Below are positions 1-60,284 of a stretch of DNA of 60,284 nucleotides, one piece after another; positions within the stretch are counted from its first letter, which is position 1; every line of letters begins with the position of its first letter. The position numbers and the translations under genes were made by a program. The stretch is taken from positions 1-60,284 of the forward strand of contig CAMDPZ010000005.1 in NCBI GenBank assembly GCA_945905765.1, read 5' to 3'. Under the pieces are notes generated by a model, which was not told the DNA's origin, ran no database searches, and saw only the letters and a list, made by a program, of their open reading frames with translations. Source of the DNA: Nitrospira lenta. GTDB lineage: Bacteria; Nitrospirota; Nitrospiria; Nitrospirales; Nitrospiraceae.

Positions 1-278
1 TGTACATCACGGCTGAGAGGATTGCGACGGGGAAGGTTCGCACGATTAAGGAATGGATCGACTATGTAGGGACCGATCATTTGCACCATCGTCTGGCTCA
101 TATTTTTGACAGCAGGCGGGTGGCGGTCGAGGTGATTTTCATCTTGATGGTCTGTCTAGGGATGTCAGCCTTCGTGCTGCGCCATGCGGATACGAGAGAT
201 GCAATTCTGCTATTGGCCCAGGAGGCCTTGATCCTGATTCTCGTCACGATTCTTGAGCGCTCTGCTCGCCGGGTGTAA
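1..278 (+). CDS. Glycosyltransferase family 4 (WecA/MraY-like) protein, 3' fragment
   Basis: The frame is open from the window edge (first full codon at 3) to TAA at 276-278, giving 91 residues, so this is the C-terminal end of a longer gene. It contains a DHLHHRL motif at about residues 25-31. This His-rich motif is typical of the polyprenyl-phosphate sugar-1-phosphate transferases (WecA, TagO, MraY relatives) that start lipid-linked glycan synthesis at the inner membrane. Two hydrophobic helices follow, matching the last membrane spans of the family. A start could be set at the internal TTG at 81, but that would cut the conserved motif. The substrate cannot be told from this fragment. Confidence 0.72.
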   Translation, partial: YITAERIATGKVRTIKEWIDYVGTDHLHHRLAHIFDSRRVAVEVIFILMVCLGMSAFVLRHADTRDAILLLAQEALILILVTILERSARRV

Positions 279-363
279 TCCAGATGACCGGCTGTGCATT
301 GGAGTGGAAGGAGCCGCCGCTGTTCACGGACCGTCCATCTCAGGGCACGGTTTCGTGCCGTTG

Positions 364-1740
364 CTAGTGCGACGGGGAGGATTTTTCTGATGAGGCAGAC
401 AGCAGGTCTTTTTTTGTAGGGATCTGGGTGAGCAGGTCGGCGCGAATCTGGAAGATGCCAGGGACCCGCTGCCCCATTGCGTAGGCCAGCCCGTTGGCAT
501 GACTGCCGATGGAGAGTTTTCCCGCGATCTTTCCGTCTTTCCCCGTGGCGACAAATTCTGCCGCCGGCACGACCAGGCCGTACGGCGCCAAGGGGCTGGC
601 CTGTTTGATTACCCGTTCTTCGGCCGGAACATTGGCAACACGGCTGACAAATAGGTCGACGGCCTGTTGGTCCAATGTTTTGGTCGGCTGATCTTCCAGT
701 ACCCATTCGTTCTGTTGATTGATCAATACATAGTGTTCGATCGGCGTGGTGACGGAGAGCATGGCGATATCGGTGTAATCGATGCCGAGCAGCCGCTTGT
801 CTTGGAACGCAAAGAGTTCCTTGGTCAGGTCTCTGATCGCGGTGGGATTGATGCGATAGAGCGGGCCGGTGGGACTCGTTTCCGCAAAGGCTTCGCCGCT
901 GGCCTGATCCGGTTGATAGAGCTTGACCGTCTGGTCGCCATCGGACGTATGGATGGTAACTTTCACTTTCGGCACGGTGAGTGTTTGGGCTAGGGCGTCT
1001 CGCTCGTGGCCTGGGTCGATGATGCCCAGGGCTTTTAAATCTTCGAGCCGGAACAGCAGGGTTCGCACTTCTGTTTGATCCGCTTCCCCTTCGATCGGGT
1101 AGCGAAGCTTCCATTTGCTCTTGGGTTTCTCTGCGCTTTGATAGAGCACGATTTCGGTCGTGGGATAGGTCAGGCGGATCCGTTCGACTTCGCCTTGCGC
1201 CACGCGCAGGAGGTCTCTGCGGCGAAAGGTCATCAAGGTCTTGTTCAGGAAGTCTTTGGGAGCCAGGTTCGTCAGCAGGACCTGGTGGTCCGATTCACGG
1301 AGGACATAGAGGGTGGAGGAGAGGGGGCCGCTATCCCCGATGGAGAAGGTCTCTCGTGCGGCGCCGGCCAGGACGGTGACGGTGGTCATCGGATTGTCGA
1401 GTCCAAAGGGCGTGAGATTGGCCGGCTGGTTTTCGACGACGCGGGTGACGGCGCCTGTGACCAAAGCCCGGATCAGATTCTGAACTTCCCGCTGGTCTGC
1501 GTCTGTATGGAGGGGCGCGGTGAGCACCCATCCCTTTTCAGGAGTCCGAGCGAAGACGAGTTCCTGCTGGTCGGTCTTGACGATGAGCCCTGTGAGGGCT
1601 TGCTGGTCGAAGAGCAGGACTTTCTTCTCGGCGCTGTCCTGTCGTTCCTGCGATTCGTGCTGCGGCAGTTCGACGGTGTAGAGGTAGAGGCCGAGTCCGG
1701 CCAGGACGAGCGCCATGAGGATGGTGGGCCAGTAACGCAT
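364..1740 (-). CDS. DUF4340 domain-containing membrane-anchored protein
   Basis: This protein of 458 residues has one N-terminal membrane helix (about residues 4-22) and a long periplasmic part built of repeated beta-rich units, as in DUF4340 proteins. It is the last gene of a minus-strand operon with Gld-type ABC transporter subunits, 4 bases after the auxiliary component, which is the usual place for DUF4340 genes. I chose the ATG at 1738-1740; an upstream in-frame ATG at 1788 lies within the preceding gene and would put 16 non-hydrophobic residues before the anchor. Its biochemical role is unknown; an extracytoplasmic partner of the exporter is likely. Confidence 0.75.
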   Translation of the reverse strand: MRYWPTILMALVLAGLGLYLYTVELPQHESQERQDSAEKKVLLFDQQALTGLIVKTDQQELVFARTPEKGWVLTAPLHTDADQREVQNLIRALVTGAVTRVVENQPANLTPFGLDNPMTTVTVLAGAARETFSIGDSGPLSSTLYVLRESDHQVLLTNLAPKDFLNKTLMTFRRRDLLRVAQGEVERIRLTYPTTEIVLYQSAEKPKSKWKLRYPIEGEADQTEVRTLLFRLEDLKALGIIDPGHERDALAQTLTVPKVKVTIHTSDGDQTVKLYQPDQASGEAFAETSPTGPLYRINPTAIRDLTKELFAFQDKRLLGIDYTDIAMLSVTTPIEHYVLINQQNEWVLEDQPTKTLDQQAVDLFVSRVANVPAEERVIKQASPLAPYGLVVPAAEFVATGKDGKIAGKLSIGSHANGLAYAMGQRVPGIFQIRADLLTQIPTKKDLLSASSEKSSPSH

Positions 1741-1744
1741 GGAT

Positions 1745-3262
1745 CTATAGGCGGCGGCGCTTGCGCCAGACCAGGATGCCGGCGACAAACATGGCGGCCG
1801 GCAGGAGAATGACCTGGAGATACAGCAGCGCCCGCTCTTGTAAGGGATTCGGGGTAAAGGGCCGGAGCGCGGAATCCTTCGGGACGAGCGACATCATATT
1901 CCGTTCCTCCGCAAGCCAGGCGGCCGTGTGAAGGAAGAAGTCGCTGTTGCCGGGAAAGTTTACGAAGGCATTGGTGGCGAAGGTGGAGTTGCCGATGACC
2001 ACGACGGCCGGCCTGGGCTTGCCTTCTTCCGGCGCCACCTTGGGCGAAATGGCTGCGGCCATCGGCAGGGGGCCCTTGATATCTTCCTTCTCATCGAGGT
2101 TGACGACGCGGCCCTTGATGTCTGTTTCCGCCCAGCTGTTTGGCGAGGTTCTGGCGAGGGGCACATAGTCCCAGGCCTTGCCTGTTTGTTCGTCGAAGGT
2201 GATATGGCGCGCGAGGGGAAAGAGCACGGCGGCAGAGAGGTCTTGAGTAATCTCATGTTCCGTGAACGTGCGGACCAGGAGGGACGTCAGGTCGCCTTGG
2301 GCCAATCGATCTTGGAGATCGACCAGGACTCCCGGGCCGACTCCCAGGCCCCATTGTGTGAGCAGGGGATTGAGATCCGCTTGCGTGTCCGGGTCGATCA
2401 GCAATAAGAGATGGCCGCCCTTCTCCACATAGGTGTGAATCCGTTCTTGTTCTTCTGTGGTCACAGGGCGGCGGGGGCCTGCTACGACCAGGATGGCCGT
2501 CTGATCCGGCACGGCTGCTTCTTTGAGCAGGCTAAGCGTGCCGACATCGTATCCCTGTTTGAGCAGGATGTCTTTGGCGGCAGAGAGGCCTGTTCGCTCC
2601 CGATCGTCGAGGCTCGGTTCCCCATGTCCTTCGAGAAAGAGCACCTGTTTCTGCCTGTCCTGAGTCACGCGGATCAGGGCTCCGGTCAATTCCACTTCCG
2701 AGGGAGAGGTGACGCGGACTGTGTGGCCGGCGCTTTCAAATACAGCCGTGTCGGTTCTGTTGATGCCGTAGTTCTGAGCGATTTTCGGCTGCCGTTCCGG
2801 ATCGACAAACTCCACGGTCATCTTCGGGCTGGCTTGTCGATAACTATCGAGCCGTTCTTTATAGGACTGGTAGCCCGGATCTTTTTCTCTAGTGAAGACG
2901 GTGACGAGCACTTCGCGCGGGAGATTTCGCAGTACGCGATAGGTTTGCGGCGCAAGGGAGAAGTTCTGGTTCTCCGACAGGTCCCACCGGATGGAGTGGC
3001 GGGCTGCGAGGAAATTCACGATGGCGAGAATGCTGACGAAGAGGAGGATCATCAGCAGACTGTTGGCCCCCATACGAGTGGAGCGGCGGGAGGAGAAGGC
3101 TTTCAGTCGGCTGAAATGGACGATTGCAAAGAGGAGGAGGCAAAGGAGGGCCGCCCCTTCCATAAGGGTCACCAACCAGAGTTTTTCCGGGGCGAGACTG
3201 TAGCCGACTGCTCCTGCCAGGGCCAGGGCCATGCCGATTACTCCCAGTGGAATCGTTTTCAT
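1745..3262 (-). CDS. Gld-type ABC transporter auxiliary component (GldG-like)
   Basis: This 505-residue protein has three hydrophobic helices in its first 105 residues, a large soluble domain, and one more helix just before a basic C-terminal tail (RKRRRL). That is the layout of the ABC_transp_aux family, best known from GldG of Bacteroidota. The soluble part resembles a class I glutamine-amidotransferase fold and may bind a ligand in the periplasm. The start is the ATG at 3260-3262, which nearly abuts the permease stop; the open frame runs further upstream but there it only overlaps the permease gene. It probably forms a complex with the permease and ATPase. Confidence 0.8.
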   Translation of the reverse strand: MKTIPLGVIGMALALAGAVGYSLAPEKLWLVTLMEGAALLCLLLFAIVHFSRLKAFSSRRSTRMGANSLLMILLFVSILAIVNFLAARHSIRWDLSENQNFSLAPQTYRVLRNLPREVLVTVFTREKDPGYQSYKERLDSYRQASPKMTVEFVDPERQPKIAQNYGINRTDTAVFESAGHTVRVTSPSEVELTGALIRVTQDRQKQVLFLEGHGEPSLDDRERTGLSAAKDILLKQGYDVGTLSLLKEAAVPDQTAILVVAGPRRPVTTEEQERIHTYVEKGGHLLLLIDPDTQADLNPLLTQWGLGVGPGVLVDLQDRLAQGDLTSLLVRTFTEHEITQDLSAAVLFPLARHITFDEQTGKAWDYVPLARTSPNSWAETDIKGRVVNLDEKEDIKGPLPMAAAISPKVAPEEGKPRPAVVVIGNSTFATNAFVNFPGNSDFFLHTAAWLAEERNMMSLVPKDSALRPFTPNPLQERALLYLQVILLPAAMFVAGILVWRKRRRL

Positions 3263-3264
3263 AC

Positions 3265-4032
3265 TTATTTCCACCTGGTCGAGTCCACGACTCGATGGGA
3301 TAAAAAGAGCATTAACGCTAGTCCGCTCACAAAGTATACGAGGTCTTTCGTATCGACCAGTCCACGCACCAGGTGGTCGTAATGTTCCATGAATGACAGG
3401 TAAGAGATGGCCTGCCCGATGGCCGTATCCCCGAGGAGCGAGCCGACGCCTGCGAGGAGCCAAAGGACCAGCAGCAGGCCGAAGCTCACAAAGGCCGCGA
3501 CGATTTGGTTTTCGGTTAAGGCCGAGGCCAGGACGCCGACGGAGAGAAAGAGGGCGCCGAGCAGGATCAGCCCCAGGTAGCCGGTCAATACAGGGTACCA
3601 ATCGAAGTCGCTGAAGAGGGCGAGCACGAGCGGCAGGAAGCCGGTCAGCCCGAGGAGGCCCAGAAAGACGAGGAAGACGCTCATGAACTTGCCTGCCACG
3701 ATCTCGTTGATCCCGATGGGAGAGGTCAATAAGAACTCAAAGGTGCGGAGTTTGCGCTCTTCGGCGAAAAGTCGCATCGTCAGGATCGGCAGGATGATCA
3801 AGAGAATGAATCGTATGCTGGAAAAGAGATTCCGGAAGACCAGATCGTTCAGATTGATCTGGGCGCTTCCCTGCATCTGCATCAACTGAATCGCCTGGGC
3901 TCCGGCAAAGACCACGTAGAGGTAGGCGAGCAGTCCCACGATCAAGAGAAATACGGATCCCACCACATAGACGACTGGCGACACGAAGTAGGAACGCAGT
4001 TCTTTGGCAATGAGGGCTTGGACTGGCGTCAT
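3265..4032 (-). CDS. ABC-2 type transporter permease (GldF-like)
   Basis: The protein has 255 residues with about six membrane helices and no ATPase motif, and fits ABC-2 family permeases. The N-terminal helix is followed by an extracytoplasmic loop, with the remaining helices clustered in the C-terminal two thirds. The gene overlaps the upstream ATPase gene by 4 bases and is followed 2 bases later by the auxiliary subunit, so the three are translationally coupled. The substrate is unknown. Outside Bacteroidota such transporters are not tied to gliding motility, so the Gld label indicates homology only. Confidence 0.82.
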   Translation of the reverse strand: MTPVQALIAKELRSYFVSPVVYVVGSVFLLIVGLLAYLYVVFAGAQAIQLMQMQGSAQINLNDLVFRNLFSSIRFILLIILPILTMRLFAEERKLRTFEFLLTSPIGINEIVAGKFMSVFLVFLGLLGLTGFLPLVLALFSDFDWYPVLTGYLGLILLGALFLSVGVLASALTENQIVAAFVSFGLLLVLWLLAGVGSLLGDTAIGQAISYLSFMEHYDHLVRGLVDTKDLVYFVSGLALMLFLSHRVVDSTRWK

Positions 4033-5009
4033 GCTGGCTGGCCTGCCGGTTCTGCCGTGGCGGCCACAGCGCCCTGCGCGAGGCCCTCTTCGGTTCTGGT
4101 CAGCTGGAGGAACACATCCTCTAAGGTCATGGAAATGGCTTTCAGTTCAAGCAGCCCCCATCCGCTGGTGACTGCCAGGCGAGCCACCTCTTCCCTTGCG
4201 TCCCGGCCGAGTTCACATTCCAGCAGAAACGTGCCGGGGGCGCCGCTGGTGAAGACGTTCTGGACCCCCTGCACCGATTTTAAGAGTCGGTCTGTATCCG
4301 GGGCAGGAGATTTGAGGGTCAGGGAGATTTTTTCAGATTGGCGCAGGCGCGCGGAGAGTTGCTCCGGCGTATCTTCTGCCACGATGCGCCCGCCGCTGAT
4401 GATGACGACACGTTGGCAGACGGCGGTGGCTTCGGGGAGAATGTGGGTGCTCAGAATGACGGAATGGGAGCCAGCCAGGTTTTTGATCAATTCCCGGATC
4501 TCGATAATTTGTTTCGGGTCGAGTCCGACGGTCGGTTCATCCAGGATTAAGACTTGGGGGTCGTGCAGCAGGGCTTGGGCCAAGCCGACTCGCTGGCGAT
4601 AGCCGCGGGAGAGGTTCCCGATGAGCCGATGTTGGACTGTGCCCAGGCCGAGCCGTTCGATTTCACGTTGCATAGATGAGGTGAGGATCTTTCCGCTGAG
4701 ACCGCGGAGGCGACCCACGAATTGAAGATATTCCGTGACCGTCAGTTCCAGATAGACGGGCGGAGTCTCCGGCAGGTAGCCGATCCGGCGTTTCACCTCA
4801 AGCGGCTGGTCCGCACAATCGAACCCTGCCACCATTGCCTTGCCTTCGGTGGCCGGCATGAAGCAGGTCAGGATACGCATGGTGGTCGTTTTGCCCGCTC
4901 CGTTCGGGCCCAGGAAGGCCAGGACCTCGCCTTTGGCGACGGAGAAGCTCACGCGATCGATGGCGGTATGGTGGCCATACCGCTTCGTGATCTGTTGGAC
5001 TTCAATCAT
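4029..5009 (-). CDS. ABC transporter ATP-binding protein (GldA-like)
   Basis: This 326-residue ATPase shows a Walker A motif GPNGAGKT (residues 34-41), an LSRGYRQR signature, a Walker B stretch ending LILDEPTVGLDP and a switch histidine in STHIL. The C-terminal 100 residues form the extra domain common in ABC-2 exporters. It is the first gene of the minus-strand operon and powers the permease that follows with a 4-base overlap. A sigma-70-like promoter sits about 80 bases upstream at 5088-5116. Confidence 0.9.
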   Translation of the reverse strand: MIEVQQITKRYGHHTAIDRVSFSVAKGEVLAFLGPNGAGKTTTMRILTCFMPATEGKAMVAGFDCADQPLEVKRRIGYLPETPPVYLELTVTEYLQFVGRLRGLSGKILTSSMQREIERLGLGTVQHRLIGNLSRGYRQRVGLAQALLHDPQVLILDEPTVGLDPKQIIEIRELIKNLAGSHSVILSTHILPEATAVCQRVVIISGGRIVAEDTPEQLSARLRQSEKISLTLKSPAPDTDRLLKSVQGVQNVFTSGAPGTFLLECELGRDAREEVARLAVTSGWGLLELKAISMTLEDVFLQLTRTEEGLAQGAVAATAEPAGQPA

Positions 5010-5087
5010 AGGCGCTGAGTGGATCGTGGAGTTTGGAGAACACTGCCGGCGGGTTGGTCATTGCACCCTGACTGGCAACAGGTGGGC

Positions 5088-5116
5088 ATCTTACTCAGTC
5101 GGGTTGGGGCAGTCAA
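5088..5116 (-). promoter_or_regulatory. Sigma-70-like promoter for the Gld-type ABC operon
   Basis: Read on the minus strand, TTGACT (5116-5111) is followed after exactly 17 bases by TAAGAT (5093-5088). Both boxes are close to consensus. It points at the ATPase gene start at 5009, giving a leader of about 70 bases. Confidence 0.6.
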
Positions 5117-5140
5117 TATCGTGTGTCTGCTTCGCGCCGC

Positions 5141-5169
5141 TTTACAGGTTTTCCTCGTCCTGTTAGAGT
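5141..5169 (+). promoter_or_regulatory. Sigma-70-like promoter for the 5190 gene
   Basis: TTTACA (5141-5146), a 17-base spacer and TAGAGT (5164-5169) precede the TTG start at 5190. The predicted transcript start, near 5176, leaves only about 14 bases of leader with no clear ribosome binding site. It is back to back with the ABC operon promoter. Confidence 0.4.
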
Positions 5170-5189
5170 CCGCGCTCGTCTGAACTGGC

Positions 5190-5555
5190 TTGCAGGGGGA
5201 ACCGATCATCGTAACCAGGGCGCGTCAACAGTGGCAGGTACCATTCGCAGTCGCTGCGTTGCTGGGCCTGTTGTCTATTGTGCCAGGCCCTGCTGCCGCC
5301 AGTGAGCGGACCTACCGGGTCCAGGGGCAGGTGGTGGCGGTCAATCTGGCCCAAACTCCCCATATGATTGTCGTCAAGACCCCCCTGTCGAAACACAACG
5401 ATATGACGGTGGGGGCCAAGGTCACAGCGCAAACCAGGATCACCCGAAAGGGAAAACGGATCGCTCTTCAGGCTATTAGAGTGGGTGAGACGGTGAGGCT
5501 AACTTATGTGAAGCAGCGGGATGGGGTCTTTGCCCGTCTGATTCAGCTTCAGTAG
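5190..5555 (+). CDS. Small exported protein of unknown function
   Basis: The 121-residue product begins with a basic segment, a hydrophobic core (about residues 16-33) and a small-residue stretch ending AAASE that looks like a signal peptidase I site. The mature part is about 80 residues, rich in alternating valine and polar residues, and probably a small beta-barrel; it vaguely resembles DUF5666-type domains, but I do not recognise the family. The start is TTG without a good Shine-Dalgarno sequence, so the true N-terminus is uncertain. It stands alone, divergent from the ABC operon. Confidence 0.6.
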   Translation: MQGEPIIVTRARQQWQVPFAVAALLGLLSIVPGPAAASERTYRVQGQVVAVNLAQTPHMIVVKTPLSKHNDMTVGAKVTAQTRITRKGKRIALQAIRVGETVRLTYVKQRDGVFARLIQLQ

Positions 5556-5821
5556 GGCTTGTTGGATAGCCCCCTTTGCTTCCTCTCCAGTTGACTGGGA
5601 TGAGTGGTTTCTCTTATAAGTAGGTAGCGCTGCTTGAATTGCCGCCAGTTTATTAGTTCTTTTCTGTACAAATTCCATTTTTGTTCTGTTCCCGCTGCCA
5701 ACTAAAGTAGGGGGTGGGGCTACGCTCTCGGTATTGTTGGGTTGCCGGTTGAACCGTACAGTAGAGACACACAGGTTGTGTCCTGTGGGACCGTTGGTTC
5801 AACTAGCAAATGGGGTACGAG

Positions 5822-6490
5822 ATGATCAATCGAATGAATGGACAGGGTCGGCAGTTCTTGGTGGCGATGAGCCTCAGTTTAGGGCTGTTGTTGGGGGCCT
5901 GCTCGTGGGTGCCGACCGGAGCGTCTCATTTGGACGTGGGCATTGAAGATCGCGGAGTGGCTTCCTGGTATGGCGAGGCCTTCCATGGCAAGCAGGCAGC
6001 GAACGGGGAGTTGTTTGATATGGGGGCCTTGACCGCCGCCCATCGCACCCTGCCCCTCGGCAGCGTGGTCCGGGTCGTGAATTTAGCGAATGGGAAACAT
6101 GTGTATGTCCGTATCACGGACCGGGGTCCCTACGTGAACGGGCGGATTCTGGATTTGTCACGCGGCGCCGCAGCCCAGATCGGGATGCTCTCAGGGGGGC
6201 TCTCCGTGGTTCGTGTTCAGCTGGTGGGCGAGCATCGGCCGGTTGCATTGCTTTCGTCAGAGTCGATGGAGACGGTATCGATTTCAATCCTTCTTGGGCT
6301 CGAGCAGCTTGCGGCAGGCGCGGCGGAATTTAGTCCCATCACGTGGGGACGGACGGCTCCGTTACTGGCCTATCCCGTTCGGTTGCTGCCTGGCGATGTC
6401 TGGGTTTCGCGGAGGGGGCGGCAATTGACGGGGATGCAGGCAGCCGATCATATCGATCATGCCGAAGTGTCGACGGTCGTGTCCGCCTAG
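5822..6490 (+). CDS. rlpA: RlpA-like septal ring lipoprotein
   Basis: This 222-residue lipoprotein has a lipobox LLGAC near residue 27 and then a double-psi beta-barrel domain with the RlpA signatures GVASWYG, AAHRTLPLGS and ITDRGPY. RlpA proteins bind or cleave denuded glycan strands at division sites. There is no SPOR domain; the C-terminal 80 residues show no recognised fold, so septal targeting by SPOR is not expected. I chose ATG 5822 because GGGG lies about 7 bases upstream; the in-frame ATG at 5810 is also possible. Confidence 0.88.
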   Translation: MINRMNGQGRQFLVAMSLSLGLLLGACSWVPTGASHLDVGIEDRGVASWYGEAFHGKQAANGELFDMGALTAAHRTLPLGSVVRVVNLANGKHVYVRITDRGPYVNGRILDLSRGAAAQIGMLSGGLSVVRVQLVGEHRPVALLSSESMETVSISILLGLEQLAAGAAEFSPITWGRTAPLLAYPVRLLPGDVWVSRRGRQLTGMQAADHIDHAEVSTVVSA

Positions 6491-6518
6491 CTCGTTCGCG
6501 TCTTTGCGTAGCCGCCGG

Positions 6519-6548
6519 TTGACAGGGTGTGAAGCGCTCCACTAGACT
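6519..6548 (+). promoter_or_regulatory. Sigma-70-like promoter for the 6615-7687 gene pair
   Basis: TTGACA (6519-6524) and TAGACT (6543-6548) are separated by 18 bases. The site is in the gap after rlpA, about 65 bases before the start of the small basic protein gene. Confidence 0.55.
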
Positions 6549-6614
6549 GCCAGCTCCCGATGGGATCCGAGAGAACATTAGATTAATTAGGTATACAGGG
6601 AGGCCCGAATCCGG

Positions 6615-6818
6615 ATGGCGAAAACAACGGCGAGTGAATCGGACGAAACCAGACTGAAAAAGAAGGTGGCGGAGAAGTTGACCGGCCACAAAGATCCCAA
6701 AGGGGATGAGGCGTTGCGTTCGCTGAAGAAGCGGCTGCGACGGACGCAACGGAAGCGGCGGACAGTCGTGTTGCGCAAGAAGAACTCTGCGAGCAAGAAA
6801 ACGGCCGCGAAGAAGTAG
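6615..6818 (+). CDS. Small lysine/arginine-rich protein, unknown function
   Basis: This 67-residue product is strongly basic, with clusters such as KKRLRRTQRKRR in the centre and a Lys-Ala tail like those of histone-H1-like or ribosome-associated proteins. It has no membrane segment. A good promoter lies upstream and the HEAT-repeat gene follows 50 bases later, so the two may be co-transcribed. Nucleic-acid binding is a guess from composition. The opposite strand also has open frames here, but they lack a promoter or ribosome binding site. Confidence 0.6.
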   Translation: MAKTTASESDETRLKKKVAEKLTGHKDPKGDEALRSLKKRLRRTQRKRRTVVLRKKNSASKKTAAKK

Positions 6819-6868
6819 TCACTGCGGCAAGGTCGTTGACGGGCGAGTGAATTATTAAGGTAGTACCA

Positions 6869-7687
6869 ATGGAACAAGCAGGATCCAAAGAAGAGCAGGC
6901 GACGCCGACCGTTGCAGAGACGGTGAGCGACGAATTGACCGATCAGGTGGCGGCTGATTTTACCGGAGAGTCTCCGGCCACGGTTGCGCCGACGGCGGAA
7001 CTGACGGAAGAGGTCGTCCTTGAAGAAGAAAAGGTCAAGGATGAGATCGAGATCCAGATCGATCTGCTCAAGGATCCTGATTGGGTCGTGCGCCGCGAGG
7101 CGGCCATCACGCTCGGTGAAATGGGCGATGAGCGGTGCGTGGCGCCGTTGTGCAGTGCTTTACGCGACGGTGACTGGCAAGTCAGGGAAGTGGCGATCGA
7201 GGGGTTAGGTCAAATCGGGTCTCCCGCCGTCGAACTGTTGATCAGGTTGCTTCGCGATTGGGACGTGCGGAAGTACGTGATCACGGCGCTCGGGAAGATT
7301 CGAGATGAGCGCGTCCTCGATCCCTTGATGCTGCAGCTGAAAAATGACGAGTTCAAGGACGATGCGACCAATGCCCTTGTCGAGCTTGGCGCTCCGTCGG
7401 TCTCTCGCCTGGTCGTCGCGCTCAAGGACAAAGATGAGATGGTCCAGAAGCAGGCCATCATGGCTCTGGGCCGGATCAAGAGCGCCGAGGCGATCGATCC
7501 CCTCATCGGCATGCTGGCCGACAAAGACTGGTTCACCCGTTTGACCGCGGCGGCGGCGCTTGAGGCGATCGGCGATGACCGGGGCCGCGATGCGATTAAG
7601 CCGTTGATGAAAGATCCGGACATGGTGGTGCGGATGCGGGTGGAGCGGATCTTAGCGAAGTGGAAGAAGCAGACCGCCAACGCCTAG
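6869..7687 (+). CDS. HEAT-repeat protein
   Basis: The 272-residue protein has an acidic, disordered N-terminal 60 residues rich in Glu, Thr and Ala, followed by about six HEAT/PBS-lyase-type repeats. Each repeat carries the typical pattern of a VR-x-A-A-x-x-L-G helix followed by a PL-x-x-x-L helix. Such superhelical scaffolds mediate protein-protein contacts. There is no signal peptide, so it should be cytoplasmic. It has a HEAT-repeat relative on the other strand at 8154-9566. Confidence 0.82.
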   Translation: MEQAGSKEEQATPTVAETVSDELTDQVAADFTGESPATVAPTAELTEEVVLEEEKVKDEIEIQIDLLKDPDWVVRREAAITLGEMGDERCVAPLCSALRDGDWQVREVAIEGLGQIGSPAVELLIRLLRDWDVRKYVITALGKIRDERVLDPLMLQLKNDEFKDDATNALVELGAPSVSRLVVALKDKDEMVQKQAIMALGRIKSAEAIDPLIGMLADKDWFTRLTAAAALEAIGDDRGRDAIKPLMKDPDMVVRMRVERILAKWKKQTANA

Positions 7688-7690
7688 TAG

Positions 7691-8137
7691 TTAGCGATTG
7701 ATCTGCCGGTCGATCTCCCGTTGTACCTCGTCGATCTTTTTGATCGACACCGGTTTCCCCATCGACATTTCCAGCTTGAGTTCCCGGAGCTTCCCCGCGA
7801 GCGATTTCAGGGGGAGGCTCGCGTCGTCATGTTTGGCGCCAGCGGTCGCCTCATCCAGTGTGTCGGCCGCCTCGCCTAATTGTTTGGCGGCTTCTCCGAA
7901 GTTCTTCTCCAAGAGTTCCGATTTCGCCTGAACCACCCGTGATTTCCCGTCGATCAGCGCCTGCCGCTTGCGGAGGTCGCCCATCGTGGTGTCGTAAATA
8001 TTCCTGGACAGGGTTGTGATCGAACGTTGAAGGTCCAAGACCTTGTGTTGTAACGTGCCGACCGGACGTTGGCCGAGATAGAATCCGAGGCCGAAGAACG
8101 TGGCGGCCATGACGAGGGCTCCGAGAAGTTTCAACAT
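7691..8137 (-). CDS. Membrane-anchored coiled-coil protein, unknown function
   Basis: This 148-residue protein has one N-terminal hydrophobic helix (about residues 3-23, Gly/Leu/Phe-rich) and then almost purely helical sequence with heptad-like spacing (residues 30-145). It ends convergently 3 bases from the stop of the HEAT-repeat gene. It follows the second HEAT-repeat gene on its own strand with a 16-base gap, suggesting a shared transcript. I do not recognise a family. Confidence 0.62.
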   Translation of the reverse strand: MLKLLGALVMAATFFGLGFYLGQRPVGTLQHKVLDLQRSITTLSRNIYDTTMGDLRKRQALIDGKSRVVQAKSELLEKNFGEAAKQLGEAADTLDEATAGAKHDDASLPLKSLAGKLRELKLEMSMGKPVSIKKIDEVQREIDRQINR

Positions 8138-8153
8138 CGCGCGATCCTTTCGG

Positions 8154-9566
8154 CTAACGGGCGTTGGGGGCGGTTGCGGGACGGCGGAGCTGTTGGAGCA
8201 GGCTGCCAGCCGCCGCCAGACGAATGGCGACGTCCGAGTCTTGTAATCCTTTTTTGAGCAACGGCATCACAGGGGCGGCGCTCTTGCCCAGGGCTTTTGT
8301 CGCCAAGAGCCTGGGTTGGGGTTGTTGGTCTTGCAGCAGCGCTTGTAGCACCACGGCGGCTTGCTTGTCGGAGGTGGCGGCCAGGGCATGGGCTGCCGCG
8401 GCGCGGATCGAGGGGTCCGGGTGTCTGGCCAAATCTGCGGCGAGCAAGACCGCCGATGTGTCGCCAAGCCTGAGCAGCCCTTCCACGGCACTGGCCCGCA
8501 CCTGCATGTTGGCATCGCGTGTCAGGGTTTGTAATAACGGCCGGTTCTCTCGAATGCCCAGCTTGCCAAGACTCGCGGCTGCGACGGCGCGGACCCTGCT
8601 GCTTTCATCGCTCAATGCATGGGTGAGGGGTGCGACCCCGCCTGCCTGTCCATAGTCGCCTAATGCTCCGGCTGCGAAAGCGCGGACCGAGGGCTCCGGA
8701 TCGTAGACGCCTTGGCTGAGGACCGATAGGCTTGAGGGTCGTTTCAGCTGTCCCAACATTCCCAAGGCCGCCATCCGGATATCGGCGTCCGGCAACGTTG
8801 CCGCGCCGGTGAGGTCGGTCAGCATGTCTTGTTTGCCCAGCCGGTAGAGCGCAGCATAGGCGAACACGGCTTCCGGTCCGTCATCAGTCCTGGCGATGGC
8901 GATGAGCTGGGGCATGATGGCCGTGACCTTGGCTTCGCTCAATGCGGTCATGGCGGCAATTCGCACGGTGGGCGCCACGTCGGTGAGCGCCCGGAGGAGG
9001 GGGCCTGATTTGCCTGCAAGTCCGGCTTTGCCGATTGCTTCGGCGGCGCGAGCCCGCACCAGGACCGAGCTGTCGAGTAAGCCGTCTTCCAGGATGGCTT
9101 GTGTTTCCGGGAGGCTGAGTTCAGCCAGTACTGTGTAGGCCGCGATCCGGACATATTCCTGTGAGTCGCGGACATGGCTGGTCACAAAACTGAGGGCGAG
9201 GGGCCGTAGGAGAGTCGGGTCATCCTGCCCGTCGGTTGGTACTAACCGTTGATAGAGGGTGAAGGCTTCTTCCGGCCGTCCCAGCTTCAGGGAACTGTGG
9301 AAGGCGAGGCGGATGAGCGGCTTCGAGGAGGTGCCTTCTGGCGGGATCGATTGCCAGAGTTTCAAGACCCGGTCGTAGTTGGCATGTTTGAAGGCGTCTG
9401 TCGCCTCACGCTCAATGGTTGAGCTGCCGGGTGGCGTGCTTGCTTCCGCTGAGGGCAGGGCTACGATGATCGCGCTGACGATGAGACCCCCGAGCAGATA
9501 GAGTCCTATCGCAATGGTGCTGTGAGCGGCGCGCTGCGCCTGTTTGGCGTGACGGTTGGTTACCAT
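8154..9566 (-). CDS. HEAT-repeat protein with N-terminal membrane anchor or signal
   Basis: The 470-residue protein has a hydrophobic helix (about residues 17-39), then a short helical region resembling a TPR (residues 48-100), and then about ten HEAT repeats to the C-terminus. The repeats are Ala-rich, as in PBS-lyase HEAT proteins. The N-terminus could be a signal anchor or a cleaved signal (ALPSAEAS), placing the superhelix in the periplasm. The start codon overlaps the 3' end of the phosphorylase gene by 7 bases, so translation is probably coupled. Confidence 0.8.
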   Translation of the reverse strand: MVTNRHAKQAQRAAHSTIAIGLYLLGGLIVSAIIVALPSAEASTPPGSSTIEREATDAFKHANYDRVLKLWQSIPPEGTSSKPLIRLAFHSSLKLGRPEEAFTLYQRLVPTDGQDDPTLLRPLALSFVTSHVRDSQEYVRIAAYTVLAELSLPETQAILEDGLLDSSVLVRARAAEAIGKAGLAGKSGPLLRALTDVAPTVRIAAMTALSEAKVTAIMPQLIAIARTDDGPEAVFAYAALYRLGKQDMLTDLTGAATLPDADIRMAALGMLGQLKRPSSLSVLSQGVYDPEPSVRAFAAGALGDYGQAGGVAPLTHALSDESSRVRAVAAASLGKLGIRENRPLLQTLTRDANMQVRASAVEGLLRLGDTSAVLLAADLARHPDPSIRAAAAHALAATSDKQAAVVLQALLQDQQPQPRLLATKALGKSAAPVMPLLKKGLQDSDVAIRLAAAGSLLQQLRRPATAPNAR

Positions 9567-11719
9567 GTCGAGGGGGTCCGCATCATAGCCGGAGCATAGA
9601 GATGGTCGACGTATTCTTTGACCATGCGTTTCGTGCAGAAGCGCGGCGCGTTGGTCCGGATACTTTCCTTGACGAGCTGCATCCAGCCGCGGGGTGTGCC
9701 ATCCATGTCCCGTTGATAGAAGAGGGGAATGGCCTCTTGTTCCAATATGCGGTAGAGCTGGTCCGCATCATGCTGGTCTTGCGTCTGGATGTCTTGGTTT
9801 CCGGTTAAGGGTTCAATGCCCCATCCGTTGGCTCCGTTGTAGCCTTCTTTCCACCAGCCATCGAGGACGCTGAGGTTGATGACGCCGTTGAGCGCGGCTT
9901 TTTGTCCGCTCGTGCCGCTCGCTTCCAGGGGGAAGCGCGGGGTGTTGAGCCAGACGTCGACGCCTTGGACCAAGTACTTGGCCATATGCATGTCGTAGTT
10001 TTCCAGGAAGGCCACGTGGCCGCCCAGTTTATGGTCGTTACAAAAATTCAACACTTCATGAATGAAGTAGCGGCCCGGCTCATCGGCAGGGTGGGCCTTG
10101 CCGGCGAAGATGATTTGGACCGGCTGCCAGTGGTTTTGGAGCAATTGCTTCAACCGTTCGAGGTCGTGGAAGAGCAGGGTGGCCCGCTTGTAGGTGGCGA
10201 AACGCCTGGCGAAGCCGATCGTCAAGGCTTCGGGGTCGAGCAACGTGCCTTGCGTTAAGACTTGCGAGGGCTGGAGGTGTCCCTGTCTCCAGCCGCTCCT
10301 GGCCCGCTCCCGGATGAAGCTCATGAGTTTGCGTTTCATGCCTTGCCGGACGGCCCACAGTTCCTGGTCCGGGGTGTCCAGGATCCGCTGCCACATCGTC
10401 GTGTCGTCGCATTTATCCGCCCATTCAGGGCCAAGATACTTGCCGTAGAGCTGGTTGAGCTCCGGGGAAATCCAGGTCGGCGCATGGATGCCGTTGGTCA
10501 CGCTGCGGATCGGTATCTGCTCGGTCGGCAGCCCTGGCCACATATGGTGCCACATCTCTCGCGAGACCCGCCCATGCTCATGGCTGACCCCATTCACATG
10601 GGCGGCCATCCTCATGGCGAGTGCCGTCATGTTGAAGCCATGCCCCTGTGATTCCGGTGTGTCTCCCAGTCGGAGAAAGTCTTCCCGCGAGAGGCCCAAT
10701 TGCTCCCAGTAGCCTGAAAAATACCGGTCCATGAGGTGGTGGGGGAATACATCGTGACCGGCAGGCACGGGAGTATGAGTGGTAAAGACGGTACTTTGGC
10801 GGATGGCCTCGCAGGCGTCTGCATGAGTCGATCCTTGTTGGATCAATTCCCGGAGGCGCTCTAGCGTCAGGAAGGCGGAATGGCCCTCGTTGGCATGCCA
10901 GACGGTTGGGGTGAGGCCTAAGGCGCGCAGAAGGCGAACACCGCCGATTCCCAGTAGGAATTCCTGGCAGAGGCGCATCTCTTGATCGCCGCCATATAAG
11001 CGAGCCGAGAGGGCTCGGTTTTCAGGATTGTTTTCCGGGACGTCGGTATCGATGAGGTAGAGGGGCACGCGCCCGACGAGTACTTTCCAGACCGCCGCTT
11101 CCACAACCCGGCTGCCGATCTCGACCGTAATCCGGCAGGCTTCCCCTGATGGAGTGAGTGCGGGATGGATCGGCGATTCTTCCCGGTTGAAGGGGGCGTA
11201 GGCCGCTTCTTGCCAGCCTTCCGGTGTAATTCTTTGCCGGAAGTAGCCTTGCGGGTACATGAACCCGATTCCCACCAGAGGCACACCGAGGTCGCTGGCT
11301 TCCTTGCAATGGTCTCCGGCGAGTATGCCCAGGCCGCCGCTGTAAATAGGAATGGACGTATGGAGGCCGAACTCTGCTGAGAAGTAGGCAACGGTGGGCG
11401 CGATCAAATCGTGGTGTTCTGTTTTGAACCAACTATGTTTGTTCTGACGATACTCGTCGAATATTTTGAGCGCGGCAGAATATTGTCGCATGTATGAGGG
11501 GTCTTCGGCGAGCTGTTTCAGCCGGTCCGGCCTGACGTCGGCTAGGAGCTTAACAGGGTTGTGATGCGTCAAGAGCCAGAGGGTCGGATCGATGTATTGG
11601 AACAGCCCGCGGGTTTCCGGGGTCCAGCTCCACCAGAGGTTGTGGGCCAATTCCATGAGGCGCGAAAGCCCGGATGGGATGCCCTTCGGTCCATCGGCTG
11701 TTGTCTGCGGAATATCCAC
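9560..11719 (-). CDS. glgP: Alpha-glucan phosphorylase (GT35 family)
   Basis: This 719-residue enzyme releases glucose-1-phosphate from the ends of glycogen or maltodextrin using phosphate and pyridoxal phosphate. It carries family marks including the YFSAEFGLH stretch, GGLGILAGDH, the WHANEGHSAF loop, and the cofactor-lysine region EASGTSGQKAALNG. Its length and the N-terminal domain (LAHNLWWSW) match the shorter bacterial type, not the 800+ residue E. coli MalP type. No other glycogen genes are adjacent. The downstream HEAT-repeat gene overlaps it. Confidence 0.93.
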   Translation of the reverse strand: MDIPQTTADGPKGIPSGLSRLMELAHNLWWSWTPETRGLFQYIDPTLWLLTHHNPVKLLADVRPDRLKQLAEDPSYMRQYSAALKIFDEYRQNKHSWFKTEHHDLIAPTVAYFSAEFGLHTSIPIYSGGLGILAGDHCKEASDLGVPLVGIGFMYPQGYFRQRITPEGWQEAAYAPFNREESPIHPALTPSGEACRITVEIGSRVVEAAVWKVLVGRVPLYLIDTDVPENNPENRALSARLYGGDQEMRLCQEFLLGIGGVRLLRALGLTPTVWHANEGHSAFLTLERLRELIQQGSTHADACEAIRQSTVFTTHTPVPAGHDVFPHHLMDRYFSGYWEQLGLSREDFLRLGDTPESQGHGFNMTALAMRMAAHVNGVSHEHGRVSREMWHHMWPGLPTEQIPIRSVTNGIHAPTWISPELNQLYGKYLGPEWADKCDDTTMWQRILDTPDQELWAVRQGMKRKLMSFIRERARSGWRQGHLQPSQVLTQGTLLDPEALTIGFARRFATYKRATLLFHDLERLKQLLQNHWQPVQIIFAGKAHPADEPGRYFIHEVLNFCNDHKLGGHVAFLENYDMHMAKYLVQGVDVWLNTPRFPLEASGTSGQKAALNGVINLSVLDGWWKEGYNGANGWGIEPLTGNQDIQTQDQHDADQLYRILEQEAIPLFYQRDMDGTPRGWMQLVKESIRTNAPRFCTKRMVKEYVDHLYAPAMMRTPSTW

Positions 11720-11791
11720 TGCACCTCCCGATTGCTGATATGGAGTCTGCGCTATCCTGAGAGGATCGCCACGTTCGATTGGCGAGAACGA

Positions 11792-12652
11792 TTAGGCGTG
11801 ACCGGCTTTATGCCAGGACGTCCATTCGTCGGAGAAGGCCACGGAGGCGTAGCGTTCGCCCAGAATTTTCGCCACTCGATTCATGAGTTTGGTGAGTTGT
11901 TGCGCATCATCAGGGGGGAGATCCTGCCGGAATCGCGGGTGCAGGCCCCAGCGAGTTTCGACTTCTTCCCCTGTGATGGTCGACATGACGCTGACGAGCT
12001 TGATCTCCGTCCCTGTCGGCCCCTGGGACTCCGGTAGCGCGGCCGCGGTTGTTGGCGCGGCGGATGCTGCCACGATCGATGGGCTGGCGGCTCCGGCGGT
12101 GGTTGGCGGCGCGTCTCCGGCTAAGATCGCCTTGATGGCTGGAATCACGGCGCTCGCGCAGAGCGTGGCGGCGGAAGAGACTTGCGCGTTGCCCGCGATG
12201 CCCATCGCTTCGGCGACTCGTCCGCCAAAGTCTTTCAACATCTCATCCTTCGCAGGATTGCTCTCGGTGACGAGGAAGCGATAGCGCTCATAGGCCTGCC
12301 GGCTTTCCGCGACCGCCGCGCCGACGGTGAGCATGATTTCTGTTTGGTCGGCGCCGGTGCCAAATGCCGGTTCGAGCACGTTTTTCAATTGCAGGGTGAC
12401 GGCGTCCTCAAGACTATCCATGAACTGAGGCTGCTCTTTGATCGGCAAGAACAAGATGGAAAGCCGGTCGGTGAGATTGAACATGACCTTGAGGAACTCC
12501 AGATAGATTTCCCATTCGTCGTGGCGCTTCAATTTTAAGGCCCGCTCGGGAGCATTCCGTTTCATGACGGTCACGGATTCGCCCGCGACGGCCAGGATCA
12601 ATTCGGCGATCCCGCGGAGCTGTTCGCTGTATGGATTTTTTGACGTTCCCAC
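11792..12652 (-). CDS. Conserved hypothetical protein, cytoplasmic
   Basis: The product is about 286 residues, helical in the N-terminal 165 residues, with an Ala/Thr/Pro-rich flexible linker (about residues 180-225) and a short C-terminal domain ending in a WTSWHKAG stretch. There is no signal peptide or membrane helix. I prefer the GTG at 12650-12652 because GAGGTGAT, a strong Shine-Dalgarno match, lies just upstream; an ATG at 12679 would add nine residues. I do not recognise the family. It is divergent from the helicase gene and is followed after 72 bases by glgP. Confidence 0.6.
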   Translation of the reverse strand: MGTSKNPYSEQLRGIAELILAVAGESVTVMKRNAPERALKLKRHDEWEIYLEFLKVMFNLTDRLSILFLPIKEQPQFMDSLEDAVTLQLKNVLEPAFGTGADQTEIMLTVGAAVAESRQAYERYRFLVTESNPAKDEMLKDFGGRVAEAMGIAGNAQVSSAATLCASAVIPAIKAILAGDAPPTTAGAASPSIVAASAAPTTAAALPESQGPTGTEIKLVSVMSTITGEEVETRWGLHPRFRQDLPPDDAQQLTKLMNRVAKILGERYASVAFSDEWTSWHKAGHA

Positions 12653-12822
12653 AATCACCTCGTAAAAAAGAAGCGTCATTATATACAGGTTCCCATCCGC
12701 TCTCCAAGGGCCGTTTGCGTGGTACGCTTATAGACTGATGCGTTGCCGGCCGGGGCCGGTTGGTTCGTTTGAAAGGGCTACCCCAGTGTGCTATACAGCC
12801 CGACCACCTCACGAGCGCCTAC

Positions 12823-14850
12823 ATGAATCGAGACATCACTCCCTATGTATTGAAACGGTCGCCGGACCAGGGGCCAGCTCCCGCCCTGTCCATTGACTAT
12901 GCGGCGGCGCTGAACGCGCAACAGCTTGCGGCGGTGATTGCGGGCGAAGGGCCTGCTTTGGTCATTGCCGGAGCCGGGAGCGGCAAGACCAGGACGCTGG
13001 TCTATCGCGTGGCCTATTTGATCGACTCGGGGATCGATCCATCCCATATTCTCTTGCTGACTTTTACGAGAAAATCCTCGCAGGAGATGCTCGAACGGGT
13101 CGGTGAGTTGATCGGTGTCCGTAGTGAGCGGGTTCGTGGCGGCACCTTTCACTCCGTGGCCAATATGTTGCTCCGGCGCTATGGCCGGGCCATTGGACTG
13201 GAGCCGGGCTTCACGATTCTCGATCGGGGCGATGCCGAGGATTTGATCGCCCTGGTGCGCGCCCAGCTGGGTTTGCACGAAAAGGATAAGCGGTTTCCCC
13301 GCAAGGGCACGATCGCAGAGATGTTCAGTAAGTCTGAGAATACGTTGCGGCCGCTCGCGGAGATCGTGGTCGAAGAGTTCGATCATTTTTCCGGTCATTT
13401 GGACGCGCTGGAGCAGTTGCAGCAGGGTTATCAGGCGGCGAAGCGTCGGGATAAGCTGGTGGATTACGACGATTTGCTGGTGTTGCTGCGGCAGCTCTTG
13501 ATGGAAGATGAATCGGTCCGGCGGACAATCTCATCTTTGTACCGCTACATTCTGGTCGATGAGTATCAGGATACCAATCGCCTGCAGGCGGATGTCATCA
13601 GGCATCTGGCTTCCACCCATCAGAATGTCATGGTCGTCGGCGATGACTCGCAATCGATCTACGCGTTCCGCGGCGCAACCTTCAAGAACATTATGGAGTT
13701 CCCGTCGCTGTTCCCCGGCACCGTCATCTATAAGCTTGAAGAAAATTACCGGAGCACCCAGCCGATTTTGAATCTGGCGAACGCCATTATCGAAGAGGCG
13801 ACGGAGAAGTATACCAAGCGCCTGTTTACGAGGAAGCTGGACGGGCCGCTGCCGACCTTGGTGGAGGCTGGGGCAGAGAATGCCCAATCGCGCTTCATTG
13901 CGCAGAAGATTTTGGAGCTGCGGGAGGAAGGGGTCCCGCTCAGTGAAATGGCAGTGCTGTTCCGTTCGAGCTTTCATTCATTCGACCTCGAAATTGAGCT
14001 CTCGCGTCATGGCTTGCCTTTTATCAAGCGCGGCGGCGGCAAGTTCGTCGAAACCGCTCATGTGAAGGATCTGTTGGCCCACTTGCGTGTCGTGGCCAAT
14101 CCTTTGGATGCCGTTAGCTGGCATCGTGTGCTGATGCTTATTGAAGGGGTCGGGCCTAAAAAGGCGCAGGACGTGATGGCCGCGATCGTGAAGTCGCCGA
14201 ATCCCTATCAGGCCCTTTGCGGGATGACGGGGCGATCAGGGAAGGGGCTGAAGGATTTAGGTCTGACGCTTGAAAGTCTTGCGGGGATCGAGGATCTGCG
14301 TCCGGCTCATTTGGTGAACCAGATTTCCGAGTATTACCTGCCGATTTTTAAGACTCAGTACGACGACTATCCTAAGCGTATGAGGGATTTAGATCATTTG
14401 CAGACGATCGCAGAACGGTATCAGGGGCTGGAGACGTTCCTGTCTGACCTGGCGCTGGAGCCGCCGGATGGAAATGCTATCGGCGGTGAGACGCCGGATC
14501 GCGATGCCGAACGGCTGGTGCTGTCTACGGTCCATTCTGCTAAGGGGCTGGAGTGGCAATGTGTGTTCGTTATTTGGATCGTGGATGGACGGTTTCCCTC
14601 GGTCTATTCGTTCGGTGAAGATGAGGAGATCGAAGAAGAGCGGCGGCTGTTTTATGTTTCCGTGACGAGAGCCAAGCGCCATCTATATCTGACTTATCCG
14701 ATTAATGTGTTTGATCGGGGCAGCGGCATGGTCCTGTCGAAACCCTCCCGCTTCTTGGATCCTGTGTCGCCTGCGCTGCTGGACCAGCTGGCCTTGATGG
14801 AAGAAGGCGGACGGGCTGATTGGTATTCTCGCGACGATCGTTATGTGTGA
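12823..14850 (+). CDS. UvrD/Rep-family ATP-dependent DNA helicase
   Basis: This 675-residue superfamily 1A helicase shows a Walker A motif AGAGSGKT (residues 49-56), motif II VDEYQDTN, motif III GDDSQSIYAFRGA, motif IV ENYRST and motif VI in LFYVSVTRAKRHLYL. These enzymes unwind DNA 3' to 5' in repair or replication restart. It is close in length to UvrD/PcrA but lacks their long C-terminal tail, so I assign only the family. The ATG at 12823 is preferred; an upstream in-frame ATG at 12760 would add 21 residues without similarity to the family. Confidence 0.9.
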   Translation: MNRDITPYVLKRSPDQGPAPALSIDYAAALNAQQLAAVIAGEGPALVIAGAGSGKTRTLVYRVAYLIDSGIDPSHILLLTFTRKSSQEMLERVGELIGVRSERVRGGTFHSVANMLLRRYGRAIGLEPGFTILDRGDAEDLIALVRAQLGLHEKDKRFPRKGTIAEMFSKSENTLRPLAEIVVEEFDHFSGHLDALEQLQQGYQAAKRRDKLVDYDDLLVLLRQLLMEDESVRRTISSLYRYILVDEYQDTNRLQADVIRHLASTHQNVMVVGDDSQSIYAFRGATFKNIMEFPSLFPGTVIYKLEENYRSTQPILNLANAIIEEATEKYTKRLFTRKLDGPLPTLVEAGAENAQSRFIAQKILELREEGVPLSEMAVLFRSSFHSFDLEIELSRHGLPFIKRGGGKFVETAHVKDLLAHLRVVANPLDAVSWHRVLMLIEGVGPKKAQDVMAAIVKSPNPYQALCGMTGRSGKGLKDLGLTLESLAGIEDLRPAHLVNQISEYYLPIFKTQYDDYPKRMRDLDHLQTIAERYQGLETFLSDLALEPPDGNAIGGETPDRDAERLVLSTVHSAKGLEWQCVFVIWIVDGRFPSVYSFGEDEEIEEERRLFYVSVTRAKRHLYLTYPINVFDRGSGMVLSKPSRFLDPVSPALLDQLALMEEGGRADWYSRDDRYV

Positions 14851-14877
14851 CCGATTCCCCCTGTCGTAGCCCTTTCA

Positions 14878-15819
14878 ATGTCAATGTGGATCACTCCCAT
14901 GGTGCAGGCGTTGCGCACAGTGTTTGCGATGGGATTTCTTGTGGGGGTCTTGCTCTTTGCTCCTGCTATTGGGCTGTCGGAAGAGCGTCCGTTGTTGGCC
15001 GGACGGATGTGGACTCAGTTGCTCGGTGAGGCGCAGGCGTTAGGTCTTCCGACAAAGTTTCTTCACGAGATTCCGCCAGGATTCGTCCAGTTCGAGTTCG
15101 ATGACTTGCGCACCTATGCCGCCGAATATCATCTCGGCGAGCATCGGATGGTGCTCAATCGCGTCCTGTCCTTTAATGGGGCCGGCGCGACGTTGCGTCC
15201 CCTCGGACGACTCACTCATGCCGAGATCGAAACGCTATACCATGAGTTGTTTCACGCCTATATCGATTACCTGGTCACAGCGGCTGGGGCGCGGGTTAGG
15301 GCGGCGCCGGATCCAATCCTCGCGTTTGCGAGGGTGCAGCAGGATTGTCACTATGGAGCGGTGTTGATCGCGCCGGTCGTGCAGCGGAAGGGTGAAACGG
15401 AGGAGCGGTTTTTGAGTGAACGTGAGTCCTGGGAGGCCCTTAATGAAACCTGGGCGGTGTTTGTCGGGTGGATGGTCTGGAACCAGTTGGAATTGACAAA
15501 TGCGGCAGGGGCATCGATTCAGAAGCCGGGGAAGAGCCAGGATGAATGGGTCCGCCGTCTTAGGGCTGCCGATAGAGGCGGAACTCTCCGCGGGTATTAC
15601 GAGCCGGAAGATCCTCAGGAGAGGGTTGTGACTCAAAAACGATACCTGGCTGCCGCATCGCGTCTCTCCTCTCAGGAGGCGGTGGTGCTGATGAGGGATG
15701 TCATGGGGTTCCCCCCTGGTCTTCTTACTCGTGCCAGCGAGGCATTTTCCTGGCCGACGCAGGGTGGTGAGCGACGGAGGCAATGTGACGGCCAGGCCCC
15801 TCCTTCTCTAACGCCATGA
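14878..15819 (+). CDS. Exported HExxH protein, putative metallopeptidase-like
   Basis: The 313-residue product has an N-terminal signal-type hydrophobic segment (about residues 10-32). An HELFH motif lies at residues 122-126, matching the HExxH zinc-binding signature, and a Glu-rich helix ending NETWAVFVGW (around residue 190) could supply a third ligand as in gluzincins. I do not recognise the family otherwise, so peptidase activity is only suggested. The gene follows the helicase by 27 bases on the same strand. Confidence 0.6.
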   Translation: MSMWITPMVQALRTVFAMGFLVGVLLFAPAIGLSEERPLLAGRMWTQLLGEAQALGLPTKFLHEIPPGFVQFEFDDLRTYAAEYHLGEHRMVLNRVLSFNGAGATLRPLGRLTHAEIETLYHELFHAYIDYLVTAAGARVRAAPDPILAFARVQQDCHYGAVLIAPVVQRKGETEERFLSERESWEALNETWAVFVGWMVWNQLELTNAAGASIQKPGKSQDEWVRRLRAADRGGTLRGYYEPEDPQERVVTQKRYLAAASRLSSQEAVVLMRDVMGFPPGLLTRASEAFSWPTQGGERRRQCDGQAPPSLTP

Positions 15820-15957
15820 AATATATCTGAGATATTCATAGCTGAATGAGATTGACGTAGGGTGACCCTGTCGTAAGTCAGGAGTGAGACGAGGCCTGTC
15901 GTGGTAATGGGGTGAAGAGGTTGTCGGATGGAAACGAGACAATTCTGATTTTGGCCC
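15820..15957. other. Intergenic stretch without visible gene
   Basis: The gap between the HExxH gene and tRNA-Tyr is 328 bases. This first part holds no convincing reading frame, RNA gene or terminator with a T-run. A short palindrome (ATATCTGAGATAT) lies close after the stop codon. The second part contains the tRNA-tuf promoter. Confidence 0.4.
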
Positions 15958-15986
15958 TTGACTTCGGAGCACTTGATCAATAGAAT
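15958..15986 (+). promoter_or_regulatory. Strong sigma-70-like promoter for the tRNA-tuf-ribosomal operon
   Basis: TTGACT (15958-15963), a 17-base spacer and TAGAAT (15981-15986) are near consensus. The predicted start near 15993 is about 155 bases upstream of tRNA-Tyr. It is the only strong promoter I noticed ahead of this block and probably drives the tRNAs, tuf and at least the first ribosomal genes. Confidence 0.65.
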
Positions 15987-16147
15987 CGAGCGTTTCCTGA
16001 ACAAGGCCGTGCCCGCATTTCCCCGCTTAAATCCTTATCTGTAAAGAGGGAGGAGAAGTGCGTGGACCGGTTTACTCTTCTTTCCTCATCATGCGATGAA
16101 AAAGAAGTCGGTCATTGCGCATATAGATTTGTCGTGCATGGCGTTTC

Positions 16148-16232
16148 GGGCAGGTACCCAAGTGGCCAAAGGGGGCAGACTGTAAATCTGTTGCCATCGG
16201 CTTCCAAGGTTCGAATCCTTGCCTGCCCACCA
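16148..16232 (+). tRNA. tRNA-Tyr (anticodon GTA)
   Basis: The acceptor stem GGGCAGG pairs with CCTGCCC, and the encoded tail is ACCA. The anticodon loop CTGTAAA places GTA at 34-36, the long variable arm is typical of class II tRNA-Tyr, and the T arm is CAAGG-TTCGAAT-CCTTG. It is first in a Tyr-Gly-Thr cluster ahead of tuf. Confidence 0.96.
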
Positions 16233-16309
16233 TGTAGGCCTGTGGGACTGGAAGCTTGATTGAGTGCGGTGTGTGGGATTGTGCGGCCTCGAGTGTGGGC
16301 AGACGACGG

Positions 16310-16384
16310 GCGGGCGTAGCTCAGTGGTAGAGTTCCAGCCTTCCAAGCTGGCTGTCGTGGGTTCAAATCCCATCGCCCGCTCCA
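16310..16384 (+). tRNA. tRNA-Gly (anticodon TCC)
   Basis: The acceptor stem GCGGGCG pairs with CGCCCGC. The anticodon stem CCAGC/GCTGG encloses CTTCCAA, giving TCC. The T arm has GTTCAAATC, and the CCA end is encoded. Confidence 0.96.
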
Positions 16385-16447
16385 GCCCGAGCTGACTCGA
16401 CTCGGAGCGAATACGATGGACGCGACGGAAGAAGGCATGCAGTGTTG

Positions 16448-16523
16448 GCCCACGTAGCTCAGTTGGTAGAGCACGTCCTTGGTAAGGACGAGGTCACGCG
16501 TTCGATCCGCGTCGTGGGCTCCA
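16448..16523 (+). tRNA. tRNA-Thr (anticodon GGT)
   Basis: The acceptor stem GCCCACG pairs with CGTGGGC. The anticodon stem CGTCC/GGACG encloses TTGGTAA, giving GGT. The CCA end is encoded. It lies 86 bases before tuf, the same neighbour as thrT-tufB in E. coli. Confidence 0.96.
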
Positions 16524-16609
16524 AACGGAGCTTGCTCGACCTGAAGCGCTAGGAATATGTCGGCGCGACGGGATAGTACCTCTGGTGATTTTTAGAAAGG
16601 GAGTAAGGC

Positions 16610-17815
<1,206 letters not shown>

Positions 17816-17842
17816 ACATTGGCCGGATGAATAGAGGAATGA

Positions 17843-18157
17843 ATGGTTAAGGTTGAACAAAGAATCAGAATTCGGCTGCGCGGGTTTGACTACCGGGTCT
17901 TAGACCAGTCGGTGGCTGAAATCGTGGAGACGGTCCGTCGGAGCGGGGCGAAGGTCGTAGGTCCCATCCCGCTGCCTACGCGGATCGAGAAGTTTACCGT
18001 GCAGAGTGCGACGCATGCAGACAAGAAGGCGCGCGAACAGTTTGAAATCAGAACGCACAAGCGTTTGATGGACATCATGGACGCGACTCCTGAAACTATG
18101 GATTCTCTGATGAAGTTGAACTTGGCCGCCGGCGTGGATGTCGAGATTAAGCTTTAA
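17843..18157 (+). CDS. rpsJ: 30S ribosomal protein S10 (NusE)
   Basis: The 104-residue protein has the S10 pattern [14 protein letters not shown] at the N-terminus and [14 protein letters not shown] in the middle. S10 sits in the 30S head and also serves as NusE in transcription antitermination complexes. The gene opens the S10-type series, 27 bases after tuf. Confidence 0.98.
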
Positions 18158-18187
18158 GGGTCAGATGACTGGCAAGGAACGTCACAC

Positions 18188-18808
18188 ATGACGAACGGGT
18201 TGTTGGGTAAAAAGCTGGGGATGACCCAGATATTTGACGAGACGCGGTTTACGCCCGTCACGGTGATCGAGGCGGGCCCTTGCCGCGTGGTCACGATTAA
18301 GACAAAAGAGCGCGATGGATACGAATCTGTCCAGCTGTCTTTTGGCGAAGTGAAAGAGCGTAAGCTGTCGAAGGCCGAGCTGGGACACTTGAAGAAGACG
18401 GAGGCTCCGGCCACCCGTGTTCTTAGAGAGTTTGAGAAGGTCGGCGATGTGGAGATCGGGCAGTCTATCAAAGTCGATATCTTTAAAAAGGGCGACTGGG
18501 TAGATGTCATCGGGATTTCCAAGGGGAAGGGATTTCAGGGCGTGGTGAAGCGGCATCATTATGCCGGCGGTCCTGAGTCTCACGGGTCCATGTTCCATCG
18601 TCATCCAGGTTCGATGGGGGCCAGTTCGTATCCGTCACGTGTCTGGAAAGGGAAGACCTTGCCGGGGCACATGGGGGCGAAGCGGATTACGGTCCAGAGA
18701 TTGAAAGTCATTGAATCCAGGCCTGATGAGAACTTGCTGTTCGTCCGCGGAGCAATCCCCGGTGCGGCAAACGGACTGATCATGGTGAGAAAGTCGAAGA
18801 AGGGGTAG
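18188..18808 (+). CDS. rplC: 50S ribosomal protein L3
   Basis: The 206-residue protein starts with GLLGKKLGMTQIF and contains SKGKGFQGVVKRHHY, both L3 hallmarks. L3 is an early assembly protein whose loop reaches the peptidyl transferase centre. It is 30 bases after rpsJ and 3 bases before rplD. Confidence 0.98.
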   Translation: MTNGLLGKKLGMTQIFDETRFTPVTVIEAGPCRVVTIKTKERDGYESVQLSFGEVKERKLSKAELGHLKKTEAPATRVLREFEKVGDVEIGQSIKVDIFKKGDWVDVIGISKGKGFQGVVKRHHYAGGPESHGSMFHRHPGSMGASSYPSRVWKGKTLPGHMGAKRITVQRLKVIESRPDENLLFVRGAIPGAANGLIMVRKSKKG

Positions 18809-18811
18809 GGC

Positions 18812-19435
18812 ATGCCCACGGTTGATATCGTTGATCTGAAGAAGCAAAAAGTCGGTTCAGTCGATCTTCCCGATGAAGTGTTCGGCTGCAAGCTGCACAC
18901 GTCGTTGGTGCACGAGGCGGTGGTGATGCAGCGTGCCTGTGAGCGTCAGGGCACAGCATCCACATTGCGCCGCGGCGAAGTGGCTGGGTCAGGAAAGAAG
19001 CCTTGGAAGCAAAAGCATACGGGGCGCGCGCGAGCCGGATCGATTCGCTCGCCTGTATGGCGCCACGGCGGGTCGGTGTTCGGACCGAAGCCGCGTGATT
19101 ATTCCTACAGCATGCCCAAGAAGAAGTATCGCGCTGCGCTGCAGAGCGCACTCTCGGCCAAGCTGGCGGATGGACAGATTGTGGTGGTCTCGAATCTGTC
19201 GTTGGCGGAACCGAAGACGAAATTGTTGGCCAAGGCCTTGGAGAATTTCGGCGCCGGTGCCTATGCCTTGATCGTGGCTGGCGCAGGCCATGCGGGATTG
19301 GCTCAGGCTGCTGGTAATCTGCCGAATGTGTGTGTGGTGGGCCCTGAAGGATTGAATGTCTATGACATTGTCCGGGCGGAACTGATTATGATTTCTGAGC
19401 GCGAGTTGACGCGGCTGAAGGAGGTCTGGGCATGA
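18812..19435 (+). CDS. rplD: 50S ribosomal protein L4
   Basis: The 207-residue protein has the exit-tunnel loop region (GSGKKPWKQKHTGRARAGS within residues 50-70) and the globular domain with VVGPEGLNVYDI. In enterobacteria L4 also represses the S10 operon; no equivalent leader structure was found upstream here. It overlaps rplW by 4 bases. Confidence 0.98.
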   Translation: MPTVDIVDLKKQKVGSVDLPDEVFGCKLHTSLVHEAVVMQRACERQGTASTLRRGEVAGSGKKPWKQKHTGRARAGSIRSPVWRHGGSVFGPKPRDYSYSMPKKKYRAALQSALSAKLADGQIVVVSNLSLAEPKTKLLAKALENFGAGAYALIVAGAGHAGLAQAAGNLPNVCVVGPEGLNVYDIVRAELIMISERELTRLKEVWA

Positions 19436-19725
19436 AGGCTGGTCTCCATAGCATTCTGTTGCAGCCGTTGTTGACGGAAAAGATCACGGCCATGCGGGAA
19501 GCCAACAATACGGTGGCCTTCCTCGTGCATCCGGACGCGAATCGTGTCCAGATTAAGCAAGCGGTCGAGACGTTGTTGAAGGTGAAGGTCGAGCGCGTGA
19601 ACGTGATGAACGTCCGCGGCAAGGTGAAGCGCCTGGGGCGTTTCTCCGGCAAGCGATCTGATTGGAAGAAGGCCTTCGTCAAACTCAAGGCCGGCGAAAA
19701 ATTGGAGCTCTACGAGAGCGCATAG
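19432..19725 (+). CDS. rplW: 50S ribosomal protein L23
   Basis: The 97-residue protein has [18 protein letters not shown] near the start and [17 protein letters not shown] in the middle. L23 lies at the tunnel exit and docks trigger factor and SRP. Its start overlaps the rplD stop (ATGA), indicating translational coupling. Confidence 0.97.
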
Positions 19726-19775
19726 TAGGACATTGCGCCAGGTTGAGCCTGGTGTGCTGGAAGGACGACTGTAGC

Positions 19776-20600
19776 ATGGGAATAAAAGTATATAAGCCAA
19801 GGACTCCAGGCCGTCGCGGGATGACCGCAGTGACGACCGAAGAGCTCTCGAAGAAGAGACCTGAGAAGTCGCTGACGTCAGTCAATCGCAGCACTGGCGC
19901 CCGGAATAATGATGGGCGGACGACGGTTCGTTTTCGTGGGGGCGGACATAAGCGCCTCTATCGGAAGATTGATTTTAAGCGGGATAAGTCCGGCATTCCC
20001 GGCTCCATCGCCGCGCTGGAATACGATCCGAATCGTTCAGCTCGCATTGCCTTGGTGCACTACAGGGATGGCGAGAAGCGCTATATCCTGGCTCCTGTCG
20101 GGCTCAAGGTCGGCGATGTGGTGCAGGCTGGTTTGGGGACCGAGGTTCGTATCGGCAATGCGTTGCCCCTATCCAGCATGCCGTTGGGAACCACGATCCA
20201 TAATATTGAGCTGAAGCCAGGTAAGGGCGGCCAGTTGATTCGTAGCGCGGGCGGCTCGGCTCAGGTCATGGGGCGTGATGGCGAGTACATCCAGGTGCGA
20301 CTCAGATCCGGTGAAATGCGCCGCATCCTGGCGACCTGCATGGCGACCGTCGGGCAAGTTGGCAATACGGACCATGAGAATGTTAATGTGGGGAAGGCAG
20401 GCCGGAATCGATGGTTGGGCCGACGCCCGCATGTGCGCGGTGTCGTGATGAATCCGGTCGACCACCCGCACGGCGGCGGCGAAGGAAAGTCTGGACAGGG
20501 TAATCCCCATCCAGTCTCTCCATGGGGTCTGCCGACCAAGGGGTACAAGACCCGGAACAACAAGGCGACCGACAAGTTCATTATTTCCCGTCGCAAGTAG
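19776..20600 (+). CDS. rplB: 50S ribosomal protein L2
   Basis: The 274-residue protein begins [15 protein letters not shown] and holds the C-terminal [12 protein letters not shown] loop with the conserved histidine near the peptidyl transferase centre. The ATG at 19776 is chosen because L2 similarity starts exactly there; the longer open frame from 19662 overlaps rplW. Confidence 0.98.
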
Positions 20601-20609
20601 GAGTACGAG

Positions 20610-20897
20610 ATGCCGAGGTCTGTAAGTAAGGGCGCATTCGTTGACGATCATCTGCTTGAAAAAGTAGATCGGATGAATCAGAACAAGGATCGCAAGATCA
20701 TCAAGACCTGGTCGCGACGGTCCACCGTCATTCCAGATATGATCGGACATACGTTCGCGGTTCATAACGGAAAAAAGTTTATTCCGGTTTTCGTGACGGA
20801 AAACATGGTCGGGCACAAACTTGGGGAGTTCGCTCCGACCAGGTTCTTTAAGGGGCATGGGCACGCCAAGACGGAGAAGTCAGTCGCCCTCAAGTAA
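20610..20897 (+). CDS. rpsS: 30S ribosomal protein S19
   Basis: The 95-residue protein starts [12 protein letters not shown] and has the S19 core [22 protein letters not shown] and [12 protein letters not shown]19 binds 16S rRNA in the 30S head with S13. It lies 9 bases after rplB. Confidence 0.98.
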
Positions 20898-20941
20898 GCG
20901 GCTGATCGCGGTCTCGGCAAACTCGATTGGATTGGAAGGTT

Positions 20942-21295
20942 ATGGCTGAAGCACAAGCAGTTTTGCGTTTTGTACGTGTCTCTCCGAGGAAGGCGCGCCC
21001 CGTGATCGATTTGATCCGTGGGCAGCAGGTCCCGATGGCTTTGGCATTGCTCAGAAATACACCGCGTCAGGCGTGTAAAGTGGTGGAGAAGCTGTTGATG
21101 TCTGCCGTGGCCAATGCGGAGCAAAAAGAGATGGGCGACAGTGAGTCCATGGTCGTCTCGAGGGCCTTTGTTGATTGTGGGCCGACGTTGAAGCGCTTTC
21201 GGGCTCGCTCGCAGGGGCGTGCGAATGCCATTCAAAAGCGGATGAGCCACATCACCGTTGTCGTGTCGACGGCAGAGGTCAAAGAGCAGAAGTAG
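20942..21295 (+). CDS. rplV: 50S ribosomal protein L22
   Basis: The 117-residue protein shows [19 protein letters not shown] near the start and the tunnel-loop region with [18 protein letters not shown]. The ATG at 20942 follows GGAAGG; an earlier start at 20927 would place extra residues inside the ribosome binding site. Confidence 0.97.
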
Positions 21296-21347
21296 GGGCG
21301 GCCAACGGAGCCGATTCATTTCCTGGCTGAGTGAGGCATAAGAAGTT

Positions 21348-22019
21348 ATGGGGCACAAGACACATCCGATCGGTTATCGACTAGGATATAACGTCAACTG
21401 GAGTTCCCGGTGGTACGCGAGCAAGGATTACGCGAAGCTCCTCCATCAGGACATCAGGATTCGCAAGATGGTCAAGCAGCGTCTGTTTCATGCAGGTGTG
21501 GCCAAGGTCGAAATCGAGCGATCCGGTGATCAGACGCGCGTGATCATTTCCACCGCGCGTCCCGGCATCATCATCGGCCGCAAGGGCGCTGAAGTTGACA
21601 AGCTGAAGGCGGAGCTGGAGAAGGCATATTCCGGGCAGGTGTACATTACGGTGAAGGAGATCAAGAAGCCTGAACTGGATGCGCAATTGGTCTGTGAAAA
21701 CGTCGCGACTCAGCTGGAGAAGCGTGTGGCGTTCCGTCGGGCGATGAAGCGCAGCGTGCAGTCCGCGCTTCGTCTTGGCGCCCAGGGGATTAAGATCATG
21801 GTCGGCGGTCGCCTTGGCGGTGCGGAAATCGCGCGCTCCGAGTGGTACCGTGAAGGCCGCGTGCCGCTGCATACGCTCCGGGCGGACATTGATTACGGAT
21901 TTGCCGAAGCGCATACGACGATGGGACAGATTGGGGTGAAGACGTGGATCTACAAAGGCGAGGTCCTTCCGTTGCAGCCCATTAAAAAAGAATCAGCATT
22001 TGAGCGCCGGCTCGGGTAA
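21348..22019 (+). CDS. rpsC: 30S ribosomal protein S3
   Basis: The 223-residue protein starts [18 protein letters not shown] and has a KH domain with [14 protein letters not shown] (about residues 77-90). The C-terminal domain has [21 protein letters not shown]3 forms part of the mRNA entry site. The gene sits between rplV and rplP in the standard order. Confidence 0.98.
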
Positions 22020-22033
22020 CTGAAGAGGATATT

Positions 22034-22447
22034 GTGTTAGCACCAAAGAAAGTTAAGTTCCGCAAAATGATGAAGGGGCGTATGAACGGCAAGGCCTATC
22101 GTGGCGGCCAGATTACCCTCGGAGAGTTCGGATTGAAGGCTCTGGAGCCTGGCTGGATCACCAGCCGGCAGATCGAAGCAGCTCGCATCGCGATCACTCG
22201 CTGCGTGAAGCGCGGCGGCCAGGTCTGGACGAGAATCTTCCCCGATAAGCCGATTACCAAGAAGCCGGCTGAAACCCGCATGGGTAAGGGAAAAGGTAAT
22301 CCGGAGTACTGGGTGGCCGTGGTCAAGCCGGGCCGGATCATGTACGAGATGGACGGTGTCACGCCGGAAGTCGCCAAGGAGGCGTTCCGATTGGCTTCGC
22401 ATAAGTTGCCGATCGCCACGAAGTATGTCGTCCGCGGCGAGTTTTAA
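22034..22447 (+). CDS. rplP: 50S ribosomal protein L16
   Basis: The 137-residue protein starts at GTG with [11 protein letters not shown] and includes [21 protein letters not shown]16 organises the A-site region of 23S rRNA. It is 14 bases after rpsC with AAGAGG upstream of the GTG. Confidence 0.98.
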
Positions 22448-22489
22448 CATCGATTGAATCGGGCGTAAGGGTAGGGAGCGAGCGCATCC

Positions 22490-22711
22490 ATGGATCTGAA
22501 GGAATTACGGCAATTAACGTCACCTGAGCTTGCGGAGAAGTCGCAGCAGCTCACACAGGAACTCTTCAACCTTCGCTTCCAGATGGGGACGGGGCGGTTG
22601 GAGAACCCCATGCAGTTGCGAAAGACGAAGCGGTCCATTGCACGGGTCAAAACGATCCAACGCGAGCTCGCGCAGGTCGAGCCAATTTCTAGCACGGCGA
22701 AGGGGGCCTGA
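22490..22711 (+). CDS. rpmC: 50S ribosomal protein L29
   Basis: The 73-residue, two-helix protein carries [10 protein letters not shown] near the start and [17 protein letters not shown] in the centre, both typical of L29. L29 binds near L23 at the tunnel exit. It ends 2 bases before rpsQ. Confidence 0.97.
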
Positions 22712-22713
22712 GG

Positions 22714-22980
22714 ATGGCTGAGTCAGTAAGCAAGCGGCGTGAGTGGGTTGGCCGTGTGGTCAGCAATAAGATGGACAAGACCGTCGTGGTCGAGATTGAG
22801 CGCTCGGTGATTCACCCGCTGTATCGGAAGGTGCTTCGGCGGGTGACCAAGTTCAAGGCGCACGATGAAGCGAACGCCTGCAAGATCGGCGATCGTGTGC
22901 GCATGATCGAGACGCGGCCTATCAGCAAAGATAAGCATATGCGGGTGATCGAAGTTGTGGAAAAGGGACAGGGCTCGTAG
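22714..22980 (+). CDS. rpsQ: 30S ribosomal protein S17
   Basis: The 88-residue OB-fold protein has [18 protein letters not shown] near the start and [18 protein letters not shown] near the end. S17 is a primary binder of the 5' domain of 16S rRNA. Confidence 0.98.
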
Positions 22981-23017
22981 GCGGAGATCGTTCGAACGGT
23001 AGAGGGAACCAGGGACT

Positions 23018-23386
23018 ATGATTCAAAGTTATACATACATGGACGTGGCCGATAACTCTGGCGCCAAGCAGGCCATGTGTTTTCATGTCCTCGGGGGAAC
23101 GAGACGCCGGTATGCGTCCCTCGGAGATATTGTCGTGGTGGCCGTGAAAGAGGCGATCCCTGCGGCGACAGTCAAGAAGGGCGACGTGAGCCGTGCCGTG
23201 GTCGTGCGGACGACCAAGGAAGTGCGCCGCGAAGATGGCTCCTATATCAAGTTTGATCGGAACGCATGCGTCCTGATCAATAAGGATGGGGATCCGGTCG
23301 GCACGCGCATCTTCGGGCCGATCGCGCGTGAGTTGCGGTGGAAGAAGTTTATGAAGATTATTTCTCTAGCTCCGGAAGTGCTTTAA
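23018..23386 (+). CDS. rplN: 50S ribosomal protein L14
   Basis: The 122-residue protein has the start [17 protein letters not shown] and the motif [20 protein letters not shown]14 lies at the subunit interface near the factor binding site. It begins the spc-type part of the super-operon. Confidence 0.98.
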
Positions 23387-23404
23387 CAGGGTGGGGACGG
23401 CGGG

Positions 23405-23740
23405 ATGAACAAGCAGGCATTAGCAAAAAGTCGAATTCGTAAGGGCGACACGGTGGTCGTGATCTCCGGGCGTGATCGCGGCAAGTCCGGGAAAGTGCTC
23501 TCGGTTGACCCGGCAGTGGGCAAGGTCGTGGTTGAAAAGCTGAATATGATCAAGCGCCACACCAAGCCGAATCAGAAAGTCAAGCAAGGTGGCATTCTCG
23601 AACGGGAAGCGCCTCTTGCGATCTCCAATGTGATGTATCTGTGTCCCGTGACGCAGAAGCCAACCCGCTTGGGCGTGCGAACGCTCGATGATGGCAAGCG
23701 GGTCCGGTTCAGCAAAAAATCGAACGACTCAGTCGAGTAG
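23405..23740 (+). CDS. rplX: 50S ribosomal protein L24
   Basis: The 111-residue protein has a KOW motif around KGDTVVVISGRDRGKSGKVL (residues 13-32) and VEKLNMIKRHTKP. L24 starts 50S assembly by binding the 5' end of 23S rRNA. Confidence 0.97.
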   Translation: MNKQALAKSRIRKGDTVVVISGRDRGKSGKVLSVDPAVGKVVVEKLNMIKRHTKPNQKVKQGGILEREAPLAISNVMYLCPVTQKPTRLGVRTLDDGKRVRFSKKSNDSVE

Positions 23741-23755
23741 GAGTGAGGACGCCAG

Positions 23756-24415
23756 ATGGCGAAGGTTGAATCAGGAAAAGGCAGCAAGACGTCAGAGAAG
23801 CGACCGCCCAAGAAGAAAGAGGCGTCATCGGCTCCTCAGGCGAAGGACGAGGGCAGTGAAGAGTCCAAGTTTAACCCTCGGATGCGCGAGACGTATCTGC
23901 AGAAGGTTGTGCCCGCGCTCATGAAAGAGTTCGGTTACAAGAACGTCATGCAGGTGCCGAAAGTCGAGCGGATTGTGCTGAACGTGGGAATGGGTGAAGC
24001 CATTCAAAACGTGAAGCTGCTCGAGAGCGCGGCGAACGAGTTGGGCTTGATCACGGGCCAAAAGGCGCTGATCACAAAGGCGAAGAAAGCCATTGCGACG
24101 TTCAAGTTGCGCCAAGGGATGCCGATCGGCACCAAGGTGACGCTCCGGAGCCGGCGCATGTGGGAGTTTCTTGATCGCCTCGTGACGTTGTCCCTGCCGC
24201 GCATCAGAGACTTCCGCGGCGTGTCGCCGAAGTCCTTCGATGGACGGGGCAATTACACGCTGGGCCTTAAAGAACAGCTCATCTTCCCTGAGATTCAGTA
24301 CGATGAGGTCGCGTCGATCCATGGGATGGACATCACGATCGTCACGACTGCCAAGACGAACGACGAGGGCAGGGCGCTGTTGAAACATTTAGGGATGCCA
24401 TTCCGGACGACGTAA
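23756..24415 (+). CDS. rplE: 50S ribosomal protein L5 with charged N-terminal extension
   Basis: The protein has 219 residues; standard L5 has about 180. The family body starts near residue 42 ([18 protein letters not shown]) and continues with [14 protein letters not shown] and the C-terminal FPEIQYDEV and [10 protein letters not shown]. The first 40 residues are a Lys/Glu/Ser/Pro-rich, probably disordered extension. An ATG start with GGAG-type site 15 bases after rplX supports the long form. L5 contacts 5S rRNA and P-site tRNA. Confidence 0.95.
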
Positions 24416-24436
24416 CGTCAAACGAAGGAGCTGTAG

Positions 24437-24622
24437 GTGTCGAGATTAGCGCTAAGAAATAAATCGTCCGTCAAGGCGAAATTCCCTGTCAGGGACTATC
24501 ATCGGTGCGGGCTCTGTGGGCGCGTACGTGGGTTCTTGCGCCGGTTTCGTATGTGTAGAATTTGTTTTCGGTTGCTGAGCCTGAAGGGTGAGATCCCTGG
24601 GGTTCGGAAGTCGAGTTGGTAG
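24437..24622 (+). CDS. rpsN: 30S ribosomal protein S14, zinc-binding type Z
   Basis: The 61-residue short form has two CxxC pairs (Cys24, 27, 40, 43) that bind zinc, as in S14 type Z. The rest matches, including HRCGLCGR and FRMCRICFR. It starts at GTG with AAGGAG upstream. The long zinc-free S14 form is not seen in this window. Confidence 0.97.
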
Positions 24623-24695
24623 ATTATTCGTCCTCCGTGTCGCTGGGCTGTCATACACGTCTGGTTGCGCGAAGCGTGTTGGTGAAAGGGTTAGT

Positions 24696-25091
24696 ATGGT
24701 TACAGATCCGATTAGCGATCTCTTGGTGAGAATACAAAATGCGTTGCGGCGACGTCACGATGTTGTGAGCATTCCGGCATCCCGTCTGAAGCGCGAGCTG
24801 CTTCGCATTCTCCAGAACGAAGGCTACATTCAGGGCGTCGAGGCGGATCTCGCGGATGGCCATCCTGTGTTGAAGGTGCAGCTGCGATATGCGTCCGAGG
24901 GAAAGCCTGTGCTCACGGGTGCGCAACGGGTGAGCAAGCCGGGTCGCCGTGTCTATGTTGGAATCAAGGATATTCCGCGAGTGAAGAACGGCATTGGCGT
25001 GGCGATCTTGTCGACCTCGAAGGGGTTGATGACGGATCAGGAGTCGCGCCGGGCCGGGCTAGGCGGAGAAGTGCTGTGTTCGGTCTGGTAA
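24696..25091 (+). CDS. rpsH: 30S ribosomal protein S8
   Basis: The 131-residue protein starts MVTDPISDLLVRIQNAL and ends in GLMTDQESRRAGLGGEVLCSVW, both S8 signatures. S8 binds the central domain of 16S rRNA and in E. coli regulates the spc operon. The ATG at 24696 is chosen because S8 similarity begins there; the open frame upstream to 24588 overlaps rpsN. Confidence 0.98.
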   Translation: MVTDPISDLLVRIQNALRRRHDVVSIPASRLKRELLRILQNEGYIQGVEADLADGHPVLKVQLRYASEGKPVLTGAQRVSKPGRRVYVGIKDIPRVKNGIGVAILSTSKGLMTDQESRRAGLGGEVLCSVW

Positions 25092-25147
25092 GAGTACGAA
25101 CGAACCAGATTGTTATTGTGGCGGCTTGTTAGAGGAACGAGGAATCG

Positions 25148-25684
25148 ATGTCACGCATAGGAAAGAAACCAATCCAGATTCCAGCAGGAGTGGATGTCAA
25201 GGTCGCCGGCCCGGTCGTCTCCGTGAAGGGCCCGCTCGGGAAGCTCGATTGGTCTTTGTCTCCCGGCCTTGGAGTCGCGATTTCTGATGGAGTGCTTGTG
25301 GTCAATCGGCTGTCCGAGGACCGTCACGTTCGTGCATTGCACGGATTGACTCGCGCAGAGCTTAGCAACATCGTGCAGGGTGTGACCAAGGGCTATGAGC
25401 GCAACTTGGAGCTCACCGGGGTCGGCTACAAAGTCGCCCTGCAGGGACGGACGATGAGCTTTAACGTGGGCTATATCAACCCGGTCCTGTACCCGCTCCC
25501 GGTCGGGATCGACGTGAAGGTGGACAAGCAGACGTTGATCAATGTGAAGGGAACCGATAAGCGATTGGTGGGGCAGGTCGCCGCAAACTTGCGCGCGATC
25601 AAGCCGCCTGACGTCTATAAGCAAAAAGGCGTTCGTTATGTCGGGGAAGTGTTGCGTAAGAAGGCTGGAAAGACAGGGAAGTAA
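25148..25684 (+). CDS. rplF: 50S ribosomal protein L6
   Basis: The 178-residue protein starts MSRIGKKPIQIP and has two similar beta-domains, with ELTGVGYKVALQGR in the middle and KPPDVYKQKGVRYVGE near the end. L6 lies at the base of the stalk near the factor site. Confidence 0.98.
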   Translation: MSRIGKKPIQIPAGVDVKVAGPVVSVKGPLGKLDWSLSPGLGVAISDGVLVVNRLSEDRHVRALHGLTRAELSNIVQGVTKGYERNLELTGVGYKVALQGRTMSFNVGYINPVLYPLPVGIDVKVDKQTLINVKGTDKRLVGQVAANLRAIKPPDVYKQKGVRYVGEVLRKKAGKTGK

Positions 25685-25692
25685 GGTGATCC

Positions 25693-26058
25693 ATGAATAG
25701 CGCAGATAAAGCAGAACAGTTAACACGTCGGAAGCAGCGGGTGCGGAAGCGGGTCGTAGGAACGGCCGAGCGGCCACGTCTCAACGTGTTTCGCAGCAGC
25801 TCTCACATCTATGCCCAGATTATTGACGACCTCAAGGGGGCGACGCTGGCAGCGGCGTCTTCCCTGGACAAGTCTCTGCGCACGTCGGTGAAGTCTACGG
25901 GCAGCATCGAAGGCGCAAAGGCAGTTGGGAAATTATTGGCCGAACGGGCCAAGGCCGCGAAGGTTCAGACCGTGGTGTTCGACCGTGGTGGTCGGATGTA
26001 TCATGGGCGCGTGAAAGCGCTGGCCGAGGCATCGCGTGAAGGCGGTCTGCAGTTCTAG
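25693..26058 (+). CDS. rplR: 50S ribosomal protein L18
   Basis: The 121-residue protein has a basic start ([10 protein letters not shown]), [20 protein letters not shown] and the C-terminal [24 protein letters not shown]18 binds 5S rRNA with L5. It is 8 bases after rplF. Confidence 0.98.
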
Positions 26059-26117
26059 GTCGCACCTCGATTCCGTGATGGTAGTGGAGCGAGGGGAACA
26101 AAGAGGAGAGACGTTAC

Positions 26118-26627
26118 GTGCGAGTTAATCCAGATGAATTAAGCCTGAAAGACAAAGTCGTCTTTATCAATCGCGTCGCGAAGGTCGTCAAGGGCGGAAA
26201 GCGGTTCAACTTCTGCGCGCTGGTTGTTGTCGGAGATGGACAGGGGTGGGTTGGCATCGGAAAAGGCAAGGCGGCTGAAGTGCCCGTCGCGATTGCGAAG
26301 GCGGTTGAGCAGGCGAAGAAGAACCTGGTCCATGTCGCCCTCACGTCTGGAACGATCGCGCACGAGGTTGACGGGCTGTTCGGCGCCGAGCATGTCCTCT
26401 TGAAGCCCGCGAAAAAAGGTACGGGTATTATCGCCGGTGGCGCTGTCCGTGCGGTCGTGGAAGTCGTGGGCGTGCATAACGTCATCGCCAAGACCCTGGG
26501 CCGTGGCAATCCATTCAATGTCGTGCGGGCGACGCTCAACGGCCTCTGTCAGCTCAGAAATGCCGAAGACGTGCTGAAGATGCGCCGGAGCGCAGTGGGT
26601 GACGCGCAGAACAGGGTGAGTGCCTAA
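26118..26627 (+). CDS. rpsE: 30S ribosomal protein S5
   Basis: The 169-residue protein has the S5 double-stranded RNA-binding domain ([20 protein letters not shown]) and [21 protein letters not shown]5 contributes to decoding fidelity and mRNA entry. It starts at GTG after GAGGAG, and its stop overlaps the rpmD start by one base (TAATG). Confidence 0.98.
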
Positions 26628-26836
26628 TGCCTACACCGAAGATTCCCAAGGTCACGAAAAAAGGGTTTGTGATTACGTTGCGACGGAGCCCGATTGGGAC
26701 GCCGCAAAAGCATCGCCTGGTGTTGTGCGGCCTCGGTTTGAGGAAGATTAGGCAAACCGTTATTCGTCCCAATACGCCTCAAGTGCGGGGGATGATTGAC
26801 AAAGTTGGATATCTATTGGAAGTGCAGCCACAATGA
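26627..26836 (+). CDS. rpmD: 50S ribosomal protein L30
   Basis: The 69-residue protein has the L30 core FVITLRRSPIGTPQKHR and ends GMIDKVGYLLEV. It is coupled on both sides, overlapping rpsE by one base and rplO by four. Confidence 0.96.
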   Translation: MPTPKIPKVTKKGFVITLRRSPIGTPQKHRLVLCGLGLRKIRQTVIRPNTPQVRGMIDKVGYLLEVQPQ

Positions 26837-27288
26837 ACTTACATGAGCTCGGTCCTGCAAAAGGATCCAGAAAAAAGCGCAAGCGTATCGGCCGTGGACC
26901 TGGTTCCGGCCATGGGAAGACAGCGGGTAAGGGTCACAAGGGTCTGTTAGCCAGATCCGGTGGTCGTAGCCGACAGGCTGGTGGATTCGAAGGCGGCCAG
27001 ATGTCGCTGATCCGCCGCGTGCCGAAGCATGGCTTTACGAACATATTCCGCAAAGAATACTCGATCGTCAACCTGAGCAGCTTGGGTGAAATGACGGTCT
27101 CCGGCACCATTACGCCGCAGGCGCTGGTCGATGCAGGCTTAGTCAAGCGTAAGACGTTGCCGATCAAGATTCTTGGAAACGGCGATCTGACCAAGGCGAT
27201 CGTGGTGCAGGCGCACAAGTTCAGTAAGTCCGCAGAAGCAAAGATTCAAGCAGCTGGAGGGAGAGTCGAGGTCATCCCCGGTGTTTGA
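26833..27288 (+). CDS. rplO: 50S ribosomal protein L15
   Basis: The 151-residue protein starts MNLHELGPAKGSRKKRKRIG and has GPGSGHGKTAGKGHKG, typical of the long L15 N-terminal tail that threads into 23S rRNA. Its last 8 bases overlap secY. Confidence 0.98.
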   Translation: MNLHELGPAKGSRKKRKRIGRGPGSGHGKTAGKGHKGLLARSGGRSRQAGGFEGGQMSLIRRVPKHGFTNIFRKEYSIVNLSSLGEMTVSGTITPQALVDAGLVKRKTLPIKILGNGDLTKAIVVQAHKFSKSAEAKIQAAGGRVEVIPGV

Positions 27289-28600
27289 GAGGCTCCTGAC
27301 CAGTTTTCAGAATATTTTCAAAATTCCTGAGCTGCGCACGCGCATCCTCTTTACCATGGGGATGCTGGTGGTGTATCGGATCGGGGCGCATATCCCTACG
27401 CCTGGAATCAATGGCGAGGCCCTCTCCGAGTTTCTTCAAAAGCAGGGCGGCGCGCTGCTCGGATTTTTGGATATTTTCTCAGGCGGATCACTCTCGCGTC
27501 TGACGATTTTAGCCTTGGGCATTATGCCCTACATCAGCGCGTCGATTATTCTTCAGCTTCTGACCGTGGTCGTTCCGCACCTCTCGAAGTTGGCCAAAGA
27601 GGGCGAGCGCGGACGAAAAAAGATTATTCAATATACTCGGTTCGGGACGATCGGTATTGCGGTGATTCAGGGCTTTGGAATCGCCGTGGGTCTCGAGCAG
27701 ATGAATCAAGGCGCCTTCGTGATGAGCGCAGGGTGGGGATTCCGTCTGATGACGGTCATCACCTTGACCGCCGGGACGGGCTTCTTGATGTGGCTGGGTG
27801 AGCAGATCACCGAACGAGGTATCGGAAACGGTATCTCGTTGATCATTTTCGCGGGAATTGTGGCACGCTTGCCCGCTGCGGTCGTCCAGACATTTGATTT
27901 GTACAAGGTCGGGCAGTTAAGCTTCGTCCTGCTGATGGCGCTGGCGCTCCTCATGGTTGTCGTCGTAGCGGCCATTGTCTTTCTGGAGAGCGGACGCAGA
28001 AAAGTGCCGGTGCAGTATGCGAAGCGGGTCATTGGGCGACGTGTTTTCGGTGGACAGAGTACCCATATCCCGTTGAAAATTAATACGGCAGGAGTGATCC
28101 CGCCGATTTTCGCGTCTTCGATTATTGCGTTCCCGGCGACGATTGCCGGTTTTTTTGAAACGCCGTGGGTGAAAGCCTTTGGCGCGCAGCTCGCGCCTGG
28201 TTCGCTGCTGTACACCTTGATGTATGTCGGTCTGATTCTGTTTTTCTGCTTTTTCTATACGGCCGTGGTCTTGAACCCGGTGGACATGGCAGACAACATG
28301 AAGAAGTACGGGGGGTTTATCCCCGGGATTCGGCCTGGAGTCAGGACGTCCGATTACATTTACAAAGTGTTGACGCGCATTACGTTTGCCGGATCGATTT
28401 ACCTCGCGATCGTCTGTGTGATCCCGGAGTTTTTGATCTATAAGCTGAATGTGCCGTTCTATTTCGGCGGGACCTCGTTGCTGATCGTGATCGGGGTCGG
28501 TTTGGATACGGCGCAGCAGATTGAGTCGCATATGTTGATGCGTAATTACGAAGGATTTCTCGGCAAGGGCATGGCTCCCCTCCGTGGGCGGAACGGGTAG
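27281..28600 (+). CDS. secY: Preprotein translocase subunit SecY
   Basis: The 439-residue protein has ten membrane helices and forms the protein-conducting channel. The plug region with FSGGSLSRLTILALGIMPYI and the cytosolic loop with ITERGIGNGISLIIF are typical. Start is GTG at 27281, inside the end of rplO. SecE and SecG are not in this window. Confidence 0.98.
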   Translation: MFERLLTSFQNIFKIPELRTRILFTMGMLVVYRIGAHIPTPGINGEALSEFLQKQGGALLGFLDIFSGGSLSRLTILALGIMPYISASIILQLLTVVVPHLSKLAKEGERGRKKIIQYTRFGTIGIAVIQGFGIAVGLEQMNQGAFVMSAGWGFRLMTVITLTAGTGFLMWLGEQITERGIGNGISLIIFAGIVARLPAAVVQTFDLYKVGQLSFVLLMALALLMVVVVAAIVFLESGRRKVPVQYAKRVIGRRVFGGQSTHIPLKINTAGVIPPIFASSIIAFPATIAGFFETPWVKAFGAQLAPGSLLYTLMYVGLILFFCFFYTAVVLNPVDMADNMKKYGGFIPGIRPGVRTSDYIYKVLTRITFAGSIYLAIVCVIPEFLIYKLNVPFYFGGTSLLIVIGVGLDTAQQIESHMLMRNYEGFLGKGMAPLRGRNG

Positions 28601-28608
28601 GAGGATCC

Positions 28609-29265
28609 ATGCGTGTGGTATTTCTGGGCGCACCAGGCGTCGGCAAGGGTACCCAGGCTGAGCGGATTGCGGCGCAGCATCGAGTGGCGAAGATTTCGAC
28701 CGGTGATCTTCTCCGCGAGGCGGTTCGTACGAAGACGCCGTTGGGGCTCGAAGCGAAGAGCTACATGGATCAGGGAAAGCTGGTTCCTGATGCCGTGGTG
28801 ATCGGGCTAGTGCGGGAGAAGTTAGCTGATCCCAGCTGCGCTGCGGGATTCGTTCTGGATGGATTTCCCAGGACCGTTCCGCAGGCGGAAGAGTTGGGGG
28901 AGGCGCTCGCGTCGAAAGCCATGGCCCTTGATCGGGTCGTGAATTTTCAGGTGTCACGGGAAGACGTGGTGCGGCGTTTGAGTGGGCGGAGGAGCTGCCC
29001 GAAATGCCAGGCGACGTTCCATGTGGACTTTGCCAAGCCCAAGGCCGACGGGATTTGCGATCGTTGCGGCGAATCGCTCGTGCAGCGCAGCGATGACCAG
29101 CGCGAGGCGATCGAGACGCGGTTGAAAGTATACGACGAGCAAACGGCCCCGCTAGTGCGGTATTATGACGAGCGGCAGTTGTTGTCGTCGCTGGACGCCT
29201 CTGGCGCCGTGGATGTGGTCTTTCAGCATCTCTCGCAGGTGTTGGCGCCGTACCAGTTGAGATGA
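28609..29265 (+). CDS. adk: Adenylate kinase, zinc-lid form
   Basis: The 218-residue enzyme interconverts ATP plus AMP and two ADP. The P-loop is GAPGVGKGTQ (residues 7-16), and the AMP-binding region includes STGDLLR and LDGFPRT. The lid holds four cysteines (130, 133, 150, 153), the pattern for structural zinc. It is 8 bases after secY and overlaps map by 4 bases. Confidence 0.98.
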   Translation: MRVVFLGAPGVGKGTQAERIAAQHRVAKISTGDLLREAVRTKTPLGLEAKSYMDQGKLVPDAVVIGLVREKLADPSCAAGFVLDGFPRTVPQAEELGEALASKAMALDRVVNFQVSREDVVRRLSGRRSCPKCQATFHVDFAKPKADGICDRCGESLVQRSDDQREAIETRLKVYDEQTAPLVRYYDERQLLSSLDASGAVDVVFQHLSQVLAPYQLR

Positions 29266-30011
29266 TCATTCTCAAGACGGTGGATGAGATTGCGGTGATG
29301 GCCCGGGCGTCACGGGTGGTTGCTGAGACGTTAGAAGTGTTGAAGAGCGCTGTCCAGCCCGGGATTACGACCGATGAGCTGGACCGGTTGGCGGAGCAAG
29401 AGATTCGGGCTCGTGGGGCGCGACCGGCCTTTAAGGGATATCGCAGTTATCCCAAGACCCTGTGCGCATCGGTGAATGAGCAGGTCGTGCACGGGATTCC
29501 CTCCAAGCGAGTGCTGAAGGAGGGGGATATTATCGGGCTCGATCTTGGCGCGATCGTAGAGGGGTTTTACGGAGACTCAGCGGTCACGGTGGTGGTGGGG
29601 CAGGGAAGCGAACGCAATGCCCACCTGGTTCGAGTGACCGAAGAGGCGATGTACCTCGGGATCAAGCAGGCGGTGGTGGGGCATCGGCTTTCAGACATTT
29701 CGCATGCGATTCAGCAGCATGTGGAGTCGGCTGGCTACTCGGTCGTGACAGAGTTCGTCGGTCACGGCATTGGTCGTCAGTTGCATGAAGAGCCGCAGGT
29801 GCCGAACTACGGGAAGCCTGGTCAGGGCCCTCGGCTGCAGGCAGGGATGGTCCTGGCGATCGAGCCGATGGTCAATGTGGGCAAGGCGGCCGTCAAAGTT
29901 CTGGAAGATCGGTGGACTGCTGTGACGGTCGACGGAAGTCTCTCGGCGCATTTTGAGCATACGATTGCGATTCAGCCGAGTGGGCCTCCGCGTATCTTGA
30001 GTCAGTTGTAA
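29262..30011 (+). CDS. map: Type I methionine aminopeptidase
   Basis: The 249-residue enzyme removes the initiator methionine from new proteins. The metal ligands are visible: Asp in GLDLGAI, Asp in YGDSAVTV, His in VGHGIGR, Glu in LAIEPM and Glu in FEHTIAI. The start codon overlaps the adk stop (ATGA). Confidence 0.98.
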   Translation: MIILKTVDEIAVMARASRVVAETLEVLKSAVQPGITTDELDRLAEQEIRARGARPAFKGYRSYPKTLCASVNEQVVHGIPSKRVLKEGDIIGLDLGAIVEGFYGDSAVTVVVGQGSERNAHLVRVTEEAMYLGIKQAVVGHRLSDISHAIQQHVESAGYSVVTEFVGHGIGRQLHEEPQVPNYGKPGQGPRLQAGMVLAIEPMVNVGKAAVKVLEDRWTAVTVDGSLSAHFEHTIAIQPSGPPRILSQL

Positions 30012-30047
30012 GTGTTGGTGGGGTTGGGGCAGAAAGGATAGAGGTAC

Positions 30048-30266
30048 GTGCCGAAAGAAGATGTAATTGAAATACAAGGCACGGTGAACGAAACGTTACC
30101 GAATGCAATGTTTCGGGTCTCGTTGGACAATGGCCATAAAATCCTTGCACACATTTCAGGAAAAATGCGCATGCATTTTATCCGTATTCTTCCTGGCGAT
30201 AAGGTGACCGTTGAGCTCTCTCCGTATGATTTGACTCGCGGGCGCATCACCTATCGGTTTAAGTAG
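30048..30266 (+). CDS. infA: Translation initiation factor IF-1
   Basis: The 72-residue S1/OB-fold protein matches IF-1 along its length, with [17 protein letters not shown] and [20 protein letters not shown]. It starts at GTG after GAGG. IF-1 blocks the A site during initiation. Confidence 0.98.
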
Positions 30267-30281
30267 GAGCGCGAAACAGAT

Positions 30282-30395
30282 ATGAAAGTGAAATCATCCG
30301 TCAAGCCGATCTGTGCCAAATGTAAAGTGGTTCGCCGCAAGGGCGTGGTGCGAATTCTCTGTGAGAATCCACGTCACAAGCAGCGCCAAGGATAG
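30282..30395 (+). CDS. rpmJ: 50S ribosomal protein L36, zinc-binding form
   Basis: This 37-residue protein begins [17 protein letters not shown] and has the zinc ligands Cys11, Cys14, Cys27 and His32. It lies 15 bases after infA with GGAGCG upstream. L36 is the last protein of many spc operons. A 133-base gap without a visible gene separates it from rpsM. Confidence 0.96.
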
Positions 30396-30528
30396 AAGGC
30401 GGCCGGGGGTTATGTGGCCTCCGTGCTCGCAGAACGCGCGCGATGAAACGGCGCTCGTTCGATGCGCGCAATTGAGGCTCGCCAAGCCACGGCCTGTGAG
30501 AACGTAGAGGGAGAGGGTAGGAGGAACT

Positions 30529-30909
30529 ATGGCTCGTATTTCTGGAGTGGACTTACCGAAGGACAAGCGGGCGGATATCGGCCTGACTTACGTCTATGGC
30601 ATTGGGCGCGCAGCCGCGCTCAAGATCCTGGGCAAGGCGGGGATCGATGGCGCCATTCGCGTCAAGGATTTAACCGAAGATCATATCGTCAAGATCAGAG
30701 AAATCATTCAGGAGAGCTATCAGGTCGAAGGCGATCTGAGAAAAACCTTCTCGATGAACATCAAGCGGCTGATTGATAGCGGCACCTACCGCGGTCTGCG
30801 CCATCGGAAAGGGTTGCCGGTTCGTGGCCAGCGGACCAAGACGAATGCGCGGACGAGAAAAGGCCGTCGTTCCGGGGTGGGCAGCAAACCGAAACCGCCT
30901 ACACGTTAA
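30529..30909 (+). CDS. rpsM: 30S ribosomal protein S13
   Basis: The 126-residue protein starts [20 protein letters not shown] with a helix-two-turn-helix ([12 protein letters not shown]) and ends with [16 protein letters not shown] and a basic tail that reaches tRNA. AGGAGG lies upstream. It heads the alpha-type part. Confidence 0.98.
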
Positions 30910-30946
30910 ACGTAGTGCGTGACCGTTACTTGAGTAGGGAGCCTGT

Positions 30947-31330
30947 ATGAGCGTCAAAAAAGGGAAGAAAAAAGAGCGCCGGATCGTGCAAAGCGGGGTG
31001 GCCCATGTTCAGGCCTCCTTCAATAACACGATCGTCACCATCACCGACATGAGCGGCAACACGATCGTGTGGGCCAGCTCAGGGAACCAAGGGTTCAAGG
31101 GCTCGCGCAAGAGCACGCCCTTTGCGGCGCAGCGGGCGGGCGAAGCTGCCGCGCGCAAAGCGATGGAGAGCGGGATGCGTCAAGTGGATGTTTATGTGAA
31201 TGGGCCGGGGTCCGGTCGTGAGTCGGCGATTCGGTCTATCCAGGCCGCGGGCATGCGGATCAATATGATTCGCGATGTAACCCCGATTCCGCACAACGGA
31301 TGCCGTCCTCCTAAGCGGCGGCGCGTCTAG
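30947..31330 (+). CDS. rpsK: 30S ribosomal protein S11
   Basis: The 127-residue protein carries [19 protein letters not shown] and ends [12 protein letters not shown], both S11 hallmarks. S11 shapes the 30S platform near the E site. Confidence 0.98.
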
Positions 31331-31410
31331 GGGCGCACGTCGGAGCGTTGAATACACGAGAATTGTTGGGCGCACCCCTGTGGTGATGTCCGGTAACCGG
31401 AGGTAGAGCA

Positions 31411-32037
31411 GTGGCAAAGTATCGCGGTCCCGTCTGTCGGTTGTGTCGACGAGAGGGTGAAAAATTATTCCTGAAAGGCTCGCGCTGTATGACGGCGAAG
31501 TGCGCCATCGAGCGGCGAAGCTATCCTCCTGGACAGCACGGACAAAAGCGCCCGAGAAACTCAGAATACAGCACTCAGCTTAGAGAGAAGCAGAAGCTGC
31601 GCAGGATTTACGGTTTGATGGAGTGCCAGTTCCGCGGTCTGTTCGAGCGCGCGGAAAGCCAATCCGGCATCACCGGCGAAGTGCTCTTGCGCTTGCTGGA
31701 ATGCCGGTTGGACAATGTGGCCTATCGGTTAGGTTTTGGCGCCTCACGGAAAGAGGCCAGGCAGCTGGTGAGCCACGGGCATTTGACCATGAACGGCAGA
31801 AAGATTAATGTGCCGGGTGCGCAGGTCAAAGCCGGCGATATCATCAGCATTCGTGAACGGAGCCGCAATTTGATCTCGATCCAGGCGGCCCTAGAGGCGG
31901 TGGATGGACGAGGCATTCCTGAGTGGCTGGAGCTGGACAAGACGGCCTTCAAAGGCGTGGTCCGTGCGTTGCCGACGAAGGATCAGATTTCGTTGCCGGT
32001 CAATGAGCAGATGGTGGTGGAGTTGTATTCCAGGTAG
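31411..32037 (+). CDS. rpsD: 30S ribosomal protein S4, zinc-binding form
   Basis: The 208-residue protein has an N-terminal C-x2-C-x13-C-x4-C zinc site (Cys9, 12, 26, 31) and an S4 RNA-binding domain (RLDNVAYRLGFGASRKEARQ). S4 nucleates 30S assembly. GTG start after GGAGG. Confidence 0.98.
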   Translation: MAKYRGPVCRLCRREGEKLFLKGSRCMTAKCAIERRSYPPGQHGQKRPRNSEYSTQLREKQKLRRIYGLMECQFRGLFERAESQSGITGEVLLRLLECRLDNVAYRLGFGASRKEARQLVSHGHLTMNGRKINVPGAQVKAGDIISIRERSRNLISIQAALEAVDGRGIPEWLELDKTAFKGVVRALPTKDQISLPVNEQMVVELYSR

Positions 32038-32125
32038 TACGTGTGGATTTGGGCGCGGGGGCTGGTCTCTGTGGTGCGCGGGCGCCATGCAGCGACTGGC
32101 TACTCGATGAGATGAAGGGGGAGTC

Positions 32126-33127
32126 ATGATTAAAGCGATGAAAGACTTTCAGATCCCGATGCGGGTGGAAGTCGATAAGGATACCCAGACTCAAACGTTC
32201 GGCCGGTTTACGACGGAGGCCTATGAGCGTGGGTTCGGGACGACTGTCGGCAACGCCTTGCGACGTGTGTTGCTGTCGTCGCTGACCGGCGCGGCTGTGA
32301 CCACCGTGAAGATCGAAGGGGTGCTGCACGAGTTCTCCACGATTCCCGGTGTCACGGAGGATGTGACCTCTATCATTTTGAACGTTAAGGGATTGCGGCT
32401 CGCGGTCCATACCGATAAGCCCAAGACGCTCCGTCTGAAGAAGAAGGGCCCAGGCGAAGCCAAGGGGTCCGACATTATTCATGATGCAGACGTGACCATC
32501 CTGACGCCGAACCTCCATATCGCAACCTTGGACAAGGATTCCTTGTTCGATATGGAAATGACGGTCAAGCATGGGCGGGGCTATGTGCCCGCTGAGCGGA
32601 ATAAAGAAGAGGGGCTGCCCATCGGGGTCATCGCCATCGATTCGGTGTTCTCACCGATCAAGCGCGTGAATTTCCATGTGGAAAATGCCCGTGTCGGACG
32701 CATGACCGACTATGATAAGTTGACCTTGGAAATCTGGACGGATGGCACCATCTCTCCGCGGGATGCCCTGTCCACGGCCGCCGGCATTATGCGCGACCAT
32801 GTGGATATCTTCATCAACGCCGACGAGCGAGTCGAGGGACGCGCGGATCTGGGGAGCGATGAGGCGCAACGCGAGGTCAATAAGCATCTGTTCCGCAGTG
32901 TGAATGAGTTGGAGTTGTCGGTTCGCGCCGCAAATTGCTTGAAGAACGCGAACATCAAGACCATCGCCGACTTGGTCCAGAAGACCGAGGGCGAGATGTT
33001 GCGGACGAAGAATTTCGGCAAGAAGTCGCTGAACGAAATTAAAGAGATCCTGACGGAAATGGGCCTGGGGCTCGGCGTCAAGTTGGACGCGGTGCAATCC
33101 ACTAGCGGTAATCCGAAGAGCGAGTAA
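32126..33127 (+). CDS. rpoA: DNA-directed RNA polymerase subunit alpha
   Basis: The 333-residue protein has the N-terminal dimerisation domain (GFGTTVGNALRRVLLSSL) and, after a linker near residue 240, the C-terminal domain with ELSVRAANCLKNANIKTIAD and KNFGKKSLNEIKEIL. That domain contacts UP elements and activators. The ATG follows GGGGGAG. Confidence 0.98.
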   Translation: MIKAMKDFQIPMRVEVDKDTQTQTFGRFTTEAYERGFGTTVGNALRRVLLSSLTGAAVTTVKIEGVLHEFSTIPGVTEDVTSIILNVKGLRLAVHTDKPKTLRLKKKGPGEAKGSDIIHDADVTILTPNLHIATLDKDSLFDMEMTVKHGRGYVPAERNKEEGLPIGVIAIDSVFSPIKRVNFHVENARVGRMTDYDKLTLEIWTDGTISPRDALSTAAGIMRDHVDIFINADERVEGRADLGSDEAQREVNKHLFRSVNELELSVRAANCLKNANIKTIADLVQKTEGEMLRTKNFGKKSLNEIKEILTEMGLGLGVKLDAVQSTSGNPKSE

Positions 33128-33145
33128 CGAAACAAGAGGCTACCC

Positions 33146-33568
33146 GTGCGTCACAGAAAAAATGGCAGACAGCTTGGACGAAAGACGAAGCACCGATGGG
33201 CTCTATTCCGGAGTCTCGTGACGTCTCTGCTCGAGCATGAGCGGATCGAGACGACTGAGGCGAAGGCGAAGGAAATCCGTGGGTTCACGGATCGGATGAT
33301 CACGCTCGGTAAAGAAGGGTCCTTGCCGGCTCGGCGGCAGGCGCTTGCCTTTATCCGGAGCAAGGACGTCGTCTCGAAACTATTCAGCGATGTTGCGGCC
33401 CGGTTCAAAGACCGTACCGGCGGCTATACGAGGACCGTTAAGACGCGCCGCCGTATCGGCGATGCGGCGAAGATGGTCGCGATCGAACTCGTGACGCGCC
33501 CTGATGCGGTGCCGGCGCAGAAGTCAGTTTCTACGGAAGCAGTTCCTGCGAGTCCCACTGCCGACTAG
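33146..33568 (+). CDS. rplQ: 50S ribosomal protein L17
   Basis: The 140-residue protein starts [20 protein letters not shown] and has [20 protein letters not shown]. The last 20 residues are an extra Ala/Pro/Ser-rich tail. It is the final gene of the ribosomal super-operon and is followed by a hairpin at 33659-33689. Confidence 0.97.
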
Positions 33569-33658
33569 GTCTCCTGTCGAGGAGATCTAGTCGCGCGTGC
33601 GACGTCGTCCTCTCGTTTCGACGATTCCATACAAGTCTTTTCTTTCTCTTGATCGAGC

Positions 33659-33689
33659 AAACTCATCCCGGATGTTCCGGGATGAGTTT
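33659..33689 (+). terminator. Hairpin after the ribosomal super-operon
   Basis: Two perfect 13-base arms, AAACTCATCCCGG (33659-33671) and CCGGGATGAGTTT (33677-33689), enclose ATGTT. The following bases (ACTTGGTTTTG) are only moderately T-rich. Because the arms are symmetric it could act on either strand or protect mRNA ends. It sits between rplQ and lptC. Confidence 0.7.
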
Positions 33690-33716
33690 ACTTGGTTTTG
33701 AGCCCATGCTACTATC

Positions 33717-34334
33717 GTGCCAATCTCGTTTCTGCTACGTGGAAAAGGAATCACGCACATAGTGTGGCAACGCTTAGTCAGGCGCGGTTTGTTAGCGCTC
33801 AGTGTGGTGTTGGCCTGTTTTCTGGCGTATCTCCTCATGACTAATTCAACCGCCGTTCCTCCTCCGACTGCGACGGCGCCTGGCTCCATGGATAGCTCTG
33901 ATGCCACGATTTCACAGTTTACCTTTACGCAAGCAAAGGGTGACGTGGTGCAATGGCAGGTGGAGGCGGCGGAGGCTCGGCTCTTTGAACAAGATAAAAA
34001 AACGATGCTGAAGGTCGTGGCGGTTACGTTGTTCGGTCGTCAGGGGAAAGAATTGACGGTAACCGGCGATGACGGAGTCTTGAACACGGAGACCAAGGAC
34101 TTTGTGTTATCCAATAAATTGGAACCGCTTGTAGTGCATATCGAAAGCGGCTATGTGATTTACACAAACCATCTGGCTTGGACTGACAAGGCACGAGAGA
34201 TCCGCACAAAGGATCCGGTCCGTATCGTGGGGCATGGCTTAGTGGTGACGGGGCGCGGCTTGCTGGGCCATTTGGATACAGAGGAATTTGAAGTACTTGA
34301 GGATGTACATGTGGATTTGGCTCCTGCTTCTTAA
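33717..34334 (+). CDS. lptC: LPS export ABC transporter periplasmic protein LptC
   Basis: The 205-residue protein has one N-terminal membrane helix (about residues 24-41) and a beta-jellyroll with SQFTFTQAKGDVVQWQVEAAEA, TVTGDDGVLNTETKDFVL and ITNHLAW-like strands, as in LptC. It passes LPS from LptBFG to LptA. A GTG at 33717 is used; a second GTG further in would shorten the cytoplasmic tail. It overlaps lptA. Confidence 0.85.
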   Translation: MPISFLLRGKGITHIVWQRLVRRGLLALSVVLACFLAYLLMTNSTAVPPPTATAPGSMDSSDATISQFTFTQAKGDVVQWQVEAAEARLFEQDKKTMLKVVAVTLFGRQGKELTVTGDDGVLNTETKDFVLSNKLEPLVVHIESGYVIYTNHLAWTDKAREIRTKDPVRIVGHGLVVTGRGLLGHLDTEEFEVLEDVHVDLAPAS

Positions 34335-34896
34335 CTTGTGCCCGTTTGCTGTGGTCTCATTGAGCCAGTCGGCTGATATGCCGCCGTCCAAGGGCGGGGC
34401 TGCGCCAGCGCCAGCGGCGAGCACGACCATTACCTCCAAGAAAATGACCGTGAAAAATCAGGATAACCAGGCTGTCTTCGAAGGGGCGGTGGTGCTGATT
34501 CGTGGAGCGCTGATTGTCCATTCGGATCGGATGGTGGTCATGTTTGGCGGGCAAGATGCGCCTGCCAGCGTCGATAAGAATGGGCGTGGGGCTGCCACTG
34601 GCACCGCACCGTCGAAAGGGCCTGATGCCATGCCGGCGGTGTCGAACCGTTCGATCAATCAAATCGAGGCGACCGGGCGAGTGAAAATCAAGAAAGAATC
34701 CGGGAGCGCGACTTGCGAAAAGGCCATCTATTATCAGGATGGCGATAAGCTTGTGCTGACCGGCGACCCGGTGGCCTGGGATAAGGGCACGAGGGTCAGT
34801 GGCAGGCAAATCACGATGTTTCTCGCGGAGGACCGGAGCGTGGTGGAAGGAAACTCGCATGTGCGGCTCGAGTCTGAGGGGGAGGCGGCCAAGTGA
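34309..34896 (+). CDS. lptA: Periplasmic LPS-bridging protein LptA (OstA-like)
   Basis: The protein has a signal peptide (WIWLLLLNLCPFAVV) and a jellyroll domain beginning TITSKKMTVKNQDNQAVFEG, with a Gly/Pro/Ala-rich loop near residue 110. LptA links the inner and outer membrane parts of the LPS export machine. The ATG at 34309 has TTGAGG six bases upstream; ATG 34303 and TTG 34288 are alternative starts. The 3' end overlaps lptB by 4 bases. Confidence 0.84.
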   Translation: MWIWLLLLNLCPFAVVSLSQSADMPPSKGGAAPAPAASTTITSKKMTVKNQDNQAVFEGAVVLIRGALIVHSDRMVVMFGGQDAPASVDKNGRGAATGTAPSKGPDAMPAVSNRSINQIEATGRVKIKKESGSATCEKAIYYQDGDKLVLTGDPVAWDKGTRVSGRQITMFLAEDRSVVEGNSHVRLESEGEAAK

Positions 34897-35675
34897 GTGA
34901 GACGGTGCAGGGGACGATGGCGGCAACTGGCTCTCCGGTGAATACGGTCGGCGGTGCGGGTTTGCGTGCGACGGGGCTGGTGAAAAGTTTTCGTGCCCGC
35001 AAAGTCGTGAAGGGCGTCTCGATTGATGTCCGCGCCGGGGAAGTCGTGGGGCTGCTGGGCCCGAACGGGGCGGGGAAGACCACGATTTTCGATATGATTG
35101 TTGGTTTGTGCAAGCCAGACGAAGGACAGATCTCACTCGACGACGAGGCGATCACGGATCTGCCGATGTATCGGCGCGCCCGCAAGGGGATTGGCTATCT
35201 CCCGCAAGAATCCTCGGTGTTTCGACGGTTGTCGGTGGAAGACAATATTCTGGCAATTCTTGAAACGCTGGACTACTCTCGGACAGAGCGGCGTGAACGG
35301 GCCGATGCCCTGCTCAAAGAGCTGGATCTCAGCCACATCAAAACGAGCATGGCCTATGCGCTGTCAGGCGGCGAACGCCGGCGATTGGAAATTACCAGGG
35401 CGCTGGCAACCAAGCCGTCATTTATGTTGCTGGACGAGCCTTTCGCCGGGATCGACCCGATTGCCGTGGCGGACATTCAGCACATCATCATCCGTTTGAA
35501 GGAAAAGGGCATCGGCATTTTGATCACCGATCACAATGTTCAGGAAACGCTCTCGATCACGGATCGCGCGTATATCATCAACGAAGGATTGATTCTCGAG
35601 GCCGGATCTCCCGAATCGATCGTCAAGAGCGAACGGGCTCGGGCCATCTATCTGGGGGATCGCTTTAAGCTATGA
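34893..35675 (+). CDS. lptB: LPS export ABC transporter ATP-binding protein LptB
   Basis: The 260-residue ATPase has Walker A GPNGAGKT, the signature ALSGGERRRLEITRAL, Walker B MLLDEPFAGIDP and an H-loop in LITDHNVQET. LptB powers LptFG, which is not encoded here. An extra 25 residues precede the usual start, reflecting the GTG at 34893 that overlaps lptA. It is followed by rpoN, the common lptB-rpoN-hpf order of Gram-negative bacteria. Confidence 0.95.
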   Translation: MSETVQGTMAATGSPVNTVGGAGLRATGLVKSFRARKVVKGVSIDVRAGEVVGLLGPNGAGKTTIFDMIVGLCKPDEGQISLDDEAITDLPMYRRARKGIGYLPQESSVFRRLSVEDNILAILETLDYSRTERRERADALLKELDLSHIKTSMAYALSGGERRRLEITRALATKPSFMLLDEPFAGIDPIAVADIQHIIIRLKEKGIGILITDHNVQETLSITDRAYIINEGLILEAGSPESIVKSERARAIYLGDRFKL

Positions 35676-35694
35676 CGCGTGAAGGTATGTTCGT

Positions 35695-37206
35695 ATGAAG
35701 CTCAGGCTCGATCTCAGGCTGAGCCAAAAGCTCATCATGACCCCGCAATTGCAGCAGGCGATCAAGCTGTTGCAATTGTCGCGGCTCGAGCTCCAGCAGA
35801 GCTTGACCCAGCACTTGATGGAGAACCCGCTCCTGGAGGAGCTCCCGGCTGAGGCGGAGGATAGTGAATCCAGCAGCGTCGAGGAAAAGGCCGAGGAAGA
35901 GGCGGCGTCCGCGAGCAGCGACTCGGAAGAGGCGGGGGCGTCGACTCTGGAAGAGCGCGACACGCCGGATGAGGCTTCGGCCGCTGGCTGGGAAGAGTAT
36001 TTCGGGAGCGATCGCCGGATCGGCGGATCTGAGTCTTCCTCGTCCTCGCAGGACGAGTTTCCTTCCTACGAACAAACCATGGCGAAAGCGGCGTCGTTGG
36101 AGGACCATCTCCTTTGGCAGTTGTCGTTTTCCGGGTTATCGGAACGTGAAAAGGCGATCGGACGGTCGATTATCGGAAATCTCGACGATGACGGATATCT
36201 GCGCATGTCTCTTGCGGAGATGGTGAGCGGAACCGATTTTACGGAAGTCGAGGCGGAATCGGTCCTGAAAGATGTGCAGAGCTTCGATCCGACTGGCGTG
36301 GCGGCCCGCGACCTTGCGGAATGCCTGCTCTTGCAAATCGGGCATTTGGGAAAGAGCCCCATGGGGTCATTGGGGGCTCGGCCAGGCGCCTTGAAGGGGT
36401 CGATCGTTGAAGCCATCGTGCAGCATCACCTCAAGGATCTTGAGAAGAAACAGTATGCGAGGATCGCCAAAGCCTTAGACGTCACGGTGGAAGAGGTCTT
36501 TCAGGCCACGAAGGTCATCGAGGTGCTTGAGCCGAAGCCGGGCCGGCCATTTTCCAATACCCAGAACTATGTGATTGTGCCAGACGTGTTCGTCGTCAAA
36601 AACGAAGGCGAGTGGGTGGTGCTCCTGAACGATGACGGGCTCCCACGGATGCGGATCAGCCCCTACTATAAGCAATTGATGGGGGCGGGCGAGAGCGAGT
36701 CGGGGGAGACGAAGGCCTACCTGGATGAGAAGTTGCGCGCCGCCCAATGGGTCATTCGCAGCATCGAACAGCGGAATAAGACCATCGTGAAGGTGGTGTC
36801 GAGTATCGTGAAGTTTCAGGAGCAATTCTTCGAGAAGGGCGTGCAACACCTCAAGCCGCTGGTCCTCAAGCAGGTGGCTGAGGATATCGGGATGCACGAA
36901 TCGACCATCAGCCGCGTGACGGCAAACAAGTATATGTATTGTCCTCAGGGCATGCTGGAGCTGAAGTTCTTTTTCAATGCAGGCTTGCAGCGAGCGGATC
37001 AGCCCTCCGACATGATGTCGTCCGTGACGGTCCGGGAGATGATCCGGATTATGGTGGCGGAGGAGGATCCTGCCCATCCCCTGAAAGATGAAGAGATTGC
37101 GGCACGGTTACTCACGAAGCAGGTGGTGATTGCGCGGCGGACGGTGGCCAAGTACCGGGCGGAGGAGCATATCCCATCGGCCACCCAGCGAAAGCGATTT
37201 TTTTAA
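35695..37206 (+). CDS. rpoN: RNA polymerase sigma-54 factor
   Basis: The 503-residue protein has the Gln/Leu-rich region I (LRLSQKLIMTPQLQQAIKLL), an acidic region II (residues 45-105), the core-binding region, and at the C-terminus the RpoN box ARRTVAKYR just before the basic tail QRKRFF. Sigma-54 reads GG/GC promoters with AAA+ activators. It lies 19 bases after lptB. No such activator gene is in the window. Confidence 0.97.
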   Translation: MKLRLDLRLSQKLIMTPQLQQAIKLLQLSRLELQQSLTQHLMENPLLEELPAEAEDSESSSVEEKAEEEAASASSDSEEAGASTLEERDTPDEASAAGWEEYFGSDRRIGGSESSSSSQDEFPSYEQTMAKAASLEDHLLWQLSFSGLSEREKAIGRSIIGNLDDDGYLRMSLAEMVSGTDFTEVEAESVLKDVQSFDPTGVAARDLAECLLLQIGHLGKSPMGSLGARPGALKGSIVEAIVQHHLKDLEKKQYARIAKALDVTVEEVFQATKVIEVLEPKPGRPFSNTQNYVIVPDVFVVKNEGEWVVLLNDDGLPRMRISPYYKQLMGAGESESGETKAYLDEKLRAAQWVIRSIEQRNKTIVKVVSSIVKFQEQFFEKGVQHLKPLVLKQVAEDIGMHESTISRVTANKYMYCPQGMLELKFFFNAGLQRADQPSDMMSSVTVREMIRIMVAEEDPAHPLKDEEIAARLLTKQVVIARRTVAKYRAEEHIPSATQRKRFF

Positions 37207-37334
37207 GCCCGTTCCCTTCACCCCGCGCGTTCACGCCAGGGTTTGTCGTTTTCCCCTCTGTGATGGTTGTCAGATGCGATGCGCATCGTCGGGGGCGCGT
37301 CGCACGGCCGATGATTGTGAGCATGAAAGGATCA

Positions 37335-37859
37335 ATGCCGATGAAAATTACAGGACGACATCTCGTGGTGACGCCGGCCCTCAAGGCGCATGTCGAAAAA
37401 CGGTTTGAGCGGCTGGCGCGATATGACGTGAAGCTGAGCCATCTGGAAGTCATCTTGAGCGTGAGCAAGCTGCAACATGCGGCAGAGGTGGTCTGTGCGG
37501 TGCAGGGGCGCCGGATTCAGGCGAAAGCGACGACGCCGGAAATGTATGCGACGATCGATCAGCTGGTGACCAGGCTGGCCGCGCAGATCCGTAAGCACAA
37601 GGAGCGCCAGGCCGATCATAAGGCGTCGGTCAAGAAATTAGCGCGCAAGGCGGTGCGCCCCTCTGCGCCTCAGGAAGAGACAGAGCCGGAGCTGGAGGTC
37701 GTTCGTCCCGCGAGGGCGGTGTTGACGCTGGAGGAGGCGAAGCGCCGGCTGGATCCTCTGCCCGGTTCGCTGCTGGTCTTTACGCTGCGTTCATCGGGGA
37801 AATTGCAGATCCTGCAACGTGTCGGCCGCGATCGCATGGTGTTGATCGATCCGTCGTAA
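37335..37859 (+). CDS. hpf: Ribosome hibernation promoting factor, long form
   Basis: The product has an N-terminal S30AE domain (MKITGRHLVVTPALKAHVEK) and, after a charged linker, a C-terminal dimerisation domain beginning VVRPARAVLTLEEAKRRL. Long HPF joins two 70S ribosomes into 100S dimers in slow growth. The start lies at ATG 37335 or 37341, just after AAAGGA; the open frame extends upstream to 37260 without family similarity. Confidence 0.9.
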   Translation: MPMKITGRHLVVTPALKAHVEKRFERLARYDVKLSHLEVILSVSKLQHAAEVVCAVQGRRIQAKATTPEMYATIDQLVTRLAAQIRKHKERQADHKASVKKLARKAVRPSAPQEETEPELEVVRPARAVLTLEEAKRRLDPLPGSLLVFTLRSSGKLQILQRVGRDRMVLIDPS

Positions 37860-37872
37860 GGGGTAGGTTCGC

Positions 37873-38736
37873 ATGGCCGGACTCAAGCTAGTCGTGATCA
37901 GCGGTCTTTCCGGTTCAGGAAAGTCGCATGCCCTCAAATGTTTCGAGGATGCCGGATACTTCTGCATCGACAATTTGCCTCCGGCGCTGCTGCCGACGTT
38001 TGTCGAGTTGTGCCATCAGCAGGGGGGCGAGATTAAGAATGTCGCGCTCGGCATCGATGTCCGGGAGCGCGTATTTTTTTCTGATCTCGTGGGGATTCTT
38101 GAGCAGGTCAAGGCCCTGGGCCATTCGGTGGAGTTGATGTTTTTCGAGGCGCGCGAAGAGGTGCTGGTTCGGCGTTTCTCGGAGTCTCGGAGGCCCCATC
38201 CGTTGCTGCCGCATCTCCCCATGCTGGAAGGGGTGCGTTTCGAGAAGGAACATCTGGCCGACTTGCGCCGCCATGCCGACCGTATCATTGATACCTCCGA
38301 TTTGACGGTGCATGAACTGCGAGAGCTGTTGGCCAAGCGGTTCGGGCAGGAGGGGACGCCTCGCCGGTTGACGATCTCGCTGGTCACGTTTGGCTTCAAA
38401 TTCGGTGTGCCGTACGATATCGACCTCCTGTTTGATGTCAGGTTTTTACAGAATCCCTTCTTCGTGCCCGACCTCAAGCCCTTGACCGGGGAAGACCCGA
38501 AAGTGCGGAGTTATGTGCTGACCGATCCTGACGCGGTCGCTTTCATCGGGCAACTTGAGGGCCTTTTTAAGTTTCTCGTGCCCCTCTTCGAGCGAGAACG
38601 CCGCAGCTATGTGAATGTCGGGATTGGCTGCACCGGCGGCCGGCACCGGTCGGTGGCGATTGCCGGACGGCTTCAGGAGAGCTTCGCGGCAATCGGCTAT
38701 CACGCGACGATCACCCATCGCGACATCAATAAGTAG
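37873..38736 (+). CDS. rapZ: RNase adapter / nucleotide-binding protein RapZ
   Basis: The 287-residue protein has an N-terminal P-loop GLSGSGKS (residues 11-18) and the C-terminal GIGCTGGRHRSV loop that binds glucosamine-6-phosphate in E. coli. RapZ controls amino-sugar synthesis through small RNAs in Enterobacteria; in other phyla its role is less clear. It follows hpf by 13 bases, as in the rpoN-hpf-rapZ clusters of many bacteria, but the PTS genes usual there are absent. Confidence 0.95.
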   Translation: MAGLKLVVISGLSGSGKSHALKCFEDAGYFCIDNLPPALLPTFVELCHQQGGEIKNVALGIDVRERVFFSDLVGILEQVKALGHSVELMFFEAREEVLVRRFSESRRPHPLLPHLPMLEGVRFEKEHLADLRRHADRIIDTSDLTVHELRELLAKRFGQEGTPRRLTISLVTFGFKFGVPYDIDLLFDVRFLQNPFFVPDLKPLTGEDPKVRSYVLTDPDAVAFIGQLEGLFKFLVPLFERERRSYVNVGIGCTGGRHRSVAIAGRLQESFAAIGYHATITHRDINK

Positions 38737-38769
38737 CAACCCTCACATTCTGCCATCGCAGTTTCTCTG

Positions 38770-38797
38770 CCAGGCGCTTTGGCGCAGCCTGGTTGCT
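38770..38797 (+). terminator. Weak terminator-like hairpin after rapZ
   Basis: CCAGG and CGC on the left (38770-38777) pair with GCG and CCTGG on the right (38782-38792), with a small internal bulge. The tail TTGCTTGT is only partly T-rich. It lies between rapZ and the pil promoter. Confidence 0.3.
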
Positions 38798-38823
38798 TGT
38801 CTAATACAGTAAAGTCCATTTTC

Positions 38824-38851
38824 TTGACAGGTGGGGCATCTGGACTATACT
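38824..38851 (+). promoter_or_regulatory. Strong sigma-70-like promoter for pilMNOPQ
   Basis: TTGACA (38824-38829) is a perfect -35 box and TATACT (38846-38851) a near-perfect -10 box, with a 16-base spacer. The predicted start near 38858 gives a leader of about 130 bases before pilM. Confidence 0.7.
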
Positions 38852-38985
38852 TGACCTGTGTATGAGAAGAATCGTCAATACGCAAGCGGGGTTTGTGCGT
38901 GCGGGGCAAGCAGGTGGCTTCGTGGCCCTTTGCGCAATGTCGTGATGTGTTTTTCAGGGGCAGCCCTGGTCATGCAGAGGCACCA

Positions 38986-40104
38986 ATGTTGAGTCCTTTT
39001 ACGTCGTTCAAAGGTTTGGCCGAAACCGACCTCTTCTCGATGTTTACCCCGAAGCGCCAGCTTGTCGGGCTGGATATCGGGTCGAGCGGGATTAAGCTCG
39101 TGCAGTTGAAGGAAAGCCGGGGGCGGTACATTCTTCAGAAGTTTGGCTTTAAACCGCTTGAGCCGGAAGTCATCGTCGATGGCACGGTGATGGATGAAGG
39201 GCGGGTGGTGTCGGCGATCAAGGAATTGTTCGAAGAGACGAACGTTAAGGTGAAGCAAGTCGCAGTTTCGATCTCCGGCCATGCGGTCATCATCAAAAAG
39301 ATCAGCTTGCCGCTGATGCCGGAAGAGGAGTTGGAAGGGCAGGTGAAGCTTGCCGCTGAGCAGTACATCCCCTTCGATATTAATGAGGTGAACATCGATT
39401 TCAGTGTGCTGCATGCGACCGAGGCCGAGGGCGATGTTCCTGGCGAGATGTCGATCATTCTCGTGGCGGCGAAGAAGGACAAGATCAACGAGCTGACGGA
39501 GCTGGTCAAGGGGGCTGGCCTGTTTCCACTCGTGATGGACGTGGACGCCTTCGCAATGGAAAACATGCATGCGATCAACTATCCCGTCTCGCAGGACGAG
39601 ACCACGGCGCTCGTGAACATCGGGGCCAGCGTGATGAATGTCAACATTGTCCGAGGTGGCGCGTCGTTGTTTACGCGCGATATTCCCATCGGCGGGAATC
39701 GCTATACGGAAGCCATTCAACGTGAAACAGGCCTGTCGTATGAAGAGGCGGAAGAAGCCAAGAAAAACGAGCAGGCGGCGGAGACGAGTCAGGTCGCGGT
39801 GGCGACGGTCCTCGATAGCGTGAATGACGAAGTCGCGTCGGAGATTGCGCGCACCATCGATTATTTCAAGACCACCACCTTGGATGCGGACGTGCAGCAT
39901 GTGCTCTTGTGCGGAGGCGGCGCTCAGGTCAAGGGGCTGGTCTCGCAGTTGAGAGATCGCATGTCGGCGGTCGTCGAGGTGGCGAATCCGTTCGGAGAAA
40001 TCGATATCTCGGGGAGCGAGTTCGATCAGGAGGCCTTGGCTGCGCTGGCTCCGCTGGCTGCCGTAGGGGTCGGGTTAGCCCTGAGATCGGTAGGGGATCG
40101 ATGA
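38986..40104 (+). CDS. pilM: Type IV pilus assembly protein PilM
   Basis: The 372-residue actin-like ATPase has the phosphate-binding loop GLDIGSSGIKLVQLK and the second loop VNIGASVMNVNIV; the adenosine motif LLCGGGAQVKGL is near the C-terminus. PilM sits in the cytoplasm and binds the tail of PilN. The ATG at 38986 has AGAGG upstream. The gene overlaps pilN by 4 bases. Confidence 0.95.
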   Translation: MLSPFTSFKGLAETDLFSMFTPKRQLVGLDIGSSGIKLVQLKESRGRYILQKFGFKPLEPEVIVDGTVMDEGRVVSAIKELFEETNVKVKQVAVSISGHAVIIKKISLPLMPEEELEGQVKLAAEQYIPFDINEVNIDFSVLHATEAEGDVPGEMSIILVAAKKDKINELTELVKGAGLFPLVMDVDAFAMENMHAINYPVSQDETTALVNIGASVMNVNIVRGGASLFTRDIPIGGNRYTEAIQRETGLSYEEAEEAKKNEQAAETSQVAVATVLDSVNDEVASEIARTIDYFKTTTLDADVQHVLLCGGGAQVKGLVSQLRDRMSAVVEVANPFGEIDISGSEFDQEALAALAPLAAVGVGLALRSVGDR

Positions 40105-40652
40105 TTCGCATTAACTTATTGCCGGGGCCGAAGGGACATCGGGCGAAGCCCCAGTACGACGTGAGAGCGCAGGCGCTCTTGGGCGTGGGGTTGCTGCTCA
40201 TCACGCTGGCAGGCTGCTGGTGGTATGCGGCAGCGCTCAATGAGGAAATCGAGGCGCGGCAGACGGAAAAGCTCGACAAGGAGAAGCAGGTCGCGCAGTT
40301 GAAGGACCAAGTGAAGCAGGTGTCAGACTTTGAAAGCCGGAAGAAAGTCCTGGAAGACAAGAATCGCATTATCGACCAGTTGGAAAAGTCGCGCGTCGGC
40401 CCCGTGAAGGTGCTCGACCATGTCAGCCAGAGCCTGGAGCCGCTCAAAGTGTGGCTGGTGAGAATCGCCGTCACCGGGAACGACATCGATCTTGAGGGTC
40501 GCGCGGCGACCAATGACGATGTGGTGGAGTTCGTGAACAACCTGCGCAAGACCGATTATTTTACCGATATCAATCTTCAGGAAAGCCGCGCGGCGGTGGA
40601 GAGCCAGCTGAATATCTATCAGTTCAAACTGGGCTTCCGCCTTAAAGGTTAA
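40101..40652 (+). CDS. pilN: Type IV pilus assembly protein PilN
   Basis: The 183-residue protein starts MIRINLLPG, the short peptide that docks into PilM. A membrane helix follows (about residues 26-45), then a coiled coil and a ferredoxin-like periplasmic domain. The start overlaps the pilM stop. A longer open frame upstream is only a shadow of pilM. Confidence 0.93.
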   Translation: MIRINLLPGPKGHRAKPQYDVRAQALLGVGLLLITLAGCWWYAAALNEEIEARQTEKLDKEKQVAQLKDQVKQVSDFESRKKVLEDKNRIIDQLEKSRVGPVKVLDHVSQSLEPLKVWLVRIAVTGNDIDLEGRAATNDDVVEFVNNLRKTDYFTDINLQESRAAVESQLNIYQFKLGFRLKG

Positions 40653-40654
40653 GA

Positions 40655-41293
40655 ATGATGCATTTGCCTGCTATCAATCTGGATGTCTTGCGGTCTATCC
40701 CCTTGCTGCAGAAGGTCGGGCTGCTGTTGATGGTGCTCGGGGGGATACTCGCGGGATTTTACTATTATGTGGCCGAGCCGAAATCTTCGGAAATCGCGGG
40801 GCTGCAGGGGACGATCGGCACACTCGATAGCGAGATTCAACTGTTGAGCATTAAAGTCAAACACCTCGATGAACTCATTGCCGCCAATACGCAGCTGGAG
40901 ATTGAGCTCGCGAAGAAGAAGGAACGGCTGCCGCCCGAAGAGGAGGCGGTCATGTTGCTCAAGCAGGTCTCAGACTTCGGGCTCCGTCTTGGACTCGATA
41001 TTAAGCTCTGGAAACCGAGCGCCAAGAGTGAGGATCCTTCCAAGCTCTTCGTCCGCATGCCGGTGAACGTCGAGGTTTCCGGTGGCTACCATACCGCCGC
41101 CTTGTTTTTTGACCGGATCAATGCGTTGCCTCGGATCGTGACCGTGTCCGGCCTCAAGATGGGATCCCCCAAGTTTGAGAAGGGCCGGATCGTCACGCAG
41201 ACCGTCTTCGACCTTGTCGCTTATGCGGCCCCCCAGGAGGCCAAGTTGGCGGTGGTGTCTCCGGCGATTCCGGCTGTTCCGCAGAAGAAATAG
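40655..41293 (+). CDS. pilO: Type IV pilus assembly protein PilO
   Basis: The 212-residue protein has one N-terminal membrane helix (about residues 17-36), a coiled coil (45-90) and a periplasmic domain with VNVEVSGGYHTAALFFDRIN, the PilO signature. It pairs with PilN in the inner-membrane alignment complex. It begins 2 bases after pilN. Confidence 0.94.
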   Translation: MMHLPAINLDVLRSIPLLQKVGLLLMVLGGILAGFYYYVAEPKSSEIAGLQGTIGTLDSEIQLLSIKVKHLDELIAANTQLEIELAKKKERLPPEEEAVMLLKQVSDFGLRLGLDIKLWKPSAKSEDPSKLFVRMPVNVEVSGGYHTAALFFDRINALPRIVTVSGLKMGSPKFEKGRIVTQTVFDLVAYAAPQEAKLAVVSPAIPAVPQKK

Positions 41294-41329
41294 TGCGCAG
41301 AGTATGTCGTAGCTGTGAGGCCATGAGCG

Positions 41330-41956
41330 ATGAATGCCATTCGTAAACACCGGAGGTTGACCGTGAGGACGGCAACGATAATTCTCGTCGGGTCGGTCTG
41401 TCTGCTTGATGCGGCAGGGCTGGTTTGTGCCGAGGGAGGGATGGGCGCTCGCGCCAGGCAGATGAACCCCTTGCGGCAGGATTCGTTAAAAATGCCCTCT
41501 CTGGCTGAGGTGCTGAAGCCGATGTCGACGCCACCAGTTGCCGAGGCAGCCGTTGAGGAGAAGTCGCAACAGGTTGCGCCGAATTCGATTGTGGAGCCAG
41601 TGGGCGCCCATTTATATGATCCTTCAGGGCGGCGCGATCCTTTTGAGCCGGTCCTGCAGCAGTTGAGTCTCGGACCGGTTGACCCCACATTGCCTCCGCT
41701 CCAACGGGTTGGGCTCACGGAGATGAACTTGATCGCGGTGGTTTGGGGCGCCTATGGCTACGCGGCGATGGTTCAGACGCCGGATGGGAATGGCTATACG
41801 GTGCGTCGAGGCACGCGTATCGGTCCTAATAATGGCGTTGTGAGTGATGTGACTGAAAAAGGTATTGTCGTGCAAGAACGGTTCACCGATGTGTATGGGA
41901 GCAAGCAGGAGCGGGAATACGTCAAGCTCCTTCACCCGAAAGAGAGTGCAGAATGA
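41330..41956 (+). CDS. pilP: Type IV pilus assembly protein PilP
   Basis: The 208-residue protein has a signal-type N-terminus and a C-terminal domain with GRRDPFEPV, LNLIAVVWGAYGYAAMV-like strands and the RRGTRIGPNNGVVSDV motif. PilP links PilNO to the secretin. Unlike many PilP proteins it shows no clear lipobox, so it may not be lipidated. It overlaps pilQ by 4 bases. Confidence 0.9.
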   Translation: MNAIRKHRRLTVRTATIILVGSVCLLDAAGLVCAEGGMGARARQMNPLRQDSLKMPSLAEVLKPMSTPPVAEAAVEEKSQQVAPNSIVEPVGAHLYDPSGRRDPFEPVLQQLSLGPVDPTLPPLQRVGLTEMNLIAVVWGAYGYAAMVQTPDGNGYTVRRGTRIGPNNGVVSDVTEKGIVVQERFTDVYGSKQEREYVKLLHPKESAE

Positions 41957-43899
41957 CACCTAAGCTGACACAGACAACGACGTTGGTTCGTCTCCTTTCG
42001 GTGGCGGGAGCGCTCAGTCTCCCGATGGCCATGGCTTCGACGGAGGCAGCCGATTTGCCTGGTGTCGATTCAGGCCTCTCCTCGCGAGCCGAGGAACCGT
42101 TGGCGAAGACGCTGACGCGCATCGATGTGCAACGGGGGATTGACGATGTCCGTGTGGTCATCTCGGGGGATGGCAAGCTCTCCCATCGTGTGAGGCGCCT
42201 GGATGAACGGCGTCTGGTGATTGATCTTCCCTCTCTGACGTCCGCCCTCAGTCAATCGATCATGCCGGTGAATCACCAGATGCTGCAGCGCGTGCGCATG
42301 GGATCTCACCCGGACAAAATGCGCGTGGTCTTGGATCTGATCGGGCAGGTCAGCTACTCGTTTGAACCGCAAGGGCCGGACCTCATTGTCACGCTTCGAG
42401 GCGATGCAGGGGGCGATGCGCGTGCGGCTGCGGAGTATTCCCGCAGCATTCCAGCCGAGGCGATCACGTTGGAGCGGCCGGTACGAAAAGTAACCAAAGT
42501 AAGCGCGAGTCCTTTGGCGGCGCAGCCAGCCGTGGCTGCGGTGCATCGTTCTTCGACGAAGTTTTACGCGCGACCGGTGCAGCTGATTTCCGACGCAGAT
42601 TCCAGCGAGAGAAATACGCCGAAAGAGGATTTGGTCGTGGGGGAAACCCGGTACATCGGCCGGCGTATTTCGTTGGACTTTCAGCAGGCCGAGATCAGCA
42701 ATGTGCTGCGGCTGATTGCTGAGGTGAGCGGATTTAATATGGTGGTCGGTGAAGGGATCAAGAGCAAGGTTACGATGAAGCTCGTGAGTGTTCCCTGGGA
42801 CCAGGCGCTCGACATGATTTTGAAGATGAATGGATTGGGGAAGATCCGGCAGGGCAATATCATCTGGATCGATTCGCTGGCGAACCTGGCGAAGCAACAG
42901 AACGAAGAAGCGCAGGCGAAGGATGCGAAGGCTAAGGCGGAAGAGCTTGTGGACCGAGTCTTCTATGTGAGGAACCTGCAGGCGTCGGAGCTCATGACGG
43001 CGCTGCGTCAGTATTTGAGCCCGCGAGGGTTGATGCAGGTCAGTCAGGGGTCGAATGCGTTGATCGTCCGGGATACGGAAAGTAAGATGGGCGTAATGAA
43101 GCAGCTGGTCGATGGGCTGGACCTGGAAGTGCCGCAAGTCCAGATCGAAGCCAGAATTGTCCAGGCGGATACGAACTATTCCCGTTCGCTCGGCGTGCAG
43201 TGGGGGATGCAGAATGTGAATCCGCTCGGATCGGGCCAAGGTGTGTCGAATTTCAGGACCGGCACGACCGGAGCATTTGGAAGGCAAACGACTGACTATC
43301 TGGTGAACCTTCCCGCGGCGGTCGCCGGGTTGGCGTCCACTCCCGGTGTAGGGTTTACGTTTGGGAGGACTGACGGAGGAGGCGCGCTGTTGGATGTGCG
43401 GTTGTCTGCAGGCGAGATGCTTGGTCTGAGTAAAGTCATTGCTGCGCCGAAAGTGACGACTCTGGACAAGCGGGAAGCCAAGATTTCACAGGGAGAATCG
43501 ATCCCTTTCCAGACGACCTCCCTCCAGGGGACCCAGACCACCTTCGTGGATGCCAACCTGGAATTGAATGTGACCCCTCAGATCACCTCGCGTGATCCCA
43601 AGGAAGTCGGCAAACAGATCATGCTGAAGGTTCGCGCAACCAGAAACGCGGTGGGGTCCAGGAGCAATCCGGCCGGTCCGAGTATCGATCGCCGCGAAGC
43701 CAATACCCAGGTCATCATCCGCGATGGCGAGACCATGGTGATCGGCGGGGTCTTTATCGACACGCAGAGCAACAGTTCGGGCGGTATTCCCTATCTCTCG
43801 CGCGTGCCTGTCATTGGATGGCTCTTCAAGAACAAGACCGAGTCTGTGGCAAAGCAGGAGCTGCTCATTTTCTTGACGCCCAGTATCGTGAAGAGTTAG
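41953..43899 (+). CDS. pilQ: Type IV pilus secretin PilQ
   Basis: The 648-residue protein has a signal peptide, an AMIN domain (about residues 55-140) for peptidoglycan binding, an N0/STN domain (ISLDFQQAEISNVLRLIAEV, about 237-305), an N1 domain (VFYVRNLQASELMTAL) and a C-terminal secretin domain starting VPQVQIEARIVQADTNY. It forms the outer-membrane pore for the pilus. It is the final gene of the pil operon. Confidence 0.96.
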   Translation: MTPKLTQTTTLVRLLSVAGALSLPMAMASTEAADLPGVDSGLSSRAEEPLAKTLTRIDVQRGIDDVRVVISGDGKLSHRVRRLDERRLVIDLPSLTSALSQSIMPVNHQMLQRVRMGSHPDKMRVVLDLIGQVSYSFEPQGPDLIVTLRGDAGGDARAAAEYSRSIPAEAITLERPVRKVTKVSASPLAAQPAVAAVHRSSTKFYARPVQLISDADSSERNTPKEDLVVGETRYIGRRISLDFQQAEISNVLRLIAEVSGFNMVVGEGIKSKVTMKLVSVPWDQALDMILKMNGLGKIRQGNIIWIDSLANLAKQQNEEAQAKDAKAKAEELVDRVFYVRNLQASELMTALRQYLSPRGLMQVSQGSNALIVRDTESKMGVMKQLVDGLDLEVPQVQIEARIVQADTNYSRSLGVQWGMQNVNPLGSGQGVSNFRTGTTGAFGRQTTDYLVNLPAAVAGLASTPGVGFTFGRTDGGGALLDVRLSAGEMLGLSKVIAAPKVTTLDKREAKISQGESIPFQTTSLQGTQTTFVDANLELNVTPQITSRDPKEVGKQIMLKVRATRNAVGSRSNPAGPSIDRREANTQVIIRDGETMVIGGVFIDTQSNSSGGIPYLSRVPVIGWLFKNKTESVAKQELLIFLTPSIVKS

Positions 43900-44144
43900 T
43901 AGCCGACCTTTGGCCCTGCGCTGATGTCATCGCGCAACGGTGACAGGGCTGTTCCGTTGGTGTTTCCTCCCCCTACGAGATCCCCCGCATGTGTCTGCTG
44001 AGACCAAGGCAGATGAGAATCTTCTAGTTTCTGCACCGTTGTGATACCATCCTGCCGATTTTAGCCTTCGCAATTCCTCATTGCCTCAGGCGAAGTGTGC
44101 CGTGAGCTCCGGATATCCTCTTCAAGAAGAATGGTCGTGTGAGC

Positions 44145-45311
44145 ATGGCTGTGGTGAAACAGATTATACCGGTGGCGTTGGGGGAACGGAGTTACGACAT
44201 TGTGCTCTGTCCCGGGCTCCTTGCCACTGTCGGCGATCGGCTCCGCGCCCTGACCACCTCTCCGAAGGTGGGGGTGGTGACGGACCGGCATGTGGCCAGC
44301 CATTATCTTCAGAGCACCCTCCGCTCGCTTCGTAAGGCCGGTTACGATCCCACTCCGATTATCTTGCCGCCGGGAGAACGGACCAAGACGCTCGGCACCA
44401 TTGCTAAGGTTCTCGATGTCTTGGCCCGGCACAAGTTCGAACGTCAGTCCCTCTTGCTGGCCCTCGGCGGCGGGGTCATCGGCGATATCACCGGCTTTGC
44501 CGCCGCGATCTATCAACGAGGTATCCCGTTTGTGCAGGTGCCGACCACGTTGGTTGCGCAAGTCGATTCCAGCGTCGGAGGCAAGACCGGTGTGGACCAT
44601 CGTCTGGGCAAGAATTTGATCGGGGCATTTTACCAGCCGCGAGCCGTCCTGATCGACCCCCTCACGCTTCGCACTTTGCCGCGCCGCGAATGGATCGCCG
44701 GTCTGGCTGAAGTGATCAAGTACGGTATTATCGCCGACAAAGAGTTCTTCGCTTTTTTGGAGCAGGAGATGCCAGCGATCTTGAAGCTGGCGGACGAACC
44801 GGTCATCCATGTGATTAAGCGGTCCTGCGAGATCAAAGCAGACGTCGTCGCCGGGGACGAGCGGGAAGCGGATCGCCGCCGCATTCTCAACTATGGCCAC
44901 ACGATCGGTCATGCATTGGAGTCGCTTGGAGGCTATCGCGGTTTGATCCATGGTGAAGCGGTGGGGATCGGCTTGGTGCAAGAAGCGGATTTGGCCTGTC
45001 ATATGGGGCTCTGCGCTCGTGAGGTGGTTGATCGGATCAGAAGTCTCGTGCAGCGAGCCGGCTTGTCCGAACAGGTCTCCCGAACAGCCTTTGGCCCCAT
45101 CTGGAAGGCGATGCAGCATGACAAGAAGGTGGTCGGGGGACAAGTCATCGGGGTCTGGCCTGTGCGGATTGGAGAGGTGACGATTCGGCCGATCGAGCAG
45201 CAGATCTGTGCCGAATGGTTTCAGTCTACACATGGCCGCGGGAGAAAGACGCCGAGTGGCAGCCGGCCAGGCAAACCTTCGATTCGCCGAAAGACCCGTG
45301 TGCGGAAGTAA
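44145..45311 (+). CDS. aroB: 3-dehydroquinate synthase
   Basis: The enzyme converts DAHP to 3-dehydroquinate, step two of the shikimate pathway, using NAD and zinc. The glycine-rich LLALGGGVIGDITGFAA, the VDSSVGGKTGVDH active-site loop and the zinc-ligand region RRILNYGHTIGHALE are intact. The last 26 residues form an unusual basic extension (GRGRKTPSGSRPGK and after). ATG 44145 or GTG 44139 is the start. The ANTAR regulator gene follows 6 bases later. Confidence 0.96.
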   Translation: MAVVKQIIPVALGERSYDIVLCPGLLATVGDRLRALTTSPKVGVVTDRHVASHYLQSTLRSLRKAGYDPTPIILPPGERTKTLGTIAKVLDVLARHKFERQSLLLALGGGVIGDITGFAAAIYQRGIPFVQVPTTLVAQVDSSVGGKTGVDHRLGKNLIGAFYQPRAVLIDPLTLRTLPRREWIAGLAEVIKYGIIADKEFFAFLEQEMPAILKLADEPVIHVIKRSCEIKADVVAGDEREADRRRILNYGHTIGHALESLGGYRGLIHGEAVGIGLVQEADLACHMGLCAREVVDRIRSLVQRAGLSEQVSRTAFGPIWKAMQHDKKVVGGQVIGVWPVRIGEVTIRPIEQQICAEWFQSTHGRGRKTPSGSRPGKPSIRRKTRVRK

Positions 45312-45317
45312 GGACTC

Positions 45318-46583
45318 ATGACGACTAAACGCGCACCCTCAGTAGCTCATCTGCAACAGGCTTTGCGAGAGAAGACACGCGAAGTCGATGTGCTCCATCG
45401 GATCACAGAATCGATCAGCAACCAGCTGGATCTTGAATCAGTCCTCCGGCATATCGTCGAAGTGGTCGTCGAAGTCACGAAGGCGGATGCCTGTCTCCTC
45501 TATCTCTTGTCGGACGGCCAGGACGAACTCATCCTGCGAGCCTCCAAGAATCCCCATCCGAAATTGATCGGCCGCATCACGATCGGGCTAGGCGAAGGCA
45601 TCACCGGATGGGTGGCCCAGGAGCGGACGCGCGTCGTGATCCCGAGCAATGCGAGCGACGATCCACGTTTTAAGTTCTTTCACAATCTTCCGGAAGACCG
45701 CCATCAAGCCTTTGTCTCCGTGCCGATCATGGCCAAGAAAGAAGTGGTCGGCGTGATCAATGTGCAGCACAAGCGCCCCAAGCGCTATCGGCCGGACGAG
45801 ATGGCGCTCCTCTCGACCATTGCCAATCAAGTGGGTGGCGCGATTGAGAACGCGCGGCTCTACGATCAAATGAAACGCAAGGCCCTGCAGGTGGAGACCC
45901 TGTCGCTGGTGTCGGAAACGGTGGCCTCTAATCGTTTGATCGAAGATGTGTTGCAACTTCTGGTCACGATGACCGCGCAAATGATGAACTCCAAGATCTG
46001 CTCGATCATGTTGCTGGACCAGGTGAGCGGAGAGTTGCGGATCGAGGCGACGCAAAGCCTGAGCGAACAGTACCGGCGGAAGCCGAATCTCAAGGTCGGG
46101 CAGAGTATCAGCGGGCGCGCCGTGCAAGACCGCAGGCCGATCATTGTGGCCGACGTGACCAAAGAGCAGGACTATATGTTCCCGGATCTGGCCAAAAAGG
46201 AAGGGCTCTGCTCCATGGTCTCGGTCCCGATGATGGTGCGGGAGAAGGCGGTGGGGGTGATCAATAGCTACACGGCCGTGCCTCATGTGTTTACCAGCGA
46301 AGAGGTCAAGCTGCTTCAGGCCATTGCGAATCAGGCTGCCATCGCTATCGAACACACGACCCTGATCGAGAAGTCCTTCGAGATGCAGGAAGCGCTGGCG
46401 GTGAGGAAACTCATGGAGCGGGCCAAGGGCTATCTCATGCGGGCGAAGAAGCTCACGGAAGAAGAGGCCTTCAAGCTCATTCAGCGCCAAAGTATGGATC
46501 TTCGGAAATCGATGCGTGAGATCGCCGAGGCGATTCTCCTCGCGGGCGATATCGAAGAGCGGGCCGATCGAGTCAGGCACTAA
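45318..46583 (+). CDS. GAF-GAF-ANTAR RNA-binding antiterminator
   Basis: The 421-residue protein has a short N-terminal coiled coil, a first GAF domain (about residues 32-175), a second GAF domain (about 190-345) and a C-terminal ANTAR domain (about 358-410) with LMERAKGYLMRAKKLTEEEAF and QRQSMDLRKSMREIAEAILL-type helices. ANTAR domains dimerise on paired hexaloop RNA hairpins to stop terminators forming. GAF domains sense small molecules or redox state; the signal is unknown. Three matching RNA targets lie at 49455-49546, 58543-58634 and 58664-58736. The gene sits tightly between aroB and nadE. Confidence 0.88.
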   Translation: MTTKRAPSVAHLQQALREKTREVDVLHRITESISNQLDLESVLRHIVEVVVEVTKADACLLYLLSDGQDELILRASKNPHPKLIGRITIGLGEGITGWVAQERTRVVIPSNASDDPRFKFFHNLPEDRHQAFVSVPIMAKKEVVGVINVQHKRPKRYRPDEMALLSTIANQVGGAIENARLYDQMKRKALQVETLSLVSETVASNRLIEDVLQLLVTMTAQMMNSKICSIMLLDQVSGELRIEATQSLSEQYRRKPNLKVGQSISGRAVQDRRPIIVADVTKEQDYMFPDLAKKEGLCSMVSVPMMVREKAVGVINSYTAVPHVFTSEEVKLLQAIANQAAIAIEHTTLIEKSFEMQEALAVRKLMERAKGYLMRAKKLTEEEAFKLIQRQSMDLRKSMREIAEAILLAGDIEERADRVRH

Positions 46584-46590
46584 GGGGGCT

Positions 46591-48369
46591 ATGCGCACGT
46601 TTCGTATCGCCATGGTGCAGATGAATCCGACGGTCGGAGATCTGGACGGCAACGTCCGCCGGATCACGGCCTGGCTGCGCGAAGCGAAGAAGGCGAAGGT
46701 CGATTTAGTCGCATTTCCTGAGCTGGCGATCACCGGCTACCCGCCAGAAGACCTCTTGTTGAAGCCTCGTTTTATCGCGGACAATCGCCGCGCGCTTCAG
46801 GAAATCGTCCGGCATTGCCGGGGCCTGGCCGCGGTGGTGGGCTACGTCAGTCAGAACGATGGTATCGATCCAAAACCGGCCCGTTCGTCGGTCGTGCCGG
46901 CCGGGTCGCACGAACTCTACAATGCGGCGGCGTTCATCGCCGATCAGAAACTTATCACGACCTATTGTAAGTGGTACCTGCCGAACTACGGCGTGTTCGA
47001 CGAGAGCCGTTATTTTCATCCGGGTCGGCGGTTGCCACTTATCCGCCTGCGCGGCACGGTGATCGGGGTCAATATTTGCGAGGACGTCTGGGTGCCGGAA
47101 GGTCCGACCCGGTTCCAGGCAGCGGCTGGCGCCGAAGTGATCGTCAATATCAATGCCTCGCCCTTTCATCTGGGCAAGAGCCGGGTACGGGAGCAGATGT
47201 TGGCGACTCGCGCGAGGGAAAACGGGGTGGTGCTCACCTACACCAACCTGGTCGGCGGGCAGGACGAGCTGGTCTTCGACGGGAACAGCGTGATCCTCGA
47301 TCACCAGGGCGAGGTCATCGCGCGAGGGAAAGCCTTCGAAGAGGATCTCATCGTGGCAGACCTCAATATGGAGGCGGTCGCGCGCGCGAGGCGTACGCAG
47401 GGCCAGAAGAAGCTCCTGCCGAGACGGATTGCCGCGGTGGTAGAGATATGCGTGGCGTCGCTTCCGGCTGTCCCGAAAGTTCGCGCGCGGGCGGTTCCCG
47501 ATCTGGTGGCGGCCCTGGACCCACTGGAAGAAGTGTATCGGGCCCTCACGCTGGGCGTGCGCGACTATGTGAGGAAGAACGGATTTACACGGGTCATGAT
47601 CGGGTTGAGCGGCGGGGTGGACTCGGCCTTGACCGCCGTGCTGGCCGTCGATGCGTTGGGCGCCGAGAACGTCTTGGGCCTGTTCATGCCGTCGCCCTAC
47701 ACGTCGCAAGACAGTTACGAGGATGTGGCTGAATTGGGGGCGCGGCTTGCGATTTCCGTTCGCACGATTCCCATCACGACGTTGTTCGATACCTATCGGC
47801 AATCGCTCGCCGAGACGTTCGAGGGCCGCGCGCCTGATACGACGGAGGAGAATCTCCAGGCCCGCATTCGGGGCAACCTGCTGATGGCCTTCTCCAATAA
47901 GTTCGGCCATCTGGTGCTCACCACGGGCAATAAGAGCGAGATGAGCGTGGGCTATGCCACGTTGTACGGAGATATGGCCGGCGGATTTGCCGCGATCAAA
48001 GATGTGCCGAAGACGATGGTCTATGATCTGGCGAAACTGCGCAATCGCCGTGGCGCAACCCCGATGATTCCCAAACGGACGCTCGATCGGCCGCCGACCG
48101 CCGAGCTGAGGCCCAATCAAAAGGATGAAGACTCACTGCCTCCCTATGAGATCTTAGATCCCATTCTCCAGGCTTATGTGGAAGAAGACCGGTCGCTTGA
48201 AGAGATCGTTGAAGCGGGGTATGACCGGGCGACGGTGGCCCGTGTGATTGCGCTGGTGGATGGCAGCGAGTACAAGCGCCGGCAGGCGCCGATCGGGATC
48301 AAGATCACGCATCGGGCTCTGGGCAAGGATCGGCGGATGCCGATCACCAATGGCTACCGGAATTCGTAG
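46591..48369 (+). CDS. nadE: Glutamine-dependent NAD+ synthetase
   Basis: The 592-residue two-domain enzyme amidates nicotinic acid adenine dinucleotide with nitrogen from glutamine. The N-terminal nitrilase-type domain shows Glu in FPELAITGYPPED, Lys in YCKWYLPNYGVFDE and Cys in GVNICEDVW. The C-terminal synthetase has the P-loop IGLSGGVDSALT and TTGNKSEMSVGYAT. ATG 46591 follows AAGGGGG and lies 7 bases after the ANTAR gene; the longer frame to 46516 overlaps it. The 3' end overlaps the convergent lipoprotein gene by 16 bases. Confidence 0.97.
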   Translation: MRTFRIAMVQMNPTVGDLDGNVRRITAWLREAKKAKVDLVAFPELAITGYPPEDLLLKPRFIADNRRALQEIVRHCRGLAAVVGYVSQNDGIDPKPARSSVVPAGSHELYNAAAFIADQKLITTYCKWYLPNYGVFDESRYFHPGRRLPLIRLRGTVIGVNICEDVWVPEGPTRFQAAAGAEVIVNINASPFHLGKSRVREQMLATRARENGVVLTYTNLVGGQDELVFDGNSVILDHQGEVIARGKAFEEDLIVADLNMEAVARARRTQGQKKLLPRRIAAVVEICVASLPAVPKVRARAVPDLVAALDPLEEVYRALTLGVRDYVRKNGFTRVMIGLSGGVDSALTAVLAVDALGAENVLGLFMPSPYTSQDSYEDVAELGARLAISVRTIPITTLFDTYRQSLAETFEGRAPDTTEENLQARIRGNLLMAFSNKFGHLVLTTGNKSEMSVGYATLYGDMAGGFAAIKDVPKTMVYDLAKLRNRRGATPMIPKRTLDRPPTAELRPNQKDEDSLPPYEILDPILQAYVEEDRSLEEIVEAGYDRATVARVIALVDGSEYKRRQAPIGIKITHRALGKDRRMPITNGYRNS

Positions 48370-49343
48370 GGGGCTGCCTGCTGAGGTCTTAACGGTGAGG
48401 TTTTTCGCTTCTGGTTGTCGAGCTGTTTCCGAATTGATTGCAGTTCCTTCCTGATAGTTTCCAGCTCCAAGTCTTTCTTCACGACGAGATCTTTCAACGT
48501 GCGAATTTCCGCTTCACGCTGAGCCAGGGGGGCTGCAGTGCGGGATGGATTGTCTGGTGGCGTGACTCCCGCGAGAGGCTCGCGAGTCTGTGCGGCCCGT
48601 TCCCCCTGAGGCGCAGGTTGCTCGGTGGTGGTGGTTGCTGCTGCTGCTGCTGGCGCGGTCTGTTGCAGTAGCTGATAGTCGATGACGAGAAACCGATCGG
48701 TCGAGCTTCCGTCTGTCGGCCGGTTGAACGTATCGGACCGTTGGGCAAGGCTTGGAGTGAATGACAGGGTGCGATTTGAGAGGTTTGACGGGTCTGGCAG
48801 GCGACGATGGGCAAGCCCGTCCGTGTTCGCTTGGGTCGGCGCATATCGATATTGAGAGAGCGTTACATAGAGCGAGAGGCCATAAGCGTAGAGAGAGCCT
48901 GCCGTGGTTTCAATGACTGTATGTTCCAAGCGGCCACTGTTTTGGCGGGGGCTCGTGACCTGGAATGATACGGCCTCTCCCGGTGAGGCCGCCGTGAGGG
49001 TTTTGACAATCCTGGGAGTGAGGAACTGAACCTCTTCTGCCGAAAAGACCGGGACGGAAGAGTATCCTGCCAGCAACTCTTGGAGTGTCCGTTGCCGTTC
49101 CTGGACCTGCATACCGTTCAAGACTCGGGCGATGAGGGCCGGTTCCAGATTGATCGGGTGACTGGCCTGAACCGATGGATCTGGCATTTGGTGCAGCGCC
49201 ACCGTTCCGCGCGGATCTTCAAAGAGGACCCTGTCGCGCTGGTCGGTGATTGTACAGGCGGCGCAGAGAAGACAAAGGAGAACGAGGAAAAATGAAGGCT
49301 TGTGGGGCGGCTTTGCTGGAGAGGATGGTGCTGGACGGAGCAT
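48354..49343 (-). CDS. Putative lipoprotein with C-terminal coiled coil, unknown function
   Basis: The 329-residue product has a signal segment ending in the lipobox-like LCAAC (Cys30). A globular region covers about residues 35-215, then comes an Ala/Thr/Pro-rich linker, and residues 270-315 form a charged coiled coil (LETIRKELQSIRKQLDNQK). I do not recognise the family. It converges on nadE with a 16-base 3' overlap and is divergent from the porin leader. Confidence 0.65.
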   Translation of the reverse strand: MLRPAPSSPAKPPHKPSFFLVLLCLLCAACTITDQRDRVLFEDPRGTVALHQMPDPSVQASHPINLEPALIARVLNGMQVQERQRTLQELLAGYSSVPVFSAEEVQFLTPRIVKTLTAASPGEAVSFQVTSPRQNSGRLEHTVIETTAGSLYAYGLSLYVTLSQYRYAPTQANTDGLAHRRLPDPSNLSNRTLSFTPSLAQRSDTFNRPTDGSSTDRFLVIDYQLLQQTAPAAAAATTTTEQPAPQGERAAQTREPLAGVTPPDNPSRTAAPLAQREAEIRTLKDLVVKKDLELETIRKELQSIRKQLDNQKRKTSPLRPQQAAPYEFR

Positions 49344-49409
49344 GGTAGGCGTGAATCTAGCACAGACGATAGGTCATCGCCAGGCCAGAGTGCGGGAACG
49401 GCAAAGGCG

Positions 49410-49439
49410 TTGACAGGTTTTCCCGCCACATGGTACAAG
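49410..49439 (+). promoter_or_regulatory. Sigma-70-like promoter for leader A and the nitrogen operon
   Basis: TTGACA (49410-49415) and TACAAG (49434-49439) are 18 bases apart. The predicted start, near 49446, is about 10 bases before the first hexaloop hairpin, so the transcript would begin almost directly with the regulatory RNA. A similar CATGGTACA core occurs ahead of leader B. Confidence 0.5.
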
Positions 49440-49454
49440 GTGGCCCATCGGACA

Positions 49455-49546
49455 GGGGAACAACGGCGTTTCCCACCGGCTTTTTTATAGTACGGCATGG
49501 ACAATGGCGTCCTCCAGCCCCAACGGGCTAGAGGGCGTTTTTTTTT
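49455..49546 (+). promoter_or_regulatory. ANTAR-type antiterminator leader A, upstream of porin-amtB-amtB-glnK-glnD-glnA
   Basis: Hairpin P1: GGGGAAC (49455-49461), loop AACGGC, GTTTCCC (49468-49474), with one G-T wobble. Hairpin P2: GGAC (49499-49502), loop AATGGC, GTCC (49509-49512). Both six-base loops have A at 1 and G at 4, the recognition feature of ANTAR targets. The 3' half of P2 is also the 5' arm of a terminator at 49508-49546, so the two folds exclude each other. Binding by an ANTAR protein should allow read-through. The likely binder is encoded at 45318-46583. This is read from sequence only. Confidence 0.8.
49508..49546 (+). terminator. Intrinsic terminator of leader A
   Basis: CGTCCTCCAGCCC (49508-49520) pairs with GGGCTAGAGGGCG (49525-49537) around CAAC, with one mismatch and one wobble. 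Nine T residues follow (49538-49546), giving an excellent rho-independent terminator. It shares bases 49508-49512 with hairpin P2. Confidence 0.88.
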
Positions 49547-49734
49547 GGCTACATTCGAGCAGGCTATATCGCGTGGGCAAGTTGAGAAGCGAAATGGGTC
49601 AGTCGGCTGGCGGGAATCGATTCAGCTATGAGGAGTGAGGTTGCGCACAAGGGCGTGCGTGGCGACGACGTCGTCGAGGTGAGAGCGCAAGGGGCATGAG
49701 CAGTGGAATCACTAATCGAACGAGGGAGAACGGC

Positions 49735-51042
49735 ATGATGTCAGCACGCAATCTCATCGGAATAGGGATCGGAATGTTGTTGTCGCTGGGTGGCGGCAAT
49801 GCCGTGTTCGCACAAGGACCAGCGGCAGCGCCGGCTCCGGCGCCGAGCCTACAGGAAAGGCTGGATTCTTTAGAGAGGAAAGTGGATGCGCCGTCCATCT
49901 GGAAGACCCTGGGGTTCAAGGCGTCCGGGTTTTTGGACGTGGCCTATACTCACAATTTCAATAATCCCAATACCAACCTCAATCAACTGCATATCTTCGA
50001 CACCGATGCGAACTCCTTTTCGACCCACATGGTGCAACTCATGCTTGAACGTCCCGCTGATGGCGGCGGGAGCGGCACGGACCGGCTTGGGTTCCGTACC
50101 AGGCTGAACTTCGGATTGGATGCCAGGGTGACGAGGGCGCGCACGAATTTCGCGCCTGGCACCAGCAACAACGAGCTCGATTTTCAGGAGGTCTACGGCG
50201 AATACATCGCTCCGATCGGCAACGGTTTGAAGATCCAAGCAGGAAAGATCAATACGTTGATCGGCTATGAGGTGATCAACAGTTTCGAGAACCCGAATTT
50301 TTCCCGCAGCTTCATGTTCGGCTTGGGCCAGGCCTTTACGACCACCGGTGTCCGGCTTAGCTATACGTTCAATCCGGTCGTGAGCGCGTCCATCGGCGTG
50401 ATCAACGGCTGGGACAACGTGACGGATAACAACAAGAGTAAATCCTTCGAGTGGCTCCTGGCCCTGACGCCGCATGAAAAGTTTGGCATGAGTTTCTACG
50501 GGTCCTACGGCGCGGAACAATCGAACAGCCAAGGGACGGCACCTGCCTCCACCGGCGCCGATCCGACTGCCAAGCGGACGGTGGTGGGGACGATCATGAC
50601 CGTCAAGGCCACCGACCGGGACACCATCGTGCTGGAGCCCTACTATGGGAATGAAGAGAACGCGAGCACGGTCAAGCGGTCACGAAATGCTCGATGGAAT
50701 GGGCTGGCCGGCTATCTGACTCATGATTTCAGCGATCAATGGAGCGCCAGATTCCGCGGGGAAATTTTTGAGGATGCGGGAGGGGCGCGTACGTGCGGTG
50801 GAACCTTCGGGTTTGCCGGAGGCACCAATACCTGTGCGGGGGCGACCTCGACGGTCGCGGCCACACCGGTCGCTCAAACGCTATGGGAAAATACCTTTAC
50901 GCTTCAATATAAGCCCTTTCCCTCGCTGATCACGCGGACGGAGTTTCGCTACGACAAGTCCGATAAGAACGTCTTTCTTTACGGCAATCGCCCGGTGAAC
51001 AATCAAGAAACCCTGTCATTCCAAATCGTTTACCTCTTCTAA
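49735..51042 (+). CDS. Outer-membrane beta-barrel porin (OmpL/BBP2-like)
   Basis: The product of about 435 residues has a signal peptide (cleavage near VFA-QGP), an Ala/Pro linker, a short coiled coil (SLQERLDSLERKV) and then alternating beta strands ending in an aromatic C-terminus (FQIVYLF), as in outer-membrane barrels. The pattern KASGFLDVAYTHNFN fits the beta-barrel porin-2 family. Its position ahead of two ammonium transporters suggests uptake of a small nitrogen solute. ATG 49735 follows GAGGGAG; an ATG at 49696 is in frame but weakly supported. Confidence 0.78.
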   Translation: MMSARNLIGIGIGMLLSLGGGNAVFAQGPAAAPAPAPSLQERLDSLERKVDAPSIWKTLGFKASGFLDVAYTHNFNNPNTNLNQLHIFDTDANSFSTHMVQLMLERPADGGGSGTDRLGFRTRLNFGLDARVTRARTNFAPGTSNNELDFQEVYGEYIAPIGNGLKIQAGKINTLIGYEVINSFENPNFSRSFMFGLGQAFTTTGVRLSYTFNPVVSASIGVINGWDNVTDNNKSKSFEWLLALTPHEKFGMSFYGSYGAEQSNSQGTAPASTGADPTAKRTVVGTIMTVKATDRDTIVLEPYYGNEENASTVKRSRNARWNGLAGYLTHDFSDQWSARFRGEIFEDAGGARTCGGTFGFAGGTNTCAGATSTVAATPVAQTLWENTFTLQYKPFPSLITRTEFRYDKSDKNVFLYGNRPVNNQETLSFQIVYLF

Positions 51043-51065
51043 GCAGGGGAGGAAAGGAGCTCATC

Positions 51066-52454
51066 ATGAACCGATTAACACGTATCATGACTGCGATGCT
51101 TCCCGTCCTGGCCTGCGCTATCCTGATTGGGGTGACGGGTCTCTATGCGCAAGAGGCGGGAGCTCCAGCTTCAGCGGTAACGGCGCCTCTTGTCCAGGAG
51201 GCGGCTCCGGCTGCTGTCCCAGTTCAGCCGAAGATCGATACGGGCGATACGACCTGGCTATTGGTCTCGACGGCCATGGTGTTGGCGATGACGGCGCCGG
51301 GGTTGGCCCTGTTCTATGCCGGCATGGTTCGCTCGAAGAATTCTTTGAGCACAATCATGCAGAGCTTCATCATCCTCTGTCTGATCAGTCTCCAATGGGT
51401 TCTCTGGGGCTATAGTCTGGCCTTTGGGCCGGACAAGGGCCATTTGATTGGCGGGTTCGAATGGTTCGGGCTGAACGGCGTCGGGTTAGAGCCCAATGTC
51501 GATTATGCCGCGACCGTGCCTCATCAAGCCTTCATGATCTTTCAAATGATGTTCGCGGTGATCACGCCGGCCCTCATGACCGGCGCCTTCGCCGAGCGGA
51601 TGAAGTTCGGCAGTTTTCTGGTCTTCACCTTGCTCTGGGCGACGTTTATCTACGATCCGCTGGCCCATTGGATCTGGGCGGTCGGGGGCTGGGTCAGAAA
51701 TCTTGGGGCGCTGGACTTCGCCGGAGGGACGGTCGTCCATATCAGTTCCGGCGCTGCGGCCTTGGCCTGCGCCATCGTGTTGAAGCGGCGATTGGGCTAT
51801 GGCAAGGAACATATGGCCCCGCACAATTTGCCCATGACTGTGCTGGGCGCGTCCTTGCTTTGGTTCGGTTGGTTCGGGTTCAACGCGGGCAGCGCGGTGG
51901 CTTCCGGGGCTTTGGCGACCAGCGCGTTTGTCGTGACCAATACGGCGGCAGCCGCTGCGGCCTTGGCCTGGATGGTCGTGGAGTGGCTCTATCGAGGCAA
52001 ACCAACCGTCCTGGGCGCAGCCAGCGGTGCTGTGGCTGGATTGGTGGCCATCACGCCGGCTTCTGGCTTCGTCGGCCCGATGGCCTCGATCGCGATCGGG
52101 TTGGGGGCGGGAGTCCTCTGCTATGGAGCGGTGTTGTGGAAGTCCCGGCTGGGCTACGATGACGCCCTCGATGTCGTGGGGATTCACGGAGTCGGAGGCA
52201 TCTGGGGCGCGCTGGCGACCGGACTGTTTGCCTCGAAGGCGATCAATGCAGCAGGCGCTGACGGGCTGTTCTACGGGAATCCGGCACAGCTGGGCATTCA
52301 AGCGATGGCGGTGCTGATCTCGGTGGTGTTTTCGTTCGTGGGGACCTTCGTGATTCTGAAACTGGTGGATGGACTGATGGGGCTACGTGTGAGTGAGGAG
52401 GAGGAGCGAATGGGCTTGGACCTCAGTCAACATGAGGAACGGTCCTATTCGTAA
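51066..52454 (+). CDS. amtB: Ammonium transporter (Amt/MEP/Rh family), first copy
   Basis: The 462-residue protein has a signal-type N-terminus, a short periplasmic segment and eleven membrane helices. The twin pore histidines are present at about residue 225 (GGTVVHISSG) and 374 (DVVGIHGVGG). The TGAFAERMKF stretch is also typical. It conducts ammonium or ammonia inward. A second copy follows 6 to 30 bases later, and glnK, its likely regulator, is third. Confidence 0.96.
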   Translation: MNRLTRIMTAMLPVLACAILIGVTGLYAQEAGAPASAVTAPLVQEAAPAAVPVQPKIDTGDTTWLLVSTAMVLAMTAPGLALFYAGMVRSKNSLSTIMQSFIILCLISLQWVLWGYSLAFGPDKGHLIGGFEWFGLNGVGLEPNVDYAATVPHQAFMIFQMMFAVITPALMTGAFAERMKFGSFLVFTLLWATFIYDPLAHWIWAVGGWVRNLGALDFAGGTVVHISSGAAALACAIVLKRRLGYGKEHMAPHNLPMTVLGASLLWFGWFGFNAGSAVASGALATSAFVVTNTAAAAAALAWMVVEWLYRGKPTVLGAASGAVAGLVAITPASGFVGPMASIAIGLGAGVLCYGAVLWKSRLGYDDALDVVGIHGVGGIWGALATGLFASKAINAAGADGLFYGNPAQLGIQAMAVLISVVFSFVGTFVILKLVDGLMGLRVSEEEERMGLDLSQHEERSYS

Positions 52455-52481
52455 GCAGGGGTGATCGAGGAGAAGGAGGGG

Positions 52482-53888
52482 ATGGTGATTGACCAGGAAC
52501 GAGACGGTAGTCGCAAGCGAACGTACCAACGGACGTTCCTGTCCGTAGGCCTGAGCATCGCGGCCTTGCTGGTGGGAGTCATGGCGGCCTTTATTGGGCC
52601 AGTCTCGGCTCAGGACTCAGCGGTCGCACCGGTTGAAGCGGTCGCAGCTGCCGCAGCCCCTGTGCTCAAGATCGATACGGGGGATACGGCGTGGGTTCTC
52701 ATGTCCACAGCGATGGTCTTGCTGATGACGATGCCAGGCCTGGCCCTCTTCTACGGGGGTCTTGTTCGAAGCAAGAACATCCTGGGGACGATCATGCAGA
52801 GTCTCGTCATTCTGTGTCTGGTCAGTCTGCTCTGGATTCTTGTCGGGTACAGTCTGGCGTTCGGCCCCGATAAGGGAGGCGTTATCGGAGGCCTTGAGTG
52901 GGCAGGGCTTAGCGGGGTGGGCAGCGAGCCTCATCCTGTCTATGGCCCGACGATTCCCCATCAAGTATTCATGTTGTTTCAGTTGATGTTTGCCGCGATC
53001 ACGCCGGCGTTGATCACCGGGGCATTTGCAGAGCGGATGAAGTTTTCCGCGTTGCTGCTGTTTGCGGCCTTGTGGTCCCTGTTGATTTATTCTCCGGTGG
53101 CCCATTGGATTTGGGGCGGTGGATGGTTGGGGAAGATGGGGGCATTGGATTTTGCCGGAGGCGCGGTGGTGCATATCAGTTCCGGAGCGAGCGCCCTGGT
53201 CTGTGCCATCGTGATGGGGAAGCGCAAGGGCCATGGAGCCGATTATATGGCTCCTCATAACCTGCCCTTCACGTTATTGGGAACCGGCCTCCTCTGGTTT
53301 GGCTGGTTCGGGTTCAACGCGGGCAGCGCCTTGGGGGCGAATGGGCTGGCCGGGAGCACCTTCCTGGCGACTCATGCGGCGGCGGTCACTGGCGCCCTGG
53401 TCTGGATGGGGGTGGAGTGGGCCCATCGCGGAAGGCCCACCGTACTCGGTCTGGCCAGCGGTGCGGTCGCTGGTCTGGCGACCGTGACTCCGGCTTCCGG
53501 GTATATCGGACCGTTTCCAGCCATCATAATTGGCGTTTTTGCAGGGTTTCTGTGCTATTTCGCCGTTGTTTGGAAGGGGAGGATGGGCTATGATGACTCG
53601 CTCGACGTCGTGGGGATCCACGGTGTGGGCGGAGTCTTTGGCATCCTCGCGACAGGGCTCTTTGCCTCCAAGGCGATCAATGCCGCCGGGGCTGACGGGC
53701 TCTTTTTCGGCAATGCCGGACAGTTGGGCATTCAGGCCGTCATGGTCGGCGCGGTGGCGCTGTTTTCCGTGATCGGCACCTGGATCATTTTGAAAGTGGT
53801 GAATGCGGTGGTGGGGCTGCGGGTCTCTCCGGAAGACGAATCGACCGGGCTGGACCTCAGCCAGCATAATGAGCGGGCCTATTCATAA
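52482..53888 (+). CDS. amtB: Ammonium transporter (Amt/MEP/Rh family), second copy
   Basis: This protein of about 468 residues is a clear paralogue of the preceding one, probably from a tandem duplication. Twin histidines lie at about residues 231 (GGAVVHISSG) and 380 (DVVGIHGVGG). An N-terminal signal-type helix precedes the barrel. AAGGAGG just upstream suggests ATG 52482 or GTG 52485 as start; a GTG at 52461 is also in frame. The two copies may differ in affinity or in GlnK control. Confidence 0.95.
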   Translation: MVIDQERDGSRKRTYQRTFLSVGLSIAALLVGVMAAFIGPVSAQDSAVAPVEAVAAAAAPVLKIDTGDTAWVLMSTAMVLLMTMPGLALFYGGLVRSKNILGTIMQSLVILCLVSLLWILVGYSLAFGPDKGGVIGGLEWAGLSGVGSEPHPVYGPTIPHQVFMLFQLMFAAITPALITGAFAERMKFSALLLFAALWSLLIYSPVAHWIWGGGWLGKMGALDFAGGAVVHISSGASALVCAIVMGKRKGHGADYMAPHNLPFTLLGTGLLWFGWFGFNAGSALGANGLAGSTFLATHAAAVTGALVWMGVEWAHRGRPTVLGLASGAVAGLATVTPASGYIGPFPAIIIGVFAGFLCYFAVVWKGRMGYDDSLDVVGIHGVGGVFGILATGLFASKAINAAGADGLFFGNAGQLGIQAVMVGAVALFSVIGTWIILKVVNAVVGLRVSPEDESTGLDLSQHNERAYS

Positions 53889-53973
53889 ACGGACCATGAC
53901 ACTATCGACCACGCAATCATGCCGGCGATCTCCGCGACGAGGGAAGGCCAGCGTCCTCGGGTCAGCCAGGTAA

Positions 53974-54324
<351 letters not shown>

Positions 54325-54326
54325 CC

Positions 54327-57011
54327 ATGGGCGTCACGCACGATTCATTCGGTACGTCAGCGCCGACCGTCGATTCGTCGACGGTCGGCCTGTTTCTCGT
54401 CGAGCAGCGCCGCATCATTGCCCAACGGGTGTTGGACGGCGCCAGCGGCGCAGAGACGATGGCGGCGATGACGGAGCTAGTGGATGGGCTGATCGTCGGG
54501 CGCTATCGGAATGCCGTGCGGGAGGGGGGCGCTGCGGCGGCTTCAGCCGGTCTCCACCAATGTTGTCTCGTGGCCCTGGGCGGGTACGGACGCCGCGAAT
54601 TGGCCCCCTATTCGGACATCGATCTGATGGTGCTCTACCGCCCCGAGGCCAGGGCGCAGGTCGAATCGCTCGTGCGGGCCGTCCTGCACCCCTTGTGGGA
54701 CTGTGGATTCCAGGTCGGACATAGTGTGAGGACGATCAACGACTGTATGGAGCTGGCCGAGAGCGATGCGACGGTGAAGACCTCGATGATGGAGTCCCGG
54801 TTTCTGGCTGGCAGCCCTGAGCTGTTCGAGCAGTTTCATAGCCGGTATCTCCGGAAAGTCGTGGCCAAGAACACGGACTCCTATTTGGACCAAAAGCTGG
54901 AAGAGCGCCGCCGCGAATATCTCAAGTTCGGCGAGACGGTCTATTTGCTGGAGCCGAACGTCAAGAAAAGCAAAGGCGGTCTTCGCGATTTGCACCTGCT
55001 TCAATGGGCCGGCATGGCCCGCTATCAGGCGCCGACGATTCGGGAACTGTCCGATCGCGGCATCCTCTCACGGGCCGATTCGATGGCCCTGACAGAGGCG
55101 CGTGATTTCCTCTGGCGGGTTCGGGCGCTCCTCCATGTGCATGCAGGCACGGCGCAGGAGATTTTGTCGTTCGACGAGCAGATCTGGCTGGCGCAACATT
55201 TCGGATTTCAGGACCAGCCGCATTTGCTGGCCGTCGAGCAGTTCATGCAACAGTATTACCTGCATACAATGGGGCTGCATGAACGTTGTATGCGATTTGT
55301 CGAACGGTGCCGGAGCGTGCCGTTCTGGCAACGGATCACGCGGTTTTTCCCGGCGCCCCGCGTCGATGGTTACTTTGTCGTACGGGGCGGGATCCTGACG
55401 GTTGCGGATGAACATCGCGCGAGGGTGCTGGAAAGTCCGGCGCTGCTTCTGCGTCTCTTCGATTTGGCGCGAGCGCAGCAGCTGACTATCGCGCCGCCCC
55501 TGCTCGAAGATATTCATCGGCATGTCGATACGGTCTCGGCGGAGGCCTATCGGACGGCGGAGGTCAATCGGACGTTCCTCGCGATTCTTGCTGGGCCCGG
55601 CACAGCCAAGACCCTGGAGGCCATGCATCGGGCCTCGGTGCTGGAGAAATTGGTGCCGGCCATGGGCACGGTCCGTGGCCTGATGCAGTTCAATCAGTAC
55701 CATAAGTACACGGTGGACGAGCATAGTCTGCTGGCGGTGGCGCGGGCGGAAGACCTGGCCCAGGACCAGGGAGCGATGGGGGAGATCTACCGCAGCATCA
55801 AGCGAAAAGACCTCCTGCACCTGTCCGTGCTGCTCCACGACTTGGGCAAGGGCCAGGAAGAAGACCATAGCGATGTGGGGCGGCGTTTGGCTGAGGATGT
55901 CGCGGTCCGGCTCGGGCTCGATGAGCAGGATCTGCGGACCCTCTCGTTCCTCGTGCATCGGCACTTGCTGATGGCCCATACGGCTTTTCGGCGGGACCCG
56001 AACGATGTGAAGGTGGTGCTGCCCTTTGCCCGCGAAGTCGGGACGCCGGAAGTGTTGAAGAAGCTGTTGGTGTTGACGGCTGCCGATATCGCGGCGGTCG
56101 GGCCCGGAGTCTTGACCAAGTGGAAGGAATCGCTCCTGGTCGAGCTCTATCAGCGTACGATGGCCGAGGTGTCGGGGGAACGGAATGGAGTCATGGCTCC
56201 GGAGCGAGTCCGTCAGATTGCCGAAGAAGTCAGCAACCATCCGTTGCTGGCCGGGCAGGGTAGTGGGACTCTGGCCTGGGTCGAGAGCCAGTTGAGCCAA
56301 TTTCCCGAGCGTTATGCCTATGGCACGTCGCCGGGCCGTATTGCGGCGCATTTGGCGGCTGTGCGACGATTGCATGTCGGCGAGGTGCTGGTGGAGGCGG
56401 AGTTCAATCGTGAGTTGGGGACCTGCGAATATAGCGTCGTGACCCACAACGACGTGACGCCCGGTATTTTCTCCAAGATCGCCGGGGTCATGGCCGGCAG
56501 CGGAGTGCAGATTCTCGATGCGCAGATTCTCACCAGAGCCGACGGCATCGTGGTCGATACGTTTCAGGTGATGGATCCGGACTATCAGGGCGCCCCTCCG
56601 GCCGAGCGGTTGCGGACGGTGGGCGATCGGATTGCGTCGGTCCTCAAGGGTTGGGAGCATGTGGACGATGTGTTGCGCCGGGGCGCGCGGCTGAAGCTGA
56701 CGAGGTCCTTGCCGAAAGCCCGTGAAGCGACGGAGGTGCGGATCGACAATGAAACGTCGGACGCCTATACGATTCTCGACGTGTTTGCCGACGACCGGCA
56801 GGGTCTGTTGTATGTGATCACAAATACGATCTTTCAATTGGGACTGTCGATCCACGCCGCCCGCATTTCCACGAGGGTGGATCAGGTGGCGGACGTGTTT
56901 TATGTCGCGGATCATCGGGGTAAGAAGCTCGACGATCACGGGCAATTGGAGCGGTTACGAACGGGAGTAGAAACGGCCATCGAGAATTTTCTCGAGGCGA
57001 AAGCGGCCTAG
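54327..57011 (+). CDS. glnD: PII uridylyltransferase / uridylyl-removing enzyme
   Basis: The 894-residue sensor adds or removes UMP on PII in response to glutamine. The nucleotidyltransferase motif is GGYGRREL...D97-x-D99, the HD hydrolase motif is HDLGKG (near residue 503), and two ACT domains follow (about 705-780 and 810-890). The gene starts 2 bases after glnK. It makes this operon a complete transporter, PII and sensor unit. Very long antisense frames here are shadows. Confidence 0.97.
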   Translation: MGVTHDSFGTSAPTVDSSTVGLFLVEQRRIIAQRVLDGASGAETMAAMTELVDGLIVGRYRNAVREGGAAAASAGLHQCCLVALGGYGRRELAPYSDIDLMVLYRPEARAQVESLVRAVLHPLWDCGFQVGHSVRTINDCMELAESDATVKTSMMESRFLAGSPELFEQFHSRYLRKVVAKNTDSYLDQKLEERRREYLKFGETVYLLEPNVKKSKGGLRDLHLLQWAGMARYQAPTIRELSDRGILSRADSMALTEARDFLWRVRALLHVHAGTAQEILSFDEQIWLAQHFGFQDQPHLLAVEQFMQQYYLHTMGLHERCMRFVERCRSVPFWQRITRFFPAPRVDGYFVVRGGILTVADEHRARVLESPALLLRLFDLARAQQLTIAPPLLEDIHRHVDTVSAEAYRTAEVNRTFLAILAGPGTAKTLEAMHRASVLEKLVPAMGTVRGLMQFNQYHKYTVDEHSLLAVARAEDLAQDQGAMGEIYRSIKRKDLLHLSVLLHDLGKGQEEDHSDVGRRLAEDVAVRLGLDEQDLRTLSFLVHRHLLMAHTAFRRDPNDVKVVLPFAREVGTPEVLKKLLVLTAADIAAVGPGVLTKWKESLLVELYQRTMAEVSGERNGVMAPERVRQIAEEVSNHPLLAGQGSGTLAWVESQLSQFPERYAYGTSPGRIAAHLAAVRRLHVGEVLVEAEFNRELGTCEYSVVTHNDVTPGIFSKIAGVMAGSGVQILDAQILTRADGIVVDTFQVMDPDYQGAPPAERLRTVGDRIASVLKGWEHVDDVLRRGARLKLTRSLPKAREATEVRIDNETSDAYTILDVFADDRQGLLYVITNTIFQLGLSIHAARISTRVDQVADVFYVADHRGKKLDDHGQLERLRTGVETAIENFLEAKAA

Positions 57012-57057
57012 CAGAGGCGGCAGGGTCTCATGCGGGTGATTTGAAAGGAGGAGTGGG

Positions 57058-58467
57058 ATGAACGTACGTGAGGTGTTGGAGTTTGTGAAGAAGCATAAGG
57101 TCCAGATCGTGGACTTGAAGTTCGTCGATCTCATCGGGACGTGGCAGCATTTCAGCATCCCGACGAGCGAATTGACGGAAGACCTCTTCAGGGACGGGTC
57201 CGGACTGGACGGCTCCTCCATTCGCGGCTGGAAGGCCATCAATAACAGCGACATGTTGGTCGTGCCGGATCCGGCGACGGCCTGTCTCGATCCCTTCTGT
57301 GCGGTTCCGACGCTGAGCCTCATCGGCAACGTCGTGGATCCGATCACGCGCGAGACTTACGATCGCGATCCGCGTTATGTGGCGCAGAAGGCGGAGAAAT
57401 ACCTCAAGAGCACGAAGATCGGCGACACGTCCTATTGGGGGCCTGAAGCCGAGTTCTTCATTTTCGATCAAGCCCGCTACGATCAGAACGGCCACAGCGG
57501 CTACTACTTCATCGACTCCGAAGAAGGCGTCTGGAACATGGGGCAGGAAGGCCACAACCTGGGCGGCAAGATCCGTCAGAAGGAAGGCTATTTCCCGGTC
57601 GCCCCGACCGATACGCAACAGGATATCCGCAGCGAAATGATTCTGGAGATGGAGAAGGCCGGTATCCAGATCGAGAAGCATCACCATGAAGTCGCCACGG
57701 CCGGTCAGGCGGAAATCGACATCCGTTTCGATTCGCTGGTCCGCACCGCCGACAAGATGATGATGTACAAGTACATCGTCAAGAACGTCGCCCGCCGCCA
57801 TGGCAAGACCGCGACCTTCATGCCGAAGCCGATCTTCGGAGACAACGGGTCAGGCATGCACAGCCACCAGAGCATCTGGAAGGACGGCAAGCCCCTGTTC
57901 GCCGGGAAGGAATATGCGGGCGTGTCGCAGATGTGTCTGCATTACATCGGCGGCATTCTGAAACATGCGCCGGCATTGGCCGCCTTTACCAACCCGACCA
58001 CGAACTCCTACAAGCGTCTCACGCCTGGGTTCGAAGCGCCGGTGTTGTTGGCCTATTCCAGTCGGAACCGGTCGGCCGGCATCCGGATCCCTATGTATTC
58101 ACCGAGCCCCAAAGCGAAGCGGATCGAGGTGCGGTTCCCTGACCCGGCCGCGAATCCCTATCTCGCCTTTTCCGCCATGCTCATGGCGGGGTTGGACGGT
58201 ATTCAGAACAAGATCAATCCGGGCGAACCGGCCGAGCAGGATCTGTACGATCTCGAAGCCAAGGAAGCGTCGAAGATCCGCACGATGCCAGGCAGCCTGG
58301 ATGAAGCCCTGAACAACCTGGAGAAGGACCATGAGTTCCTCCTCAAGGGCGGGGTCTTCAGCAAGGACCTGATCAATGCCTGGATCGGCTACAAGCGCAC
58401 CAAGGAAGTGGATACCATGCGGTTGCGTCCGCATCCGTATGAGTTCTACCTCTACTACGATGTCTAG
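57058..58467 (+). CDS. glnA: Glutamine synthetase, type I
   Basis: The 469-residue enzyme makes glutamine from glutamate, ammonia and [15 protein letters not shown] and GSSIRGW mark the N-terminus, [10 protein letters not shown] a metal-ligand region, and [18 protein letters not shown] the active-site loop. Tyr397 in DLYDLEAKE matches the E. coli adenylylation site exactly, so GlnE control is possible, although glnE is not here. AAAGGAGG lies upstream. Leader B begins about 75 bases after the stop. Confidence 0.98.
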
Positions 58468-58495
58468 AGGGTTCGCGGCCCATTCGTAGAATGGG

Positions 58496-58524
58496 TTGAC
58501 GAAGCAGGGGAGGCATGGTACATG
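58496..58524 (+). promoter_or_regulatory. Promoter-like boxes ahead of leader B
   Basis: TTGACG (58496-58501), 17 bases, then TACATG (58519-58524). The -10 box is weak, but the CATGGTACA core repeats that of leader A. The predicted start near 58531 is about 12 bases before the first hairpin. Read-through from glnA is an alternative source of the transcript. Confidence 0.4.
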
Positions 58525-58542
58525 TCTCCTATGAGCTGAGTT

Positions 58543-58634
58543 GAGGCAACGGCGCCTCGGCAAGGCTCTCGACATAAAGCACACGGACAACGGCGTCCGT
58601 CATTCTGGAAAGAGTGGCGGACGCCGTTTTGTTT
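58543..58634 (+). promoter_or_regulatory. ANTAR-type antiterminator leader B, upstream of FNT-cynS
   Basis: P1: GAGGC (58543-58547), loop AACGGC, GCCTC (58554-58558). P2: CGGAC (58584-58588), loop AACGGC, GTCCG (58595-58599). Both are perfect five-base stems and both loops have A1 and G4. P2 shares its 3' half with the terminator at 58590-58634. It is the first of two such leaders in series. Confidence 0.8.
58590..58634 (+). terminator. Intrinsic terminator of leader B
   Basis: ACGGCGTCCGTC (58590-58601) pairs with GGCGGACGCCGT (58616-58627) with one wobble, around a 14-base loop. TTTTGTTT follows. Confidence 0.8.
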
Positions 58635-58663
58635 GTGGGCCCATTCCGGGACGAAGAAGTCTC

Positions 58664-58736
58664 GGAGCAAGGTGGCTCTACCACCTTTCGATAGGACAAT
58701 GGCGTCCTCATTCTGGCAACGGAGTGAGGACGTTTT
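58664..58736 (+). promoter_or_regulatory. ANTAR-type antiterminator leader C, second in series before FNT-cynS
   Basis: P1: GGAGC (58664-58668), loop AAGGTG, GCTCT (58675-58679), with one G-T wobble. P2: AGGAC (58693-58697), loop AATGGC, GTCCT (58704-58708). Both loops have A1 and G4. P2 shares bases with the terminator at 58703-58736. Its P2-terminator segment closely resembles that of leader B (CATTCTGG in both loops), suggesting tandem duplication. Confidence 0.78.
58703..58736 (+). terminator. Intrinsic terminator of leader C
   Basis: CGTCCTCA (58703-58710) pairs perfectly with TGAGGACG (58725-58732) around a 14-base loop, followed by TTTTCGCTTT. Confidence 0.76.
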
Positions 58737-58798
58737 CGCTTTGAGGGGGCGGCGGGAAAGAACAGCAGGGTAAGACAAGATGGCCATAACATTCCCAC

Positions 58799-58920
58799 AG
58801 GATGCTCAAGCAGGCTGTCCAGCGAGGCCGCAGCGAGTGAAGGGCCGAGGCGTACCCGGAGGGTACGTTGAGGGTCTGAACGATGCGAGAACGACGCTGG
58901 CAGACTGTTTCAGCATCCTG
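58799..58920. repeat. Long imperfect palindromic repeat, about 122 bases
   Basis: The ends CAGGATGCT (58799-58807) and AGCATCCTG (58912-58920) are perfect inverted repeats. Complementarity continues inward with mismatches (for example CCAGCG on the left and CGCTGG on the right) to a central GTACC...GGTAC. No reading frame or transposase is inside. It resembles interspersed palindromic elements that I recall as common in Nitrospira genomes; only one copy was noticed in this window. It lies between leader C and the FNT gene. Confidence 0.65.
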
Positions 58921-58946
58921 TTAAAGGGCAACGAAGGAGGGGCGCC

Positions 58947-59777
58947 ATGCATGTAGTAGATCATGAGCGGATTGCAGTCCTCGCGAAGAAGAAATTTCAA
59001 TTCATGGATGTTTCGCTCGGCGGGTATCTCTTGTTGTCGGCCATGGCCGGAGTCTATCTGGGCTTCGGCATCGCGCTGATCTTCAGCCTGGGAGGGCCCT
59101 TGGTGGCGGCAGGATCGCCGGCGGTGAAACTGGTCATGGGTGCCTCCTTCGGGATTGCCTTGACGCTGGTCATCTTCGCCGGCTCGGAACTGTTTACGGG
59201 CAACAATATGGTGGGAACGATCGGCGGTCTCTCCAAGAGCGTGACCTGGGGGCAAGTGGCGCAATTCAACTTCTGGTCCTGGGTCGGGAACCTGGCCGGC
59301 TCGCTGGTGCTGGCCTGGTTCGTGGTGGAGTCCGGCGTCTTTTCGAAGGGACCCACGGCGGAGTTTCTCGGCAAGGTGGCAACGGTGAAGATGGCCTTGC
59401 CAGCCTGGGAGCTGTTCGTGAGGGGGATCCTCTGTAATTGGCTGATCTGTCTCGCGGTCTGGACTGCGGGGCGGACCACGAACGATGCAGCGAAGATTCT
59501 GCTGATCTTCTGGTGCCTGTTCGCCTTCATTGGCACAGGATTCGAGCACAGCATTGCCAATCAATCGCTGCTGGGCATGGCGCTGTTCCTGCCCCATGAG
59601 GCAGCCGTGAGCTGGGCGGGGTTTTGGTACAACCAATTCTTCGTTGTGCTGGGAAACATCGTGGGTGGCGGCCTGTTCGTCGGGGGGCTCTATTGGATGG
59701 TGAGTCCCTATCGGGTGGTGGAAGAGTCAGTCGTAGAAGAGGCCACGTCCGGAGCGCCGGCGGCTGTCCGGTTCTAA
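58947..59777 (+). CDS. Formate/nitrite transporter family channel (NirC/FocA-like)
   Basis: The 276-residue protein has six membrane helices and FNT features: the ITLVIFAGSELFTGN-type stretch after helix 2, and a pore region with GFEHSIAN that carries the central pore histidine. FNT channels pass small monovalent anions such as nitrite and formate. It starts after GGAGG, behind two ANTAR leaders, and 60 bases ahead of cynS. Nitrite is the likely substrate in this organism; cyanate is a possibility given the neighbour. Confidence 0.92.
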   Translation: MHVVDHERIAVLAKKKFQFMDVSLGGYLLLSAMAGVYLGFGIALIFSLGGPLVAAGSPAVKLVMGASFGIALTLVIFAGSELFTGNNMVGTIGGLSKSVTWGQVAQFNFWSWVGNLAGSLVLAWFVVESGVFSKGPTAEFLGKVATVKMALPAWELFVRGILCNWLICLAVWTAGRTTNDAAKILLIFWCLFAFIGTGFEHSIANQSLLGMALFLPHEAAVSWAGFWYNQFFVVLGNIVGGGLFVGGLYWMVSPYRVVEESVVEEATSGAPAAVRF

Positions 59778-59837
59778 GCAGGGTGAAGATTGTAGGTCAT
59801 CAATCGTAATTCGGTCACACCACAAAGGAGGAGTGTC

Positions 59838-60278
59838 ATGGAGAAGGAGATGATTCAAAAGGCGATCAAGGCGAAGCGGCTGGCGAAGAAGGTCACGATT
59901 GCGGAGGTGGCTAAAGTCGTGGGCAAGAATCCCACCTTCGTGGCGGCGGCCTTGAATGGCAACCATCGCTTCACGCCGGATGAGGCCAAGAAGGTCGGGC
60001 AGTTGCTCGAACTGGATCAGTCCCTGACGGCGGCCTTGAGCGCCTTTCCTGTCAGGACGGATTTCCCCAATGCCACGGACCCGTTCAAGTATCGACTGCT
60101 GGAGATCATCGGTGTCTACGGCGATTCGATGCGCGAGCAGGCCAATGAAATGTTCGGTGACGGGATCATGAGCGCGATCGATTTTACTCTCGATATGGAA
60201 AAGGTGACCGGGAGCCAGGGGGAAGCCCGGTGCAAAATTACGCTGAACGGCAAATGGCTCGAATATAAAACGTTCTGA
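59838..60278 (+). CDS. cynS: Cyanate hydratase (cyanase)
   Basis: The 146-residue enzyme converts cyanate and bicarbonate to ammonia and carbon dioxide. It has an N-terminal helical domain and the catalytic C-terminal domain with Arg86, Glu89 and Ser112, which match the E. coli catalytic Arg96, Glu99 and Ser122. FGDGIMSAIDF and the C-terminal LNGKWLEYKTF are family signatures. AAAGGAGG precedes the ATG. It appears complete; the window ends 6 bases after the stop. Confidence 0.97.
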   Translation: MEKEMIQKAIKAKRLAKKVTIAEVAKVVGKNPTFVAAALNGNHRFTPDEAKKVGQLLELDQSLTAALSAFPVRTDFPNATDPFKYRLLEIIGVYGDSMREQANEMFGDGIMSAIDFTLDMEKVTGSQGEARCKITLNGKWLEYKTF

Positions 60279-60284
60279 TTGGCA

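Follow-up and report, generated by a model that had tools for sequence, protein, structure and literature searches.

Antitermination of nitrogen genes by ANTAR proteins is a known kind of control. In Enterococcus faecalis, the phosphorylated response regulator EutV reads the leaders of eutP, eutG, eutS, and eutA, which carry two hexaloop hairpins (P1 and P2) whose loops have A as their first and G as their fourth base (A1/G4) and are closed by A-U and C-G pairs, with P2 overlapping a terminator. According to the passages of PMC3369931 on hairpin spacing, the eut linkers measure 5-12 nt, and a linker of 14 nt is already harmful; the addition of 20 nt is reported to have abolished activity, and an actinobacterial ANTAR survey (PMC8164766) gives 2-25 nt as its linker criterion. 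In Klebsiella, the NIT-ANTAR protein NasR acts at the nasF leader as a one-component antiterminator of nitrogen assimilation genes, and its SELEX targets were stem-loops in pairs, closed by C-G and carrying A1 and G4 (PMC7496416). GAF sensing is coupled to ANTAR in mycobacteria, where a GAF-bearing kinase signals by phosphorelay to a separate ANTAR regulator. This pair is presumably PdtaS/PdtaR. In addition, GnfR of Geobacter, reportedly described by Ueki and Lovley in 2010, is said to be a two-component response regulator tied to nitrogen fixation that places nitrogen genes under ANTAR control.

Ramesh et al. 2012 (PMC3369931) predicted ANTAR elements before P-II, ammonium/urea/nitrate transporter, and glutamine synthetase genes, and reported 13 predicted elements in six units of Desulfotomaculum acetoxidans, where serial leaders may thus occur too, since the elements outnumber the units. 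Nitrospira is not named in the main text of that paper. According to the same source, ANTAR proteins carrying PAS or GAF domains were all still uncharacterized in 2012, and PMC7496416 counted two characterized one-component ANTAR proteins in 2020, naming the light-responsive PAL and studying NasR itself. For Nitrospira, the nitrogen gene cluster treated below has already been described (PMC6311188, relevant part), in a paper that by word counts contains neither "ANTAR domain" nor "antiterminator"; among open-access papers on ANTAR and Nitrospira, none concerned such a system as judged by title and start of abstract.

The window analyzed here is a whole stretch of 60,284 nt from Nitrospira lenta (GCA_945905765.1, contig CAMDPZ010000005.1, forward strand). 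It contains a leader at 49455-49546 which, with a probability of roughly 0.92, would be part of a one-component ANTAR antitermination system with a GAF-GAF reader and a nitrogen-acquisition regulon. As in the eut system, the leader has two A1/G4 hexaloops, A-U and C-G closing pairs, and a P2 that overlaps the terminator, and the window protein keeps the ANTAR residues for G4. Unlike EutV, the candidate regulator has two GAF domains as its sensor and no receiver by Pfam; unlike NasR, it carries tandem GAF domains rather than a nitrate-sensing NIT domain, with a different gene set; and unlike the mycobacterial pair, it joins GAF and ANTAR in one chain. The system is a variant of the known kind, distinguished by its GAF-GAF sensor, its serial leaders, and its 24-nt linker, which exceeds the tolerance of EutV and lies at about the upper bound of the actinobacterial criterion.

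Architecture and predicted folding of the leader

The P1 hairpin (49455-49474, plus strand as all features below unless stated) consists of GGGGAAC (49455-49461), loop AACGGC (49462-49467), and GTTTCCC (49468-49474), forming 7 bp. It is followed by the 24-nt linker (49475-49498) and by the P2 hairpin (49499-49512), in which GGAC (49499-49502) and GTCC (49509-49512) form 4 bp around loop AATGGC (49503-49508), with the 3' arm inside the terminator. The intrinsic terminator (49508-49546) pairs CGTCCTC (49508-49514) with GAGGGCG (49531-49537), has an inner AGCCC/GGGCT helix and an internal mismatch in its stem, and ends in T9 (49538-49546). These features, including the bases 49508-49512 common to P2 and terminator, agree exactly to the base with the sequence-only reading from which this analysis started.

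That reading had also proposed a promoter upstream. Sigma70-like boxes are indeed present at 49410-49439 (TTGACA at 49410-49415 and an extended TGG-TACAAG at 49431-49439, hexamers 18 nt apart), and the distance from TTGACA to P1 is constant in 12 of 24 genus leaders; however, a consensus scan for promoters and terminators listed neither this promoter nor the terminator of the leader, the latter, in our explanation, because of the internal mismatch in its stem. The window also contains rpoN (sigma54) and rapZ (35695-38733), though the leader promoter looks sigma70-like.

The predicted fold of the leader comprises P1 and the terminator (-38 kcal/mol, z -3.2). When the leader was truncated before the 3' arm of the terminator, the centroid retained P1 alone and the fold did not outdo shuffled sequences (z -0.6), which, we infer, is the expected look of a switch needing a protein to hold P2. 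A descriptor of two A1/G4 hexaloops with a terminator starting in P2 found two sites in the window, compared with a mean of 0.045 per dinucleotide shuffle (one site in 9 of 200 shuffled windows); the second of the two sites relies on a non-conserved P1. Since the descriptor also fires in shuffles, the case rests on conservation and covariation instead.

In the genus, RNAalifold paired the linker with the P2 5' arm (49475-49505 in the window) without double changes, and this pairing possibly represents a default-state helix favoring the terminator. A linker hairpin was considered as a general feature and dropped: in the leader 49455-49546 it reached a z-score of only -1.3, and across 112 linkers the mean z was -0.7, with 38 below -1, such hairpins being strong in several second tandem elements but not general.

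A different origin of the switch would be a riboswitch or leader-peptide attenuator in which the signal is sensed directly in the RNA. Riboswitches control nitrogen genes in some other bacteria, and weak matches to AdoCbl-II (minus strand) and narK were found below the gathering scores. At gathering scores, however, the Rfam search of the window returned three tRNAs only and assigned the leader to no curated family; moreover, the conserved core consists of two small hexaloops, and the presence of the element across genomes follows a protein (see below), making direct sensing by the RNA the least probable of the alternatives considered here. The narK RNA (RF03032) has the CAACGGCG hairpin in common with the leader, at 14.4 bits, far below its gathering score of 43.2. 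In a search of the whole genome with RF03032, E-values up to 10 brought up 12 matches, of which the best had an E of 0.7 and none passed the cut-off; the model likewise matched in 13 of 14 control genomes, and it was rejected as a candidate.

The GAF-GAF-ANTAR protein

The proposed antiterminator (421 aa, 45318-46583) is encoded in the window 3 kb upstream of the leader, with Pfam GAF and ANTAR domains above cut-off and no receiver domain found in the Pfam scan. Its ANTAR domain scored 66.7 bits against PF03861 (curated cut-off 27.3) and was the single PF03861 match in the draft genome, which is 90% complete. Alignment with EutV (6wsh) was gapless across 54 residues. The residues R142, K149, E160, and Y164 of EutV, reported in the structural part of PMC8934654 to hold the flipped loop base G4, correspond to R363, K370, E381, and F385, with Y164 replaced by F (EutV numbers are those of PMC8934654; by our reading the 6wsh chain numbering is shifted by two). 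All four are invariant in 24 aligned proteins, of which the other 23 are 57-95% identical to that of the window, whereas the EutV backbone contacts R168 and R177 are not kept, being Q and S in the window protein.

Regarding the signal, GAF1 matched the NCBIfam models of PtsP (7.5e-38, residues 26-187) and NifA (2.8e-29, residues 23-189), both far below the whole-protein cut-offs, and its nearest solved domains by sequence were 3e0y and the PtsP domains 3ci6 and 3trc. The predicted structure of the protein (pLDDT 84.4, pTM 0.56) gave the PtsP GAF domain 3ci6 as the best single-domain fit to the GAF1 model (TM-score 0.86-0.88, target-normalized; 30-31% identity). For GAF2, NCBIfam gave a faint hit to NreA, a nitrate sensor (2e-6). 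Glutamine is reported, in the part of PMC4848567 concerned, as a ligand of the GAF domain of EINtr. Since the GAF domains nearest to GAF1 in sequence are those of PtsP (EINtr) and NifA, the activating state can be suggested, tentatively and with the odds rather against it, to be one of low glutamine or high 2-oxoglutarate. The fold search with the whole model, in which the tandem GAFs of cyanobacterial adenylyl cyclase and of phosphodiesterases ranked top and the PtsP GAF lower, reduces our confidence in this ligand, the best fold matches of the GAF pair being of the cyclic-nucleotide type.

Conservation and covariation of the element

A porin search across 32 genomes of the genus yielded 30 porin loci, and the element was found at 24 of them. 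The six porin loci without it were L062, L063, L065, L066, L067, and L068, of which L063 starts with base 1 of a contig, whereas the porin match of L065 is of just 29% identity. After removal of one duplicate (L047), 23 distinct genus leaders remained; a single match of the leader pattern in an ANTAR locus (L012, near its edge) was disregarded. In these leaders, the P1 loop has A1 in 22 of 23 and G4 in all, and the P2 loop has both in all 23. P1 and P2 were about 99% paired and nearly invariant, no better than shuffles, and such near invariance means that pairing within the genus proves little alone. An RNA model built from the genus leaders (R1) found the element in 31 of the 32 genomes (E up to 1), with weak matches only in G004, G017, and G022 and no element in G002 at the same threshold; G002 and G004 have the ANTAR gene and no clear element.

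For wider relatives, 80 named Nitrospirota loci encoding the ANTAR protein were searched with R1, and 59 of them yielded 64 matches; a further 41 sources, among them the window, yielded 72. These are element counts rather than genome counts, since named and unnamed loci may be one genome (e.g., L134 and G030), and at least two of the 136 matches, kept in the counts, are antisense to a real element (L196:11363 and L224:4275). The sequence-only reading had named compensatory changes in both hairpins around constant A1/G4 as support for its proposal. For P1 such changes are seen: in two alignments of 63 (A2) and 71 (A3) distinct elements, which being fitted to the model are biased towards the structure, each of the seven P1 pairs varies in both partners, and the paired share of cells is 94.1% in A2 and 96.3% in A3. 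The P1 covariation score was 0.515 in A2 and 0.650 in A3; shuffles averaged 0.190 and 0.244, and in neither alignment did any of 500 shuffles attain the observed score; the cruder count of double-change pairs was reached by 0 of 500 (A2) and 22 of 500 (A3), and with the P1 partners slid by 1-3 columns just 41-56% of cells pair. In the terminator, both partners vary in 8 of 12 pairs in each alignment. The four core pairs of P2, by contrast, hardly vary, so that covariation is no test of P2.

Loops were read by stem anchoring in 131 distinct elements, all of them hits of a model that had itself been trained on loops of this kind; 17 of the 131 lacked a P2 pattern of the GGAC/GTCC type and were left out, as were, for P1, 17 of the remaining 114 that lacked a P1 of 5 bp. 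G4 was present in all 114 P2 loops and in 95 of 97 P1 loops, and position 1 was A in 102 and G in 12 of the P2 loops and A in 79, G in 14, and C in 4 of the P1 loops. The proposed loop rule thus holds almost without exception for G4, and in both hairpins of the leader itself, while across elements position 1 is A or sometimes G. The loop-closing pairs of P1 were A-U and C-G in 77 of 97. Altering the sequence of the closing pairs of eutP abolished induction according to the passage of PMC3369931 concerned, and the stem contacts in the EutV structure are described in the relevant part of PMC8934654 as sequence-independent backbone contacts. The median P1-P2 linker across elements was 25 nt.

The same data bear on the possibility that the leader is merely a constitutive terminator or insulator guarding the operon from read-through, with hexaloops arising by chance. 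A strong terminator is present, and the hexaloop descriptor alone occurs in shuffled windows at the rate given above; yet P1 lies outside the terminator and is nonetheless kept and covarying, and the P2 5' arm is near invariant although it too lies outside the terminator. An insulator would also face an upstream frame on the other strand, namely a 329-aa frame without Pfam match (48354-49343, minus strand) that separates nadE from the leader and diverges from the operon. As the presence of the element, in addition, largely tracks the ANTAR gene, we regard a constitutive terminator as very improbable, and the ANTAR target is retained as the reading of the leader.

Candidate target genes in the window and in relatives

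Pfam confirmed the operon behind the leader as porin-amt-amt-PII-glnD-glnA, in accordance with the initial annotation: a BBP2 beta-barrel porin (49696-51042), two Amt ammonium transporters (51066-52454 and 52461-53888), a P-II protein of the glnK/glnB type (53986-54324), GlnD (54327-57011), and the glutamine synthetase GlnA (57058-58467). Two further ANTAR-type elements lie between glnA and the genes of a formate/nitrite transporter (FNT, nirC-like, 58947-59777) and a cyanase (cynS, 59838-60278), both identified by Pfam; the sequence-only reading had named neither these elements nor the ANTAR gene of the window. The second element (58540-58629) has P1 arms GTTGAGGC and GCCTCGGC with loop AACGGC, a P2 of CGGAC/GTCCG with loop AACGGC, and a terminator; it was aligned in four genomes and scored 37.8 bits (E 9e-8) with R1, which was built without it, and 67.4 bits with R2, a model built with it. 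The third (58645-58738) has a P1 with loop GAAGAA (G1), a linker hairpin, a P2 with loop AATGGC, and a terminator, and scored 36.8 bits (E 2e-7) with R1, built without it, and 63.1 bits with R2, built with it; its P1 loop pattern GANGNN (G1, A2, G4) is kept in four of four aligned genomes. An alternative P1 with an AAGGTG loop was dropped for this element, as it is not kept in three relatives. The tandem elements adjoin at 15 bases, each with its own terminator, and the fold of both together (58540-58738) has a z-score of -9.4. The P1 stems of both are unlike the one in the first leader, and their P2 loops retain A1/G4. Tandem pairs were also seen in the glnA-FNT gap of another genus (L276-L278) and behind glnA in L279. 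A fourth, weaker element with a doubtful P1 occurs on another contig (C6:9781-9869; 34.9 bits with R2, 23.7 with R1), followed by a urt-like set in which a Peripla_BP_5 protein and two BPD_transp_2 permeases accompany a 478-aa protein with no Pfam match.

For all 136 elements, the longest downstream frame starting within 900 bases was taken and clustered; the names nadE, porin, FNT, Amt, and cynS were given by likeness to window proteins and the other names from cluster representatives. The clusters comprised nadE (39), lipoprotein-like proteins (17), porin (15), a protein without Pfam match (15), FNT (12), NMT1_2 binding proteins (10), another protein without Pfam match (4, including the urt-like set of the source genome), histidine kinases (4), and Amt (2), besides two further pairs and 11 singletons (including cynS, a NirB-like protein, Peripla_BP_5, and a second BBP2), and three elements had no such frame. 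The NMT1_2 binding proteins are taken by us to be nitrate-linked. The leader stands before the porin in the window and before nadE in many relatives: the element lies between the ANTAR gene and nadE in 30 of 80 named loci, with another gene intervening in some, and on several sufficiently long contigs, including one of Candidatus Nitrospira defluvii, amt, PII, glnD, and glnA come after nadE. Nitrospira moscoviensis and N. defluvii (loci L159/L251 and L168) have the ANTAR gene as well as the element. In the window, nadE probably starts a few bases behind the ANTAR gene and has no element of its own. Beyond the porin operon, the probable regulon takes in FNT-cynS within the window, nadE in relatives, and transporter operons of the urea and nitrate type.

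Other downstream families were also observed. The representative of the cluster of 15 without Pfam match (L160) stands ahead of a urt-like transporter operon, and this family of first genes behind the element (L160, L146, and 13 further loci) encodes proteins of mostly 440-490 aa, the two scanned having no Pfam match; as a guess, they are possibly outer-membrane channels. The lipoprotein-like family (about 300 aa; L223, L224, L226, L236, L238, L249, and others) follows tandem elements in several genomes; the three members scanned had no Pfam match, and the lipoprotein label is a reading of the N-terminus. In four loci of the genus (L139, L143, L149, and L150), a histidine kinase gene is preceded by a weak element whose T-tract is poor; the kinase of L150, the one scanned, is of the Cache-PAS type, and in L139, a LuxR-type response regulator gene is next.

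Co-occurrence of element and ANTAR gene across the class

The ANTAR gene was present in 188 of 269 genomes of the class and R1 matched in 167 (E up to 0.05), in a search whose stricter filters lose some weak matches. The element occurred in 156 of 188 genomes with the ANTAR gene versus 11 of 81 without it (70 genomes had neither, 32 the gene alone, and 11 the element alone), in 109 of 129 versus 3 of 47 when restricted to genomes with a completeness of 90% or more and a contamination of 5% or less, and in 14 of 14 versus 4 of 65 within genus g16 (79 genomes, G108-G186, the membership of unlisted handles being inferred from their order). The Fisher tests on these tallies ignore relatedness, and a gene block lost as a whole does not count as separate evidence for every one of its parts. 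Of the 32 ANTAR genomes without an R1 match, 29 lie outside the family of the window, and R2 (E < 1e-4, within 1.5-kb flanks) matched in 11 of 30 class-wide ANTAR loci, the unmatched ones being mostly of other orders, so the pairing of gene and element is shown for part of the class. Eight of the 11 element-only genomes are less than 90% complete, the other three being G112, G170, and G126. The R1 matches in G112 and G170 were dismissed as chance, R2 finding neither at E up to 0.1.

In ten ANTAR-less g16 genomes, the Amt query had no match (0/10), and nadE and glnA were present in all ten (glnA of G117 in two pieces), with aroB directly before nadE and PII before glnA in each; R2 at E up to 1 found no element at these aroB-nadE and PII-glnA loci. 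Relatives retaining the operon without the hexaloops were thus not clearly found, as these ten genomes, which keep a reduced operon, also lack the protein. In G126, ANTAR matched over residues 1-60 only and Amt in its C-terminal part only, and the one element of this genome lay away from nadE and glnA, with no downstream same-strand frame of 100 aa in the stretch examined. With ANTAR and Amt remnants and an orphan element, G126 (L260 = G126:C50, L294 = G126:C17) looks caught in decay. Because of the neighboring genes and of G126, we infer that the reduced arrangement arose by loss. According to the relevant part of PMC6311188, comammox clade A has Rh-type transporters and clade B and canonical strains have the Amt type; the ANTAR-less genomes may accordingly belong to comammox clade A.

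Another possibility is that the leader is an ANTAR target whose reader is not the GAF-GAF-ANTAR protein, or that the action is on translation or RNA stability instead of termination. ANTAR systems act on translation or transcription termination according to the part of PMC8164766 concerned, the long linker is unlike that of EutV, and a second ANTAR gene could be missing from an incomplete draft genome. However, no second ANTAR match was found in the draft, elements are absent where the GAF-GAF-ANTAR gene is absent, and P2 overlaps a terminator with a T-tract both here and in many other elements. Another reader or mode is hence improbable, though somewhat less so than the constitutive terminator.

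Proposed mechanism and implications

The ANTAR-type reading draws support from the covariation of P1, the near-invariant G4, the window ANTAR protein with its G4 residues, and the co-occurrence of gene and element. From these observations, together with the RNA architecture and the synteny, a course of binding, antitermination, signaling, and elongation control can be proposed. Transcription would start just upstream of P1, and by default the nascent RNA would form the terminator (49508-49546) and transcription would stop. In its active, probably dimeric state, the GAF-GAF-ANTAR protein (45318-46583) would bind both hexaloops through its ANTAR domains, hold P2 folded, and thereby sequester the 5' arm of the terminator, so that the polymerase could run into porin-amt-amt-PII-glnD-glnA. 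The same protein would control FNT-cynS via two switches in series and, probably, the urea-transporter-like operon on another contig.

A broader picture, which is speculative and rated a little lower still than the proposed ligand, is that the nitrogen master switch of these Nitrospirota is an RNA elongation switch, in which one soluble GAF-GAF-ANTAR protein would read glutamine/2-oxoglutarate directly and a hierarchy would be set by the number and strength of serial antiterminators (one for ammonium, two more for nitrite/cyanate), the whole having dropped out together with Amt in a single lineage, plausibly comammox clade A with its Rh-type transporters.

For the timing of nitrogen assimilation in Nitrospira-type nitrifiers, the present analysis offers a concrete candidate regulator and candidate target RNAs spanning ammonium, nitrite/cyanate, and urea genes. 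Moreover, a GAF sensor and its likely target RNAs are found together in one system, and the serial leaders and the long linker would probe the reach of the EutV binding rules.
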